Assembly: GCA_011050685.1 (NCBI GenBank) | Contig: DRFF01000169.1 | Coordinates: forward strand, 1 to 64,000 | Direction of reading: 5' to 3' | Source: Aurantimonas coralicida | GTDB lineage: Bacteria; Pseudomonadota; Alphaproteobacteria; Rhizobiales; Rhizobiaceae | DNA: 64,000 nucleotides | Shown: positions 1 to 64,000 of the stretch, in pieces | Layout of the letters: every line of letters begins with the position of its first letter | Position numbering within the stretch: the first letter of the stretch is position 1 | The notes under the pieces: generated by a model | The model's database searches: none | What the model was told of the DNA's origin: nothing | Seen by the model: only the letters and a program-made list of their open reading frames with translations | Translations under genes and position numbers: made by a program

Positions 1-90
1 AACCGCTACATGCAGACCGAGCCTATGGCCGAACTCATGGCCACAGGCAGCAAGCCAGAAACCATACGGATTTCCACCGCAGTCGCCTGA
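1..90 (+). CDS. C-terminal fragment of an unidentified protein (cut by window edge)
   Basis: The first frame is open from the window edge and ends in TGA at 88-90, giving 29 residues that finish with the sequence RISTAVA. The start lies outside the window, so length and family cannot be judged and I do not recognise the fragment. It points toward the leftward genes that follow, so it would be convergent with them. Codon use looks compatible with coding, but 29 residues are too few to be sure. Confidence 0.35.
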   Translation, partial: NRYMQTEPMAELMATGSKPETIRISTAVA

Positions 91-106
91 AACGGAGCCG
101 CTTCAG

Positions 107-268
107 TTACACCCCAATTTCCACCACGTTGACGGACGCGACCCAGTCGCCGGCGTCCTCGTCGACAGTTACCCCGAAGATACGTAGGCCAGACATCCGA
201 GCTTCTCGCACCTCGACAGTACCGTGACTGGGCACCAGGGCGAAAACCACATCACTAATTCGTGCCAT
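107..268 (-). CDS. hypothetical 53-aa protein
   Basis: A short leftward reading frame starts at ATG 268 and ends at TAA 107. Its start overlaps the stop (255-257) of the upstream frame by 14 nt, an arrangement typical of translational coupling. The product is acidic with alternating hydrophobic and charged residues (residues 26-36 contain SGLRIFGV, the end contains VASVNVVEIGV) and looks beta-rich. No family is recognised. It is the last frame of the leftward group that begins with the heme-copper operon, but it may be unrelated accessory DNA. Confidence 0.4.
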   Translation of the reverse strand: MARISDVVFALVPSHGTVEVREARMSGLRIFGVTVDEDAGDWVASVNVVEIGV

Positions 269-758
269 CACGGCGTGCGGCAATTGCTCCGCGGAGAGTT
301 TCGGCGGCGTCTTCGAGACTGCTTTCCCGTTCAGCGGCAATCTCTGCCAAGAAACGCGGGCGGTCGGCGTCAGGGGTAAGATCAAGCGCCCCGCCCAGCA
401 CCTCCGCTCCGGCGGGACATCCCAGGATGCGTGCGACTTAGCGCAGGGGCATCCAGCCTTCGATCGTCTGCTCCTGGTGCATGGGGTGCGCCCAATGCAG
501 GGTAAAAATCGGTTCACCTTGGATCGATACTCGTGCGCTTTGGCTTGCGTGCCATCCTATCTGCATGCCGTGCCAAGACATAACCTTCCACAACGCAGCG
601 TTGAAAGTTAATGGGCGCGCATCTCTGCCGGTAAGGTCGTGATTGAGGTCATCACCGTCTGGTATGGTTGTGGCTTCCAAATCCAACTGAATCAAATTCG
701 GGGAAAAGCATAGTTCGTTGCACAGATTGCAGAGTTGACGAGGCTGGTCATGGATCAT
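255..758 (-). pseudogene. hypothetical gene interrupted by an in-frame TAA
   Basis: A leftward frame starts at ATG 758, ten bases after an AGGAG sequence, and runs to a TAA at 438-440. The same frame then stays open for another 60 codons, with protein-like composition, to TAG 255-257. The first part has a Cys cluster (CNLCNELC near residue 10) and is rich in His and Trp. The second part resembles an acidic helix. Either one gene carries a nonsense mutation, or the first 106 residues are the whole product and the rest is relic. It starts 28 nt after the hemerythrin stop codon. No family is recognised. Confidence 0.4.
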
Positions 759-785
759 GACGTGCATTCTCCTGCGGCCCACCCG

Positions 786-1181
786 TCAATGCGGATGCTG
801 GCCGAGGCGGGAATGGAGCCGGGCGTCATGCGTCTTGAAGTGCTCGGTGAACCATGGGTCCAGCGCAGCGATCAGTCGGCCGCCTTGGTCCCCGTCGCCG
901 GCTTCGTAATCGCTCATGATATCCCGCAACTCGTCGAGCAGCCGCTCGTGATCGGCCTTGTGCTGCGCGATCTGGTCGTAGTCGTGCTCGCGCATGAATT
1001 TCTCCTCCAGCGCGAAATGCGCCGATATCCCGCGAAATAGATCGCCGAAGGCGGCGACCGCATCGCCGTCCCCGATCAGCGCGTCGCCAAGCCGGTTGAC
1101 GAGATCGATCAGTTCCTTGTGCTCGTGGTCGACAGCCGGAACGCCCACGTTATAGCTGTCCTTCCATTCCATCCGGGGCAT
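786..1181 (-). CDS. bacteriohemerythrin
   Basis: This 131-aa protein has the full hemerythrin di-iron signature: His19 and the HEH motif at the N-terminus, His55 with Glu59 (HFALEE), His74 and His78 (HKADH), and His114 with Asp119 (HFKTHD). Single-domain bacterial hemerythrins bind O2 and sometimes NO at a non-heme di-iron site in the cytoplasm. ATG 1181 is preceded by AGGAG. It is the last well-supported gene of the leftward operon containing the nitric-oxide-reductase-like genes, so a role in O2 or NO binding near that enzyme is an inference from context. Confidence 0.9.
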   Translation of the reverse strand: MPRMEWKDSYNVGVPAVDHEHKELIDLVNRLGDALIGDGDAVAAFGDLFRGISAHFALEEKFMREHDYDQIAQHKADHERLLDELRDIMSDYEAGDGDQGGRLIAALDPWFTEHFKTHDARLHSRLGQHPH

Positions 1182-1202
1182 TGAAAGCTCCTCTCGCAGA
1201 AG

Positions 1203-1700
1203 TCAGTTGAACACGAAGCCGCCCTGCTCGGCGCGAAAGTCGATGACGAGATTCTGCTCCGCCGCCAGGTTAACGCGCCGTGCGGCCTCATAGTCGAAGC
1301 CATCGGCGCGCCCAGTGTCGGCCAGGCGGACGGCGATTTCATGATCGCCCGCGCCGAGCGGGAAACGCTTGTACACCCGGGCCGGACCGTCGCCGGCCAG
1401 GCCGCTCGGCGACAGTTCGGCGCGAAGCGCCGGCTCACCATCGATGTCGAGTTCGAGCCGAAGCGCCGCCCGCTCGCGATCGCAGATCTCACGCTTGCGC
1501 ATATTCGCCGGCAATCGAGCCAGTTCCTCGGCGTCGAGCTGTCGGCAGTTGCGCGCGCCGCCATGGGTGAAGCTGAGCTTCACCACGCCTGTCCCCTCCG
1601 GCAGGGTCCGCCATGACGGCGCGGCCGAGAAAAACGCGGCGCCGGTGGCGACCACCGCCGTTACGGCGGTGCCGAGGATCAGGCGACGGACCCGGCTCAT
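1203..1700 (-). CDS. small exported/anchored protein of the heme-copper operon, unknown function
   Basis: This 165-aa product starts with a basic stretch and a hydrophobic segment (residues 8-27), consistent with a signal anchor or signal peptide, so most of it should be periplasmic. It contains two Cys residues (near 50 and 72) and a beta-rich C-terminal half. The start ATG 1698-1700 overlaps the stop of the upstream cytochrome b/FeS gene as ATGA, so the two are translationally coupled. I do not recognise the family. Close coupling suggests it assists the membrane electron-transfer protein encoded just upstream. Confidence 0.75.
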   Translation of the reverse strand: MSRVRRLILGTAVTAVVATGAAFFSAAPSWRTLPEGTGVVKLSFTHGGARNCRQLDAEELARLPANMRKREICDRERAALRLELDIDGEPALRAELSPSGLAGDGPARVYKRFPLGAGDHEIAVRLADTGRADGFDYEAARRVNLAAEQNLVIDFRAEQGGFVFN

Positions 1701-3283
1701 GGGTCGACCTCCTTGAGCGGCGGGGGGAACTGCTGCGTCGCTCCCGCCGTCGGAGAAACATCGGCTGGCAGCGCCGCGAGACGATCCTGGAAGGCCGCCA
1801 ATTCGCGCGCAAGCCGCGCCGTTTCCGTCGGCCCCGCCCAGACCGTCGCCAGCCGGGCGCGCGGCACCCGGGCGCGCAGATAGGGATCGCGGGTCGCCGC
1901 GATACGTTGCTCGGTCCATTCCATGCCGAAGCGGTGCTGGCATTCCCGCTCGGCGCAACCGGCGATCGCCACGCCGTCGGCCAGATCGCGCGACAGGATG
2001 AAGTCGATCAGCGATGGCGGGGCCATGGCGACACAGGGCAGCACCACCCGTCCCGGCACATCCCTTCCCGCGGCGCCATGGGCGCAAGCCAGCGTCAGCA
2101 CCCGCCCCGGCCCTTTCAGCTCCACTGCGGCCGCGATCACCTGCTCGCGAACCATCTTCAGCGAGAGGTCGGGCAGGTCGATCCCGGTCACCAGATCGAT
2201 GGAGCGGCGGAACGGCGTCGAGGACGGGCAGGCCCCCATGCAGATGCCGCAGGCGACGCAGCGATCGGGATCGACTTCGGCCTGGTGGGGAAACGGCGCG
2301 CCATCGGTGCGCGGCACCAGTGTGACCGCGCCGTAGGGGCAATCCTCGACGCAGCGGTTGCAGCCGTTGCAATGGTCGAGAAACACCTCGGCCGGCGCCG
2401 GACGGGGCTTGGGCGGCAACCAGGGAAGGGCCGAGATTCCGACGGTGAAGAGTACGAGGCCGGCCCAGATTACCCCCGCCGGCACCAGATCCATCACCGG
2501 ATAGAGCGGCAGGATGAACCAGTCGATCCCGACCTGCGCCGGCACCATCGCCAGATCGGCCGCGGCCTGCGAGCGGGCGGGTAGCAGCAGCGAGGCTATC
2601 AACAGGCCCGCCAGCACCATGCCGCCGAGCTCCCGTCTCGGGGCGGTCCGGGCATCGCTGATCCGCTGGACATGGATCCACATCACCAGCAACAGGATCA
2701 GCGGCACCGCGATATGGAGGAACACCAGCAGGGTGAAGAACCGCCCGCTCAGCGACGCTGGCGTGAGAAAATTGCGCGCCACCGGCTCGCCGAAGAAGGG
2801 CAGCCAGTCGAGCAGCTCGGTGCTGGCGATGGCGACGTATTGCGCCAAACGGTCCCAGACCAGCCAATAGCCGGTGATGCCGGAGATATAGACCAGCCAG
2901 ATCAGCGGCACGCCGGTGACCCAGGAGAACCATCGCGCGCCGCGATGGCGCCCCCTGGCGAACTCGCGGACCAGATGAACCAGCATGACCGCGATCATCA
3001 GGTCGGACGCGTAGCGGTGAAAACTTCGCGCGATGCCGGCGTGGAACCAGTGGTCGTTGGTCAGCCACTCGATCGACGTATAGGCGTTCACCACGCCGGT
3101 ATCGAAGAAGATGAACAGATAGACCCCGGTCGCCGTGACGATCCAGAACAGGAACCAGCCGAGCGTGCCAAGCTGGGCCATCGGGTTCCACTCGGGTCCG
3201 AAGATGGCGTCGAGTGCCCGTTCGACCCGGTCGAAGCCGCGGCTCAGGGTAGTACCGACGGCTCTCATACCTCGTCCCGACAT
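1697..3283 (-). CDS. cytochrome b / 2x[4Fe-4S] / MvhD-like fusion protein
   Basis: The 528-aa protein has three visible modules. Residues about 38-205 form a cytochrome b6-like four-helix region with two His pairs (His89/His103 and His190/His204) able to hold two b hemes. A hydrophobic linker follows to about 290. Two ferredoxin-type Cys clusters (C305, 308, 311, 315 and C342, 345, 348, 352) come next. The C-terminal part (about 390-470) has Cys at 400, 417, 443 and 448 and resembles the MvhD/hydrogenase iron-sulfur subunit family. Inferred role: membrane electron transfer between the quinone pool and a soluble donor or the neighbouring CuA enzyme. It overlaps the SCO gene by 19 nt and the next gene by 4 nt. 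The architecture is clear; the function is not. Confidence 0.85.
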   Translation of the reverse strand: MSGRGMRAVGTTLSRGFDRVERALDAIFGPEWNPMAQLGTLGWFLFWIVTATGVYLFIFFDTGVVNAYTSIEWLTNDHWFHAGIARSFHRYASDLMIAVMLVHLVREFARGRHRGARWFSWVTGVPLIWLVYISGITGYWLVWDRLAQYVAIASTELLDWLPFFGEPVARNFLTPASLSGRFFTLLVFLHIAVPLILLLVMWIHVQRISDARTAPRRELGGMVLAGLLIASLLLPARSQAAADLAMVPAQVGIDWFILPLYPVMDLVPAGVIWAGLVLFTVGISALPWLPPKPRPAPAEVFLDHCNGCNRCVEDCPYGAVTLVPRTDGAPFPHQAEVDPDRCVACGICMGACPSSTPFRRSIDLVTGIDLPDLSLKMVREQVIAAAVELKGPGRVLTLACAHGAAGRDVPGRVVLPCVAMAPPSLIDFILSRDLADGVAIAGCAERECQHRFGMEWTEQRIAATRDPYLRARVPRARLATVWAGPTETARLARELAAFQDRLAALPADVSPTAGATQQFPPPLKEVDP

Positions 3284-4089
3284 CGCCCCACCGGCCGCCG
3301 GTTACCCAGCCAGAGCCGCAGGATCACGATCCCCGTCAGGATCAGCGAGAGCCCGCCAAGCACGATGCCGAAGCCGATCGCATAGTCGAACTCGTAGGCC
3401 CCCGTCGCCGGGTTGTAGGTCGTGCAGATGAACTTGATCCGGTCGATCAGGCCCTCGCGAGTGATCCCTCGCAGGCTCGTGCCATAGATCAGGTCCTTGA
3501 GCGGTTCCAACAACATCTGGATCGGGAAGTCGTCGCCATAGATATGGCGGTAGACGCGCCCCTCGGCGTCGAGGATCGTCGTCTGGGTGATGTGCTCGAA
3601 GCCGCCCGCCGCGGCGCGGTAGCTGAAGCCGACATCGGCGAGAAGCCGCCGCAGCGTCGCCGCGTCGGCGCTGGCGAGCCGCCAGTCCGCCTCGGGAATA
3701 CGCTGTGTTTTGGCGAAGGCGTCGAGCCGGGCCGGCGTGTCGTTGCGGGCGTCGAAGCCGAGCGTCAGCACCGAGAATTGCTGCGCGCCGAAGACGCGAC
3801 GCGCCTCCTCGACCGCCTCGATTATCCGCTGCGTCGTCGGCGGACAGACCGACGAGCAACTCGTATAGACGATGCTGACCACCAGCGGCCGGCTGCGAAG
3901 CTCGGCCAGCGGGAGCGACGCGCCATGACGGTCGACCAGCGTATAGTCGCCGACGAGCTCGCCGACCGCGGCTTCGCTCGCGGCCACCACCTCGGCCGGG
4001 TCGAAGCTCTCGGCGCCCTGCGTCCGCGACGGCAAGAGGGCTGCGAGCAGGAGCGCGGCAGCGGCGAGACGGCGGATCAGGTCGCCCAT
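3265..4089 (-). CDS. senC: SCO1/SenC copper chaperone
   Basis: SCO-family proteins deliver copper to, and reduce, the CuA centre of heme-copper enzymes in the periplasm. This 274-aa protein has an N-terminal signal segment (about residues 7-20), the CxxxC copper site (C78 and C82 in TSCSSVC) and the conserved distal His166. It also has a C-terminal transmembrane helix (about 237-259), which is less usual. ATG 4089 lies inside the 3' end of ctaB (13-nt overlap). A SenC gene beside a CuA subunit II and a catalytic subunit matches the norSY-senC arrangement described for sNOR enzymes. Confidence 0.9.
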   Translation of the reverse strand: MGDLIRRLAAAALLLAALLPSRTQGAESFDPAEVVAASEAAVGELVGDYTLVDRHGASLPLAELRSRPLVVSIVYTSCSSVCPPTTQRIIEAVEEARRVFGAQQFSVLTLGFDARNDTPARLDAFAKTQRIPEADWRLASADAATLRRLLADVGFSYRAAAGGFEHITQTTILDAEGRVYRHIYGDDFPIQMLLEPLKDLIYGTSLRGITREGLIDRIKFICTTYNPATGAYEFDYAIGFGIVLGGLSLILTGIVILRLWLGNRRPVGRCRDEV

Positions 4090-4946
4090 CGGACCGCGGC
4101 ATCGAGATAGACGCCCGTGACAAGCAGCGCGAATTGCACGAGCGAGGCGCGAAAATTGGTCATCGCGGTCTGCCGCGACGGCGCCGCCCAGAGCTGGACC
4201 GAACGCCATAGGAACAGCCCGCCGCCGGCCAGCGCGAAGACGCCGTAGACCAGACCCATGCCGGTGGCGAGCGGTAAGAGGGAGAGCACCAGCAACACCG
4301 CTGCGTGACCGAGGATGATCGGCGCCCATACCTTTTCGGACACGATCACTGGCAGCATCGGCACGCCGCACCGCCGATAGTCGTCGCCCTTCGCCGCCGC
4401 CAGCGACCAGAAGTGCGGCGGCGTCCAGAAGAACATGACGAGGGCGAGGATCACCGGCGTCGCCTGCATTTCGCCGCCGACCGCCGCCGCACCGGCGAGG
4501 ATGGCGAAACTGCCGGACGCGCCGCCGACCACGATGTTCCACACGCTCCGCCGCTTCAGCCATACGGTATAGACCCAGCCATAGGTGATGGCGCCGAGAA
4601 ACAGCCAGAACGCCGCCAGTGAACCTCCGACCGACCAGGCCATGACCAGCGAGGCGAGCAGCAGGCCGGCAAAGGTCACCGGCCAGATCGGACCGGGCTT
4701 CAGGCGGCCGCTGGCGAAGGGCCGGGCGTGGGTCCGCCGCATGTCCCGGTCGCTCTCGCGCTCCCAGTAATGGTTGAAGGCGCCGGCCGCCCCGCTGGCG
4801 CCGAGGACCGCGAGCAGGAAGACACTGGCCTGGAGCGGCGACAGCGCCCCTTCGCTGGCCAGCATCCCGGCCAGCGCTGCCAGCGCGACGGCGAAGCCTA
4901 TCCTCAGCTTCAGGATCGAACCGGTTATGCGGAGCGCGGCCAGCAT
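4077..4946 (-). CDS. ctaB: protoheme IX farnesyltransferase (heme O synthase)
   Basis: This 289-aa polytopic protein belongs to the UbiA prenyltransferase family. It carries the conserved aspartate-rich motif near residue 65 (NHYWERESDRDMRRT), followed by the RPFASG-type segment and a conserved FFWTPPHFW region. It farnesylates heme b to heme O, needed for o- or a-type heme enzymes. ATG 4946 is chosen because it follows a GA-rich Shine-Dalgarno region and starts just before the conserved first helix. The longer frame upstream would run into the catalytic-subunit gene. Its presence suggests that the operon's heme-copper enzyme contains heme O or A. Confidence 0.9.
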   Translation of the reverse strand: MLAALRITGSILKLRIGFAVALAALAGMLASEGALSPLQASVFLLAVLGASGAAGAFNHYWERESDRDMRRTHARPFASGRLKPGPIWPVTFAGLLLASLVMAWSVGGSLAAFWLFLGAITYGWVYTVWLKRRSVWNIVVGGASGSFAILAGAAAVGGEMQATPVILALVMFFWTPPHFWSLAAAKGDDYRRCGVPMLPVIVSEKVWAPIILGHAAVLLVLSLLPLATGMGLVYGVFALAGGGLFLWRSVQLWAAPSRQTAMTNFRASLVQFALLVTGVYLDAAVRWAT

Positions 4947-4956
4947 CTCGCCGCCC

Positions 4957-6690
4957 TCACCGGAACAGCCAGAGGTCGGACAGATACTTCCAGTTGACGA
5001 AGTAGTAGAGCACAAAGGAGACGAAGAAAATCGTCACCAAAACGATCGTGCCCGGCAGCTTGACCGTGCCCTCGCTGCCGTAGTGCGATGCCGCATACGG
5101 TCCCTGTGCGTGCAGCGGGAACTGCATCGGCTGCGCTCCGGCGGTGTCGAGCTTCTTGCCGAAGAACACGGTGCCAACCGTGATCAGGATGTAGAGCGCG
5201 CCGCCCAGGCCCGCGATGAGCGCGAAGATGCCGTTCAGCCCCATCATCAGGAAGGCACCGGGCGCATACTCGAAGGCATGCGCTGCATCGGTCAGGGTGA
5301 TGTCCCAGTGCCGCCGCGCGACGCCGAGGGTGCCCGCCCCCATCATGAACAGCGAGATGCCTCCGGCGCCGATGCCGAACAGATAGGGCTGCCACTTCGC
5401 CAGCTTCGGCCAGATGACCTCGCGTTGGAAGATGAGCGGCAACAACAGATAGGTCACCGCCATGAAGGCGAGCGTGGTGCCGGCGACGACAGTGCCATGG
5501 AAATGGCCGGGCACATAGATGGTGTTGTGCATCAGGACGTTGAGCTGTTCGGTGCCGAGCACGACACCGGAGATGCCGCCGATAAAGCCGAACATCACCA
5601 GGCTGAGGAACATGCCAGAGAAGGCCGGGTTGCCCCAGGGCGCCTTCTGCAGCCACTCGAACCACCCCTTCCGGAAGCCGTTGCGCCGCTGCGCCGCCTC
5701 GATCGCGCCGGGGACCGTCAGTCCGTGGATCATCGAGCCCATGACGGCCAGATACATCATATAGGAGGTGTTGATGATCTTCCACTCGGAACTCATGCCG
5801 GGTTCGGCCAGCAGATGATGCGCCGAGGCGAGTTGCAGGAACAGGATATACATCAGGAAGGCGGTCCGGCTGACCTTCTCGGACAAGGGCTTCGCCCCCA
5901 CCACCAGCGCCGCGATCAGATACCAGACCGAAACATGGGCTGAAACGTTCATCTGCTGCGAGGAATGGCCCATCCCCCACCAGATCACCTTGTACATCAG
6001 CGGATCGATGTTCGAGATCAGCCCGAGCGACCAGAGCCAGGTCGGGATCAGGATGATCGCGCCGGACGCGATGGTGAATACCGCGATAATCGCCGCCGTC
6101 AGTGCGCCGAAGGTGACCAACGGTATCGATCCCTCATAGGTGCGCTCGGCACGGGCGATGACCAGAGTACCGAAGAAGACCGCGACGCCGATCAGTGCGC
6201 CGACCGCGAAGAGAATCAGCGATAGATAGAACCAGGACGACGCCATCATCGGCGGGTAGGAGGTGAACATCACGGATGAGTCGCCGCGCAGCACCGCGTA
6301 GTTCGCCATCAACGCGCCGACGATCATCAGCACGAAGCCGAGCCAGGCAAATTTCGGCGCGGCGAGACGCGAGTTCAGGAGAACCGCCGAGGCTAGATAG
6401 AGAATCGCGATCTCGAAGAATATGATCCAGAAGAGCAGCACATTGGCGCCGTGCCCGGTCAGGACCAGATAGAACCACTCGGCCGGCAGAAGATGCACCG
6501 CCGGCCAGCGGGTCAGCGCCACCGCCACCCCCATCAGCCCGCCGAGCATGAGAAAGACGACGGCAGCCACCGCATTGGCCTTGATCAGTCGCTGAGCGGC
6601 GACGTCCACCTTCAGCCCGGTGTAGCCGCATTTGCGGAACACGGCCTCGGAAAAAGCGCCTGGCGCGATGCCTGCATCGATCGTGGTCAT
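4957..6690 (-). CDS. norY: heme-copper catalytic subunit, probable CuA-type nitric oxide reductase (NorY/sNOR-like)
   Basis: The 577-aa protein has about 12-14 transmembrane helices and keeps all six histidines of the heme-copper superfamily: His80 and His398 for the low-spin heme, His396 for the high-spin heme, and His242, His291 and His292 for CuB. Oxidases of families A and B have a Tyr four residues after the first CuB His (HPEVY type), cross-linked to His. Here the motif is GHSSQQ, so position 246 is Gln. Loss of this Tyr is typical of nitric oxide reductases. With the CuA subunit, SenC, nir neighbours and an FNR box, an sNOR/eNOR-like NO reductase is the best call. A divergent oxidase remains possible. 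ATG 6690 has AAAGGAG upstream. Confidence 0.75.
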   Translation of the reverse strand: MTTIDAGIAPGAFSEAVFRKCGYTGLKVDVAAQRLIKANAVAAVVFLMLGGLMGVAVALTRWPAVHLLPAEWFYLVLTGHGANVLLFWIIFFEIAILYLASAVLLNSRLAAPKFAWLGFVLMIVGALMANYAVLRGDSSVMFTSYPPMMASSWFYLSLILFAVGALIGVAVFFGTLVIARAERTYEGSIPLVTFGALTAAIIAVFTIASGAIILIPTWLWSLGLISNIDPLMYKVIWWGMGHSSQQMNVSAHVSVWYLIAALVVGAKPLSEKVSRTAFLMYILFLQLASAHHLLAEPGMSSEWKIINTSYMMYLAVMGSMIHGLTVPGAIEAAQRRNGFRKGWFEWLQKAPWGNPAFSGMFLSLVMFGFIGGISGVVLGTEQLNVLMHNTIYVPGHFHGTVVAGTTLAFMAVTYLLLPLIFQREVIWPKLAKWQPYLFGIGAGGISLFMMGAGTLGVARRHWDITLTDAAHAFEYAPGAFLMMGLNGIFALIAGLGGALYILITVGTVFFGKKLDTAGAQPMQFPLHAQGPYAASHYGSEGTVKLPGTIVLVTIFFVSFVLYYFVNWKYLSDLWLFR

Positions 6691-6701
6691 GGCGCTCTCC
6701 T

Positions 6702-7235
6702 TTATTCAGTCACGCGAATCCGGCCGGTCATCTGGTGATGGCCGATGCCGCAATACTCGTTGCAGACGATGCCGAACTCCCCCGCCTCGGTCGGCGTCAG
6801 GGTGATGACATGTTCGTATCCAGGCTGGACCTGGATGTTGATGTTGGTCGGCTGCAGCGAGAAACCGTGCTGCCAGTCGGCCGAACTCATATGGATGCGG
6901 TAGCTCTGGTCCTTCTTCAGCTCGAGAATCGGCCACCACTCCCAGAGACGCGCGAGTAAATAGACCTCCTCACCGGCCGGCGGGCGGACCACCGGCACGC
7001 CCTCCTCCTCGCCGACCTGCCACTGTTCGGCGAACGCCTCGACCTTTTCGACATATTTGTCCGGGTTGATCCGGTAGGTCTCATTCGCAAGGTTCTGATC
7101 GCCGATGAAGTGCCAGGCGATCATGAAGAAGAACATGAACAGGCCCCAGAGGAAGGCGATGACGATCCAGCTGAGCTCGATCTTGTGGATCGGCTCGTTC
7201 CACCAAATCCGGTTTTGTGGAGGGGTGATGGCCAT
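6702..7235 (-). CDS. norS: heme-copper enzyme subunit II with CuA site (NorS-like)
   Basis: This 177-aa protein has one N-terminal transmembrane helix (about residues 22-44) and a cupredoxin domain facing the periplasm. The CuA ligands are all present: His123, then Cys158, Glu160, Cys162, His166 and Met169 in the CNEYC-x3-H-x2-M motif. CuA accepts electrons from a cytochrome c or cupredoxin and passes them to the catalytic subunit. It is short, with a single helix, as in ba3-type and norSY-type enzymes rather than the two-helix form of aa3 oxidases. AGGAG precedes ATG 7235, and the gene ends 12 nt before the catalytic subunit start. Confidence 0.88.
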   Translation of the reverse strand: MAITPPQNRIWWNEPIHKIELSWIVIAFLWGLFMFFFMIAWHFIGDQNLANETYRINPDKYVEKVEAFAEQWQVGEEEGVPVVRPPAGEEVYLLARLWEWWPILELKKDQSYRIHMSSADWQHGFSLQPTNINIQVQPGYEHVITLTPTEAGEFGIVCNEYCGIGHHQMTGRIRVTE

Positions 7236-7244
7236 CTCGGACTC

Positions 7245-7406
7245 CTATTGGGCGAGCGGAATTGTGACGATCTCCATCACGCCCCAGATCAGATAAAGCA
7301 CAGTGGGGATTGTGATCCCGAACACCAGCAGCAGGAAAGGGTTGTCGAGAAGCTGCTGCATGAAAGGGATACGCTCCGGGCGCGGAGTGTCCGGTTCATC
7401 GGCCAT
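7245..7406 (-). CDS. small single-helix membrane protein, first gene of the heme-copper operon
   Basis: A 53-aa frame runs from ATG 7406 to TAG 7245, ten bases before the CuA subunit start. The polar N-terminus (residues 1-20) is followed by one hydrophobic helix (about 23-50). Heme-copper enzymes often have such small accessory subunits encoded first in the operon, so it is likely a small subunit or assembly factor; no specific family is recognised. It lies 68 bp downstream of the FNR-type box at 7474-7487, which makes it the promoter-proximal gene of this operon. Confidence 0.75.
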   Translation of the reverse strand: MADEPDTPRPERIPFMQQLLDNPFLLLVFGITIPTVLYLIWGVMEIVTIPLAQ

Positions 7407-7473
7407 GCTATTCCCTTCCCTTCCGGATATTCCCGAGACCTTTCAAGAATACCGACGCCCGGGCGTGGGCGGC

Positions 7474-7487
7474 TTGACGAAAGTCAA
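7474..7487. promoter_or_regulatory. FNR/NNR-type box for the heme-copper operon
   Basis: The sequence TTGAC-GAAA-GTCAA is a near-perfect dyad matching the Crp/Fnr-superfamily consensus TTGAT-N4-ATCAA used by FNR, Dnr and NnrR. It lies 68 bp upstream of ATG 7406, suitable for activation at about -41.5, and overlaps the last codons of cbiX. It implies that the norSY-like operon is induced by low oxygen or NO, like nirS. The regulator encoded at 20780-21487 is a candidate partner. Confidence 0.75.
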
Positions 7488-8278
7488 GTATTGGAAATTC
7501 TCGTGCCGAGAGCACCCGAGCGAGTTGCCAAACGCGATACGGCCGCTCGAACCGGAATTTTTACGGCATCCATCGACAGCGCGGCCGCGACGATCTGCGC
7601 GATCTCCGGCCGCATCCCCACGGGATCGAGCATCGGGCCAGGAAAGGCCGCTTCGGCGAGAGCCCGGGGCAAATCGACATCGACATGCCCCGCATGCCCG
7701 GCAAAGAACGGCAGGCACAGGGCCGGGCCATTGAGCCGCGCCGCCTCGGCAAGATACGGAACCTCGTCCACGAAGCCGACGCGAACGTCGCGAACCAGCC
7801 CGGCGGCGGCGATAAAGCGCGCGGCCTTCTCGGCGGCTTCGCGTGGCCGGGGATCCGACGGCGATCCATGCGCGGCGAGAAGGATCGTGGTCTCCTGCAG
7901 CGATAAATCTCGCTCCGACGCAGCGCGGCGCACGCAATCAAGGCAAAGCGCGTGCAGGGCCGGATCGAGCCCCAGCGGCGACAGCATCGCGAAGGCGCTG
8001 TCGCAGAGCTCGCCGATCCGCCGCGGCAACTCGCGGCTGACAAACCAGCCGTCCGACATGAACAATGGATAGATCGACACCTGCTGGCTTCCGAGCGTGT
8101 CGAGCGTGGCTTTGAGCGTGCCGCGACCGGCGAGCGTCGCGCCCCGCACGGTCCAGCCGTGAAGCCTCGCCGCCACACGATCGGCCAGCGCGTGCAGGTC
8201 CTCCTCGGGCCGCCCGGGCGCCGAGGGGGAGCCGTGCGCGACAATGAGCGCGGCGCGCGACTCAGTGGCTGGTGCCAT
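7484..8278 (-). CDS. cbiX: CbiX-type sirohydrochlorin chelatase family protein
   Basis: This 264-aa protein is a two-domain chelatase of the CbiX/SirB type. The N-terminal half has the AHGSPSA motif (about residue 15) and the C-terminal half repeats it as AAHGSPSDPR, and a third His-rich segment (FAGHAGH) lies near residue 210. Such enzymes insert Fe or Co into sirohydrochlorin. In a nir cluster, iron insertion to make siroheme, the substrate of NirDLGH, is the likely job (inference). ATG 8278 is preferred over 8305 because it overlaps nirN by only 17 nt and begins just before the conserved strand. Its 3' end contains the FNR-type box of the next operon. Confidence 0.82.
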   Translation of the reverse strand: MAPATESRAALIVAHGSPSAPGRPEEDLHALADRVAARLHGWTVRGATLAGRGTLKATLDTLGSQQVSIYPLFMSDGWFVSRELPRRIGELCDSAFAMLSPLGLDPALHALCLDCVRRAASERDLSLQETTILLAAHGSPSDPRPREAAEKAARFIAAAGLVRDVRVGFVDEVPYLAEAARLNGPALCLPFFAGHAGHVDVDLPRALAEAAFPGPMLDPVGMRPEIAQIVAAALSMDAVKIPVRAAVSRLATRSGALGTRISNT

Positions 8279-9812
8279 CCGAAAAGCTGATCTTGTTCCA
8301 GACATTGTACTTCCCCGAAGGCTTTCTCATCGGCAACCGGGTGACTTCCTCAAGCGTTTGCGCATCGTAGACAATGACCGCGCCGTCATCCTCCCAGACG
8401 CTGACCAGCGCATACTTGCCGTCCCGATCGAACTCGACATGGGCGACGGTGGCGCCGGGAACCGGACGCAGGGTCTTGACGATCTCCAGCGTCTGCTTGT
8501 CGATTACATGCATCGCGTCGCGGTTCGGGCCGAAGAACACATCGGCCCAGACATAGCGGCTGTTTTCGTGGCTGCGCAGGAAGAAGCCGGGACCGAGGGT
8601 CTCGATCGTCTTGACCACCTGCCAGGTCTCGATGTCGATGACCGACAGCCGCGCCTCCTTCAGGTGCGGCGTCGCCATCACCCGCCGGCCGTCTCTGATC
8701 CAGGAGATGCCCGAGCCGAGATGCGGCAGGCCGGGCAGCGGCAGCTCCGCGATCTCGCGACCGACGGTCAGGTTCACCACGACCCCGCGTTCGCCGTCGC
8801 GCGCCGCGCCGATCAGGTGGCGATAATCCGGCGTGAAGAAGAAGTCGTCGAGCGAGCTCGTCACCGCAATCCGGCGCAGCGCGAACAGCCCCTCGGACCC
8901 CGCGATCGCTTCGACCATCCCCTTCTCGTAACTGTGGACATAGCCCTCATAGACCGGTGCGGCATTGGGATCGGTCGCGATCTCCCAGATTTCCGGCGCG
9001 TCCTTGAGCGCCAGGATGAAACTGTCGCGCTGCGGCGCCTGATAGACGGCGGATACCCGCGAGGGCGTGCCGTCCTTGTCCGCCACCTCAAAGACTTTCT
9101 CCACCGACAAATCCGCGGTCGCAAGGATGGTCAGGGTGCGCGGCAGATAGTTGGCTACCGCCAGATGCTTGCCATCCTTGGAGATCGCGATGTTGCGGCT
9201 GTTCAGCCCGGCGCGGACACGGCCGATCTCGGCAAGGCTCCACAGATCGTATTTCTGCACCCAACCGTCGCGCGACATGATGAAGACGAACCGCCCGTCG
9301 GGCGTGAATTTCGGCCCGCCATGCACGGCAAAGGGCGTCGGGAAGCGATCCAGCACCGTAAAGCTGTCCCCGTCAACGACACTGACGTGATGATCGCCGG
9401 TCTCGACGACGAGGAACAAGTTCAAAGGATCGGCGTCGAAGGCCGGGGCCGTGACGGGCACATAGTCCGGGTCGAGCGTCCGGGTTTGTTCGATCTGCTC
9501 CGGACCCCAGTCCGGGATTTTCGCCAGCGACGTGGTCAGGTAATCGCCGAGAGCGGCGATCTCGTCCGGGCTCAGGGTCTCGGCGAAGCCGGGCATTTGC
9601 GTCGCGGCGCGGCCTTCGGCGATCACTACGCCAAGCTTCGGCCCGCGCATGCGTTTCAGCGTCTCCGGGATCAGCGCAGGCCCGGTGCCGCCGAGTCGGT
9701 CGGCGCCGTGGCATTCGGCGCAATACCGCGAATACTGCGCCCGCGGCTCACCCTGCGCCGCCCCGGCGAAGGCCGTCAGCAACAGGCTAGTGAAAACGAT
9801 GAACCGGATCAT
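8262..9812 (-). CDS. nirN: dihydro-heme d1 dehydrogenase NirN
   Basis: NirN is a periplasmic c-type cytochrome that oxidises dihydro-heme d1 to heme d1 in the last step of the pathway. The 516-aa product has a signal peptide (residues 1-21), one c-heme motif (C31, C34, H35 in CAECH), and an eight-bladed d1-type propeller from about residue 110 to the end, related to NirS. The conserved C-terminal block GKYNVWNK aligns with the end of NirS (GKFNVFNT here). Its start overlaps the NirJ stop by 26 nt. Lower similarity to NirS elsewhere and its place after nirJ favour NirN over a second NirS. Confidence 0.9.
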
Positions 9813-10995
9813 GGCTCTTTCCCCGAAACGGCGTGACAGTCAGGCGCCCACCCGCTTTGACCCCGATCTCGGCGTCGCTCATGTAGCAGGCAGGATCCTC
9901 GGCCCAGGGATCGCCTGTGAGCTGCAATGCGCGGATTCGGGTATTGCCGCCGCACACGCTCTGATAGGCGCAAGCCCCGCAACGGCCCTTCAGCGGGCGC
10001 GGACGGCGGCGGAGCTGCGCCAGCATCGGGTCGTCACCGGTCCACAGTTCGGAGAAGCGGTGCTCCTTGACGCTGCCGATGGTGTAGTCCGACCAATAGG
10101 TGTCGGGATGCACGTTGCCCTGCGGGTCGATGTTGGCCACGCCCAGACCGGAGGAATTGCCGCCCCAGGCCTCCAGATGCGCGCGCAGATGCGCGACCCG
10201 CTCGGCCGGGAAAAGGCGTTCGGCCCAGCGCAGGAAATAGACCGCGTCAGCGTCGTTGTTGCCGGTGACGATCTCCAGCGGCATGCCTTCGGCCGCCGCA
10301 ATCCATGCGCGATCGATCAGAAGCTCCATCGCATGGCGCGTCCGCGACCAGCCGACATCCTCGCCGCGGTGCTTGTCGCCCCGTCCGGCATAGACCAGAT
10401 GCGACAAGTAGAACTTGTCCACCCCTTCGGCATCGGCCAGCGCCAGCATTTCGGACAGCTGATGGGCGTTGTCCTCGGTGATAGTGAAGCGCAGGCCGAC
10501 CTTGATGTTGCGCTCCTTGCAGGCCCGCACGCCCGCCAGCGCCTCGTCAAAGGCGCCGACCTTGCCGCGAAACCAGTCGTTGGTCTCGCCGATCCCGTCG
10601 AGGCTGATGCCGACATAGTCGAAGCCGATCTCAGCCACCCGGTCAGCCGTCGCGCCGACGATGGCCGTGCCGTTGGTGGAAAGCGCGAGATACATCTTCA
10701 TCTGCCGCGCCCGCTCGGCAATCTCGAAGACGTCGCGGCGGGCCAGCGGTTCCCCGCCGGAAAGGATCAGCGCGGGGATACCGAAATCGCCGAGATCCTC
10801 CAGCACGCCCATCGCCTGCTCATGGGTCAGCTCTCCGGGAAACGCCACATCCGCCGAACTCGTGTAGCAGTGGCGGCACCGCAGGTTGCAGCGCCGGGTC
10901 AGGTTCCAGATCACCACCGGCTTGACCGGCCCGCGGCGCGCGCACACCGGGGTCGGCTCGACCAGTTGACGCATATAATGCGAGAGGCGGAACAT
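9787..10995 (-). CDS. nirJ: heme d1 biosynthesis radical SAM protein NirJ
   Basis: NirJ is a radical SAM enzyme that acts on didecarboxysiroheme to introduce the keto functions of heme d1. The 402-aa protein has the CxxxCxxC cluster motif (C36, C40, C43), a following GGEPL segment (about residue 85), and a C-terminal SPASM-like Cys cluster (CGAC-x4-C with a further Cys). ATG 10995 overlaps the last base of the nirH stop codon by 1 nt, so the long open frame upstream of it is a shadow. It is cytoplasmic and expected to need SAM and a reductant. Confidence 0.93.
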
Positions 10996-11486
10996 CAGCG
11001 CCCTCCTTTGCGGCCGAGCCGCAGACCGGTTTTCTTCAGGATGCGGGTCGAATAGAGGATGTCGCCGCTGCAGCAGGCGGGGCCGAGCAGTGCCGCGATA
11101 TGCCCGCGCTTTTCCTCGACCTCGTTGCGATCGCCGCCATGCACCATGGCGAAGAGATTGTAAGGCCAGACGGGTCGCGCGCGGGGCCTCAGATAGCAGT
11201 GCGAGACGAAATCGAGCGCCCCCACATCGGCGCCAAGCCGCGTCGCCGCGCTGTCCTCCACGTCCCAGACCGTCATGCCGTTGGCGATCATGCCGAGCGC
11301 GTAATGATTGGGCGCCGCCCCGATGCGGCGGATCACGCCGCGTTCCCGCATGGCCGCCATGCGCGCGATCACCTCGGCTTCGTCCAGTCCCAACTCCGCC
11401 GCGATCGCGGCATAGGGCGCGGGCGTCAGCGGAAGCCCCGCCTGGGTGGCCTCGATGATCCCGCGGTCGATCGCGTCGATGCTCAT
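10995..11486 (-). CDS. nirH: siroheme decarboxylase subunit NirH-like
   Basis: This 163-aa protein belongs to the AsnC/Lrp-like NirD/L/G/H family, which decarboxylates siroheme to didecarboxysiroheme. It has an N-terminal winged-helix-like region (about 5-60, containing [17 protein letters not shown]) and a C-terminal ferredoxin-like domain with the conserved [13 protein letters not shown] motif. NirH rather than NirG is assigned from gene order and from the WPYNL motif, which is shared with the L half of the fusion gene. The family is firm; the exact letter is less so. It overlaps nirG by 4 nt (ATGA). Confidence 0.85.
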
Positions 11487-11947
11487 GCCGCCACCCTGAA
11501 ACCGATGAAGAATTCCTGCAGCTTCGGAAACCGCAGCACGGCAATCCCCGTCTCCGCCTCGATTTCATCGGCGACGGCCTCGACCGCCTCCGCCGTTTCG
11601 GTCGCCAGCACGAACCACATGTTGAGACGATGCTCGCGTTGGTAATTGTGCGCGACCTCCGGATGGGCGTTGACCGCAGCCGCCACGGCCTCGAAATGCT
11701 CGGCCGGGACCTCCATCGCGCACAGGCAAAAGGCCCCTCCAATCGCGGCCGCGTCGTAGAACGGGCCGAAACGCGTGATCACGCCGGTTTCGCGCATGCG
11801 GCTCAACCGCGAAATCAGTTCGGTCTCGCTCAGGCCAAGCCGCGTCGCCGCCTGAGCATAGGGACGCGGCGACAGGGGAAACCCTTCCTGCAGGGCGTTG
11901 ACGATCCGCCGGTCGGTCGCGTCGAGTTCAGGCGCGGGACGTCTCAT
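11483..11947 (-). CDS. nirG: siroheme decarboxylase subunit NirG-like
   Basis: The 154-aa product is another Lrp-like siroheme decarboxylase component. Visible marks are the conserved [15 protein letters not shown] segment (about residue 53) and [13 protein letters not shown] (about 98), the D/G-type version of the substrate-binding strand. ATG 11947 overlaps the nirDL stop as ATGA, so the frame upstream is a shadow of nirDL. It forms one complex with NirDL and NirH in other denitrifiers. Separation of G from H rests on order and motif type. Confidence 0.85.
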
Positions 11948-12936
11948 GCCGCTGCTCCTTCCGTGGACGCCACCAACGCGCCCGTCTGCTTGAAGCAGCG
12001 AATGCTGAACAGCACCCGATGCGGCGTATCCTGAAGTCCGACCTCGCGGCTGGCGCGCTCGAGCACCGCCATCGCCTCGTCGCGGCCGCGGGCATGGATC
12101 ATGCAGTAGAGCGTGTAGGGCCAAACGCCGGGCGCCGGGCGTCGTTGATAGCAGAGCGTGACGCCGTGCACGGCGGTCAGCGCCGGTCCGATGCGGCCCA
12201 GATCGGCCTCCTTCGCCTCCCAGACCACCATGGCGTTGGATCGCCAGCCGAGCGCGCGGTGACGTACGATGACACCGATCCGCGACAGAATACCGGCCGC
12301 GGCAAGCACCTTGACCCGTTCCAGCACGTCCGCCTCGGACCGGCCGAGCGCGCGACCCATTTCGGCGAAGGGCCGGGGCACCAGCGCCAGGCCGGTCGAG
12401 AGCGCCTGCATGATCGGCCGGTCCTCCGGTTCCAGCACGCCCGCGTCGATATGTTCGCGCGCCGGCGGCACATGGCCGCCACCGTCGAGCGAGAAGCCCA
12501 GGTCGACATTGAACGCGCGCACCAGCGGCAGATCGAGGACCTCAAGTTTCGTGCGCGCGCGAATCCGGTCAAGCGTCGCGTCGACATGGGTGCGATCGGG
12601 GCCGGTCACCACGAACCAGATGTTCCAGCGGTTCTCGCGCAGATAGGAGTGGTTCACGCCCGGCTCGCCGCCGATGAGGGCGGCGATCTCGTCGATCCGC
12701 CATTCGGGAGCCGCGACGGCGGCCAGCGTGCTCGCGCCCGCGGTGCCCGGCCGACAGGTGGCGCCGACGCGGCTGACGGCGCCAACGGCCATCAGCTCGG
12801 CGAGCCGGCCAAGAACGTCCTTCTGGCGAAGGTCCATCCGCTCGGCGATCGCGGCAAACGGTCGTGGCACCAGCGGGAAATCCCGCTGCCAATTGTCGAG
12901 CAGCGCACGATCGATGCTATCGACGGTCAAGCTCAT
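11944..12936 (-). CDS. nirDL: NirD-NirL fusion, siroheme decarboxylase subunit
   Basis: The 330-aa product contains two tandem Lrp-like units of about 150 residues. The first (NirD-like) has SRVGATCRPGTAGAS and NHSYLRENRWNIWFV. The second (NirL-like, from about residue 165) has SRIGVIVRHRALGWRSN and CYQRRPAPGVWPYTLYCM. NirD-NirL fusions occur in several denitrifiers. Together with NirG and NirH it removes two carboxyl groups from siroheme in the cytoplasm. It starts 4 nt after nirF ends and overlaps nirG by 4 nt. Confidence 0.92.
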   Translation of the reverse strand: MSLTVDSIDRALLDNWQRDFPLVPRPFAAIAERMDLRQKDVLGRLAELMAVGAVSRVGATCRPGTAGASTLAAVAAPEWRIDEIAALIGGEPGVNHSYLRENRWNIWFVVTGPDRTHVDATLDRIRARTKLEVLDLPLVRAFNVDLGFSLDGGGHVPPAREHIDAGVLEPEDRPIMQALSTGLALVPRPFAEMGRALGRSEADVLERVKVLAAAGILSRIGVIVRHRALGWRSNAMVVWEAKEADLGRIGPALTAVHGVTLCYQRRPAPGVWPYTLYCMIHARGRDEAMAVLERASREVGLQDTPHRVLFSIRCFKQTGALVASTEGAAA

Positions 12937-12939
12937 CGC

Positions 12940-14106
12940 TCAGAGCCCCGTCCGGTGGGCGCGCGCGGTGAAGAAAATCCCCGACGGGCTCTCCGCCGCG
13001 ATCTCGCCCAGCTTCTCGAAACTGCGCGCGTCGTAGATATCGATGCGCCCGGCGTCGCGGACCGAAACCCAGACCTCGTGGCCGCGGGCGGTGAATTCCA
13101 TGTGCAGCACGGCGGGTCCCGGCGTCAGCGTATGGATCACCTCGCCCGAAAGCGTATCGATCACCTCGATCGTATCGTTCAAAGGGTGAGCGAAATTGAC
13201 CCAGACCTGGCGCCCGTCCGGGCGGGCGACGGCGAAGACCGGCTGGCCGTGGGTTGCCGTGCGCCCCACCTCCGCCAGCGTCCGCGCGTCCACCCAGAGC
13301 ACTTCGTGCCGCCCGACGGCGGGCAGGACAAAACGGTCGCCCGCCAGCGCCCAGCCTTCCAGATGCGGCATCTTGTAGACCGGCAGCGCTTCCTCGCCCT
13401 TGCCGTAGCCCGAAAGAATCCGCCGCGGAACCGGCGGTTCCTGCCACAGATCGAGCGCCGTCAGCCCGTCCTCGCCGAACAACCCCACGATGTAGCGCCG
13501 TCCGTCGCCGGTGATCAGCGCGTCATAGGGGTTCGTCCCGATACCGCCGATCCGGGTGATCGCCGGTTCCTCGCCGGAGAAGTCCGCGATCCACGTCTCC
13601 CCCGCGTCCCACAGGGTGAAGACGAAGCGCCGCCCCGGCGCGTCGACCAGGCCGATGGTCTTCGACCCGGTCGGGATGTCGGCGACGCTCTCCAGCGTTT
13701 CGGCATCGAAGACGCGCACGCCGCCCGGCTCGTAGTTCGAGACCGCGACGAGTTGCCCGTCGTCGGAGATCGCGCCGCCGATAGCGTTGCCGGACTGCAT
13801 GACGCGGGCCGCGATCGACTGGGCCAGCAGATCGACCTTGGTCAGCCCGCCGTCGCGCCCGAAAACGAAGGCGAAACGCTCGTCCGCCGAGAACACCACC
13901 GAAGCATGGGACAGATCGCCCAGGCCCTCGACCCGCCCGATCGCGGCGTGCTCGGACTGGTCGATGATCAGCAGCGAGCCCGAGGCCCGTTCTACAACCA
14001 CGCCCAGATCGCCGGTGGCACGGGGCTCCTGCGCCTGGGCGACGCCAAGGAAGACCGCGGAAATCGACGCCAGCATGATCAGGCCAAGGGAAAAGCCACC
14101 GCTCAT
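12940..14106 (-). CDS. nirF: heme d1 biosynthesis protein NirF
   Basis: NirF is a periplasmic d1-propeller protein without a c-heme domain that acts late in heme d1 synthesis. The 388-aa protein has a signal peptide (about residues 1-25) with no CxxCH motif, then a seven- to eight-bladed beta-propeller resembling the d1 domains of NirS and NirN; the C-terminal part has the family-typical VEVIDTLSGE-like strand and the SPSGIFFTARAHR ending. Its start overlaps the nirC stop as ATGA. Absence of the c-heme motif separates it from NirN. Confidence 0.92.
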   Translation of the reverse strand: MSGGFSLGLIMLASISAVFLGVAQAQEPRATGDLGVVVERASGSLLIIDQSEHAAIGRVEGLGDLSHASVVFSADERFAFVFGRDGGLTKVDLLAQSIAARVMQSGNAIGGAISDDGQLVAVSNYEPGGVRVFDAETLESVADIPTGSKTIGLVDAPGRRFVFTLWDAGETWIADFSGEEPAITRIGGIGTNPYDALITGDGRRYIVGLFGEDGLTALDLWQEPPVPRRILSGYGKGEEALPVYKMPHLEGWALAGDRFVLPAVGRHEVLWVDARTLAEVGRTATHGQPVFAVARPDGRQVWVNFAHPLNDTIEVIDTLSGEVIHTLTPGPAVLHMEFTARGHEVWVSVRDAGRIDIYDARSFEKLGEIAAESPSGIFFTARAHRTGL

Positions 14107-14417
14107 TCGTTGCCTCCGTCCAAGAGATAGCCGGCGATCCAGGCCGCCTCGTCCTCGCTGAGGAGCGGGCGCCAGGGCGGCATCGCGGTTCCCGGAACGC
14201 CATCGAGAATGATGGCGACAAGCCCGTCGGGCTGCGTCCCGGCCAGCGTCTCAGCGCGGATATCCGGACCCAGCCCGCCTTTCAGCGTCATTCCGTGGCA
14301 TGAGCCGCAATCCTGCAGCACCAAACGCTCGAGTTCAGCTGCCCGACCCGGCGGCAGCTCCTGCGCCAACGCCGGTGCCCCGATAACGAGCAAAAGCGCC
14401 GCCAGAACCTCACGCAT
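14103..14417 (-). CDS. nirC: cytochrome c55X-type protein NirC
   Basis: NirC is a small periplasmic monoheme cytochrome c associated with NirS maturation or electron delivery. The 104-aa product has a signal peptide ending near residue 18 (APALAQ), the heme motif C37-C40-H41 (CGSCH) and a distal Met ligand near residue 80 (TAMPPW). ATG 14417 gives a standard signal peptide. An in-frame ATG at 14432 would add five residues and cannot be excluded, as neither has a strong Shine-Dalgarno sequence. It overlaps the end of nirE by 8 nt. Confidence 0.88.
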   Translation of the reverse strand: MREVLAALLLVIGAPALAQELPPGRAAELERLVLQDCGSCHGMTLKGGLGPDIRAETLAGTQPDGLVAIILDGVPGTAMPPWRPLLSEDEAAWIAGYLLDGGNE

Positions 14418-15198
14418 GAGCCAACGGCGCATGAACGGCGGCAAGATGCGTGAACATTTCGGCGGGTGACGAGCGGTAAAGCGAGACGACATCGCCGATC
14501 AGGAACAGCACCGGGCCGGTGAGACGCGCCTCGGCCATGTCGCTGGCGATCCGGTCCAGACGGGAGGTCAGCCGCCGCTCGCGCGGCGTCGTCGCATTGG
14601 CGATGGCCAGCACCGGCGTTGTTGCGGGCATGCCGTGCGCGGTCAGCCGTTCGGAAATCTCGGCGATATTGGCAGCCCCCATATAGACGACCAGCGTGGT
14701 CTGGCTGTCCGCCAGTCCCGGCCATTCAAGGTCGAGCGGCCTGTCGCTCCGGCAGTGTCCGGTCACGTAGCGCACCCCCGTCGCCAGCCCGCGATGGGTC
14801 AGCGGCACACCGGTGACGGCGGCAGCCCCCTGCGCCGCCGTGATGCCGGGGACGATGTCGACCGGGATTCCCGCGGCCAGCAAGGCTTCCGCCTCTTCCG
14901 AGCCGCGGCCGAAGATGAAAGGGTCGCCGCCCTTCAATCGCACCACCGTCTGCCCTTCGAGTGCCAGCTCGACGAGGATTTCGTTGATCCGCTCCTGCGG
15001 AACCGGATGGGAGGTCGGCGCTTTGCCGACCGGCACAAGCCGCGCGGTCGGCGGCGCCAGCGCCAGCACCTCGGGCGACACTAGACGGTCATGGACCACG
15101 ACATGCGCCAGTTCCAGCACGCGCGCCGCTTTCAACGTCAAAAGCTCCGGATCGCCCGGACCCGCCCCGACCAAAAACACCCGTCCACGCGTCTTCAT
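14410..15198 (-). CDS. nirE: uroporphyrinogen-III C-methyltransferase NirE
   Basis: This 262-aa SUMT/CobA-family methyltransferase makes precorrin-2 from uroporphyrinogen III with two SAM molecules, the first committed step toward siroheme and heme d1. Family motifs are VGAGPGDPELLT (residues about 10-21), VVRLKGGDPFIFGRG (about 84-98), and the VYMG region near 172. It lies between nirS and nirC, so it is named nirE rather than cobA. A precorrin-2 dehydrogenase is not in the window and would be supplied elsewhere. Confidence 0.93.
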   Translation of the reverse strand: MKTRGRVFLVGAGPGDPELLTLKAARVLELAHVVVHDRLVSPEVLALAPPTARLVPVGKAPTSHPVPQERINEILVELALEGQTVVRLKGGDPFIFGRGSEEAEALLAAGIPVDIVPGITAAQGAAAVTGVPLTHRGLATGVRYVTGHCRSDRPLDLEWPGLADSQTTLVVYMGAANIAEISERLTAHGMPATTPVLAIANATTPRERRLTSRLDRIASDMAEARLTGPVLFLIGDVVSLYRSSPAEMFTHLAAVHAPLAHA

Positions 15199-15255
15199 AG
15201 CTTTCTCCCGGACTGATCGAGTCGGGGCGGCGTGTGCCGCCGTCCCGGGCGCGCG

Positions 15256-19205
<3,950 letters not shown>

Positions 19206-19209
<4 letters not shown>

Positions 19210-20138
19210 GACCTTACCTGACCCGGCGCCGCTTCATGACGATTTGCGCCGCCGCCGCCCTGCCCCGCCAGGCTCTAGCCGAGGCGCCGGTGACACGCTG
19301 GCGTGGCGCGGCACTGGGCGCCGAGGCCTCCATGACGCTGATCGGAATAGGGGGGTACGCCGCCGACGAGATCTTTGCCGCCACACAGGCCGAAATCGAC
19401 CGGCTTGAGGGAATCTTCAGCCTGTATCGCGCCGGTTCGGCATTGGCCCGCCTGAACCTTGAAGGACGGCTGGATACTCCGCCCGCCGAGCTGGTCGAAC
19501 TCCTCGCCCTGTCGGATTCGCTCCATCGCGTGACCGGCGGCGCCTTCGATCCGACGATCCAGCCCCTATGGCAATTGCACGCTTTGGCCGCGCAGGAGCA
19601 ACGGCGGCTCGAAGCCGAAGAGATTGCCGAGGCCAGGAAACGGACGGGTTGGGTGCATCTGCGTCACAGCCCGGACGCGGTCGGCTTCAGGCGCGACGGC
19701 ATGGCTTTGACGCTCAACGGCATCGCGCAAGGGTACATCGCCGACCGGGTGGCGGCGCTGGTCCGCGCACGCGGACTGACCGACATTCTGATCGACATGG
19801 GCGAGATCGCCGCTCTCGGCCGCCGCCCCGATCGAACGCCCTGGCGCGCCGCGATCGCGACGCCGGACGGCGAGATCGTCGGCGAGGTCCCGCTCGGCGA
19901 TCGCGCGCTGGCTACCTCGGCGCCGCTCGGCACGCAGTTGGACAAGGCGGGCCGTGTCGGTCACATCCTCGATCCGCGGACGGGGCGCGTCGAAGCCCGC
20001 TGGCGACTGGTGTGCGTGGCGGCGGACAGCGCCGCGCTGGCCGACGGCCTGTCGACCGGCTTCTGCCTGATGCCTCGCCATGCGATCGAAACGGTCCTGC
20101 AGGCCCATCCGAACGTATCGCTCGAAGCAATCCTTTGA
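19206..20138 (+). CDS. nirX: NirX, ApbE-family FAD:protein FMN transferase
   Basis: The 310-aa product is an exported ApbE-type flavin transferase that attaches FMN covalently to Thr in partner proteins. It begins with a twin-arginine-type signal (RRRFM) and an Ala-rich hydrophobic stretch to about residue 25. Family motifs are GGAFDPTIQPLW (about 108), LNGIAQGYIADR (about 170), and the Asp-containing HILDPRTG near 255. The ATG overlaps the nirI stop (ATGA), so it very likely flavinylates NirI. Confidence 0.92.
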
Positions 20139-20213
20139 CCTGTGATCGTTGAGAGGCGCACGAACCAAAGACGGGGCAGTTCTTGACCTGCCTTGCCGCC
20201 GCCCACCAGTTCC

Positions 20214-20783
20214 TCAGACCGCAAGCGCGGGCGCAAGCTCCGGCGGCAGATCGAATTCGGCGGCGACGCGCGCGCGTCCCTTGGCCGACATCTTGCGCGC
20301 GGTCTTGACGACGATGCCGAAGATTTTTTCCTGGTCGTGCGTGGCGGCGAAATCCGCGAAATACCAGCGCAGGAACACCAGGCAGATCACGTCCTCCAGC
20401 ATCTGCACCTCCGGGTCGCGCTTGATCCCCTCCTTGCGCAGCATCTGCGCCACGCGCGCGCCATCCGATTCGCTGTAGCCCGCCGCGATCATCAATTCCG
20501 CCACCCGCGCGCCATGCGCCAGCGCCTGCGCTTTCCGCCAGGCGTGATAGCCCTCGCGGCTGTTGGGATACGCGCTTCGCGGCAGCTTCCAACGCTCGAT
20601 GTGCTGTCCGCGCGCCGCGATCCGCAGATGCTCGGAGGCACCCGGGCAGATTCGATCGAGCTCCCCTGCCATCCGCCGGCCATAGACAAGCGCCGCCGGT
20701 TCCCGCGTCTCCGCTTCCAGCGTCGGATCGGCGGAATTGGCCCTGTCGATCGCGACGATGACTGCCTCGAATCGCCCGCTCAT
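20214..20783 (-). CDS. DUF4202 family protein
   Basis: The 189-aa cytoplasmic protein matches the DUF4202 family by its opening (FEAVIVAIDRANSADP), the central RSAYPNSREGYHAWRKAQ block, and the C-terminal EDVICLVFLRWYFADFA motif. The molecular function of this family is unknown. It overlaps the stop of the Crp/Fnr gene by 4 nt, so the two are co-translated, and both sit at the edge of the nir cluster. This coupling suggests a link with denitrification or nitrogen and sulfur metabolism, but no activity can be stated. Start ATG 20783 is supported by the overlap. Confidence 0.85.
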   Translation of the reverse strand: MSGRFEAVIVAIDRANSADPTLEAETREPAALVYGRRMAGELDRICPGASEHLRIAARGQHIERWKLPRSAYPNSREGYHAWRKAQALAHGARVAELMIAAGYSESDGARVAQMLRKEGIKRDPEVQMLEDVICLVFLRWYFADFAATHDQEKIFGIVVKTARKMSAKGRARVAAEFDLPPELAPALAV

Positions 20784-21487
20784 TGGGCCTTGCTCCAGGC
20801 ATCGGCGCGATCCTCTTCGACATAGGAGCGCAACCGTCCGACATCCGCGATGGCGGCGTGATTGTGGCTGATCGCCACGCCGCGCTGCTTCAGCCGCGAA
20901 AAGGCGCGGGACAAGCTTTCGGGCTTCATGCCCAGCCGCCCCGCGATCAGCACCTTGTCGTAGGGCAAGGTAACGGTGCATGCGCCTTCGGCGACGTGGC
21001 AGAGGTCGAGCAGGAATTCGGCCAGCCGTTGCGCGCCGGTCTGGGCCTTCAGTTGCTCGACCTGTTCGACCAGCGCGTGGAGGTGCTTGAAGGTCGCCGC
21101 CAGCATCGAGATGCAAAGCTCCGGCTGCGACTTCATCATCTGCAGCACCACTGCCGCGGGAACCTGCATCAGCCGGCAATCGGTGACCGCCTCGGCGGCG
21201 ACCGGATAGACGTCGCCGCGAAACGCCACCGCCTCGCCGAAGCTTCGGCCCTTGGTGAAGGTTCCGACCACCGCCTCCGCGCCGTTATGCGCGATCCGGA
21301 ACAGCTTTACCCATCCTTCCAGCACGATATAGACGCTATTGGCGGTATCGCCCTGCAGGAAGATCGTCGCCGAGCGGTCAAACCGCCGGACGTCGGACCG
21401 CGCCAGGATCATGTCGGCGACATCCTCGGGTATACTGGCCAAGAGGATAGACCCCTTCGCAATCTGCCAATCGCCTTCCCGGTGCAT
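20780..21487 (-). CDS. Crp/Fnr-family transcriptional regulator (Dnr/NnrR-like)
   Basis: The 235-aa protein has an N-terminal cyclic-nucleotide-binding-like beta-barrel (about residues 20-125), a long dimer helix (about 130-155) and a C-terminal HTH (about 180-210, with GRLGMKPESLSRAF, giving the ExxSR pattern that reads TTGA-type half sites). It lacks the N-terminal Cys cluster of FNR, so it is not an oxygen-sensing Fe-S protein. That fits the Dnr/NnrR class that senses NO through heme. The three TTGA-type boxes in this window are plausible targets. It is convergent with nirX. Confidence 0.88.
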   Translation of the reverse strand: MHREGDWQIAKGSILLASIPEDVADMILARSDVRRFDRSATIFLQGDTANSVYIVLEGWVKLFRIAHNGAEAVVGTFTKGRSFGEAVAFRGDVYPVAAEAVTDCRLMQVPAAVVLQMMKSQPELCISMLAATFKHLHALVEQVEQLKAQTGAQRLAEFLLDLCHVAEGACTVTLPYDKVLIAGRLGMKPESLSRAFSRLKQRGVAISHNHAAIADVGRLRSYVEEDRADAWSKAQ

Positions 21488-22310
21488 TGGTTTCTCCGGT
21501 TATGGTTTGGGATCATCGAACGCCCAGACCTAACACCAGATGCCGCCACGGGATCAATGCGGAGGAACCCAGAACCGGTCCCGGCAAGCGCGTGATGATC
21601 GCCGGATAGTCGGTGCTGGGAGCCGCGCCGAGGGCGGCCTTCCAGCTCGAGCCCGGTTCGGCAGAGTTCTCGGTCCTTGCGGTTGAACAAGGCCACTGTG
21701 AAATCACGTGCGGCCTTCGCCCCAACGCTTTGATTCAAACGGTTGAAAACATTGCCGGAAGACCGGCAACGCGTTGAGGCTACGTAATTCCCCTAAGAAC
21801 ATAACCGAATTTCGGGCGACCATGATCGGCGCCAGGGTTTCCCCCATCGGCCTCGGGAAACTTCTAAGCCGTTCGAACAGTCACGTGCCTGTTCGAACCG
21901 TCGCCGGCGTTGCATCGAGCACATCAGGGCGACGTTCCAGGTGTCGGAACGCTTCGCCTGTATTTATGATCTCAGGCATTGGCCAGGCGTAGGCCGTACC
22001 ATGCTATGGAAAGGCGGAAGGGGAAGCTCGATCACCCGCCATTCCTCATCAGCCAGACCGCTCAGGCGGCACCACGAAAAGGTTGGGTTTGTCCCCGGCC
22101 TTTTCCTTAAGACGCCCATCGACTTGATCCATGTCAAACCCCGCGAACGACACCGCGCCTAGCGTCCACCGTGGCCAGCGCGCCAGCTCACTGACGGCGC
22201 GAATGATCCGAACGGGAGCGAATTCGATGGATCCGCGACTGCCCATCTTTGGATCCATCTCGCGGCACGCTTGGCGCGCCGTACTCCCTCATCGAAAGGA
22301 GACCAGCATC
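21488..22310. other. intergenic region with an FNR-type box and a GC-rich hairpin
   Basis: I see no convincing gene in these 823 bp; the open frames have poor composition and no good ribosome binding sites. A perfect 7-bp hairpin (TTGCCGG-AAGA-CCGGCAA, 21752-21769) follows a TTGATTCAA sequence, and an FNR-type box lies at 22124-22137. The region carries the promoter of the leftward Crp/Fnr gene and that of the rightward rhodanese-like gene. Confidence 0.6.
22124..22137. promoter_or_regulatory. FNR/NNR-type box upstream of the rhodanese-like gene
   Basis: TTGAT-CCAT-GTCAA fits the Crp/Fnr-superfamily consensus. It is 174 bp before ATG 22311, which implies a leader of about 130 nt if it activates at -41.5. 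No other rightward gene lies between. It puts the exported rhodanese-like protein in the likely denitrification regulon. Confidence 0.65.
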
Positions 22311-22907
22311 ATGAAATTCCGGGTAACAGCCCTCGCGGCCACCGCGATTCTCGCCGTCTTCCCCGCCTTTGCGGGAGAGATCGACAGCAGCGTCGATGCG
22401 CGCGCTCTGCCGAAGGGCAAGACAACGCCACTCGGGCTCTACCTGACGCCCGAGGACGCGCACGCGGCCCTGACCGAGGAGCCAGGCATCGTCTTCATCG
22501 ACGTCCGCGACCCGCTTGAAGTCAACTTTGTCGGCAATGCCGAGGGGACGGACGCCAATGTTCCGCTTGCCTTCGCCACGCACAATTTCGACCCCAAGCG
22601 CGGCGGCTATGCGATGGCGCGCAATCCGGACTTCGTCGTCGGCGTCGACGCCGTGATCGCTGCAGAGGGGCGGGACAAGGGCGATCCCGTCTTCGTGATG
22701 TGCCGCTCCGGCGGGCGATCTGCGGAGGCGGCGGCGGCACTGGCTAAAGCCGGCTACAGCAATGTATGGAGCATCGTCGAGGGCTTCGAAGGCGATTCCG
22801 ACAAGGCGACCGGCCGGCGCGACGTGAATGGCTGGCAGAACGCCGGGCTTCCCTGGTCCTACAAGCTCGATGCCGAAATTGCCTGGCGACCGGCGGGAGA
22901 GAAATAG
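22311..22907 (+). CDS. exported rhodanese-like domain protein
   Basis: The 198-aa product has a signal peptide (residues 1-21, ending FAGE) and a rhodanese domain with the entry motif FIDVRDPLE (about 62-70) and an active-site loop CRSGGRS with Cys131. Such domains carry sulfur as a persulfide. The periplasmic location and the FNR-type box 174 bp upstream link it to anaerobic respiration, though the substrate is unknown. The start is supported by an AAAGGAG sequence eight bases upstream. Frames that extend the start upstream have no ribosome binding site. Confidence 0.88.
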   Translation: MKFRVTALAATAILAVFPAFAGEIDSSVDARALPKGKTTPLGLYLTPEDAHAALTEEPGIVFIDVRDPLEVNFVGNAEGTDANVPLAFATHNFDPKRGGYAMARNPDFVVGVDAVIAAEGRDKGDPVFVMCRSGGRSAEAAAALAKAGYSNVWSIVEGFEGDSDKATGRRDVNGWQNAGLPWSYKLDAEIAWRPAGEK

Positions 22908-23376
22908 GGAGCCGACACATGCACAAGGCGACCATAATGGTGCGTAAGGGTAATCCGAGGGCATCGAAGACGCGCTGAGCCTGTCGGAGGACGGCGCTTG
23001 AAGCCCGTCACACCCCGGGGAAACCCGCCGGGAAAGGCGTACCATGCGGATGGTCACAGTACGATCGGCTCGGCCCCGACGGCGTCCGGTTGTGATGCTG
23101 GGCTCGCGCCGACCGGCGTTCAGCCTATTCGTCGGCGTGTTCGCCGTCCTCGCCCGGCGGTGCGGTGTAATGCCCCCTTCACGGAGATTGAAGCAGATCA
23201 AGACGATCAGATGAACCATTTATGGGGACGCGCCCCAGGGCTCCGGCAACCTTAAAATCGCTATCCGCTGAGCTACCATGCCGGAGACACGGCCTCGACA
23301 CCGGCAGAATCGGAACCGCACCGCCAAATCTTGCACGGCACCTCGGATACGGTGGCGTCCAACTGTTTGAGAAATA
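22908..23376. other. intergenic region with a tRNA-like fragment
   Basis: No convincing protein gene is present. A 19-codon frame (22919-22978) has a GGGAG sequence before its ATG but is too short to support. On the minus strand, 23241-23284 contains a sequence like the 5' part of a tRNA (GGTAGCTCAGCGGATAG) followed by an anticodon-loop-like ATTTTAAGG, but no complete cloverleaf can be folded. It lies about 95 bp from the intact tRNA and may be a recombination scar. Confidence 0.5.
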
Positions 23377-23453
23377 TGGTGGGCCCGGTAGGACTCGAAC
23401 CTACAACCAAGCGGTTATGAGCCGCCGGCTCTAACCAATTGAGCTACAGGCCC
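23377..23453 (-). tRNA. tRNA with CAU anticodon (tRNA-Ile2 or Met)
   Basis: A complete 77-nt cloverleaf reads leftward. The acceptor stem GGGCCTG pairs with the 3' strand, the D arm is GCTC-AATTGGTTA-GAGC, the anticodon arm GGCGG-CTCATAA-CCGCT gives CAU, the T arm is GTAGG-TTCGAGT-CCTAC, and CCA is encoded. In alphaproteobacteria elongator tRNAs with this GGGCC-type acceptor and CAU anticodon include the lysidine-modified tRNA-Ile2. Identity as Ile2 or Met cannot be settled without a comparison tool. It is not an initiator, since the C1:A72 mismatch is absent. Confidence 0.93.
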
Positions 23454-23597
23454 CACGCGCCCTGCCCTAGCGCATACGCCGCAGCGCCTCAAGGCGCCAA
23501 ATACCTCGGCGCCGGCTTTTCTTCCAATCTCCGCTTTGACGCCGCAATGGCAGCCTAGCAAGATCGGCGATATCCTTCGAACCGGAGTTCCGCGCCC

Positions 23598-24338
23598 ATG
23601 CGAAACCGTCACCGCAATCTGATCGCCGCCCTCCTCGTGCTGGCGACACCGGCCTTGGCCAGCGCGCAGGAGCCCGCCGCGCCCGCGCCGCGCACATTGG
23701 TCGTCACCGGCACCGGCGAGGCCACGATGAAACCCGATCTCGCCATCGCGTCCTTCACCGTGCTGCGCTCGGCCGAGACGGCGCGCGCCGCGCTCGATCA
23801 GGCCAATGCGGCAATGAGCGAGGTCACCGCCGGCATGCGCGAACTCGGGGCCGAGGACCGCGACCTGCAGACCTCCGGCTTTTCGATCGTGCCGCAATAT
23901 CGCTACGATAACCAGCGCCCTGACGGCGTCCAGACGCCGCCGACGATCGTCGGCTACGAGGTCCGCAACACGCTGACCGTCAGGGTCCGCGACATCGCCA
24001 AGCTCGGCGAAATCCTCGACCGGGCGGTCACGCTCGGCGTCAACCAGGGCGGCGACATCAACTTCGACGTCTCCGAGCCGCGGAAGGCCCGCGACGCGGC
24101 CCGCAAAAATGCCGTCGCCGACGCGGCCGCGACCGCCGAACTTTTGGCAGAGGCCGCTGGCGTCACGCTCGGCCCGGTGCGGGAGATCAGCGAGGATCTT
24201 GGAGTGGTCCCGCCGATGCCGCTCAACCGGTCGATGAAGATGATGGCGGCGGAAGCGGCGCCGAGCGTTGTTCCCGTCGAGACCGGCGAGAACCTGTTCA
24301 GCGCCAGCGTCCGGATGGTCTACGACATAAGCGACTGA
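23598..24338 (+). CDS. SIMPL-domain (DUF541) periplasmic protein
   Basis: The 246-aa protein has a signal peptide (about residues 1-23) and one SIMPL/DUF541 domain. Family features are the opening VTGTGEATMKPDLAIASFTV (about 35-54), the central YEVRNTLTVRVRD block, and the QGGDINFDVSEP strand. SIMPL proteins are oligomeric periplasmic or membrane-associated proteins with roles reported in oxidative stress. No operon partner is evident. Function here can be given only at family level. Confidence 0.88.
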   Translation: MRNRHRNLIAALLVLATPALASAQEPAAPAPRTLVVTGTGEATMKPDLAIASFTVLRSAETARAALDQANAAMSEVTAGMRELGAEDRDLQTSGFSIVPQYRYDNQRPDGVQTPPTIVGYEVRNTLTVRVRDIAKLGEILDRAVTLGVNQGGDINFDVSEPRKARDAARKNAVADAAATAELLAEAAGVTLGPVREISEDLGVVPPMPLNRSMKMMAAEAAPSVVPVETGENLFSASVRMVYDISD

Positions 24339-24402
24339 GGCGGCGCGGGCGTCCGGGCGACGGGGGAAATTCGCCTGCGGACGCCCTTGCCGGACCCAGG
24401 GC

Positions 24403-24771
24403 TTAGCGGCGGCGGAAGCTCAGCACCGGGCAGCCCGGCTCGCGGGCGAAGCGCACGATGGCGCGGTCGCCCCGCGAGCGGCCGGCAACCACGACGGCGC
24501 GGCGATTGGCGCGAATCACTCGGGCCCGGTTGACGCCCATGCGGCTGGCCTTGCGCACGGCACGACGGGGCTGGCAGGCCGGCCGGTATTCGCGATAATC
24601 CCGGTAGTCACGCTGGCCACGATAGCTCCGTCCGTGAACCGGCTGGGCGCGCTCGCCGATGGTGATGCCGAAGCGGAAGCCGTCGGCGGCGGCCGGCGCG
24701 GCGGTGGTGGCGACGCCGCCGGTGGCGAGTGCGGCAACGACGATGATCGAGCGGGTCAGGGACTTGAACAT
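24403..24771 (-). CDS. small exported basic protein, unknown function
   Basis: This 122-aa frame starts at ATG 24771 with a typical signal peptide (residues 1-30, ending AAPAAAD). The mature part is very basic and rich in Arg and Tyr (a YRGQRDYRDYREYR stretch), with two Cys residues (about 60 and 114). Similar small secreted Arg/Tyr-rich proteins are frequent in Hyphomicrobiales, but no function is established. The longer frame upstream lacks signal-peptide character. It is convergent with the SIMPL gene. Confidence 0.7.
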   Translation of the reverse strand: MFKSLTRSIIVVAALATGGVATTAAPAAADGFRFGITIGERAQPVHGRSYRGQRDYRDYREYRPACQPRRAVRKASRMGVNRARVIRANRRAVVVAGRSRGDRAIVRFAREPGCPVLSFRRR

Positions 24772-24948
24772 GGGTTGGTCTCCATTCGGGTCGGCGCGAT
24801 TTCGACTGTCGCGGACCACGGTTTCGCGGGGGGCGATCGCCGCCGGTCGAGCCGGCCCTGCGATCATTCGCCAACACTTCGCCGGTGAATGGTGAGACCC
24901 TAGGCGATGGCGCGTGAATGCCCCCGGAACCCGGCGTTCATCCGAGGT

Positions 24949-25233
24949 TCAGTCTTCCCACCAGTGACGGGTCAGATGCAGGAGAAAGGCGAACATGCCG
25001 ACGACGGTCAGATCGGCCGAGTGGGTCCAGTCGCCCTGGCACAGCGATTGTGGATCGCGCAGAATCTCGGTCTGGCAACGGCCGGTTTTCCGGCAGGCCC
25101 GGGTCCGGCAGGACGGCGGCAGCTCATGCAAATTCGCTGCGGTCCGTACCGCCAGTTCCAGCGCGTCTCGGGTGATCTCCGGCCAGGTCTCGAGGCCGTC
25201 GACGTCCGGCTTGTTCGCGGCAGATTTGGTCAT
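24949..25233 (-). CDS. hypothetical Cys-rich 94-aa protein
   Basis: The frame starts at ATG 25233, preceded by AAGGAGC. It has a Cys/Arg cluster (CRTRACRKTGRCQ, about residues 42-54) followed by a further Cys and a C-terminal hydrophobic segment ending HLTRHWWED. The spacing suggests a metal site, but no family is recognised. The ribosome binding site and the composition make it a likely gene. It stands alone between repeat-rich DNA and the exported basic protein. Confidence 0.6.
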   Translation of the reverse strand: MTKSAANKPDVDGLETWPEITRDALELAVRTAANLHELPPSCRTRACRKTGRCQTEILRDPQSLCQGDWTHSADLTVVGMFAFLLHLTRHWWED

Positions 25234-25895
25234 GGTCAGGGCTCCTTGAAAAAATGGCCAAGCGCCTTCGTCTTCGCGCCCGGTTGTCGGGGCAAAGGAT
25301 CGGGAAGCGGACGCATGGCGAACGTCGCTATGCTGATGAGTGGGTGACGCTTGCCATGCGCCCGCCGGCTGCTTGCCCCGGACCCGACGCCCCGCTGTGT
25401 GCGAAGCCGGTCTGCAAAGGGCCCGGATGTGGGGGTTCATCACCCAGCCGCGCCACCGCAGCGCAACCCATCCGGCACCGTCCTCCCTCCACGCGCATCC
25501 GGTTCATGACCCGTGTTCCCGCGAGGGCGATGGGGGAAGGATACGGTGGGGCGCTGGGGGTGGGGAAAGATTTTTTGACGGGGTGTGGCGAGAGGCCCGG
25601 ATTGCAATGGTTTGGCGGTTCCAACGGCTTGGAATGGGTCCTCGGGTCAAGCCCGAGGATGACGCGCGTCATGGGCTGTCGCGGCTGGTCGGGGACGACC
25701 GCGCTTGGGGGTGTCGCCAGTCGCCTCGGCGGTGTCGCACGATCTCCGCGCGGTTGGGGGGTGCGCGGCCGCTCCGTCCGACAAATTGCGGCCCGATCCG
25801 GCGCTGAGAACCCCTCATCCGCCCCTACGGGGCACCGGGGGCGAGCCACCGGGTCTCGCCTCGTCCTTCGGACCCCCCAAGGGGAGAAGGGGGCG
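25234..25895. other. repeat-rich noncoding region
   Basis: The frames here have low-complexity composition and no ribosome binding sites, so I call no gene. The region contains a perfect 8-bp palindromic element at 25639-25659 and a second intergenic-type block at about 25805-25895, with CCCCTCATCCGCCCC and inverted GGGGAGAAGGGGG-like parts. G-runs and a T6 tract near 25560-25580 add to the noncoding look. Confidence 0.6.
25639..25659. repeat. palindromic intergenic element (TCCTCGGG hairpin)
   Basis: TCCTCGGG-TCAAG-CCCGAGGA forms a perfect 8-bp stem with a 5-nt loop and is followed by TGACGCG. This GGTC-CTCGGGTCAAGCCCGAGGATGACG form is a frequent interspersed palindrome of alphaproteobacterial genomes. 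Only one copy is visible in this window. Confidence 0.55.
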
Positions 25896-26132
25896 TCAGT
25901 TCCGATGGAAGCTGGCGGTCTGCATGCCGCCGCCCGGCAGCGCCGTGCACTCGGCCGAGATGCTGTGGTCCGTCGCCGTATTGACGAGGAGATAGGAATA
26001 TCGCGTCTGCAATTGTTGGCCGGGTAGGTTGTGGCAGTTGCGGACGCCGATATTGTCGACGCCGGGCAACTGGACGATCGCCGTGCCACTCGCCACGACG
26101 CTGCGTTCCACGGAGTCATGAATTTCGATCAT
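25896..26132 (-). CDS. hypothetical 78-aa protein, last gene of the XRE-linked cluster
   Basis: The ATG at 26132 is preceded by AAGGAGA seven bases upstream. The product has two Cys (about residues 33 and 62) and no signal peptide; its composition is beta-strand-like. It is encoded in the same direction as the two larger paralogues to its right and shares their leader style, but a 104-bp repeat lies between. It has no recognised family. A structural or secreted accessory role is only a guess. Confidence 0.6.
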   Translation of the reverse strand: MIEIHDSVERSVVASGTAIVQLPGVDNIGVRNCHNLPGQQLQTRYSYLLVNTATDHSISAECTALPGGGMQTASFHRN

Positions 26133-26230
26133 TGGGATTCTCCTTGATAAATGGTCGAAGCGCGGCTTCGACGGGTTGATGAAGGTTTCCCTCGCTTGAT
26201 TTTCGTTCCTTGCCGCGCCGCCTGGGGAGT

Positions 26231-26334
26231 TAGAGCGGTACGTCCATTCGGACGCACAAAGGACGCTCTAACACTTTGATTAAGCATCGGAATAATCCAA
26301 AAACCGGATTTCACTTTTTGGTCCGATGCTCTAG
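26231..26334. repeat. interspersed double-hairpin repeat, copy 1
   Basis: About 104 bp are highly similar to 39311-39414. The unit starts near TAGAGCG, contains CGTCCATTCGGACGCACAAA and GGACGCTCTA, and ends with a second dyad AGCATCGG...CCGATGCT followed by CTAG. Repeats of this type are common in Hyphomicrobiales intergenic DNA. This copy supplies the stop codon (26331-26333) of the gene at 26331-27041. Confidence 0.85.
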
Positions 26335-27041
26335 AACCCCAACGGTCGGTTGTGCCCCGGCTCCAGGACGAGCAGAGGCTTCAGTTCGGTGTTCGGCGGG
26401 ATCGCCTTCGCCCAGAGCGCCCCGGCGGGCCACTGCCAGCCGGCGTCGATGTCGAAACCGATCGTGTCGTCGGCCAGATCGGTCGCGATGAGGACGCTTC
26501 GCCCCAGGCTTTTGGCCATGAAGACGCTCAGATCATAGGTCGATGTGGCCCACATCAGCAGGATCGAGGCCGTGGGCGCGATCACGACTTGCGCTCCGAC
26601 CTCGATATCGAAGCCGCTGTAGGGAACGGCCGGTCCATCGTTGGCCGGAAACATGGCGGCGGCAGACAGACCGCAGACCATGGCGCGCTCGGCCATGCTC
26701 AGAACCGTGACCGCCCCGGCGGTTCCACCCGACTTGGGTTCGATGCCGGTGGTCGAAACCTCGGCGAGTTCCCCCTCGCGGATCCCCGCCTGATCGCCGG
26801 CGAAGACGGCATGATCGACGGCGATCCTATCGAGTGAGATGTAGACGCTGAAATGGCGGAGGGATGGATCGACCGAGATCGTATCGACGAACTGCGCGTC
26901 CCCAAGGCGGCTTGCGACCAGCGGCACGCCGCTCTTGTTCGAGCTAACGACCTGTCGAAAGCCATAGAGCTGGAAGCCGCTCGCCTTGAGGCGTGCCGCG
27001 CTCCCATTCGCCAGCTTAATCGTCAGCGTCCCGCCAGCCAT
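26331..27041 (-). CDS. hypothetical protein, paralogue A of an unrecognised family
   Basis: This 236-aa protein lacks a signal peptide and looks beta-rich. It aligns over its length with the product of the next gene to the right: both have a G-x-L/F-F/Y-G/A-F opening (about residues 22-28), a central PTASILLMWAT / PIEKVLLMFAT block, and a C-terminal DIDAGWQWPAGALWA / VLNDGWNWNDATWA block followed by P-x-L(L). Identity is low, roughly a quarter by eye. The stop codon lies inside the interspersed repeat, so the C-terminus may have been altered. No function can be assigned. Confidence 0.7.
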   Translation of the reverse strand: MAGGTLTIKLANGSAARLKASGFQLYGFRQVVSSNKSGVPLVASRLGDAQFVDTISVDPSLRHFSVYISLDRIAVDHAVFAGDQAGIREGELAEVSTTGIEPKSGGTAGAVTVLSMAERAMVCGLSAAAMFPANDGPAVPYSGFDIEVGAQVVIAPTASILLMWATSTYDLSVFMAKSLGRSVLIATDLADDTIGFDIDAGWQWPAGALWAKAIPPNTELKPLLVLEPGHNRPLGF

Positions 27042-27127
27042 TCGGACTCCCCGACCTGCTTTGGGTTGCCCGATGCGCGTTCCGCGCGGCCCGCAAGCCG
27101 CACGAAGCGAGCATCGATCGGCGTTGA

Positions 27128-27865
27128 TCAGGCGGCGGCCCTGTGCCGGCGCAGTCGCGCGGAGCGCGCCAGGCCGCTGTCCTGTTCGATCAGAAGGTCG
27201 CCCAGAACAGCCTTGGCCGGCGTTGGCTGAGCCCAGGTGGCGTCATTCCAGTTCCAGCCGTCATTGAGCACGTAGCCGACCGACCGGCTCTTAATGCCGT
27301 TGACAGCGGGTGCGCTGGTCAAATCGACCAGCAACCCTTGCGAGAAGGATTGATAGATGACCTGCCCGGTATTGAACTTGGCGGTCGCGAACATCAACAG
27401 GACCTTCTCGATCGGGGCGATCAATTCCTCGGTCATGCCGTGCAGGGTCAACGCACACATCGGCACGAAGACGCCCTCGGCCTCCTGCGACAGGCCGCTC
27501 GTCCACTGGCCGCCGGAGACCGGGTTCGACAAGGTCACCACACCGTCCTCGCCGGACGACGCCGCGCTCAGGTTGCCGTCCTTGTCGACGGTGATGGTCT
27601 GCCCCAGGTTGACGGCCAGGTCCGTCTCCGCGTCGATGCTGCCGTTGGGCACGATGGCGCTGGTCGACACGTAAGCCTGGTAACTCTCGGTCCAGTCGAC
27701 CTTTGTCGTCTGCATGAAGGTCTGGGTCTTGAACCACAAAACCGGCTCGGCGCCTCCCGCCGTGGTCTTCACCGATTTGAACGCGAAGAGCGACCAGCCC
27801 TCGTTCTTGAGGGTGGTGATGTCGGGACCGGACAAAGTGATCTGGATTTCATAAGGTGTCGTCAT
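27128..27865 (-). CDS. hypothetical protein, paralogue B of an unrecognised family
   Basis: The 245-aa product starts at ATG 27865 after AAGGAGA. It is acidic and beta-rich (ISSDITT-like strands, LGQTITVDKDGNL near residue 90) with a very basic C-terminal tail (RSARLRRHRAAA). The shared blocks with paralogue A lie near residues 150-160 and 205-220. There is no signal peptide or membrane helix. The gene lies 203 bp from the XRE gene, and the AT-rich gap carries an inverted repeat (TACAA-N7-TTGTA, 27985-28001). The family is unknown to me. Confidence 0.72.
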   Translation of the reverse strand: MTTPYEIQITLSGPDITTLKNEGWSLFAFKSVKTTAGGAEPVLWFKTQTFMQTTKVDWTESYQAYVSTSAIVPNGSIDAETDLAVNLGQTITVDKDGNLSAASSGEDGVVTLSNPVSGGQWTSGLSQEAEGVFVPMCALTLHGMTEELIAPIEKVLLMFATAKFNTGQVIYQSFSQGLLVDLTSAPAVNGIKSRSVGYVLNDGWNWNDATWAQPTPAKAVLGDLLIEQDSGLARSARLRRHRAAA

Positions 27866-28068
27866 CGAAATTCTCCTTGGCTGAGGGGAATCGCGCGCGG
27901 CTGGAACAAAGCTTCTCCGACCGGCGACTGGTTGCGAGCCACACAGCGGAATCACAACCTAGCCAAGCAATTGTTAAACATTATTACAATTTTTGGTTGT
28001 ATTTCTATTGCATGTAGCGCATGCCGTAACGGAATTTATTGCGCAGGAAAGAAGGGCGAGACTTCTCT

Positions 28069-28413
28069 TCAATGCTCGATGGCGGTCATGCGTTCGAGCA
28101 GCACGGCGAGGACGCTCGCCGTCGTCGTCATGTCCCGGCGAGTGATATCCTGGAACAAAATCCTGGTCGCCTCGGCGGAATCCGCCATCGGAAGCTTGTG
28201 CTGCGTCATGCTTCCTTGTCCGGTCAGCAGCCAGTCGATGGAGATATCGAGGGTTTGACAAAGAGCGATCAGGTGGGGGACGGAAATGGCCAGGCCTTGT
28301 AGCCAGCGACTGATCGCGCTTTCATGCACGCCCAGTTCGACCGCAAGTGCGTAATGCTTGCCGATCTGGCGCGCCTGCAATGCGGCCTTGAGACGTGTTC
28401 CCCAATGGTCCAC
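28069..28413 (-). CDS. XRE-family DNA-binding protein
   Basis: The 114-aa product has an HTH_3 domain at residues about 8-65 (YALAVELGVHESAISRWLQG is the helix-turn-helix), followed by the DWLLTGQG sequence usual at the end of Cro/CI-like domains, and a C-terminal helix that may mediate dimerisation. Translation probably starts with GTG at 28413, since no ATG precedes the domain in frame. It lies upstream of, and in the same direction as, the two paralogues and probably controls them. Confidence 0.85.
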   Translation of the reverse strand: MDHWGTRLKAALQARQIGKHYALAVELGVHESAISRWLQGLAISVPHLIALCQTLDISIDWLLTGQGSMTQHKLPMADSAEATRILFQDITRRDMTTTASVLAVLLERMTAIEH

Positions 28414-28598
28414 GGCGACGTCCTCGTTATGATGGGCTTCGGAGCACTCTCCTTTGTTACTGAAGCCGCCCCCACAAACCGAGACCGCACGGACAAAGGG
28501 CGCTCCCCGGATCCCGGAAAACGCTCTTTCCCGACGAGGAACAGCATGGAAAACCTCAACGGCCTTCCCTGAGATAGTAAAAAGAAGGGCACTGGTCC

Positions 28599-28889
28599 TC
28601 AGCCGCCGAACAGGCGCTCGCCCTGCTCGTCGATGACCTGGCGGGCCTTGATCAGCGAAAACCGCGCCGCCTCCTCCTCGGAGGCAAACAGATCGGCGCG
28701 GATCAGCCGGTGGGTCTTCGTCTCGCCGCCGATCTCCTTTGTGATCGTTGCGGCCAGCCGGTATTGCCCGCCCTCTGCCATCGGCGTCGCGGCGATGGAA
28801 AAACCCTCATAGGTTTCCTCGGCGGCGACACGCGGCGCACTCGGTTCGGTGGCGGCGGTGCCGCCGAATAGCTTTTTCAGGAAGGACAT
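28599..28889 (-). CDS. HlyU-family protein
   Basis: The 96-aa protein matches the HlyU family: an MSFLKKLFG start, then [20 protein letters not shown] (about 27-46) and the [31 protein letters not shown] block. HlyU was named as a hemolysin activator in Vibrio; this short alphaproteobacterial version is widespread and its role is not established. It stands alone between the XRE gene and the Uma2-family gene. Confidence 0.85.
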
Positions 28890-28958
28890 CGGCTGGGGTT
28901 CCGTTTCCGGGAGAGCGGCGTGGATAGCGGCCGAACCGGCAACTTGCGCGCCGGTCGG

Positions 28959-29564
28959 TCAGACATGGCCGGACAGGTCGAGGCGAAGCTGCGGGACGCG
29001 GAACGCCTGCAGCGCGGAAGCGGCGGCCTGGTCGCGGACAAGGCGGTAGCCGGTCGGCGTCGGCTGGCGGTGGACACTGGTTTCGAGCCGCACGGCGTCG
29101 ACGACCCAGAGCTCCTCGATGCCAAAGGCGGCGTAGATGCCCGCCTTGCGGCCGCGGTCCCAGGCGAGGCTGGTATCGGAAATCTCGATTGCCAGGAGAC
29201 AGGTCGCGCCGTTCAGCCCCTCGAGGCCGACCGCCTTGTCGTAGACGACGAAGTCGGGTTCGAGGAAGGTGTCCTCCGACAGGCGGAAGGTCGTCTCGGG
29301 CGTGAAGGCGAGGTCATCGGGAAGCTGGCGGGCGAGTTCGCGGTTCACGAAGGTCTTCAGCCGCTCGTGGCGGATCCCCTTGGGCGACATCGGCACCAAC
29401 TCCCCGCCGACCAGTTCGAACCGCTCGTGCGCGTCGATCACGCCGGCGGCGACGAAGGCCTCGACCTCGGCGACCGTAAACGGCCGCCGACGCAGGCCCT
29501 CGGCGGCCTGGGTCGTGCGAGGTTCGGGCGGATCGGCGAGCAATTGGCGGTGGTGCACGGTCAT
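28959..29564 (-). CDS. Uma2-family PD-(D/E)XK nuclease-fold protein
   Basis: The 201-aa product belongs to the Uma2/DUF820 family. It has [33 protein letters not shown] (about residues 29-61, here noted in parts), the EPDFVVYD motif with the catalytic-type Asp (about 120), and [33 protein letters not shown], in which E-x-S and K are the putative nuclease residues. Members are numerous in cyanobacteria and scattered elsewhere, often near mobile DNA. Substrate is unknown. It lies 32 nt downstream of rpoD in the same direction. Confidence 0.85.
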
Positions 29565-29596
29565 CGCGACAATCCTAGCACAGGCAGGCCCCTGCG

Positions 29597-31588
<1,992 letters not shown>

Positions 31589-31594
31589 GCGCAA

Positions 31595-31921
31595 TCTTCT
31601 CCAGTTCGCGAGCAGGGACGCGCCGCTAGACGCGGACCATCGACGCTGCGGTCATCTTGGCTGCCTTTATACGGCAGCAGCCGTAAACGTTCGCTTAACC
31701 ATAGTGCGACAGCAGCCGGGCTGCATCCCGAGGGAAGCGTCGCATGCTATCAAGGAAGCCTCACGGCCCTCAAAAGGGGGCGGGTTGCGAAAAATTCAAG
31801 CGCAAGGATCAGGGAATGATCCCGACGGTCGCCGTCATATGATGCGTCAAGGGGTTAAAGGCAATGGTTCGCCGCCCAACGAGTCCCAACATGGTATCCG
31901 ACGGAAACTGTGCGGCCCGCG
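31595..31921. other. intergenic region upstream of rpoD
   Basis: These 327 bp lie between the end of dnaG and the start of rpoD. I see no supported gene. Short frames here overlap dnaG or lack ribosome binding sites. The AT-richer part near 31660-31700 (CTTTATACGGCAG, CGCTTAACCATAG) is a likely site for the rpoD promoter, but no clear -35/-10 pair is obvious. Confidence 0.5.
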
Positions 31922-33874
31922 TCAGATCGCCTTGGCGGGGCGCCCGGACAATGTTCCGAATCCGTCGATCAACGCCTCGGTACCGTCCACCCGCTCGATC
32001 TCGCGTTTCACCTCGATCAGATGCGCAAACGACGCTTCCGAGGATTCGCGTCCGAGCGCTTCCTCGGCGTTCTTCAGTTCCAGACTTAGGGATCGCGAAC
32101 GGTGTTGCAAGTGCAATGCCTGGCGCACGGCTTCCCGCGCGTCCTCGGGCGCGGCATCGGAAAGGAACGGCCAAAGCCTGACCTGCCGGGCCTTGGCCTC
32201 GTAGGCGTCGAAAATTTCGCGCGCGCCACGCCGGGCGAGTTCCGCCAGCAGCGCCTCGCGATCGGCGGGCGGGGCTTCGGCATGGGCGTCGAGGACCGAG
32301 GATCGCAGACGGTCGAGATCGCCCTCCGGCAAGTCCAGATCGGCGAAATAGTCGAACGCCTCATGGATCAGGACCGGATGGTTCACGAAACCGAGGACGA
32401 TCGCGATCTCGCGCAAGGAGGGCTCCGGCACGCGCAACGGCTTGGTGAGACTGGAGCGGGCCAGCCGGTCGGAGATCGCCGAACGCCGCCCTCCCCCCGC
32501 CGGGCCGCGACCGGACGAACCGGCGCGGTCGTCGCGGCGGCCGCGCGCGTTGTTGCGGTCCTTGCCGCCGCCATGACCGCCGCTACTGCTGCCAGCGAAA
32601 AACGACCGCAGCCGCTCATCGGCATCCTGCAAATAATGCCGGCGCACGCTCTCGTCGCCGACCTGGCGCAGCAAGGCTTTCAGCCGGTGTTCCAGATCGG
32701 CGCGGCGCTCGGGCGTATCGAACAGACCGCTGGCGGTCTCGCGCATCCATAAAAGGTCGGCGAGCGGCCGCGCCGCGCCGAGCAGGTCCCGCACGGCGTC
32801 CGGGCCGCCCTCGCGCACCAGATCGTCGGGGTCCTTGCCGTCGGGCAGCAGCGCAAAGCGCAGCGAGCGGCCCGGCTTCAGCGCCGGAAGCGCCAGTTCG
32901 GCGGCGCGGTGCGCGGCCTTCAGCCCCGCCGCGTCGCCGTCGAAACACAGGATCGGCTCGCCGGTGGTCCGCCACAACAGGTCGAGCTGGCGCTCGGTCA
33001 GCGCCGTGCCGAGCGGAGCGACGGCGTGTTCGATGCCGGCCTGGGCGAGCATGATCACGTCCATATAGCCCTCGACCACGACGAGGGTTTCGGCGGCCCG
33101 CGCCGCGCGCCGGGCGCGGGCGTGATTGAACAGCACCTGGCCCTTGTGGAAGATCTCCGATTCCGGGGAATTGAGATATTTCGCCTGGGCGTCGGCCGCC
33201 ATCGCGCGGCCGCCAAAGGCGATGACGGCCTCGCGCAGATCGGTGATCGGAAACATGATGCGGTCGCGGAACCGGTCGTAGGAGACGGCGATCCCCTCGC
33301 CGTGGACGACGAGCCCGGCGGCCTCGATTTCGGCCTTGCCGACGCCCTTGGCGGCCAGATGCTCCTTCAGCCGGTTGCGCGAATTCGGCGCGTAGCCGAG
33401 GCCGAACTGCTTCTGGGTCTGCGGATTGAGGCCGCGATCGCGCAGGTAGGCCCGCGCTTTGGCGCCGTCCGATTCGTGCAGCGTGGTCTGGAAGAACGCC
33501 GCGGCGTGGCGCATGGCGTCGAGGATGGTCGCGCGCGCCTCCTCGCGCCGCTCCGCCGCCGGATCGCGGTCGGGCATCGCGAGCCCCGCCTCCCCAGCCA
33601 GCCGCTCCACCGCCTCGGGAAAGGACAGGCCCTCGAGCTCGGTCAGGAAGCGGAAATGGTCGCCCGAGACCCCGCAGCCGAAACAATGGTAACGGCCCTT
33701 CTGGTCCTCGCAGTGGAAGGACGGCGTCTTCTCGCCATGGAACGGGCAGCAGGCCCAGTAGTCGCCCCGCCCGGGCTGCGACTTGCGGCGATCCCAGGCG
33801 ACACGGCGGCCGATCACGTCCGAGATCGGAACCCGGTCGCGAATGTCGTCGAGGAAGGAAGGCGGAAAGCGCAT
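31922..33874 (-). CDS. dnaG: DNA primase DnaG
   Basis: The 650-aa primase has the N-terminal CHC2 zinc ribbon (C43, H46, C64, C67 in CCPFHG...YHCFGC), the catalytic TOPRIM domain (VVVEGYMDVI near 260, then DGDAAG near 310), and a C-terminal helicase-binding region after a Gly/Arg-rich linker (about 415-455). It makes RNA primers at the replication fork. ATG 33874 starts just before the conserved FPPSFLDDIRDRV motif; the in-frame 25 residues upstream have no conserved character. Placement before rpoD is the classic macromolecular synthesis order, although rpsU is absent. Confidence 0.97.
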   Translation of the reverse strand: MRFPPSFLDDIRDRVPISDVIGRRVAWDRRKSQPGRGDYWACCPFHGEKTPSFHCEDQKGRYHCFGCGVSGDHFRFLTELEGLSFPEAVERLAGEAGLAMPDRDPAAERREEARATILDAMRHAAAFFQTTLHESDGAKARAYLRDRGLNPQTQKQFGLGYAPNSRNRLKEHLAAKGVGKAEIEAAGLVVHGEGIAVSYDRFRDRIMFPITDLREAVIAFGGRAMAADAQAKYLNSPESEIFHKGQVLFNHARARRAARAAETLVVVEGYMDVIMLAQAGIEHAVAPLGTALTERQLDLLWRTTGEPILCFDGDAAGLKAAHRAAELALPALKPGRSLRFALLPDGKDPDDLVREGGPDAVRDLLGAARPLADLLWMRETASGLFDTPERRADLEHRLKALLRQVGDESVRRHYLQDADERLRSFFAGSSSGGHGGGKDRNNARGRRDDRAGSSGRGPAGGGRRSAISDRLARSSLTKPLRVPEPSLREIAIVLGFVNHPVLIHEAFDYFADLDLPEGDLDRLRSSVLDAHAEAPPADREALLAELARRGAREIFDAYEAKARQVRLWPFLSDAAPEDAREAVRQALHLQHRSRSLSLELKNAEEALGRESSEASFAHLIEVKREIERVDGTEALIDGFGTLSGRPAKAI

Positions 33875-34017
33875 GGATTGCCTGATAGGTCGGACTCGTC
33901 TCCGATCATAGCCCCCATTGCGGACGTCCGTCAGCAATCGCGTCGCCATTCGGTCGCGCTTGCGGATGGACGCGCAATTCGGCGATAGCTTGGCGTCCGC
34001 AAAGCCGGGAGCCGCTC

Positions 34018-34374
34018 ATGCTGCAAGCCATCACCGCCATCTTCGTCTGCCAGCTCGCCGGCGAGGCGATCAGCGTCGCCACCGCCCTGCCCCTCCCCGG
34101 CCCGGTCATCGGCATGGCGCTTTTATTCGCCGCGCTGTTGATCAGGGGCCACGTGCCGCAAAACCTCGGCGCGGTCGGCGACGGGCTGTTGGCCAATCTC
34201 TCGCTGCTGTTCGTGCCGGCCGGCGCCGGCATCATGGTGCATCTCGCCCGGCTGGAAGGCGATGCGCTGGCGATCAGCATCACCCTCGTCGTCTCGACGC
34301 TTTTGACGATCGCCGTCACCGCCTTTGTGATGAATCGGTTCGGCCCCGGCCGGAAGGAGCAGAGCGATGCCTGA
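34018..34374 (+). CDS. lrgA: CidA/LrgA family protein
   Basis: The 118-aa membrane protein has four predicted helices and the family motif PLPGPVIGMALLF (about 25-37) with the LLFVPAGAGIM segment (about 64-74). CidA/LrgA proteins are holin-like and pair with LrgB in control of autolysis or export of small metabolites. GGGAG precedes ATG 34018. Its end overlaps the lrgB start by 8 nt, so the pair is translationally coupled. Confidence 0.9.
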   Translation: MLQAITAIFVCQLAGEAISVATALPLPGPVIGMALLFAALLIRGHVPQNLGAVGDGLLANLSLLFVPAGAGIMVHLARLEGDALAISITLVVSTLLTIAVTAFVMNRFGPGRKEQSDA

Positions 34375-35086
34375 CCGGTTGACCGACGTCTGGGTCTATC
34401 TGGCGGCGAGCCCGCTCCTGTCGCTGACCATGACACTGATCGCCTATCAGGCGGCGAGCTTCGTCTATCGCAAGGCCGGGTCGACGGCGCTGCTCAATCC
34501 GGTACTGATCACCGTGATCCTCGTCGTCGCGGTGCTGACGCTAACCGGGACGAGCTACCAGACCTATTTCGAGGGGGCGCAGTTCATCCACTTCCTGCTC
34601 GGCCCGGCGACGGTGGCGCTGGCGATCCCGCTCTACCGCCAGTTCGACAAGGTCCGCCAGAGCGCCGCCGCTATCGCCGCGAGCCTTCTCACCGGCTCGT
34701 TGACGGCGATCGTCTCGGCCGTCGGCCTCGGCCTTTTGTTGCGGGCCGACCCGATCAGCCTGATTGCGCTGGCGCCGAAATCGGCGACCGCGCCGGTCGC
34801 CATGGGCATTGCCGAAAAGCTCGGCGGCCTGCCCTCGCTGACCGCGGTGCTGGTGATCGCGACGGGAATTCTCGGCGCCGCGCTCGGCCCGGTGCTGCTC
34901 GATCGCCTCGGCATTCGCGACGAAGCGGCGCGCGGCTTTGCGCTCGGCACGGCCTCGCACGGCATCGGCACGGCGCGGGCGCTGCAGGAGAGCGAGGTGG
35001 CGGGCGCGTTTTCCGGCCTCGCCATGGGCCTCAACGCGCTGGCGACGGCGATCCTCCTGCCGCTGATCTGGGCGCTGGTGTTTTGA
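34367..35086 (+). CDS. lrgB: LrgB family protein
   Basis: The 239-aa polytopic protein matches LrgB/CidB: LLNPVLITVILVV (about 45), FLLGPATVALAIPLYRQ (about 78), APKSATAPVAMGIAEKLGG (about 135) and GTASHGIGTARALQ (about 205). Together with the upstream CidA/LrgA protein it forms a membrane complex linked to lysis control or, in plants and some bacteria, glycolate or pyruvate transport. Nothing suggests damage. Confidence 0.92.
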   Translation: MPDRLTDVWVYLAASPLLSLTMTLIAYQAASFVYRKAGSTALLNPVLITVILVVAVLTLTGTSYQTYFEGAQFIHFLLGPATVALAIPLYRQFDKVRQSAAAIAASLLTGSLTAIVSAVGLGLLLRADPISLIALAPKSATAPVAMGIAEKLGGLPSLTAVLVIATGILGAALGPVLLDRLGIRDEAARGFALGTASHGIGTARALQESEVAGAFSGLAMGLNALATAILLPLIWALVF

Positions 35087-35138
35087 GGGGGGGGGCCTAT
35101 CGTTGGCTGTACAAGGTCGATCAACCGCAGAGCAGAAT

Positions 35139-35490
35139 AAGCGTAATTGCCCACCCCCTTGCCAACGGCGCGGATCGCTGAATCCATGATCGGATGGAAC
35201 GCGGTGATTTGCAGCGGCTATCGAAGGACGAACTGATCGAACTGGTGCTGCGGTTGCAGCGACCGGAGAAGACATCGCGGACGTCTTCCAAGCCGCCTTT
35301 CACCGATCGCAAGGAGCGGCGCGACAAGGCCAGGCCGGGCGGCGCCAAGCCCGGCCACGAGGGCAAGGCACGCGCGATGAGCGAGACGTTCGATCGGAAG
35401 GTCGACCATCGACCCGGCCAGTGCCCCTGTTGCCAAGCCAAACTCTCGACGCTTGCCTTGGTTCGGCGCGTCATCCTAAATGTACCATGT
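35139..35490 (+). mobile_element. IS66-family remnant
   Basis: The left boundary is inferred at the AAGCGTAATTGCCCACCC stretch (about 35140-35157), which resembles IS66-type terminal repeats. It is followed by the 5' part of a tnpC gene. The element stops inside tnpC near 35490, where unrelated sequence with a sensor kinase begins, so the right end is missing. It is a dead fragment. No target duplication can be seen. Confidence 0.65.
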
Positions 35491-35493
35491 TAA
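35194..35493 (+). pseudogene. truncated IS66 transposase TnpC (N-terminal part)
   Basis: The 99-aa frame carries the N-terminal IS66 features: LSKDELIELVLRLQ (about 8-21), the basic KTSRTSSKPPFTDRK linker (about 28-42), RPGGAKPGHEGK, and the zinc-binding start RPGQCPCCQAKL (about 73-84). A full TnpC is about 500 residues, so the DDE catalytic domain is absent and the frame ends in unrelated sequence. It cannot transpose on its own. Confidence 0.85.
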
Positions 35494-35536
35494 GGCAAGA
35501 CCATCTCTCCATAACTATAAGTCCCGCACGGATATA

Positions 35537-36637
35537 ATGCAGATGACGGCCGAATCGATCATTTCAGATACAGAGCGGCGGCGCATGGCGGCAGTACGAC
35601 GCTACGATATCCTCGACACCCCACCTGACGGAGCATTTGATCGCATCACGGCGCTCGCAGCGCGACGCTTCCGGGTGCCGATCTCGATCATCAGCGTCGT
35701 CGACGAAGACCGTATCTGGTTCAAATCTCACCACGGCCTACCTGTCGCGGAGATCGGCCGCGAGCCAGGGCTATGCGCGTCGGCCATCCTGTCCCAAGAC
35801 CCACACATACTCACCGATGCCAGCGTCGATCCGCGCTCGCTTGCCAACCCACTGGTGGCGGGCGATTTCGGTCTGCGCTTTTATGCAGGGGTGCCGTTGA
35901 CGACGAGCGATGGTCACAATCTCGGCACTCTTTGCATCATCGACAAGCAGCCTCGGCCCATCGACGAAGAGCAGATTGAGGATTTGAAGGATCTCGCGTC
36001 CGTTGTCATGGACCAATTGGAACTGCAATTGTCGGCGCGAAACGCAGTTTCGCGCGCCGAATTGATGGCCAAGGAGATCGACCATCGGGTGATGAACAGC
36101 CTGCAGTTTGTATCGACATTGCTGAACATGCAGGCCCGTTCGCCCGATATAGGCGACGCGACCTCACACTTACAACTCGCCGCAAACCGGGTGGCCGCCG
36201 TCGCGCAGGTACACCGCCACTTTTATGCCGGAGATACCGAAACGACGTCGTGCATCGCCTTCCTCAAGCGGCTTGGTGAGGACCTCGGGGCGATTCTAGA
36301 CCGACCGATCCGCGTGGAGGGCGCAGAGGGCGATGTGCCGAACAGTTGGATTCAGCCGATCGGGTTGATTGTCAACGAGCTGGTGACGAACGCCGCCAAA
36401 CACGGATCGGGGCGGATCGACGTGCTCTATGAGGTCGAAAATGAGGGGCATTCGCTGATCGTCTGCGACGAAGGCTGTAATCTGCCGGACGATTTTGATC
36501 CTGCCGTTGCGAGCACAAGCCTGGGAATGCGGGTAGTGCGCTCACTTGCGAAACAGCTTGGCGGGGAGCTAACCGTCGGTCGCCAGCCGGATGGCAGCTC
36601 CTGCTTCACGGTTTCGTTCCCTGAGGGCAGTCGATAG
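35537..36637 (+). CDS. GAF-domain sensor histidine kinase (HisKA_2/HWE type)
   Basis: The 366-aa soluble protein has a GAF domain (about residues 30-170; DTPPDGAFDRITALAARRF is typical of its start), a phosphoacceptor region with His in AKEIDHRVMNSLQFV (about 192-206), and an HATPase domain with N-box LIVNELVTNAAKHGSG (about 283). The DHRVMNSL motif belongs to the HisKA_2/HWE kinases common in Alphaproteobacteria, often in general stress or light signalling. The partner is not encoded nearby. The start is uncertain: ATG 35537 or 35543; no strong ribosome binding site is seen. Confidence 0.88.
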   Translation: MQMTAESIISDTERRRMAAVRRYDILDTPPDGAFDRITALAARRFRVPISIISVVDEDRIWFKSHHGLPVAEIGREPGLCASAILSQDPHILTDASVDPRSLANPLVAGDFGLRFYAGVPLTTSDGHNLGTLCIIDKQPRPIDEEQIEDLKDLASVVMDQLELQLSARNAVSRAELMAKEIDHRVMNSLQFVSTLLNMQARSPDIGDATSHLQLAANRVAAVAQVHRHFYAGDTETTSCIAFLKRLGEDLGAILDRPIRVEGAEGDVPNSWIQPIGLIVNELVTNAAKHGSGRIDVLYEVENEGHSLIVCDEGCNLPDDFDPAVASTSLGMRVVRSLAKQLGGELTVGRQPDGSSCFTVSFPEGSR

Positions 36638-37026
36638 TCCTGCCCATCGAGGTCGGAACGCCATTTTCAGGCTGTCGCCTCTGACCAGGGTGTCAGTCTG
36701 ATCGGATCATGACCATCGCGCCGGCGGCGCCCGATCCCTTCGCGCGCCGATGATTCGGCGGCTCTTGCTTCACCTATAGCGCCGGCCGCCAGAGGTGCCT
36801 CCTTCCATTCGTGCGAGAAGATTGCACCATCAAACCTTGGGATCAAACATCTAGCAGACCGCGCGGACGCCGCACTTGCTGAGTGCGAATGACCGCTTTC
36901 GAGCGTTCGCAGATGCGCCCTGAACAGCAAAGAAGGGCGCAAAGCTGCCGGCGTCTGTCTCGGAATTCCTCGGTCTCGCGTCGCCAAGGCGCCGGGAAAG
37001 CCCCTTGGCCCGCAAACGGCCCGCCC
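36638..37026. other. intergenic region, no gene seen
   Basis: These 389 bp lie between two convergent genes (sensor kinase and yqeY). Open frames on the minus strand have Arg/Ala-rich shadow-like composition and no ribosome binding sites. No tRNA, repeat or clear terminator is visible. Confidence 0.5.
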
Positions 37027-37476
37027 CTATCGGAGCAACCCCTTCACTACGGTCGAGGCCTTGCCGATGTCGAGCTTGCCGGGAAAGCGTTCCTTGAGGG
37101 CGTTCATGCAGCGGCCAACGTCGCGCAGGCCCTTGGCGTCGGTCTCCTCGACCACCTGCCGGCAAGCCCGTTCCATTTCGCTGGGGTCGAGCTGCGGCGG
37201 CAACAGATCGCGGATGACGGCGATCTCGTCGCGCTCCTGTTCGGCCAGTTCCAGCCGGCCGCTGTCCTCGTAGTCCTTGGCGGATTCAACCCGCTGCTTG
37301 ATCATCTTGACGAGGATGTGCAGCACCTCCTCGTCGCCGACCGGGTCGCGCCCGGCATTGCGGTTGGCCACGTCGCGATCCTTGATCGCCGCGTTGATCA
37401 GCCGCAGGGTCGAGATGCGGCGTTTGTCCTGGCTTTTGGTCGCTGTGTTCAAAGCGTCCGCGAGATGCTCGCGCAT
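37027..37476 (-). CDS. GatB/YqeY domain protein
   Basis: The 149-aa protein matches the YqeY family: DKRRISTLRLINAAIKDRDVA near the start (about 17-37), EEVLHILVKMIKQR (about 48-61), and the C-terminal GRCMNALKERFPGKLD-x-GKASTVVKGLL block. The domain is related to the tRNA-binding C-terminal domain of GatB and is thought to bind tRNA or nucleic acid. The gene is divergent from carA, as in many alphaproteobacteria. Confidence 0.93.
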   Translation of the reverse strand: MREHLADALNTATKSQDKRRISTLRLINAAIKDRDVANRNAGRDPVGDEEVLHILVKMIKQRVESAKDYEDSGRLELAEQERDEIAVIRDLLPPQLDPSEMERACRQVVEETDAKGLRDVGRCMNALKERFPGKLDIGKASTVVKGLLR

Positions 37477-37859
37477 GGTGGTGACTTTCGCGTTTCGTCA
37501 AATCCGCCCGCGCGGACCGAAGTCGGCCAGCGTGGCGCGTAATCGACACCTGTTCTTCACGTAGGTAAAGCCCCGGTGCCCCTACAAGCGGGGGCGGGCT
37601 TCGATCTTGACCGGGCCTGTCTCTCAATTGCATCGGACGTGGCGCCCGAATATGCCGCACCGGCGGCCATCCGCCAATGACGACGCCGCCTCTTGCAGTG
37701 CAATGCGGCGCGGATGTAGAGAATTGCCGGGCGGCGCGCAAGGGCGGTTGCGCCAAGGCAGCCATGCGCCGATATCATGGCGAACCGACGCAATGCCTGG
37801 CAGATAGCGCCCCGATTGTGGCAATGCGCCGGCATATTCGACGACTGAAAGGTGAGACC
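37477..37859. other. divergent promoter region yqeY/carA
   Basis: The 383 bp contain no supported gene. The carA translational start is fixed by an AAGGTGAG sequence just before ATG 37860. A long upstream in-frame extension of carA (from 37677) lacks a ribosome binding site and conserved residues. No pyrimidine-type attenuator can be defined by eye. Confidence 0.5.
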
Positions 37860-39047
37860 ATGACCGACGGCTGGACGACGCGCAAGACAACCGCGCTCCT
37901 CGTGCTCGCGGACGGAACCGTGATCGAGGGCTTCGGCCTCGGCGCGACCGGCGCGATCGAGGGCGAGGTCTGTTTCAACACCGCATTGACCGGTTATCAG
38001 GAAATTCTCACCGACCCCTCTTACAGCCGCCAGATCGTTACCTTCACCTTCCCGCATATCGGCAATGTCGGCGCCAATGCCGAGGACCAGGAAGACCTGA
38101 CCCCGGCCAAGGCGTCCGGGGCCGTCGGCGCGATCTTCCGGGCCGACATTTCCGAGCCGTCGAACTATCGCTCGTCGGGCCATCTCGACGCCTGGCTGAA
38201 GGAGCGCGGCGTCATCGCGCTGTCGGGCGTCGACACGCGGGCGCTGACGGCGCTGATCCGCGAGACCGGCATGCCCAACGCGGTGATCGCCCACGATCCG
38301 GACGGAAACTTCGACCTCGACGCGCTAAAAGCCCGCGCGGCGGCCTGGGGCGGTATCGTCGGGCTCGATCTGGCAAAGGATGTCGGCAGCGGCGACACCA
38401 CCGTCTGGGACGAAAAACCCTGGGTGTGGAACGAAGGCTATGCGGCCGAGGCGGCGCCGCGCTACACGATCGTGGCGATCGACTACGGCACCAAGCGCAA
38501 CATCCTGCGGCTGATGGCCGGCCAGGGCGCCAAGGTCGTTCTGGTGCCGCCGACGGCGAGCGCCGAGGAGATCCTCGCGCACGAGCCGGACGGGGTGTTC
38601 CTGTCGAATGGTCCGGGCGATCCGGCCGCGACCGGCGATTACGCCGTGCCGACGATCCAGACGCTGGTCGACAAGGGCGTGCCCGTATTCGGCATCTGCC
38701 TCGGCCACCAGATGCTGGCGCTGGCGCTGGGCGGGCGGACCGAGAAGATGCATCAGGGCCATCACGGCGCCAACCATCCGGTCAAGGATTTCACCACCGG
38801 CAAGGTCGAGATCGTGTCGATGAACCACGGCTTCGCGGTGGCGGCGGACTCTCTGCCGGCCGGCGTCGAGGAAACCCACCGCTCGCTGTTCGACGGCTCG
38901 AACTGCGGCCTGCGCGTTGCCGGCAAGCCAGTGTTCTCGGTGCAGCATCATCCGGAGGCCTCGCCCGGCCCGCAGGATTCGCACTATCTGTTCCAGCGGT
39001 TTTTCCGGATGATCGACGATCACAAGGCCGGCAAGATCGCCGCCTGA
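37860..39047 (+). CDS. carA: carbamoyl-phosphate synthase small subunit
   Basis: CarA hydrolyses glutamine and channels ammonia to CarB for carbamoyl phosphate, the precursor of arginine and pyrimidines. The 395-aa protein has the N-terminal CPSase_sm domain (GEVCFNTALTGYQEILTDPSY, in parts about 35-55) and a C-terminal class I glutamine amidotransferase with the nucleophile Cys280 (FGICLGHQ) and the His-x-Glu pair in VQHHPEASPGP. The large subunit lies 1.1 kb downstream, separated by small genes and a repeat. Confidence 0.97.
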   Translation: MTDGWTTRKTTALLVLADGTVIEGFGLGATGAIEGEVCFNTALTGYQEILTDPSYSRQIVTFTFPHIGNVGANAEDQEDLTPAKASGAVGAIFRADISEPSNYRSSGHLDAWLKERGVIALSGVDTRALTALIRETGMPNAVIAHDPDGNFDLDALKARAAAWGGIVGLDLAKDVGSGDTTVWDEKPWVWNEGYAAEAAPRYTIVAIDYGTKRNILRLMAGQGAKVVLVPPTASAEEILAHEPDGVFLSNGPGDPAATGDYAVPTIQTLVDKGVPVFGICLGHQMLALALGGRTEKMHQGHHGANHPVKDFTTGKVEIVSMNHGFAVAADSLPAGVEETHRSLFDGSNCGLRVAGKPVFSVQHHPEASPGPQDSHYLFQRFFRMIDDHKAGKIAA

Positions 39048-39074
39048 GCGGCGCCCCCGTCAAAAAGCCCAAAC

Positions 39075-39110
39075 GCATGAAGGCGCCGGAGTGATCCGGC
39101 GCCTTCATGC
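39075..39110. terminator. perfect 16-bp hairpin between convergent genes
   Basis: GCATGAAGGCGCCGGA pairs perfectly with its inverted copy around a GTGA loop. It lies 27 bp after the carA stop and 30 bp from the end of the leftward small gene at 39141-39278. There is no T-tract on either side, so it may act as a rho-independent-like barrier or as an mRNA 3' stabiliser for both genes. Confidence 0.6.
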
Positions 39111-39140
39111 TGTCTAAGGGTATTTCGGTCCGCCGGCGGC

Positions 39141-39278
39141 TTAAGCCGCGCGGAACCGCATCAAGAGCCGCTTCATCCAGCTGCGGAAGCCGCAGCTGAA
39201 AGTGGCGTGACGGTGCAGGTCGTCCCTGCCCCGGTCGCCGCCATAGGAAGAGCGGCCGACGATGATATCCGAAAGCAT
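39141..39278 (-). CDS. small basic 45-aa protein
   Basis: The frame runs from ATG 39278, preceded by GAGGAG eight bases upstream, to TAA 39141. The product has a polar N-terminal half and a basic amphipathic C-terminus (RSWMKRLLMRFRAA), a little like DUF1127 small proteins, although the DUF1127 core is not complete. The ribosome binding site is strong. It is convergent with carA and divergent from the XRE gene, and its upstream region holds the interspersed repeat. Confidence 0.6.
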   Translation of the reverse strand: MLSDIIVGRSSYGGDRGRDDLHRHATFSCGFRSWMKRLLMRFRAA

Positions 39279-39310
39279 GTTCGCGCTCCTCGTTCGATGT
39301 GCCAGTCTCA

Positions 39311-39414
39311 GAGCGCCGGGCGTCCATTCGGACGCACAAAGGACGCTCTAACATTTTGATTGAGCATCGGAATGATCCGAAAACCGGATTCCACTTTTCG
39401 ACCCGATGCTCTAG
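39311..39414. repeat. interspersed double-hairpin repeat, copy 2
   Basis: This is the second copy of the unit at 26231-26334, with about nine bases in ten identical by eye. It shares CGTCCATTCGGACGCACAAA, GGACGCTCTAACA, AGCATCGGAAT, AAAACCGGATT and the end CCGATGCTCTAG. Both dyads are intact. It lies 32 bp upstream of the small 45-aa gene. Confidence 0.85.
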
Positions 39415-39490
39415 CGCCCGAAGCCTTCCATCCGATTAACTTCAACCTGAAGGAATGATCGTCGCTCGATTGCAATCCATTCATAAATGC

Positions 39491-39533
39491 GCACTCTGTG
39501 CGTCAAGTCAAGCAATTATTGCGCACGAGGTGC
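39491..39533. promoter_or_regulatory. pair of GCAC-N3-GTGC dyads (candidate operator)
   Basis: GCAC-TCT-GTGC (39491-39501) and GCAC-GAG-GTGC (39523-39533) are two 11-bp inverted repeats with centres 32 bp apart, about three helical turns. They lie in an AT-rich region between the leftward 45-aa gene and the rightward XRE gene. The XRE protein or another dimeric regulator could bind both on one face. Confidence 0.5.
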
Positions 39534-39676
39534 ATTTTTTAGGGGCGTCGACCAAGGGAATCCGCGGCCGTGGAATCGACTTTGCCAAGGCGACGATCTA
39601 AGCAGACCCGGCTTTCTCGAAGCTGGTCGCCGCGGCGGGGCGGCCTCACGACGTGGCTGTAGGAAGGGGAGTTCCG

Positions 39677-39928
39677 ATGGACCCGGAGGCTTTTCGAACC
39701 TGGCGCAAGTCGCTCGGGCTGAAGCAGAAGGACGCCGCCGAGCGGCTCGGCCTGAAGAAGCGGGTCATCCAGTATTACGAAAAGGGCCACCGCGACGGCA
39801 AGGCGGTGGAAATCCCGAAGACCGTCGAACTCGCCTGCCTCGCTTTGTCGCTCGGCTACGACAGCTATGACGGGGGTCCGCTGCGCGGCACGGCGGCGAA
39901 GGAAAAATCCGCGCCGGTGGAAGCGTAG
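39677..39928 (+). CDS. XRE-family HTH protein
   Basis: The 83-aa product is little more than a helix-turn-helix domain: FRTWRKSLGLKQKDAAERLGLKKRVIQYYEKG at residues about 5-36 (described in parts: LKQKDAAERLGL and VIQYYEKG are the two HTH helices). A short helix ending LALSLGYDSYDGG and a charged tail follow. GGAAGGGG precedes ATG 39677. It may autoregulate through the upstream dyads. It sits between carA and carB but runs with them. Confidence 0.85.
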   Translation: MDPEAFRTWRKSLGLKQKDAAERLGLKKRVIQYYEKGHRDGKAVEIPKTVELACLALSLGYDSYDGGPLRGTAAKEKSAPVEA

Positions 39929-40188
39929 CCGGCGGCGGCCCGTCCCATCCCAGCGCCTCAAAGCGACGATTGATGCGATCGTGACAGGGTGTGGCGCCGC
40001 CGGAACGCGCGAAAGGCACCGCACCGGAGAATTTGGGAAAGCGACACGATTCCGGGCCGCCGGCTCTTTCGGATTGCGATCCGCTTGCCTATAAGCCGGC
40101 CTCAGCCTCGACAGAACCCGCCGCAACCGGCCGCATCCCTGATGCGGGCGGAATCTTGGCGCGCAACCCAACCGGACGACAGCTTGCC

Positions 40189-43100
40189 ATGCCGAAACGC
40201 ACCGACATCCACACCATCCTCATCATCGGTGCCGGCCCGATCATCATCGGCCAGGCCTGCGAATTCGACTATTCCGGCACCCAGGCCTGCAAGGCGCTGA
40301 AGGAGGAAGGCTACCGGATCGTCCTGGTCAATTCGAACCCCGCGACGATCATGACCGACCCCGATCTCGCCGACGCCACCTATATCGAGCCGATCACGCC
40401 CGAAGTGGTCGCCAAGATCATCGCCAAGGAGCGGCCGGACGCGATCCTGCCGACGATGGGCGGGCAGACGGCGCTGAACACGGCGCTGTCGCTGCGGCGC
40501 ATGGGCGTCCTGGAGAAATACGGTGTCGAGATGATCGGCGCCGACGCGAACGCCATCGACAAGGCCGAGGACCGCGCCCTCTTCCGCGAGGCGATGGCGA
40601 AAATCGGCCTGGAGACGCCGCGCTCGCTGCTGGCCAACGCCACCGATGCCAAGGCCGCCGACCGCCGGGTCCATGACGACCGCAAGGCCGAGATCATCCA
40701 CGCGATCTCCGATCCGGCCGAGCGGGACGCGGCGCTGACCGCGCTCGAGGACGCGTGGCAGCTTGGCGAATCCGATCGCAAGCAGCGCTACATGACACGG
40801 GCGCTGGCCGCCGCGGCGGAGGCGCTCGACGCGGTCGGCCTGCCGGCGATCATCCGCCCGTCCTTTACTCTCGGCGGAACCGGCGGCGGCATCGCCTACA
40901 ACCGCTCGGAATTCTTCGAGATCGTCGAGGGCGGGCTCGACGCCTCGCCGACCACCGAAGTGCTAGTCGAGGAGAGCGTGCTCGGCTGGAAAGAGTACGA
41001 GATGGAGGTCGTTCGCGACAAGGCGGACAATTGCATCATCATCTGCTCGATCGAGAACATCGACCCGATGGGCGTCCATACCGGGGATTCGATCACCGTC
41101 GCGCCGGCGCTGACCTTGACCGACAAGGAATACCAGATCATGCGCAACGCCTCGATCGCGGTGTTGCGCGAGATCGGGGTGGAAACCGGCGGCTCGAACG
41201 TGCAGTTCGCGGTGAACCCGGAGGACGGCCGCCTGGTCGTCATCGAGATGAACCCGCGCGTCTCCCGCTCATCGGCGCTGGCTTCCAAGGCGACCGGCTT
41301 TCCGATCGCCCGGGTCGCGGCGAAGCTCGCCGTCGGCTACACGCTCGACGAACTCGACAACGACATCACCGGCGGCGCGACGCCGGCCTCGTTCGAGCCC
41401 TCGATCGACTATGTCGTGACCAAGATCCCGCGTTTCGCCTTCGAGAAATTCCCCGGGGCCGAGCCGTATCTGACCACGGCAATGAAGTCGGTCGGCGAGG
41501 TCATGGCGATCGGCCGGACCTTCGAGGAATCGCTGCAAAAGGCGCTGAGAGGCTTGGAGACCGGACTTGACGGGCTCGACGAGATCGAGATTCCGGGCAT
41601 TGGCGAAGGCGACGACAAGAACGCCATCCGCGCCGCTCTCGGCACACCGACGCCGGATCGGCTGCTGATGGTCGCCCAGGCGCTGCGCATGGGCACCAGT
41701 CCGGAGCAGGTTCACCAATCCTGCAAGATCGACCCGTGGTTCATCGCCCGCATCAAGGCGATCATCGACCTCGAGGCGCGAGTTCGCGAGCACGGATTGC
41801 CCAAGGACGCCGACAATCTGCGCTTTTTGAAGTCGGTCGGCTTTTCCGATGCCCGGCTGGCGAAGCTCGTCGGTCAGGATGAGGCGGATGTCGCCGCCTT
41901 GCGGGACCGGCTCGACATTCATCCGGTCTACAAGCGGATCGACACCTGCGCCGCCGAATTCGCCTCGCCGACCCCTTACATGTACTCGACCTACGAGCGG
42001 CCCTTCGCCGGCGCGCCGCGGTCCGAGGCCGAGGTCAGCGACGCCAAGAAGGTGGTCATCCTCGGCGGCGGCCCGAACCGGATCGGCCAGGGCATCGAGT
42101 TCGATTATTGCTGCTGCCACGCCGCCTTCGCCCTCAAGGACGCGGGCTTCGAGGCGATCATGATCAACTGCAATCCCGAGACCGTCTCGACCGACTACGA
42201 CACGTCGGACCGGCTGTATTTCGAGCCACTGACGGCCGAGGACGTGCTGGAGATCCTGAAGGTCGAACAGGCCAGGGGGACGCTGCAGGGGGTCATCGTG
42301 CAGTTCGGCGGCCAGACGCCGCTGAAGCTCGCCGACGCCCTCGAAAAGGCCGGCATTCCCATCCTCGGCACCTCGCCGGACGCGATCGACCTCGCCGAGG
42401 ATCGCGACCGCTTTCAAAAGCTGCTCACCGATCTGGGTCTGCGCCAGCCGCGCAACGGCATCGCCCGCTCGGTCGAGGAAGCGCGCAAGATCGTCGCCGA
42501 AATCGGCTATCCGGTGGTCATTCGCCCGTCCTACGTGCTCGGCGGCCGGGCGATGGAGATCGTCCGCAACGAACCGCAGTTCGAGCGCTACATCACCCAT
42601 GCCGTGGTCGTCTCGGGCAAATCGCCGGTGCTGATCGACTCCTATCTCAAGGACGCGATCGAGGTGGACGTCGACTGCCTGTCGGACGGCTCATCCACCT
42701 ATGTGGCCGGCATCATGGAGCACATCGAGGAAGCCGGCATCCATTCCGGCGATTCGGCCTGTTCGCTGCCGGTCCGCTCGCTGTCGACGGCGATCACCGA
42801 CGAGCTTGCCCGCCAGACCCGCGACATGGCGCTGGCGCTCAAGGTCGGCGGCCTGATGAACGTCCAGTTCGCCATCAAGGGCGACGACATCTATGTCCTG
42901 GAGGTCAATCCCCGCGCCTCGCGCACCGTGCCCTTCGTCGCCAAGACCATCGGCTCGCCGATCGCCAAGGTCGCGGCGCGGATCATGGCCGGCGAAACCC
43001 TCGATACGGCCTTCGCGGCCTATGGTGGCGCGCCCGACCCGCGCGGCCTGAAGCACATCGCGGTCAAGGAGGCGGTGTTCCCGTTCGCCCGCTTCCCCGG

Positions 43101-43620
43101 CGTCGACACCCTGCTCGGCCCGGAGATGCGCTCGACCGGCGAGGTCATGGGCCTCGATTACGACTTCGCCGTCGCCTTCGCCAAGTCGCAGCTCGGCGCC
43201 GGTGTCGACCTGCCGCGCGACGGTACGGTGTTCATCTCGGTTCGTGACGGGGACAAGCAGCGGGCCCTCGCGCCCGTCCGCCGGCTCTACGACCTCGGCT
43301 TCAAAGTGATCGCGACGGGCGGCACCCAGCGCTTCCTCATCGATAACGGGATCGCCGCCGAGAAGATCAACAAGGTCCTGGAGGGACGCCCGCATATCGA
43401 GGACGCGATTCGCAACCGTCAGGTGCAGCTCGTCCTCAACACCACGGAGGGCGCCAAGGCGCTGTCCGATTCGCGCTCGCTGCGCCGCGCGGCGTTGATC
43501 CACAAGGTGCCGTACTACACGACCTTGGCCGGGATGAGCGCCGCCGCCGAGGCGATCGCCGCACTCCGGACCGGCAATCTTGAAGTTCGGCCGTTGCAAT
43601 CGTACTTTACGGCTGCCTGA
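40189..43620 (+). CDS. carB: carbamoyl-phosphate synthase large subunit
   Basis: The 1143-aa protein has two ATP-grasp halves (starting near residues 1 and 610), an oligomerisation domain, and a C-terminal MGS-like allosteric domain (about 1000-1140). Motifs include [17 protein letters not shown] (about 14-30) and [17 protein letters not shown] in the second half. Compared with the 1073-residue E. coli enzyme it has an extra charged stretch of about 55 residues near 157-210 ([16 protein letters not shown] is its start), a feature of alphaproteobacterial CarB. ATG 40189 is the first start before the conserved N-terminus. Confidence 0.97.
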
Positions 43621-43804
43621 CTAAAACGCGCCCTTCGGACGGGACGCCAGGCACCGTCACTGTCCGGATTGTCTCGCTGGTTCCGAACGGTCGCTGCCGT
43701 TCGGGGCCGGTTTATTATTGTGCTCCGGCGTCGGGCCTCGGCCTGCCGGCAACCAACGAAAAGACGATGTCGCGGCACGCCCGCGCATGGGAAAGGTGGA
43801 GGCC

Positions 43805-44278
43805 ATGGAAAAGGTCCCGATGACGACCCACGGGTTTGATGCGCTACGGGAGGAGCTTCGCCGTCGCCAACAGGAAGAGCGGCCACGGATCATCCAGGCG
43901 ATCTCCGAGGCGCGCGCACACGGGGACCTGTCGGAAAACGCCGAGTACCATGCCGCCAAGGAGTCCCAGAGCCTGAACGAGGGGCGCATCTTCGAGTTGG
44001 AGGACCTGACCGCCCGCGCCGAGGTCATCGACGTCAAGAAGCTGTCCGGCGACAAGGTGAAGTTCGGCGCGACGGTCAAGCTCGTCGACGAGGATACCGA
44101 GGCGGAGAAGGTCTATCAGATCGTCGGCGACCAGGAAGCCGACGTGAAGATGGGACGCATCTCGATCTCCTCGCCGATCGCCCGCGCCTTGATCGGCAAG
44201 GGCGAGGGCGACACCGTCGAGGTCGCGGCGCCGGGCGGCGCAAGGTCCTACGAGATCCTTCAGGTCAGCTGGGCGTAG
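43805..44278 (+). CDS. greA: transcription elongation factor GreA
   Basis: GreA rescues backtracked RNA polymerase by stimulating transcript cleavage. The 157-aa protein has the N-terminal coiled coil with the acidic tip ([15 protein letters not shown], about 41-55) and the C-terminal FKBP-like domain ([30 protein letters not shown], in parts). ATG 43805 gives the standard family length; the frame is open upstream but without conserved residues. It follows carB by 184 bp, a common rhizobial order. Confidence 0.96.
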
Positions 44279-44443
44279 GCGCAAAGGACCTTCGAGACGG
44301 CACACCCTGTCCCCAAGGAAAGAGGGGATGGGGTGCGTGCAAGCGCGTGGGCGAGGTTTGGCGGTGCTGAAACGGCCCCCCTGCCCTTCGCCGTCGCTTG
44401 AGCTGGCCGTAAGGGTCGAATGCGCCGTGACGGAGTCGCCCAG

Positions 44444-45499
44444 ATGAACGTTCGAGACATCGCGGTCATCGCGCCGAACTTCAAACGCCGGCTGTCCGGC
44501 GTGACCTCGACGATCGTCCAGCTCGTCCCCCTCCAAGCACGCTCGCTCGGAATCGCGGCGCTGGGACCGGGTTTGCCGGACCACCTGCCGAAGTTGCGTC
44601 TTCACGACATGCCCGGCCTCTGGTCGCGTCCGACAGGACGGCCGTTCCGCATTTGGCATGCCCGGCGCAACGTGGAGATGCTGGCCGGCATCGTGCTGCG
44701 CGACATCCTGCGGATGCCGCTGCGGCTCGTCTTCACCTCCGCCGCGCAACGCCGCCACACCGGCTGGACGCGCGGGCTCATCCGGCGCATGGACGCGGTG
44801 ATCGCGACGAGCGGCAGGAGCGCCGGCTACCTCACGGTCCCGGCCGAGATCGTCCTGCACGGCATCGACCTCGATCGCTTTCATCCGGCACCGTCGCGCG
44901 AGGCACAGAAGGCCGAGCTCGGTCTCGCCGGGCGGCGGCTGATCGGTTGCTCGGGGCGCATCCGCCACCAGAAGGGCACCGACCTGTTCATCGACGCGAT
45001 GATCGCCCTCTTGCCGCGCCATCCCGAATGGACAGCCATCGTCACCGGCCGCGCCACGGCAGAGCACGCAGGGTTCGACGCCGATCTGCGGCGCCGCGTC
45101 GAGGCCGCCGGGCTCCATGAACGCATCCGCTTCCTCGGCGAGGTCGAGGATGTGACGGCGTGGTTCCGGGCCTTCGATCTTTACGTCGCGCCGCCGCGCA
45201 ACGAGGGCTTCGGCCTGACCCCGCTGGAAGCGATGGCGTCCGGCGCCGCGGTCGTCGTCAGCGACGCCGGCGCGTTCCGGGACATGGTCATCGAGGGCGA
45301 GACCGGACGCATCGTTCCGGTCGGCGACGAAAAAGCGCTCGCGGCGGCCGTCGAGGCCTATCTGTCCGACCCCGATGCTTTAGCGCGCGCCGGCGCTTCG
45401 GCGCTCGCCCATGTCAGGGCGAAATTTCCCCTGGCGCGCGAGGCTGCGGAAATCCAGCGTGTCTATGAACGGCTCTGGTCCGCCGCGGACCGTGGCTGA
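44444..45499 (+). CDS. GT4-family glycosyltransferase
   Basis: The 351-aa GT-B enzyme has the family C-terminal motif NEGFGLTPLEAMASGAAVV (about 252-270; the E-x7-E pattern binds the nucleotide sugar) and the GRIRHQKGTDLFIDAM segment (about 171). It resembles LpcC-type lipopolysaccharide core mannosyltransferases of Rhizobiales. Start ATG 44444 is chosen over the extended frame from 44420. The stop region overlaps the convergent GT25-family gene by 37 nt. Acceptor and donor cannot be read from sequence. Confidence 0.85.
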   Translation: MNVRDIAVIAPNFKRRLSGVTSTIVQLVPLQARSLGIAALGPGLPDHLPKLRLHDMPGLWSRPTGRPFRIWHARRNVEMLAGIVLRDILRMPLRLVFTSAAQRRHTGWTRGLIRRMDAVIATSGRSAGYLTVPAEIVLHGIDLDRFHPAPSREAQKAELGLAGRRLIGCSGRIRHQKGTDLFIDAMIALLPRHPEWTAIVTGRATAEHAGFDADLRRRVEAAGLHERIRFLGEVEDVTAWFRAFDLYVAPPRNEGFGLTPLEAMASGAAVVVSDAGAFRDMVIEGETGRIVPVGDEKALAAAVEAYLSDPDALARAGASALAHVRAKFPLAREAAEIQRVYERLWSAADRG

Positions 45500-46272
45500 A
45501 AATCGCCATCGTCGACCCGCGTTCGCCGGTACCGCCGGCCGAACAGGCGCATGACATGGTCTCCCGCCAGCTTCACCTGCGTCGTCAGGCGCCGGAGGTG
45601 GAAGGGCAAATTTTCGGGTGTGACCGCAAGCCGTTGCCGGGAGGCCTGAATGGTCGAACCGATGGGGATCGGCGGTTCGATGCCCCTCGCCTTCAGGATG
45701 TGCAGCTGCATCGCGAGCGCCGGCTCCACCTGATAGGATACGAGGCGTTTCAGCGAATGGATGAAGGCATCCACTGGCGCGGCCCCGAGCCGGGCGCGCG
45801 CCAGCAGCTTCTGTGCGCCGCTCGGCCACAGCAGATAGGCAGCCGATCCTGATTTGTCGCGATGAACCCGGACGATGGAGATTGCGCCGAGCGCACGCCC
45901 GTTGCGCGCAACGAACCGCTTGCGGTCGAAGCTCTCCAGATTGACCAGATCGACATCGGTCAATCCGGTCAATCGCGGCAACGCCGCGGCAAGTCGGCCG
46001 GAGAGCACCACGTCGTCCTCCAGGACCAGCATGGGCTCCTTGCCGCGAGCCAGTTCGGACCACAGCGTCTGGTGGGACAGGAAGCAGGCCAGCTCCGGCT
46101 TCGTCAGCGGCCGCTCCCAGCCTTTCCCGAGGGTGCGCGCGGTCTCGTCCGAGATATCGTCCGCACGGACAGCTGGAAAACGCTCGAAGCGCAGCCCGAG
46201 CGCGGCGCTCTGTTCTTCCATGAAGGCGCGCCGTTCGATGGCCCTATCGAGATTGATATAGACGATACGCAT
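45463..46272 (-). CDS. GT25-family (LPS) glycosyltransferase
   Basis: The 269-aa protein matches glycosyltransferase family 25: YINLDRAIERRAFMEEQ at the start (about 5-21), then KPELACFLSHQTLWSELA (about 58-75), the acidic motif LVLEDDVVLSG (about 82-92) and DLVNLESF. Such enzymes add galactose or related sugars to lipopolysaccharide core. It converges on the GT4 gene and overlaps it tail to tail, and both are likely in surface polysaccharide synthesis. Confidence 0.87.
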   Translation of the reverse strand: MRIVYINLDRAIERRAFMEEQSAALGLRFERFPAVRADDISDETARTLGKGWERPLTKPELACFLSHQTLWSELARGKEPMLVLEDDVVLSGRLAAALPRLTGLTDVDLVNLESFDRKRFVARNGRALGAISIVRVHRDKSGSAAYLLWPSGAQKLLARARLGAAPVDAFIHSLKRLVSYQVEPALAMQLHILKARGIEPPIPIGSTIQASRQRLAVTPENLPFHLRRLTTQVKLAGDHVMRLFGRRYRRTRVDDGDFQPRSAADQSRS

Positions 46273-46334
46273 GCGGGCTCCCGGTCAGCTCCGATCGAGG
46301 GACGGCCCAGCGACCGGGACGGCGCACACCACCA

Positions 46335-47720
46335 TCAATCCAGCCAGACCGACGGAAACAGCAGGATGAGAACGGTTACCAGTTCCAGCCGGCCGAGCAG
46401 CATGCCGATCGACAGGATCCACAAGACCGGATCCGGGAGCGAGCCGAAATTGCCCGCCGGGCCGATGATCTGTCCGAAGGCGGGACCGACATTGGCCAGC
46501 GCCGTCAACGATCCGGTAAAGGCGGTGACGATGTCGAGGCCGAACATCGTCAGCAACACCGTGCCCATCAACAGCGCGCCGAAAAACAGGAAGAAGAAGA
46601 TCGTGACCGTCTGGATGGTCTGCGGCGAGATGTCGTCATTGCCGTATTTCAAGCGAATGATCGCATGCGGCCGCACCAGCCGGCGAAAGCTCGAGCGGAC
46701 CAGCAGATAAAGGATGACCAGCCGGTTGGCCTTGATGCCGCCGGTCGTCGACCCGGCGCAGCCGCCGAGGAAGGTGGCGAGAAAGAACAGGCCGATCGCG
46801 GCATTCGACCACAGCGTATAGTCTTCGGACGCATAACCCGTAGTGGTGATGATCGAGACCAGATTGAACGCCGAGGACAGCAGCGCCTCGCCGAAGGGCG
46901 TGTCGTTCACGACCCGGCGCGTCACCGCCATGGCGAGACTCAGCACCAGGCAGATCATCAGGAAGACGGCGATCTGGGGGTCGCGCCATAGCTGGAAGCG
47001 TCTCGGCAGGAACGCCCTGATGTAGATCACGAAGGGCAATGCCCCAAGGATCATGAACACTATGGCGGCGAGCAGGATGCGCTTGTCTTCGAAATACCCG
47101 ATCGAACCATCATGCGTCGAAAAGCCGGCGGTCGCCACGGTCGTCATGGCGTGATTGACTGCGTCGAAGAAGCTCATCCCGAGAGCGGTGTAGGTTATCG
47201 CGCAAAGGGTGGTCAGGACGACATAGGCCGTGACCAGTCCGCCGACCAGCTGGTTGATCCGGGGCAGGACCTTGTCCGACTTGTCCGAACTTTCCATGTG
47301 GAAAAGCGCCAACCCACCGGCCTGCAGCGATGGCAGGATCAAGAGCACCATGCCGACGATGCCGATGCCGCCGAGCCATTGCAGCAGCGACCGCCACATC
47401 AAGATGCCCGGCGACAGCGCGTCGAGGCCGGAGATCACCGTCGAACCGGTCGTCGTCAGCCCCGACATGGACTCGAAGAAGGCACCGGCGAAGGTGACAT
47501 TGACCTCCGAAAAATAGATCGGCAGCGAGCCGACGAGAACCGCCACCAGCCAGACTGTCGTGACAAGCAAGAAGCCGAGTCTCTGGGTGAATTTGGGGCG
47601 TTCGCCGCGCGTCGCCACGGCGACGAGCACGCTGACCATGCCGACCAGCAGGCTGGTGCCGATGAAAACCCGCCATTCCTCGTTTTCGTCGGCAAGGTCC
47701 ACCAGTGCCGGAATGATCAT
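46335..47720 (-). CDS. trkH: TrkH-family potassium uptake protein
   Basis: The ATG-initiated frame gives 461 residues with four pore-like P-loop segments of the Trk/Ktr type: ESMSGLTTTGSTV (about 83), TTVATAGFSTHDGS (about 192), ITTTGYASEDY (about 290) and ALANVGPAFG (about 405). It is a membrane K+ transporter subunit. The first helix of TrkH proteins is partly missing from this frame but is encoded upstream in frame to 47777, without an ATG. A GGAG sequence seven bases before an ATT codon at 47775-47777 suggests a rare start; see findings. Confidence 0.9.
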   Translation of the reverse strand: MIIPALVDLADENEEWRVFIGTSLLVGMVSVLVAVATRGERPKFTQRLGFLLVTTVWLVAVLVGSLPIYFSEVNVTFAGAFFESMSGLTTTGSTVISGLDALSPGILMWRSLLQWLGGIGIVGMVLLILPSLQAGGLALFHMESSDKSDKVLPRINQLVGGLVTAYVVLTTLCAITYTALGMSFFDAVNHAMTTVATAGFSTHDGSIGYFEDKRILLAAIVFMILGALPFVIYIRAFLPRRFQLWRDPQIAVFLMICLVLSLAMAVTRRVVNDTPFGEALLSSAFNLVSIITTTGYASEDYTLWSNAAIGLFFLATFLGGCAGSTTGGIKANRLVILYLLVRSSFRRLVRPHAIIRLKYGNDDISPQTIQTVTIFFFLFFGALLMGTVLLTMFGLDIVTAFTGSLTALANVGPAFGQIIGPAGNFGSLPDPVLWILSIGMLLGRLELVTVLILLFPSVWLD

Positions 47721-47989
47721 CGCCGCCGCCAGTGCGAGCCCGAAAATCGAGGTGACGTGGGCGATGGTCCTGAAAATGGAACGGCTCCGGGAAAATGCAG
47801 GCCAGCGCTAAAGGGCCATGAAACAGCGGGCTTTCATATCCTCTCGCCCCCGGATCGGCAATCGGTGCAACGCTCCATGCCGCCGTCAACAGCTCTCGGA
47901 CGCCTTGTGTTGCAGCACCGCACCCCCTCGTCTATTGAACGGGCCGACTTGCGATGCCATCTGCCAGACGCCAATCGAGCGAGGCCGTC

Positions 47990-48961
47990 ATGACCGAACG
48001 CCATGTGGACATTCTGATCGTCGGATCTGGTCCTGCAGGATACACCGCCGCGATCTACGCGGCACGCGCCATGATGAAGCCGCTGCTCGTCGCCGGCCTT
48101 CAGGAAGGCGGCCAGCTGACCATCACGACCGATGTAGAGAACTATCCGGGCTATGCCGAACCCGTCCAGGGTCCGTGGATGATGGAGCAGATGAAGAGCC
48201 AGGCGCTCAATGTCGGAGCGGAGATCGCCAGCGACGTCATTGTCGAGGCCGATCTCGACCGGCGGCCGTTTCGACTGACCGGCGATTCGGGCGCGGTCTA
48301 CACCTGCGACGCGCTGATCATCGCCACCGGCGCCCAGGCCAAATGGCTCGGCCTGGAAAGCGAGACGACCTTTCAGGGCTTCGGCGTCTCGGCCTGCGCC
48401 ACCTGCGACGGATTCTTCTACCGCGGCAAGGACGTCGTCGTTGTCGGCGGCGGCAACACGGCCGTGGAAGAAGCGCTCTATCTGTCGCATATCGCCAAGT
48501 CGGTTACCCTGGTGCATCGCCGGAACGAATTGCGATCCGAGCGCATCCTGCAGAACCGCCTGTTTGCCGCCGACAATGTCGAAATCGTCTGGGACACCGA
48601 GGTCGAGGAGATCCTGGGGGTCGTCAAGCCGCTGAAATCGGTCAATGGCGTTCGCCTGAAAAACCGCGTGAGCGGCGAGGTCAGCGAGCGGGCGACCGAC
48701 GGCGTGTTCGTCGCCATCGGCCACGCGCCGGCGGTCGAGTTATTCGTCGGAAAGTTGAAACAGAAGCCGTCCGGCTATCTGTGGGTGGAACCCGGCACGA
48801 CACAGACTTCGGTGCCGGGCGTCTATGCGGCGGGCGACGTCGCCGACGACGTCTATCGCCAAGCGGTGACCGCGGCCGGCCTCGGTTGCATGGCAGCACT
48901 GGAAGCCGAGAAATGGCTCGCCGCCCAGGCGCTCGACAACGAACGCCAAGCGGCGGAATAG
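47990..48961 (+). CDS. trxB: thioredoxin reductase
   Basis: TrxB uses NADPH and FAD to reduce thioredoxin. The 323-aa protein has the FAD-binding GSGPAGYTAAIYAARA motif (about 12-27), the redox-active CATC pair (C136, C139), the NADPH-binding GGGNTAVEEALYLS motif (about 155-168) and the C-terminal GVYAAGDVADDVYRQAVTAAG. GAGG precedes ATG 47990. The LysR regulator follows 59 nt downstream, as in Sinorhizobium (trxB-lsrB). Confidence 0.96.
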   Translation: MTERHVDILIVGSGPAGYTAAIYAARAMMKPLLVAGLQEGGQLTITTDVENYPGYAEPVQGPWMMEQMKSQALNVGAEIASDVIVEADLDRRPFRLTGDSGAVYTCDALIIATGAQAKWLGLESETTFQGFGVSACATCDGFFYRGKDVVVVGGGNTAVEEALYLSHIAKSVTLVHRRNELRSERILQNRLFAADNVEIVWDTEVEEILGVVKPLKSVNGVRLKNRVSGEVSERATDGVFVAIGHAPAVELFVGKLKQKPSGYLWVEPGTTQTSVPGVYAAGDVADDVYRQAVTAAGLGCMAALEAEKWLAAQALDNERQAAE

Positions 48962-49020
48962 CGGCAGCGGGCGGGCGTCTTGGAACGCCCCGCTCCAAAG
49001 CCGTCTGGAGATGACACCCC

Positions 49021-49917
49021 ATGGCGCTCGACTGGGACAAACTGCGGATTTTTCACGCAGCCGCGGAAGCCGGCTCGTTTACCCACGCCGCCGACGCTCT
49101 CAACCTCAGCCAGTCGGCGATCAGCCGGCAGGTCGCCGCCCTTGAGCAGGAGATCGGCGCGCCGCTGTTTCATCGGCACGCTCGCGGCCTGGTGCTGTCC
49201 GAACAGGGCGAACTGCTGTTCCAGACCGCCAATGAGGTTCTCAAGCGGCTGGAACAGGTCCGCATGCAGCTCACCGAAACCCGCGAGAAGCCAACCGGCA
49301 AGCTGCGCGTGACCACCACGGTCGGCCTCGGCTCCGGCTGGCTGACGGAGCGCTCGAAGGAATTTCTCGAGCTTTACCCCGAACTCGAGCTGCAGCTGGT
49401 CTTCGATAACGAGGAGATCGACCTGACGATGCGCAAGGCGGACGCGGCGATCCGCCTCAGACAGCCGCAGCAGCCGGACCTGATCCAGCGCCGCCTGTTC
49501 ACCGTGCATCTTCACGTCTACGCCGCGCCGTCGTACCTCGCCCGCTTCGGGCCGCTGGAAACGATCGAAGATCTCGACAAGCACCGGATCATCACCTTCG
49601 GCGAGCCGGCTCCGAACTATCTGCGCAATCTGAACACGCTCGAAACGGTCGGCCTTCCAGAGGGCAAAATGCGCCACCCGATCCTGCAGATCAACAATCT
49701 GATCGCCATCCGCTCGGCCATCGAGAGCGGCATCGGCGTGGCGCTGCTGCCGGACTACATGATCGACAAGCGCGCCAAGCTCGTGCAGGTTCTGCCGGAG
49801 ATGGAGATGCCGACTTTCGACACCTATCTTTGCTACCCCGAGCAGATGCGCAATGCGGCGAAGCTCAAGGTCTTCCGCGATTTCCTGATCTCGAAGGCGC
49901 GCACCTGGGCCTTTTAA
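49021..49917 (+). CDS. LysR-family regulator, LsrB/VtlR-like
   Basis: The 298-aa protein has an N-terminal winged HTH (residues about 5-63: AAAEAGSFTHAADALNLSQSAISRQVAALE, in parts) and a periplasmic-binding-like effector domain. Position immediately after trxB and the overall sequence fit the LsrB/VtlR group of Rhizobiales, which controls oxidative stress, envelope and small RNA genes. GGAG lies nine bases before ATG 49021. Effector unknown. Confidence 0.9.
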   Translation: MALDWDKLRIFHAAAEAGSFTHAADALNLSQSAISRQVAALEQEIGAPLFHRHARGLVLSEQGELLFQTANEVLKRLEQVRMQLTETREKPTGKLRVTTTVGLGSGWLTERSKEFLELYPELELQLVFDNEEIDLTMRKADAAIRLRQPQQPDLIQRRLFTVHLHVYAAPSYLARFGPLETIEDLDKHRIITFGEPAPNYLRNLNTLETVGLPEGKMRHPILQINNLIAIRSAIESGIGVALLPDYMIDKRAKLVQVLPEMEMPTFDTYLCYPEQMRNAAKLKVFRDFLISKARTWAF

Positions 49918-49947
49918 GCGAGCAGCTCGGATAGTCTGGTAGACGGC

Positions 49948-51555
49948 TCAAGCGGCGCTTCCGCCGGCCACTCGTGCTGCCCCAGCGCGCTCGGCCAGGA
50001 AGCGGTGGACAGCGTCGCCGTTCATCGGCTTCGCATAGAAGAATCCCTGCACCTCATCGAGTCCCTCGAGCTTGGCGAAGACCTCCTGACGCTCGTTCTC
50101 GACCCCTTCGAGCACCGTCTCCATGCGCAGAGTCGCCGCCATGCGGACGATGGTGCGCACGATCTCGGCCGTTTCTTCGCCCGATGCCAGTTCCTGGGTG
50201 AACGAGCGATCGATCTTGAGGCGGTCGAAGCGGAACTGCCGGAGATTTCCGAGGCTGGAAAATCCCGTACCGAAATCGTCCATGGTGATCTTGACGCCGA
50301 TTTCGCGGAGTTCGGCGATCATGCGAATGACGGTCGGGGTCGGATCGAGCAGGAGTGATTCCGTCACTTCGAGATCCAGGCGACCTGGCGCAAGGCCGCT
50401 CTCTTCCAACACCTCCCGCACCCGAGGTGCCAATTGCCCATCCTGGAACTGGATCGGCGACAGATTCACCGCGACGCCGATCGGCGCCGCCCAGCTGGCC
50501 GCCGCCGTGCACGCATCGACCAGCACCCGGTTGCCCAAGTGGAAGATCAGCCCGGAACTCTCCGCCGCGGGGATGAATTCGGCGGGCGCCAACTGACCCC
50601 GGCGCGGATGGTTCCAGCGGACAAGCGCCTCGAAACTGCGAATGGCGCCGTCGCGCGCCGCGATGATCGGCTGAAATTGCAGCACGAATTCATTCCGGTC
50701 GAGGCCACGCTTCATCTCGCCGACCAGTTCGGCCTCCGCGTCCTTGGCCTGACGCATCTCGGGCCGGTAAATCTCGAACGCGTTGGCATATTTCGACTTG
50801 GCTCGGTAGAGCGCGATATCAGCCGAGCGCATGACGTCGGACCATGTCCGGCCATCGTCGCCGACACGCGCGATCCCGATGCTGAGTCCGGGCGTTAGCG
50901 GCACATTCTCGAAGTCGATGGTCTGCCCAACGCACGCGATGAGGGTTTTTGCAAAGTCCTCGGCGCCCTCGCCGGGTTGGGGAAAGTGTACGACGAGGAA
51001 TTCGTCGCCGCCGAGACGCACCGGAATATCGTCATCAAGACAGAGCTCGCGCAGTCGTCGACCGACTTCGATCAGGACCAAATCGCCAGCGCGATGACCG
51101 AAGGTGTCGTTGATCTTCTTAAACTTGTCGAGGTCGAGCATGTAGACGAGCGCGCCGCGCTTTTGCCACAACCGGCTCGCGATTCCCTCCTCCAGCCGGC
51201 TGGTCAGATAGGAGCGATTGAACAGCCCTGTCACGGCATCGCAATGGGCCTGCTCGCGCATCAAGGCCTCGGCCTGATGCATCTGCCGAAGCCGATCCTC
51301 CAGCTTGCTTTGGCGGCGGCCGATCTCGAGAAAGACCCGCCCGATCACCAGCGGCGACGACAGCGCTAAGACGTGCATCGCTGTCGCCGTAAAGGTTGCA
51401 CCAAAGCCGGGGGCGAGCCCCTGCCAGCGACGCACCTGCATATCGATCAAAAGTCCGGTGACGGCGAACAGGGTGCCCAGCCCGAGTCCGCAAAGAGTAT
51501 AGGTCCGCTCCAACGGATTCAGGCGGAAATTGTTCAGCGGTTTGAAAAAGAACAC
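49948..51555 (-). CDS. diguanylate cyclase/phosphodiesterase (GGDEF-EAL)
   Basis: The 535-aa protein has two N-terminal membrane helices (about 20-75), a GGDEF domain (about 105-260) with intact RLGGDEF catalytic signature (about 190), and an EAL domain (about 275-520) with FEALVRW and the DDFGTGFSS block. Both signature motifs are intact, so either synthesis or hydrolysis of cyclic di-GMP is possible. No ATG precedes the first helix; GTG 51555 is the likely start. The membrane part may sense a signal but has no recognised sensor fold. Confidence 0.93.
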   Translation of the reverse strand: MFFFKPLNNFRLNPLERTYTLCGLGLGTLFAVTGLLIDMQVRRWQGLAPGFGATFTATAMHVLALSSPLVIGRVFLEIGRRQSKLEDRLRQMHQAEALMREQAHCDAVTGLFNRSYLTSRLEEGIASRLWQKRGALVYMLDLDKFKKINDTFGHRAGDLVLIEVGRRLRELCLDDDIPVRLGGDEFLVVHFPQPGEGAEDFAKTLIACVGQTIDFENVPLTPGLSIGIARVGDDGRTWSDVMRSADIALYRAKSKYANAFEIYRPEMRQAKDAEAELVGEMKRGLDRNEFVLQFQPIIAARDGAIRSFEALVRWNHPRRGQLAPAEFIPAAESSGLIFHLGNRVLVDACTAAASWAAPIGVAVNLSPIQFQDGQLAPRVREVLEESGLAPGRLDLEVTESLLLDPTPTVIRMIAELREIGVKITMDDFGTGFSSLGNLRQFRFDRLKIDRSFTQELASGEETAEIVRTIVRMAATLRMETVLEGVENERQEVFAKLEGLDEVQGFFYAKPMNGDAVHRFLAERAGAARVAGGSAA

Positions 51556-51698
51556 GTCCGCGATCCAGTGTCTCGAAGAGTTGACAGAGCCTTATCCGCA
51601 ATCCGGGGTGGAGTGATACCAATTTAGGTTGTTCTACTTTCGAGCGAATTAACGCCTCGCAGAAAATCGCCCCCGTCCCGGCGAAGAGAGTTTCCGTC

Positions 51699-52502
51699 AT
51701 GTCGTCATATCCATCCCTGATCGCGGCCATCGGCGACGTGCATGGTGCGGCCGGGCTACTTTCGACGCTTCTTCAGGGGCTCGATACGGTCACCGCAGGC
51801 CGTCAGGCGACCATGGAGATCATCTTCCTCGGCGATATCGTCGACAGAGGACCCGACAGTTGCGGCGCCCTCGATCTCGTCGTCGAAGCGATCGCCAACC
51901 ATCCGAAATCCCAACTGCTCATCGGCAATCACGACTGGTGGTTGCTGCAATTTCTTAAAGGTGAACTCGACCGCGACGCGGTCGACAATTGGCTGGACCA
52001 AGGCGGCGCCGCCACTCTCGCCTCCTATGGCGCCGCCCCGGACCGCGACCTCGACGCTATCCGACACCGCATCCTGAAGGATCGACCGGAGCATTTGGAG
52101 CTCCTGTCCGGCGCCGCGACGATCGCGGTCGACGGAAGCTTCGCCTTCGTCCATGCCGGAATCGATCCGCGTCGGCCGATCGACCGGCAGGATCCGCACG
52201 ACTGCCTATGGATCCGCGCGCCCTTCCTCGACCATATCGGACGGCTCAGCCACGTCGTCGTGCATGGCCATCAGCCCCAAAAGGGTGGCCGTCCGGTGGT
52301 TACGGAAAACCGCATCTCGATGGACACCGGCGCCGTCTTCACCGGCCGGCTCTCGGCCGTCGTCATCGAACGGGACAGCGACCAACTGGAGTTTTTCGCT
52401 GCCACCGCAGCGGGTGGCTTCGCGGCCGTCGAGCCGATCCGACTGGATCGGGGGCTCGGTACGGTCCTGGATGCTTCAGCACGTACGGCCGATCGCGTCT
52501 GA
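51699..52502 (+). CDS. calcineurin-like metallophosphoesterase (ApaH/PrpE type)
   Basis: The 267-aa protein has the binuclear metal motifs of PPP-type phosphatases: GDVHG (about 12-16), GDIVDRGPDS (about 46-55), GNHDWW (about 78-83), and the later His in VVHGHQP (about 187). It may act on protein Ser/Thr phosphates or dinucleoside polyphosphates; sequence alone does not decide. It is divergent from the GGDEF-EAL gene. Confidence 0.88.
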   Translation: MSSYPSLIAAIGDVHGAAGLLSTLLQGLDTVTAGRQATMEIIFLGDIVDRGPDSCGALDLVVEAIANHPKSQLLIGNHDWWLLQFLKGELDRDAVDNWLDQGGAATLASYGAAPDRDLDAIRHRILKDRPEHLELLSGAATIAVDGSFAFVHAGIDPRRPIDRQDPHDCLWIRAPFLDHIGRLSHVVVHGHQPQKGGRPVVTENRISMDTGAVFTGRLSAVVIERDSDQLEFFAATAAGGFAAVEPIRLDRGLGTVLDASARTADRV

Positions 52503-52891
52503 TGTCGCCGCACAGGCGTCGTCCCGCCGATATCTCCGGCGGCCGACGCCCAACCGCCGTGGATATCCGCAGGCAAAAAAATGGGCGGCACGAGGCCGCC
52601 CGAATTATGGCTGGAGTATCAGGTCATGAAAAACCCGATGTCCTGCTAATGCGTCAGCTCCGGTTTGGTTGCACTCGTGCCAAAAATAAGTGATCCAGCC
52701 CGACGCGCACGCGCCGGCAATTCAGCCGAGAACCGCGCTCAGGCGCGGCAAAGTCGTTAGCAGACGCAACCAACCGCGCATGGTGGCGTTATCGCAGCGA
52801 ATGCTCTTGCGCCACCGCCCGATCGGCATGACCTAAGTGCCCGGAGCCAGTGTCGGCGCACACCAACAGACGACCGCAGGAGTCCCAGCCC
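52503..52891. other. intergenic region with a minus-strand terminator and a possible small RNA
   Basis: No protein gene is supported in these 389 bp. The notable structure is a leftward-facing intrinsic terminator at 52575-52601 that does not follow any leftward gene. The 80-100 nt to its right (about 52602-52690) could be a small transcript on the minus strand. The right end carries the ribosome binding site for the SOUL-family gene. Confidence 0.5.
52575..52601 (-). terminator. intrinsic terminator facing left with no upstream gene
   Basis: On the minus strand GGGCGGC-CTCGT-GCCGCCC is followed by ATTTTTTT. The stem is 7 bp, all G:C, and the U-tract is seven long. The rightward phosphatase gene ends 73 bp to the left and would meet an A-tract, so the element does not serve it. 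Confidence 0.75.
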
Positions 52892-53908
52892 ATGTTCCGC
52901 GACAAGCCCACCGCCTATGATCGCATTGCCGATGCCCTCAGCGATATCGGCGAGCGCATTGAAGAGCTCGAGGGGCGGGTCGTCGACCGTTTCGATCCCC
53001 GGCCGTCGCGAGCCGAGCGGATGCGCCGATCGATTTCCCGGCACTTGCCGTTCCACACCGAGCCGACGGGCCTGTCGCGCTACATGCCGGACTTTCTGAC
53101 CGGCCTGTCGATGCCGTCCGGCTCCGAGGCCCGCCGCCACGTCCGCTCGCTTCGCGACGACGCCGGTGAGGGAATCGACACAGCGCGCGGTTATCTGAGT
53201 GATTTTCGCCAGCATCTTCCCGATCTGCGCCTGGCCCGCCTTCCGGGTTTTCGCGGCGGAAACCAGCCCCAGCGCGGGATCGACTACCTGCGTGACCGGC
53301 CGGAACTGACCGCGCTTCTCGTGGTAGGCGGTGCCGTCGCGGTCGTCGGCACGGCGTATTTCGTCACCAAGAAGGTACAGGAACACACCGAGGAACCTGA
53401 CTACGACGTGGTCCGCGAGGACGGGGCGATCGAAATCCGCGATTACGATGCGATGATCGTCGCCGAGACCGTCAAGAGCGGCTATCATGAGAAGGCGCGC
53501 CGCATGGGCTTCCAGACGCTCGCCGACTACATTTTCGCCCGCAGCCGCCCCGGCAAGAAGATCAAGATGACGACCCCCGTGACCCAGCAGCTGGCCGAAG
53601 GCGATGGCCGGACCAAGGGCTGGGCCGTGCGCTTCGTCATGCCGAAGAAATTCACCCTCGCCAGCCTCCCCAAGCCGGGCAATGGCGACGTGGCGATCAA
53701 GGAGGTTCAGGCGCGACGCATCGCGGCGATCCGCTTTTCCGGAAACTTCAATGCAACGCTCGCCAGCAAGCACTTGATGAGCCTCTACAATTATCTGGCG
53801 GACAACAATCTGAAGCAGAAGAGCGATCCCGAATACGCCTTCTACAATCCGCCCTGGACCCCCGGCTTCATGAAGCGCAACGAAATCCTGATCGAGATCG
53901 AACGCTGA
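52892..53908 (+). CDS. SOUL-family heme-binding-like protein with N-terminal extension
   Basis: The 338-aa product has a SOUL/HBP domain in the C-terminal half (about 165-338): YDVVREDGAIEIRDYDAMIVAET, KIKMTTPVTQQ and FVMPKKFTLASLP are the family marks. The first 165 residues are unusual: a charged region with an amphipathic coiled-coil start (about 10-35) and one hydrophobic helix near 150 (LLVVGGAVAVVGTAYFV), so the domain is probably membrane-tethered. SOUL proteins bind heme or other hydrophobic ligands. GGAG precedes ATG 52892. A small acidic gene follows 37 nt downstream. Confidence 0.85.
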   Translation: MFRDKPTAYDRIADALSDIGERIEELEGRVVDRFDPRPSRAERMRRSISRHLPFHTEPTGLSRYMPDFLTGLSMPSGSEARRHVRSLRDDAGEGIDTARGYLSDFRQHLPDLRLARLPGFRGGNQPQRGIDYLRDRPELTALLVVGGAVAVVGTAYFVTKKVQEHTEEPDYDVVREDGAIEIRDYDAMIVAETVKSGYHEKARRMGFQTLADYIFARSRPGKKIKMTTPVTQQLAEGDGRTKGWAVRFVMPKKFTLASLPKPGNGDVAIKEVQARRIAAIRFSGNFNATLASKHLMSLYNYLADNNLKQKSDPEYAFYNPPWTPGFMKRNEILIEIER

Positions 53909-53945
53909 GACGCTTGCGCCGCGACGCCAGCCAATGGAGATGACA

Positions 53946-54179
53946 ATGGCACAAGACAATCCTCACAAGACGGCGCCGAAAGGTGGCGACATGCCCGCCG
54001 GAACGACAGATCCCGATATTCTCAGCGAGGATCAAATCGCCTCCGAACGGATGGGCGACAACGCTTTGCAGGCAAAGAACCAGCTGGATCAGCACAACCA
54101 GCGCACGACCCAGGCGGGTGCCAAGCGCGAGCCCGACAAGGACACGCTCGAAGCATTTCGAAAAATGGACGAGAAATAG
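53946..54179 (+). CDS. small hydrophilic 77-aa protein
   Basis: The frame starts at ATG 53946 with GGAG seven bases upstream; an ATG at 53934 would add four residues. The product is polar, with no Cys, signal or membrane segment, and looks intrinsically disordered. It lies 37 nt after the SOUL-family gene and ends 32 bp before a strong terminator, so the two genes form one transcription unit. No family is recognised. Confidence 0.7.
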   Translation: MAQDNPHKTAPKGGDMPAGTTDPDILSEDQIASERMGDNALQAKNQLDQHNQRTTQAGAKREPDKDTLEAFRKMDEK

Positions 54180-54211
54180 GGCCGATTCGGCTGTGACGGA
54201 GAAAATGGCAA

Positions 54212-54245
54212 AAAGGGTTCGCGGATTCTGCGAGCCCTTTTTTTT
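54212..54245 (+). terminator. rho-independent terminator after the SOUL operon
   Basis: AAAGGGTTCGC and GCGAGCCCTTT form an 11-bp stem with one G:U pair and a 7-nt loop, followed by a run of eight T. It ends the SOUL-family and small-protein transcript. Confidence 0.9.
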
Positions 54246-54332
54246 GCGCCGCCCTGTTGCGACTGTTCGCACCTTCGCTGACAGGAGCGGATCGATCTGA
54301 CCGCCACGGCGCGATCCGGGTCCGCTCTCCGG

Positions 54333-54680
54333 TCAGACCTTGATGACGTAGTGCTTCTTGGTCGGCTCGACGACCTTCCATCGGCCCTTGAAGCCGGGGC
54401 GGATGACGAAGCTGTCACCAGCGACGAGCTTGACCGGCTCACAGCCCTCCTCGGTCAGCACCGAAACGCCTTCCAGGATGTGCAGGAACTCCCACTCGGT
54501 ATAGTCGATCTCCCACTCGCCGGCGGTCGATTCCCAGATGCCGGCGTAAAGGCCGTTGCCGTCGTCCTCGATGTTCCAGGTCTTGTTGGCGGGGCGGCCG
54601 CTCTTGATCTTTTCCTTGGCCGGCGCTCCGGTCTCGACGGCAATGCCGTCCTTGTCGAATCTTAGGAAATGCTCGGCCAT
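54333..54680 (-). CDS. cupin-domain protein (Cupin_3 type)
   Basis: The 115-aa protein is a single cupin barrel. The family block WESTAGEWEIDYTEWEFLHILEGVSVLTEEG (about 49-79, noted here in parts as ESTAGEWEID and EFLHILEG) and GDSFVIRPGFKGRWKVVE fit the Cupin_3/DUF861 group, whose members include ureidoglycine aminohydrolase-like proteins. Metal-ligand positions are only partly conserved, so catalysis is uncertain. It stands alone, upstream of the end of metY. Confidence 0.85.
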   Translation of the reverse strand: MAEHFLRFDKDGIAVETGAPAKEKIKSGRPANKTWNIEDDGNGLYAGIWESTAGEWEIDYTEWEFLHILEGVSVLTEEGCEPVKLVAGDSFVIRPGFKGRWKVVEPTKKHYVIKV

Positions 54681-54824
54681 ATCGGATCTTTCAGCAGGAA
54701 GAAGAGATTATCGGACCGGCAGAAATGCGCGGCGGCGCCGCTCGTTCCGTCATTGGCGAGAAAGCCAAAACGGCCGCCTCATGGGCGACCGTTCCAGGTT
54801 TGAGGTCGAAGCCGGCGAACGGGA

Positions 54825-56102
54825 TCAGGTCTTGGCCAGCGCCTGATCGAGATCGGCGATGATGTCGGCAACGGTCTCGATACCGATCGACAGCCGCACC
54901 ACGTCCGGCCCGGCACCGGCGGCGATCTTCTGCTCGTCGGCGAGCTGCTTGTGGGTGGTCGAGGCCGGGTGGATCACCAGCGAGCGCGTATCGCCGATAT
55001 TGGCGAGATGGGAAAACAGCTCCAGCGCCTCGACGAAGGTGACGCCCGCCTCGAAGCCGCCCTTGAGCCCGAAGGTGAAGACCGCCCCAGCCCCGTTGGG
55101 CGCGTATTTTTTCATCATGGCGTGGTTCGGATCGTCTTCGAGACCCGCATAGGACACCCAGCTGACCTTGTCGTGGCCTTTGAGGTGCTGAGCGACCTTG
55201 AGCGCGTTGTCGCAATGGCGCTGCATCCTCAGCGGCAGCGTCTCGATGCCGGTCAGGAGCATGAAGGCGTTGAACGGCGAGATCGCCGGGCCGAGATCGC
55301 GCAGGCCGAGAACCCGGCAGGCGATGGCGAAGGCGAAATTGCCGAAGGTCTCGTGCAGAACGATACCGTTATACTCTTCTCGCGGCTGCGACAGCATCGG
55401 GTAGCGGTCGCTCGCAGACCAGTCGAAGGTGCCGGCGTCGACGATGGCACCGCCCATCGAATTGCCGTGGCCGCCCATGAATTTGGTCAGCGAATGGATG
55501 ACGATGTCGGCCCCGTGTTCGATCGGTCGGCACAGATATGGCGTCGCCATGGTGTTGTCGACGATCAACGGGATGCCGTGCTTCTGGGCGATCGCCGCGA
55601 CCGCCGCGATGTCGACCACGGCGCCAGCTGGATTGGCGAAGGATTCCATGAAGATCGCGCGGGTCTTGTCGGTGATCGCCGCCTCGAAGCTCGACACGTC
55701 GTCCGGGTCTGCCCATTTCACCCGCCAGTCGAACGACTTGAAGGCGTGGCCGAACTGGTTGATCGAGCCGCCATAGAGCTTGCGCGAGGCGACGAACTCG
55801 TCGCCCGGCCGCAGCAGCGCCTGGAAGACGATGAGCTGGGCGGCATGGCCCGACGCCACCGCCAAGGCTGCGGTGCCGCCTTCGAGCGCGGCGACTCGCT
55901 CCTCGAGCACGGCCTGGGTCGGGTTCATGATGCGCGTATAGATATTGCCGAACTGCTGCAGGCCGAACAGCGAGGCGGCATGGTCGACATCGTCGAAGAC
56001 GAAGGAGGTGGTCTGGTAGATCGGGGTCGCGCGCGCGCCCGTCGACGGATCCGGCTGGGCGCCGGCATGGATGGATAGTGTCTCGAACCCCGGTCCGCTC
56101 AT
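54825..56102 (-). CDS. metY: O-acetylhomoserine sulfhydrylase/aminocarboxypropyltransferase
   Basis: The 425-aa PLP enzyme makes homocysteine from O-acetylhomoserine and sulfide. Marks of the Cys/Met metabolism family are YTRIMNPTQAVLEERVA (about 55-71), the GHAAQL segment, VDNTMATPYLCRP (about 181-193) and the PLP lysine K207 in HSLTKFMGG. Length fits MetY (about 430) rather than MetB or MetZ (about 390). It is a single gene with start ATG 56102. Confidence 0.94.
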   Translation of the reverse strand: MSGPGFETLSIHAGAQPDPSTGARATPIYQTTSFVFDDVDHAASLFGLQQFGNIYTRIMNPTQAVLEERVAALEGGTAALAVASGHAAQLIVFQALLRPGDEFVASRKLYGGSINQFGHAFKSFDWRVKWADPDDVSSFEAAITDKTRAIFMESFANPAGAVVDIAAVAAIAQKHGIPLIVDNTMATPYLCRPIEHGADIVIHSLTKFMGGHGNSMGGAIVDAGTFDWSASDRYPMLSQPREEYNGIVLHETFGNFAFAIACRVLGLRDLGPAISPFNAFMLLTGIETLPLRMQRHCDNALKVAQHLKGHDKVSWVSYAGLEDDPNHAMMKKYAPNGAGAVFTFGLKGGFEAGVTFVEALELFSHLANIGDTRSLVIHPASTTHKQLADEQKIAAGAGPDVVRLSIGIETVADIIADLDQALAKT

Positions 56103-56325
56103 TCTTTCGCTCCCTGCGTATCTCGCCGACGGCCGCTCGGCGGCCGGTTCCCGGCATCATGCCGCCGACGGCTTAGCACGGCGCGCGCCAGGGGACGAGA
56201 AACCGTCAACCCGTTTTTCGGCGCGAGCGGGGATATTGTTCTGCGATGAGGCGGTGGGAGCGGCTCCTACACGTTGCCACATATAGCGTCGCATATATTG
56301 TAGCGTCGCTAGCTGGAGAAATTCC

Positions 56326-56775
56326 ATGGCTTATAAGCCGCTGCTGCCGAGCACGGATGACATAAAACTCTGGGGTCGCTTTGTCCGAGTCTACTCTGGG
56401 GCATTTGGCTCTGGCACCCCGCCGGAGGATCCGGATCCCGGGATCGGCATCGACGGCCATCTGTGGATGATGGTCCCCCTCAAAGCGTGGGAAATGCACG
56501 ACCTTATGGCTACGGCTCTGCCGCAAGTTGAAATCGAGCCCGAGAGTCTGGTCGACCAACTGTTCATCCATCTGAAAGGCAATAAGCTCAAGCGAGGCCT
56601 GTTGAGCCGGCCGCGTTGGGGCGGAAGCGTGACTTATCTGGCGGGGCGACTTGAATTTGACGTTGGATTTCTGGCGGCGCGCGAGGTTCGCGTTTTCTTC
56701 GAAAGTTTCGATCGCTGGCGTGCGGGAGAGTGGCCGCTATCAACGAATTTCGACGCCGCATACGAGCGGGCTTAG
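56326..56775 (+). CDS. hypothetical 149-aa protein of the accessory segment
   Basis: ATG 56326 has GGAG seven bases upstream. The product has no signal peptide or membrane helix and is mixed alpha/beta, with many Trp residues (including LWMMVPLKAWEM near residue 46 and PRWGGSVTYLAGRLEFDVGF near 91). Base composition is lower in GC than its neighbours, and no family is recognised. It lies just left of the partial gene duplication and the parDE pair, suggesting it arrived with them. Confidence 0.65.
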   Translation: MAYKPLLPSTDDIKLWGRFVRVYSGAFGSGTPPEDPDPGIGIDGHLWMMVPLKAWEMHDLMATALPQVEIEPESLVDQLFIHLKGNKLKRGLLSRPRWGGSVTYLAGRLEFDVGFLAAREVRVFFESFDRWRAGEWPLSTNFDAAYERA

Positions 56776-56856
56776 CAGATAGGTTAATCAATCAAAGACC
56801 AGTGCAGCCGAGGTATGACAAATGGCGACGCTTGAACGATACGAGAGACTACGCGC

Positions 56857-56980
56857 CCCTACTCCTTACCGCCGCAGGTTCGGCTAAAAACTCTGATACC
56901 CTTGTCCATCACGCGCTTCTTCGACGCGATCCCCCCGCGAATTGATGCCGTTCCAGCCGATCTCGCCGGGCAGACGCGCC
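56857..56980 (-). pseudogene. degenerate duplicate of the 3' end of the CoA-binding gene
   Basis: These 124 bp are clearly related to 57675-57799, the 3' end of the intact CoA-binding protein gene and a few bases beyond. They share an identical 33-base stretch (56938-56970), and the rest is roughly 80 percent similar by eye. Read in frame, the copy gives RLPGEIGWNGINSR and then a one-base insertion shifts the frame and later ends in a stop. There is no upstream part of the gene, so it is a relic flanking the parDE module. Confidence 0.8.
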
Positions 56981-57003
56981 TATGCGATCCTTGGTCAACC
57001 GCC

Positions 57004-57315
57004 TCAGCCCGCGATCAGCGCCTGCCAGTTTCGCCGCACATGGACGACGCGCACAATGAGCAGGTGTCCTGCTTCGGTCCGATAGATGATCCAATGCGAC
57101 CGATGCCGGTAGAGCCGGACGGGCGGCGTGATCTCGGTGCGTTCCCGCGCGATCTCCGGGGTACCCAGAAGCAAGTGAAAGCTGCTCTCGAAGCTCGCCA
57201 CATAGGCTTCGGCCTGGTCGGCCGACCATGTTCGCGCCGTGTAGCGCCAGATGCTGCCGAGGTCGGCCTCCGCCTGTGGCGTCAGCCGGTATTCGGCAAG
57301 CCTACCGGCCGGCAT
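57004..57315 (-). CDS. parE: ParE/RelE-superfamily toxin
   Basis: The 103-aa protein matches ParE: AEYRLTPQAEADLGSIWRYTARTW near the start (about 5-28), then the ITPPVRLYRHRSHWIIYRTEAGHLLIVRVVHVRRNW block, in which the Arg-rich strand and the C-terminal VVHVRRNW are typical. ParE toxins inhibit DNA gyrase. ATG 57315 overlaps the end of parD by 14 nt; a GTG at 57324 is an alternative. Together with the adjacent antitoxin it forms a standard type II module. Confidence 0.92.
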   Translation of the reverse strand: MPAGRLAEYRLTPQAEADLGSIWRYTARTWSADQAEAYVASFESSFHLLLGTPEIARERTEITPPVRLYRHRSHWIIYRTEAGHLLIVRVVHVRRNWQALIAG

Positions 57316-57547
57316 CGTCCTCACGCATCGCCCTGAGGAAGCCTTTGAAGTCGAAAGGCCGGGCAGGCCCGCTTTCTAGACCTTCCGTCACCAGCGCCTG
57401 CAATTCGTCGATCGCGTTCTGGCGGTCCTGGTCCCGTCGGATCAGGTCGCGCACATAGTCGCTCGCGTTGCTGTAGCGGCCGTCTTCCGTCTGACGTTCC
57501 ACCCAGGCCTTCATCGGGTCAGGCAGCGAGACGTTCATTGTGGCCAT
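57302..57547 (-). CDS. parD: ParD-family antitoxin
   Basis: The 81-aa protein has the ribbon-helix-helix N-terminus of ParD (MNVSLPDPMKAWVERQ, about 4-19), then GRYSNASDYVRDLIRRDQ and an acidic C-terminal toxin-binding tail (PFDFKGFLRAMREDD). GGAGG is seven bases before ATG 57547. It likely represses its own promoter with ParE. The order is antitoxin then toxin with overlap. Confidence 0.92.
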   Translation of the reverse strand: MATMNVSLPDPMKAWVERQTEDGRYSNASDYVRDLIRRDQDRQNAIDELQALVTEGLESGPARPFDFKGFLRAMREDDAGR

Positions 57548-57684
57548 GAATGAGCCTCCGAACCAGTGTCAGGAACTTGAAGCAATATGGCAATGATTGT
57601 CAAATATTGCCATCGACGCTTCCTTCTATAACCCGGAAATTCGTTGCGCCACTTCGTCAGATGGACGCCTGACACCCCTCCCCG

Positions 57685-58215
57685 CTACCGCCGCGGGTTC
57701 AGCCCGAAACTCTGGTAGCCCTTGCCCATCACCGGCTTCTTCGACGAGAGCACCCGCGAATTGATGCCGTTCCAGCCGATCTCGCCGGACAGGCGCGCAA
57801 ATTCGATCTTCGGGCAGCGATCCATGACGACGGTGAGCCCGGCGGCTTCCGCCTTCGCCGCCGCGTCCTCATGGCGGATGCCGAGCTGCATCCAGATCAC
57901 CTTGGGCTTCGGATCGAGCGCCAGCGCTTCCTCGACGATCCCCGGCACGGCGTCGGCGCCGCGAAAGATGTCGACCATGTCGATCGGCTCGGGAATGCTC
58001 TTCAGATCGGCGTGGCAGCGCTGGCCGAGCAGATCCTGACCGGCCAGGCCCGGATTGACCGGAATGACGCGGTAGCCTTTGGCCAGCAGGTATTTCAGCA
58101 CGAAATAGGACGGCCGCACGGACTTGGCGCTGGCGCCGACCAGGGCGATGGTCTTCACGCGGTCGAGAATGTCGCGGATCGTCGCGTCGGAATAGGTGAG
58201 CAGGGCGGCGCTCAT
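57685..58215 (-). CDS. CoA-binding domain protein (YccU type)
   Basis: The 176-aa protein is a stand-alone CoA-binding/Rossmann domain: KTIALVGASAKSVRPSYFVLKYLLAKGYRVIPVNPG is the N-terminal nucleotide-binding part (about 21-56, described by its AlaLeuValGlyAlaSer loop), followed by VWMQLGI-like IWMQLGIRHEDAA (about 108) and MDRCPKIEFARL (about 131). Function of such proteins is poorly known. It overlaps the enoyl-CoA hydratase stop by ATGA. Its 3' end is duplicated in degenerate form at 56857-56980. Confidence 0.9.
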   Translation of the reverse strand: MSAALLTYSDATIRDILDRVKTIALVGASAKSVRPSYFVLKYLLAKGYRVIPVNPGLAGQDLLGQRCHADLKSIPEPIDMVDIFRGADAVPGIVEEALALDPKPKVIWMQLGIRHEDAAAKAEAAGLTVVMDRCPKIEFARLSGEIGWNGINSRVLSSKKPVMGKGYQSFGLNPRR

Positions 58216-59030
58216 TCGCCGGTCCATTCGGGTTTGCGCTTTTCCAGAAACGCCCCGATCCCCTCCTCGGCGTCGCGCGCCAGCATGTTCTCGGTCATGA
58301 CGCTGGCGGCATAGTCGTAGGCGTCGGCGAGCCCCATCTCGGCCTGCTTGTAGAAGGCCTCCTTGCCGATCTTCACCGTCACCGGCGATTTCGAGGCGAT
58401 GGTGGTGGCGTATTTGCCGACGATGGTGCCGAGATATTCCGGCGGCACGACCCGGTTGATCAGGCCGAATTCGCGGGCGGTGCGCGCGTCGATCGTCTCG
58501 CCGGTGAGCAGCATTTCCATGGCGTGCTTGCGGGTCAGATTGCGCGACAGCGCCACCATCGGCGTCGAGCAGAACAGGCCGATATTGACGCCCGGCGTGC
58601 AGAAATGCGCCTCCTCGGAAGCGATGGCGAGATCGCAGGAAGCGACGAGCTGGCAGCCGGCCGCCGTCGCGAGGCCGCGCACCTCGGCGATCACCGGCGT
58701 CGGATGGCGGACGATCGCCTGCATCAGCTCGGAGCATTTGCGCATGGTCGTCGCGAAGAACGCCCGGCCGCGATCGGCATCGCCGCGCCTTGCGGTCAGT
58801 TCCTTCAAATCGTGCCCGGCCGAAAAGATCTTGCCCTCGGCGGCGATGACCACGACGCGGTTGGATTTGTCCGCCGCCGCGTCCCGCAGGGCCGACAGGA
58901 TCGCCTCCATCATCGCCATCGACAGGGCGTTGGCCGGCGGGCTCGACAACACGATCCGAGTGAGCCCCGGCGCGCGCTGGACGTCCACCGGATGGGTCCG
59001 CGTATCATTGAGTTCGAAAATGTCTGCCAT
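58212..59030 (-). CDS. enoyl-CoA hydratase/isomerase family protein
   Basis: The 272-aa crotonase-fold protein has the oxyanion-hole segments FSAGHDLKEL (about 69-78) and ATAAGCQLVASCDLAIASEEAHF (about 120-142, with the GlyCysGln turn in place of the common GlyGlyGly). Of the two catalytic Glu residues of true hydratases, the usual second position is not clearly conserved (PGVNIGLFCSTP), so it may act as an isomerase or hydrolase. AGGAGG precedes ATG 59030. It is co-translated with the CoA-binding gene. Confidence 0.88.
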   Translation of the reverse strand: MADIFELNDTRTHPVDVQRAPGLTRIVLSSPPANALSMAMMEAILSALRDAAADKSNRVVVIAAEGKIFSAGHDLKELTARRGDADRGRAFFATTMRKCSELMQAIVRHPTPVIAEVRGLATAAGCQLVASCDLAIASEEAHFCTPGVNIGLFCSTPMVALSRNLTRKHAMEMLLTGETIDARTAREFGLINRVVPPEYLGTIVGKYATTIASKSPVTVKIGKEAFYKQAEMGLADAYDYAASVMTENMLARDAEEGIGAFLEKRKPEWTGE

Positions 59031-59169
59031 GCCCGGTCCTCCTTGTTCACAGGAAGGGGCGTCAGCCGGCCGATGCCCCGGCCCTATCTAGATCATGGCG
59101 CCGCTTCGTGCCATCGGAAGGACCGACAAGCGAACGACACCCGATGGGAGACGCCGGTTGCAACCGATC

Positions 59170-59631
59170 ATGACAATCGAGGCGCTTGATGCGTTCCTTG
59201 AAAGCGAGTTTCCGCAGCTCGGCGGCCGTGACGGCGGCTTTTCGATCGTCGCGCTGGAGCCCGGCCAGCTGACGATGCGGCTGCTTGCCGACGATCGCCA
59301 CCTTCGCCCCGGCGGCACCGTGTCCGGCCCAACGCTGTTCACCCTTGCCGATGTCGCGGCCTATGTGGCGGTTCTGGCTCATATCGGCCCGGTCGCCCAC
59401 GCGGTCACGACGAATCTCTCGATCAATTTCCTGCGCAAGCCGAAGCCCGGCCCGCTGATCGGCAGCGCCCGCATTCTCAAGCTCGGCCAGCGCCTTGCCG
59501 TGGTCGAGGTCGCGATGACCAATGAAAGCCATGACGCGGGCGGCGACGACGTTCTGGCCCACGCGGTCGCCACCTATTCGATTCCGCCGCGCCAGGCCGG
59601 GACGGAACCCGAAAAAACCACGGTAAAATAA
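59170..59631 (+). CDS. PaaI-type hotdog thioesterase
   Basis: The 153-aa protein has the PaaI/hotdog signature: LRPGGTVSGPTLFTLADVAAYVAVLA (about 43-68, where Asp in LADVAA is the catalytic-type acid) and the TTNLSINFLRKPKPGPLIG strand (about 79-97). It should hydrolyse acyl- or aryl-CoA thioesters. ATG 59170 is chosen over the extended frame from 59095. It is divergent from the enoyl-CoA hydratase, with which it may share acyl-CoA metabolism. Confidence 0.88.
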   Translation: MTIEALDAFLESEFPQLGGRDGGFSIVALEPGQLTMRLLADDRHLRPGGTVSGPTLFTLADVAAYVAVLAHIGPVAHAVTTNLSINFLRKPKPGPLIGSARILKLGQRLAVVEVAMTNESHDAGGDDVLAHAVATYSIPPRQAGTEPEKTTVK

Positions 59632-59696
59632 TACCACTGTCGCTTGATCCCCTGCCTGTCAGGGCTTACGGGATCATCGGTGGGTACGTTTTCGCG

Positions 59697-59725
59697 TTGA
59701 CAGCGGCGTCCTCGCGCCGTATGTC
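59697..59725 (+). promoter_or_regulatory. sigma-70 promoter of rplM-rpsI
   Basis: TTGACA (59697-59702) and TATGTC (59720-59725) are separated by 17 bp, a good match to the primary sigma consensus for a GC-rich genome. A leader of about 85 nt follows before rplM ATG 59817. Confidence 0.75.
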
Positions 59726-59737
59726 ACGCCGCATGAG

Positions 59738-59763
59738 GAGCGGCCGTGGGTCGCTCTTTTCTT
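59738..59763 (+). terminator. terminator-like hairpin in the rplM leader (possible attenuator)
   Basis: GAGCGGCC-GTG-GGTCGCTC forms an 8-bp stem (one G:U) with a 3-nt loop, directly followed by TTTTCTT. It lies inside the predicted 5' leader of rplM, about 13 bp after the -10 box and 54 bp before the start codon. It could be an attenuator or an L13-binding site. Confidence 0.5.
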
Positions 59764-59816
59764 AGGGCGGCCTGCGAAGGTTTGCCTCGATGCTCACCAA
59801 CACCCAGGGGCAACCC

Positions 59817-60281
59817 ATGAAAACCTTCTCGCAGAAGTCCGAGACGGTGGAGAAGAAGTGGATTCTGATCGACGCCGAAGGGCTCGTCGTCGGCCGCCTC
59901 GCTTCCATCGTCGCGCTTCGCCTTCGTGGCAAGCATAAGCCGACCTTCACCCCGCATGTGGACGATGGCGACAACATCATCATCGTCAATGCCGACAAGA
60001 TCGTCCTGACCGGCAAAAAATACGCCAACAAGACGTATTACTGGCACACCGGCTATCCCGGCGGCATCAAGGAGCGCAAGGCGCGCGAGATCCTCGAGGG
60101 CCGCTTTCCCGAGCGCGTCGTCGAAAAGGCGATCGAACGCATGCTGCCGCGCGGCCCGCTCGGGCGCCAGCAGTTGAAGAACCTGCGCGTTTATGCCGGT
60201 GCCGAACACCCGCACGTAGCGCAGAACCCCGAGACGCTCGACGTCGCGGCAATGAACTCCAAAAACACGAGGGCCGCATAA
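59817..60281 (+). CDS. rplM: 50S ribosomal protein L13
   Basis: The 154-aa product is L13: [20 protein letters not shown] (about 15-34, nineteen of its residues typical), [18 protein letters not shown] (about 51-68), [10 protein letters not shown] and [22 protein letters not shown]. It is an early assembly protein of the large subunit. ATG 59817 is preferred; a frame from 59790 adds nine non-conserved residues. It overlaps the rpsI start by one base. Confidence 0.97.
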
Positions 60282-60757
60282 TGTCCCAGCTCTCTTCGCT
60301 CGAAGAACTCGGCTCGGCCGAAGCCTCGGTCCAGCCCGAAGCGCCGGTTTACGTTCAAAAGCTCGACCAGTTCGGCCGCGCTTACGCCACCGGCAAGCGC
60401 AAGGACGCGGTCGCCCGCGTCTGGATCAAGCCCGGCACCGGCAAGATCACGATCAACGAGCGTGATTTCGCCACCTATTTCGCCCGTCCGGTGCTGCAGA
60501 TGGTGCTGCGCCAGCCGATCGTCGCGGCCAGCCGCGACGGCCAGTTCGACATCGTCGCCACGGTCGCCGGCGGCGGTCTTTCGGGGCAAGCCGGCGCGGT
60601 GCGTCACGGCATTTCCAAGGCGCTGACCAATTACGAGCCGGGCCTGCGCTCGGTCTTGAAGAAGGGCGGCTTCCTGACCCGTGACTCGCGCGTGGTCGAG
60701 CGCAAGAAGTACGGCAAGGCCAAGGCCCGCCGGTCGTTCCAGTTCTCCAAGCGCTGA
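60281..60757 (+). CDS. rpsI: 30S ribosomal protein S9
   Basis: The 158-aa product is S9: [21 protein letters not shown] (about 34-54, the conserved start of the domain), the [19 protein letters not shown] block (about 94-112) and the C-terminal [17 protein letters not shown], whose end reaches the ribosomal P site. The first 30 residues are an extension found in alphaproteobacteria. Its ATG overlaps the rplM stop (TAATG). Confidence 0.97.
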
Positions 60758-60797
60758 TCAAGCGCTCCGGCGACCGCGCGTCGCCCCTCGCATCAGC

Positions 60798-60828
60798 AAA
60801 GCCGCCGGGTCCGCCCGGCGGCTTTTTT
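60798..60828 (+). terminator. rho-independent terminator of rplM-rpsI
   Basis: GCCGCCGGG-TCCG-CCCGGCGGC forms a perfect 9-bp G:C stem followed by six T. It lies 44 bp after the rpsI stop. Confidence 0.95.
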
Positions 60829-60994
60829 GTTGGGCGGAGCGGCGAAAGCATAAAGATTGTGCTAATTTTTATGCTTAACCAACTCTTAACGAAGGATTTG
60901 GCACGGGCACCCCACTGACCGATAACACTCTGGAAACAAAAGGCATCGCGCTTGTCAGGCCGCGCCTTTCGAAGAGTGGGATCGGAAAGGCGCC

Positions 60995-62302
60995 GTGTCG
61001 ATACAAACCAGCTTCGAACCGGCCATTGCTCGCCAGCAACGGCAGGGCACCAGGGCCGATCTCGTCCGGCTGGTCCGTGTGTTGGCCGCGGCGGCTGTGC
61101 TGACGGCATTGCTGGTTTCCTTCAATCCGTTTCCCACCAATATCGCCACGGGCGACGGCGTGATCCTCAATCGCGTCGGCTATTCGCTGCTCGCCGCCTT
61201 CGTTCTCGGCACGCATGTCGTGGTCACCGATCCGCGCATCCTCAAGCACCTGCTCAATCCGTGGTGGCTGCTCCTGCTGCTGCCGTTGCCTTTGTCGCTG
61301 TGGGGCGCCGGTTGGCCCCCGACCGGCGTGCGGGCCATGCTGTTCACCTTCTCCACGATGCTGGCGGCCACCGGAGTCCTGACGTTGCCGCCCGACGCGC
61401 GCGGCTTTCGCACGGCGCTGATCCTCGCCTGCGGCGCGGTGCTCGCGCTGAGCTACGCCGGCGTGATCATGATCCCCGACCGCGCCATCCATACCGCCGC
61501 CGAGGTGGAAGCCGAGCATGCCGGTCTCTGGCGCGGCATCTACGCGCACAAGAACATCACCGGACCGGTGATGGCGGTGATCGTCTTCGCCGGCATTTAC
61601 GTCGTGCGCAGCGGCCGGCCCCTCGTCGGCGCCGCCCTGACTGTGCTCGGGCTGGTCTTCCTCTTCAAGACCGGCTCGAAGACCTCGCTGGCTCTGGTGC
61701 CGCTGATCGCCGCGATGGCGCTTCTTGGCCCTGTCCTGCTGGGGCGCGGACGAACGGCGCTCGCCCTTTTCCTGGCGGTGGCCGGGATGCTGGCATTGAC
61801 TCTTGGCGCTGTGATCGTGCCGTTCTTCGGCGATATCCTGCATAGTCTGATCCCGGGAACGACCTTCACGGGCCGTACCGATCTTTGGCAATTCGCGCTC
61901 GATCTCGCCGCCCCCCTGCCCTGGACCGGGCATGGCTACGAGAATTTCTGGACGACCTCCTATGTCGAATTCGCCGAGAAGCCGTTCGAGCTGGATTGGG
62001 ACATGCGCGGCGCGGCCAACGCCCACAACAGCTACCTCGACGTCGTGTTGCAGCTCGGCTGGCCGGCGGTCGCCATCGTTCTCCTCGTCATTCTGGTTTT
62101 TCCGCTTGTCGACTATGCGCGATGCCGGCCGGACGTCGAAAACCGGCGCCTGGCCGATTTCTTCGTCATGGTGCTGGGTTTCATGCTGCTCAACGCGGCG
62201 TTGGAGAGCTTCTTCTTCGACCGGGAAAAGCAGGCCTGGCTGCTGGCCTGGATCGCCGTGGTCGGCCTTCGCTTCACCAGCCGGATGACCGCCGACCCCT
62301 GA
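60995..62302 (+). CDS. O-antigen ligase/polymerase-like membrane protein
   Basis: The 435-aa protein has about 11-12 transmembrane helices and a large periplasmic loop (about 280-350) typical of the Wzy_C/WaaL family, with conserved Arg in GTTFTGRTDLW (about 288-298), the WTGHGYENFW segment and the His in ANAHNSYLDVVLQLG (about 341-355). Members ligate or polymerise surface polysaccharides or lipid-linked glycans. The start is GTG 60995, preceded by GGAAAGG. An 8-bp inverted repeat lies upstream at 60847-60875. Confidence 0.87.
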   Translation: MSIQTSFEPAIARQQRQGTRADLVRLVRVLAAAAVLTALLVSFNPFPTNIATGDGVILNRVGYSLLAAFVLGTHVVVTDPRILKHLLNPWWLLLLLPLPLSLWGAGWPPTGVRAMLFTFSTMLAATGVLTLPPDARGFRTALILACGAVLALSYAGVIMIPDRAIHTAAEVEAEHAGLWRGIYAHKNITGPVMAVIVFAGIYVVRSGRPLVGAALTVLGLVFLFKTGSKTSLALVPLIAAMALLGPVLLGRGRTALALFLAVAGMLALTLGAVIVPFFGDILHSLIPGTTFTGRTDLWQFALDLAAPLPWTGHGYENFWTTSYVEFAEKPFELDWDMRGAANAHNSYLDVVLQLGWPAVAIVLLVILVFPLVDYARCRPDVENRRLADFFVMVLGFMLLNAALESFFFDREKQAWLLAWIAVVGLRFTSRMTADP

Positions 62303-62462
62303 CGCTACGCAGCATTGCGTGGGCAAGAGCTCTTTGTCAGGCTGAGAGCTCTCGCGCCTTCGGGCTCGAAATCGCCGGCCGCGACCCCATATCGCCAGCC
62401 GAGTGAACATCCTGCGACGGCGGGCGCAAGCGCCACCCTCAGGCAAGCGGAGAAACCAACGA

Positions 62463-63425
62463 ATGGCCGGCGACAGCATCGACCACGCATTCGCGGGTAA
62501 CGATTGGACCGGCGCCGCCGGCGACCCGACCTATGCCGGCGCTCTGTCCTTCATGCGGCGGCGGTTCACCAAGGCGGTCGAGGCGACGGACGTGACCGTC
62601 TGGGGCGTGCCCTTCGACGCGGCGGTCTCCAACCGGCCCGGCGCCCGCTTCGGCCCGCAGGCGCTCAGACGCGCCTCGGCGATCTTCGACAACGATCCGC
62701 AATATCCGTTCCATCGCGACCTGTTCGACACGATGCGCGTCGTCGACTATGGCGACTGCTGCCTCGATTACCGCCTGCCGGAAACCGCCCACGCAGCGAT
62801 CCAAACGGAAGCCGCGTCGCTGCTCGAGAAGACCGGCTTCCTGTTGACGCTGGGCGGCGATCACTCGATCACCTTTCCGCTGCTTCAGGCTCACGTCGCC
62901 CGCCACGGCAAACTGTCGCTGATCCAGTTCGACGCCCATCAGGATACCTGGCCGGTCGCCGCCGGCTCCGACGGCGCGCCGCGCGTCGATCACGGCTCCT
63001 TCGTCAAAGCGGCAGTGGAGGCGGATCTCATCGATCCGGCAACGTCGATTCAGGTTGGGATCCGCACCCACGCGCCCGACGATTGCGGTATCGACATCCT
63101 TTATGGCGACGCGGTCGAGGAGATGACGAGCGCGGCCATCGCGGAGCGCATTTGCGAGCGAACGCGGGGAGAGAAAGCCTATCTGACCTTCGACATCGAT
63201 TGCCTCGACGCGGCCTTTGCGCCGGGAACCGGCACCCCCGTCGCCGGCGGACCGTCGAGCGCCAAGATGCTCGCCGTCCTCCATCATCTGAAGAACCTTC
63301 CGATCGTCGGCGCCGACGTCGTCGAAGTGTCGCCGCCCTATGATCATGGCGACGTCACGGCGATTGCCGGCGCCACCGTCGCCATGTACGTCCTCGGCAT
63401 CCTGGCGGAACAGCACGCGGGATGA
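62463..63425 (+). CDS. speB: agmatinase/ureohydrolase family protein
   Basis: The 320-aa protein is a Mn-dependent ureohydrolase. Metal-binding motifs are GGDHSITFPLL (about 138), FDAHQDTW (about 160) and TFDIDCLDAAFAPGTGTP (about 236), which supply the His and Asp ligands of the di-manganese centre. The family includes agmatinase, guanidinobutyrase and formiminoglutamase; agmatinase is the best general name. ATG 62463 follows GGAG; the frame upstream from 62403 is less likely. Putrescine synthesis is the likely pathway. Confidence 0.9.
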   Translation: MAGDSIDHAFAGNDWTGAAGDPTYAGALSFMRRRFTKAVEATDVTVWGVPFDAAVSNRPGARFGPQALRRASAIFDNDPQYPFHRDLFDTMRVVDYGDCCLDYRLPETAHAAIQTEAASLLEKTGFLLTLGGDHSITFPLLQAHVARHGKLSLIQFDAHQDTWPVAAGSDGAPRVDHGSFVKAAVEADLIDPATSIQVGIRTHAPDDCGIDILYGDAVEEMTSAAIAERICERTRGEKAYLTFDIDCLDAAFAPGTGTPVAGGPSSAKMLAVLHHLKNLPIVGADVVEVSPPYDHGDVTAIAGATVAMYVLGILAEQHAG

Positions 63426-63582
63426 CCCGGACGTCGGCGTTGGCCATGGCTTCGCCGAATTTTCGTCGCCATACGAAGCCCCGCGTAAGACGCTGACATG
63501 AATTTTGAATGGCCTGTCGCCGGCTTTTCGATCACCACCGCAAACGCCCGGCCGACGGGCGATTCCTTTTCAGATCAGGCCC

Positions 63583-64000
63583 ATGACCCAAAGCATCCCC
63601 TTCATCGACCTCGCCACCCAGCGCGACAGGATTCGCGATAAGATCGACCGGCGTATGGCCGCCGTGCTCGATCACGGCGCCTTCGTCATGGGTCCCGAGA
63701 TCCGCGAATTGGAGGCGGCGTTGTCGCGCTTCGGCCAGATGACGCACACGCTGTCCTGCGCCTCCGGCACCGACGCGCTGGCGCTGCCGTTGATGGCTTG
63801 GGGCATCCGGCCCGGCGATGCGGTGTTCTGTCCGAGCTTCACCTTCGCCTCGACCGCCGAGGTCGTCGCCTGGTTCGGCGCGACGCCGTATTTCGTCGAT
63901 GTAGATCCAGAGACGTTCAACATGGACCCGGCGAGCCTCGAGGCCGCCATCGCCGAGGCGAAAGCAGCGGGCGACCTCGTCCCGAAGGCGATCATCGCGG
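63583..64000 (+). CDS. DegT/DnrJ/EryC1/StrS-family aminotransferase (5' part)
   Basis: From ATG 63583 the frame is open to the window edge (139 codons). The residues IPFIDLATQRDRI (about 5-17), GAFVMGPEIRELE (about 34-46), CASGTDALALPL (about 61-72) and the VFCPSFTFASTAEVV block (about 84-98) are typical of this PLP-dependent sugar aminotransferase family. The PLP Lys lies beyond the window. These enzymes make amino sugars for surface glycans, which fits the nearby O-antigen ligase-like gene. Confidence 0.9.
   Translation, partial: MTQSIPFIDLATQRDRIRDKIDRRMAAVLDHGAFVMGPEIRELEAALSRFGQMTHTLSCASGTDALALPLMAWGIRPGDAVFCPSFTFASTAEVVAWFGATPYFVDVDPETFNMDPASLEAAIAEAKAAGDLVPKAIIA

Follow-up and report, generated by a model that had tools for sequence, protein, structure and literature searches.

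We describe here an operon from Aurantimonas coralicida that very probably encodes an eNOR, a CuA-containing heme-copper nitric oxide reductase that neighbors the B-type oxidases in a phylogenetic tree built from sequence. Enzymes of this family, which convert NO to N2O, are known but have received little study; they have already been described, Alphaproteobacteria included, and the one reported here is a further member. The name reportedly goes back to Hemp and Gennis in 2008, and a 2024 PNAS paper by Murali on NOR diversity is said to be the main eNOR paper. The stretch of DNA analyzed, hereafter the window, comprises 64,000 nucleotides of contig C169, part of a genome of 4.86 Mb. At least 546 stretches of genome contigs encode a relative; the 80 loci retained from these, mostly labelled as Alpha- or Gammaproteobacteria or their subgroups, form together with four eNOR-type plasmid loci the set of 84 loci used for comparison. 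The operon genes lie on the minus strand in the following order:

7245..7406, minus strand: 53-aa one-helix membrane ORF, gene 1 of the operon, recognized in 78 of the 84 loci
6702..7235, minus strand: predicted eNOR subunit II, 177 aa, N-terminal TM helix and CuA cupredoxin domain (H123, C158, E160, C162, H166, M169)
4957..6690, minus strand: predicted eNOR subunit I, catalytic heme-copper protein, 577 aa, with Gln246 where oxidases have Tyr and with His 80/242/291/292/396/398 as ligands
4077..4946, minus strand: ctaB/cyoE, heme o synthase (TIGR01473, 234.8 bits, above cut-off)
3265..4089, minus strand: SCO1/SenC copper chaperone (PF02630, 40.7 bits, above cut-off; start taken from sequence)
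1697..3283, minus strand: cytochrome b-FeS-FlpD protein, hereafter the companion, 528 aa, with a diheme cytochrome b (H89/H103, H190/H204), two [4Fe-4S] sites and a FlpD/MvhD domain
1203..1700, minus strand: 165-aa protein with a hydrophobic N-terminus, recognized in 58 of the 84 loci
786..1181, minus strand: bacteriohemerythrin, recognized in 63 of the 84 loci

A preliminary description of this DNA had SenC/SCO and ctaB follow the subunit genes; both are found downstream, but in the opposite order, with ctaB first and then SCO. The 53-aa membrane ORF lies inside the range covered by that description, which does not mention it.

Subunit I matches the COX1 domain with 206 bits and adjoins the gene for its CuA-bearing partner. 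The six canonical histidines previously listed for it (H80, H242, H291, H292, H396 and H398) are all in place, and the motif H242-S-S-Q-Q246 puts a Gln at His+4, where the B-type oxygen reductases carry their cross-linked, active-site Tyr. Mapped onto the ba3 oxidase of Thermus thermophilus, Q246 corresponds to Y237, H242 to H233, H291/H292 to H282/H283, H396 to H384 and H398 to H386. Across the 131 proteins that we aligned, every eNOR-type row (111 of 111) has Gln at residue 246 and every B-type row (13 of 13) has Tyr, with the qualification that the 80 genome-contig rows were found with patterns that include the neighboring Q245 and hence do not sample the motif region independently. The 26 rows from a sample of Pseudomonadota genomes and the plasmid rows, which were gathered by whole-protein similarity, all carry Gln too. 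Because the residue divides the eNOR-type from the B-type rows without exception, we regard Gln246 as a mark of the family and not as an error or a chance substitution. Subunit II retains every ligand of a complete CuA site, as had also been noted.

We placed 54 of the 131 aligned rows in a maximum-likelihood tree whose references were Gln-bearing rows from genomes and plasmids together with B-, A- and C-type oxidases. Subunit I of the window falls inside a clade of 34 rows, all of them Gln-bearing, with support of 100/100; 13 Tyr-bearing B-type rows are the neighbors of this clade (80/98), and four A-type rows and the C-type rows lie farther off. A position inside an oxidase clade, which had been put forward as grounds for abandoning the nitric oxide reductase reading, was sought and not found among these references, which include no named sNOR, gNOR, bNOR or nNOR and no characterized eNOR. 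The closest PDB sequence matches are ba3-type (B-type) oxidases, and none of the 22 PDB matches at E 0.001 is a NOR. NCBIfam gave no match to an eNOR model, and its top match, CtaD, reaches 51.8 bits where the cut-off is 670.75; a search of viral contigs with subunit I returned no relative. A structure model of subunit I (mean pLDDT 81.9) superposes on ba3 chains with Z about 35 (35.2; for 4fa7, rmsd 2.4 over 477 residues), and A-type oxidase chains rank slightly higher, up to Z 36.4, so the fold alone does not assign the protein to a family.

The preliminary description had likened the gene order to norSY-senC, and sNOR does have a CuA-type subunit II and a SCO gene close by, as found in this cluster. 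This likeness turned out to be misleading. In the table of PMC8756737 the active-site residue is Asn in sNOR and in CuANOR (bNOR), Asp in gNOR, and Glu in cNOR and qNOR, whereas the window enzyme has Gln246 and clusters with Gln-bearing proteins only. The same table lists sNOR without a predicted proton channel, while a K-type path can be mapped in the window enzyme, and we give next to no weight to the possibility that the enzyme is an sNOR. cNOR (NorBC), which would catalyze the same reaction, further differs in pairing its catalytic subunit with a heme c partner instead of a CuA protein. Conversely, PMC8756737 identifies eNOR by an active-site Gln that replaces the cross-linked Tyr (position 323 of its alignment, corresponding to Q246), accompanied by a cupredoxin subunit II, which here adjoins subunit I, and by one predicted proton channel. 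Assignment to eNOR and not to sNOR is therefore supported, with sNOR, gNOR, bNOR and nNOR judged by the active-site residue alone.

In line with this assignment, PMC8756737 reports eNOR in Alpha-, Beta-, Gamma- and Deltaproteobacteria, and PMC4653789 reports an operon in Ardenticatena that combines eNOR with nirK, so that the active-site Gln, the CuA subunit II, occurrence in Alphaproteobacteria and association with a nir gene are all features shared with the window. As far as these sources describe the enzyme, we saw no difference between published eNOR and the window enzyme itself. PMC11388526 states that eNOR has been biochemically characterized, PMC12569097 takes its NOR classes from the 2024 PNAS paper, and eNOR is a named class in PMC12569097, PMC8114936, PMC10734462, PMC10359470, PMC9270275 and PMC11707229. 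In the passages of PMC8756737 and PMC4653789 consulted, we found no description of an eNOR operon that combines a 53-aa protein and a hemerythrin with a cytochrome b-FeS-FlpD protein.

Directly upstream of the eNOR operon and on the same strand lies the nirS cluster that had been reported as adjacent, running from nirS through cbiX. Its genes, and the FNR/NNR-type boxes before nirS and before the eNOR operon, are as follows:

7474..7487, FNR/NNR-type box TTGAC-N4-GTCAA preceding the eNOR operon, some 68 bp ahead of its 53-aa ORF
7484..8305, minus strand: CbiX-type chelatase, likely supplying siroheme for heme d1
8262..9812, minus strand: nirN-like cytochrome c-cytochrome d1 protein
9787..10995, minus strand: nirJ, heme d1 radical SAM protein (matches TIGR04051 above cut-off with 592 bits; the start is an estimate based on the ORF)
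10995..12936, minus strand: siroheme decarboxylase genes (nirH/G/DL-like)
12940..14106, minus strand: nirF-like cytochrome d1 domain protein
14103..14492, minus strand: small c-type cytochrome, nirC-like by position alone, no NCBIfam match at 1e-10
14410..15198, minus strand: nirE/cobA, uroporphyrinogen-III C-methyltransferase
15256..17010, minus strand: nirS, cytochrome cd1 nitrite reductase
17074..17087, FNR/NNR-type box about 64 bp ahead of nirS

An FNR-type box had been noticed earlier; one is present before the eNOR operon and another before nirS. The pattern TTGAY-N4-RTCAA occurs three times in the 64-kb window (the third copy at 22124-22137), against 0.11 expected, and none of 100 shuffled sequences contained as many. 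We extended this comparison to a 360-bp tile before the operon in the 80 of 84 loci that have the 53-aa gene and sufficient upstream DNA. Of these 80 related operons, 40 have the strict box in the tested tile and 40 lack it there; elsewhere in these loci it occurs in 40 of 3604 tiles. These sites suggest that the eNOR operon is probably co-induced with nirS by an FNR/NNR-type regulator, and because of this co-induction the NO released by NirS would be removed at once. With the genes for NO2- to NO and for NO to N2O adjoining behind the same type of promoter box, a clean genetic test becomes possible.

These observations also bear on whether the enzyme might instead reduce O2, as a member of the B-type lineage that either dispenses with a Tyr at position 246 or carries it elsewhere, as the C-type oxidases do. 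A relocated catalytic Tyr is formally possible because Y233, Y281, Y310 and Y313 hardly vary in eNOR and seldom occur in the B-type rows; the overall fold is oxidase-like, and homologues are annotated as cytochrome c oxidase in database records. However, the C-type position is occupied by no Tyr, the sequence around the HH pair reading AHHLLAEPG in subunit I and GSHHLHY in the genome's own ccoN. The FNR-type boxes and the nirS neighborhood likewise speak against O2 reduction, and the genome is already equipped with oxidases of the A-type and cbb3 kinds. We consider an O2 reductase very unlikely, and a CuA-bearing NO reductase, as first proposed in the preliminary description, is the best reading of Gln246, the all-Gln clade, the CuA site, the nirS neighborhood and the boxes taken together.

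The association with nirS extends beyond the window. In a sample of 299 Pseudomonadota genomes, eNOR was scored in 30 (32 matches less two weak ones, with one partial match, G227, retained), and nirS was found in 24 of these 30 as compared to 19 of the 269 others; a nirS match was missing in the other six eNOR genomes. We rejected the idea that the window genome has no NOR besides eNOR, as contig C56 carries a cNOR-type NorB whose 13 PDB matches are all NO reductases. The argument for eNOR consequently cannot rest on its being the sole NOR. This norB lies close to genes for an NsrR-like regulator and a YtfE-like protein (ytfE), and we infer that eNOR looks like the FNR-controlled NOR of denitrification, with cNOR possibly serving under NO stress. 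The genome further contains a nosZ-like gene, which scored 471 bits and did not reach the cut-off of the single NosZ model used.

Based on these features, electrons from a periplasmic c-type cytochrome would enter at CuA in subunit II and pass through the low-spin heme (H80/H398) to the high-spin heme (H396) and CuB (H242/H291/H292), where two NO molecules would be converted to N2O; Gln246 stands where oxidases need Tyr for O-O cleavage. The products of ctaB and the SCO gene probably serve heme and copper insertion. Alongside the shared His ligands, CuA subunit and neighboring tree position, the window enzyme and T. thermophilus ba3 agree at some K-channel positions, with S309, T315 and Y248 of ba3 finding conserved counterparts in S319, a T or S at 325, and Y257. 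They differ at Tyr237, at Y244, which is Val or Ile in eNOR-type rows (Val253 in the window), and at T312, which is replaced by a His (His322) invariant in 111 of 111 eNOR-type rows. In subunit II, Glu20 falls at a Glu that is conserved in eight of eight subunits II compared and that would lie at the channel mouth. This makes up a plausible, modified K-type channel, and protons would probably arrive from the cytoplasm via Glu20(II), Thr325, His322, Ser319 and Tyr257. The published family has one predicted proton channel (PMC8756737); in the window enzyme, the K-type positions are partly kept.

The companion gene is recognized in 77 of the 84 loci, comprising 76 of the 80 genome loci and one of the four plasmids. 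In the four remaining genome loci (L053, L088, L096 and L110), the sequence breaks off no more than 1.7 kb from subunit I; among the plasmids, it is present at the Defluviimonas locus and was not found in the examined flanks of two T. thermophilus plasmids and a Thermomicrobium megaplasmid. In the Pseudomonadota sample, it occurs in 29 of 30 eNOR genomes (G069 being the exception) compared to four of 269 others (G121, G137, G145 and G278). It lies on another contig than eNOR in 13 of the 29 and at least 13 kb away in two more, although many genomes are drafts, in which another contig need not mean a distant position. In a sample of 289 alphaproteobacterial genomes, the companion is present in each of the 18 genomes with eNOR, which represent 13 families; it lies within 5 kb of eNOR in 17 of them, and a single non-eNOR genome has it (G552, 86% complete). 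Co-occurrence was scored from the best four or five first-look candidates per genome, so absence is no proof; Fisher p-values treat genomes as independent though they are related, and the counts are associations and not probabilities. Because all six eNOR genomes without a nirS match carry the companion, compared to two of 19 nirS genomes without eNOR, the companion tracks eNOR and not nirS.

The conserved residues of the companion comprise four His, as expected for a bis-His diheme cytochrome b, eight Cys for two [4Fe-4S] sites, and FlpD-part cysteines, with C400, C417 and C443 present in 30 of 30 rows and C448 in at least 90%. Its profile matches cytochrome b6 and bc1 cytochrome b over the first half and ferredoxin-type and MvhD chains (Fd-MvhD proteins) over the second, and among the best 60 of 172 PDB rows each best match spans one part only. 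Unlike cytochrome b6 and bc1 systems, no Rieske or cytochrome c1 part is among its Pfam matches. Fold searches returned expected folds only; for the companion, they barely covered the FeS and FlpD portions.

We propose that the companion is a dedicated partner of eNOR, most likely for electron delivery. An alternative is that it acts as an eNOR maturation factor, for instance on heme. Its location beside the assembly genes ctaB and SCO fits such a role, as does the fact that it accompanies eNOR even across different contigs, but against it stands the conservation of heme and FeS ligands that make up a full electron-transfer chain. Furthermore, table A3 of PMC8756737 lists an ORF, RME88945.1, that fuses cytochrome b6 with FeS, FlpD and c-type cytochrome domains, an arrangement that fits electron transfer. 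We regard maturation as the less probable function, at perhaps one chance among several. Our fuller version of the electron-delivery proposal, which we advance tentatively and as nearly an even call, is that eNOR of Pseudomonadota does not stand alone and needs this diheme cytochrome b-two [4Fe-4S]-FlpD protein, which would deliver quinol electrons or link NO reduction to a cytoplasmic iron-sulfur carrier, and that a small third subunit and the hemerythrin are further parts of one NO-respiring module. In the titles, abstracts and passages on eNOR and FlpD that were covered, a set that does not include the 2024 PNAS paper, we found no report of an eNOR-companion partnership.

The role of the companion is a bolder and less settled point than the identity of the enzyme, and is accessible through deletion of a single gene. 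If the companion proves to be required, cytochrome c as the sole electron source of eNOR would be an incomplete picture and the companion would provide a second marker of the pathway. In the plasmid records we examined, eNOR-type genes carry the annotation cytochrome c oxidase, so the turnover of NO and N2O is easily undercounted wherever such genes are present. At the eNOR gene, the closest named relative among the matches listed is 97% identical and comes from a contig that bears the label uncultured Aurantimonas sp., which makes an alphaproteobacterium of the Hyphomicrobiales the probable source. An Rfam scan of positions 1-24000 of the window returned a tRNA only.

The eNOR-type subunit I enzymes encoded on Thermus thermophilus plasmids depart from the window enzyme at the low-spin heme, where lysine replaces the histidine ligand so that the motif reads HFK rather than HFH. 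This substitution occurs in all six copies read (loci L120, L121, L166, L167, L168 and L169), which come from five strains, with 10 T. thermophilus records among the matches listed, while the low-spin heme histidine is kept in the remaining 109 of the 111 eNOR-type rows of the subunit I alignment. The exchange of HFH for HFK suggests that the low-spin heme of these plasmid enzymes has His-Lys ligation or that this position has an altered role; among the papers listed by a literature search on a lysine ligand, none contained the phrase. On one of these plasmids, nirS and the eNOR-type pair lie within 7 kb of each other (L121:2796-9668), and the pair carries a ba3 oxidase annotation.

Plasmid location extends to Defluviimonas, in which NZ_CP156080.1 (L119) bears an eNOR operon with the same gene order as that of the window, and nirS was not found in the 14 kb flanks of this operon. 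In the tree, the eNOR of L088, a contig labelled Saprospiraceae, nests amid Hyphomicrobiaceae rows, and this contig may therefore be mis-binned or its eNOR gene may have been recently transferred.

Three further features belong to the window genome:

L136:3955-6903, contig C95: ccoN-like subunit I gene followed by a ccoO-like subunit gene
L134:1945-6278, contig C56: NorB region
22124-22137, the window: third FNR/NNR-type box

The ccoN-like subunit I scores 256 bits against a cut-off of 583 and lacks the cbb3 tyrosine, with GHHHLLQ where HHLHY is expected, and the ccoO-like subunit has an additional cytochrome c stretch. The pair is a heme-copper enzyme of the C type in which the customary catalytic tyrosine is missing. 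NorB on contig C56 gives the genome a second NO reductase; its gene is flanked upstream by one for a cytochrome with two CxxCH motifs and downstream by a YtfE-type repair gene, with an NsrR-like gene divergent at the locus. Near the third FNR/NNR-type box lies a CRP/FNR-family regulator gene (20780-21487, minus strand).
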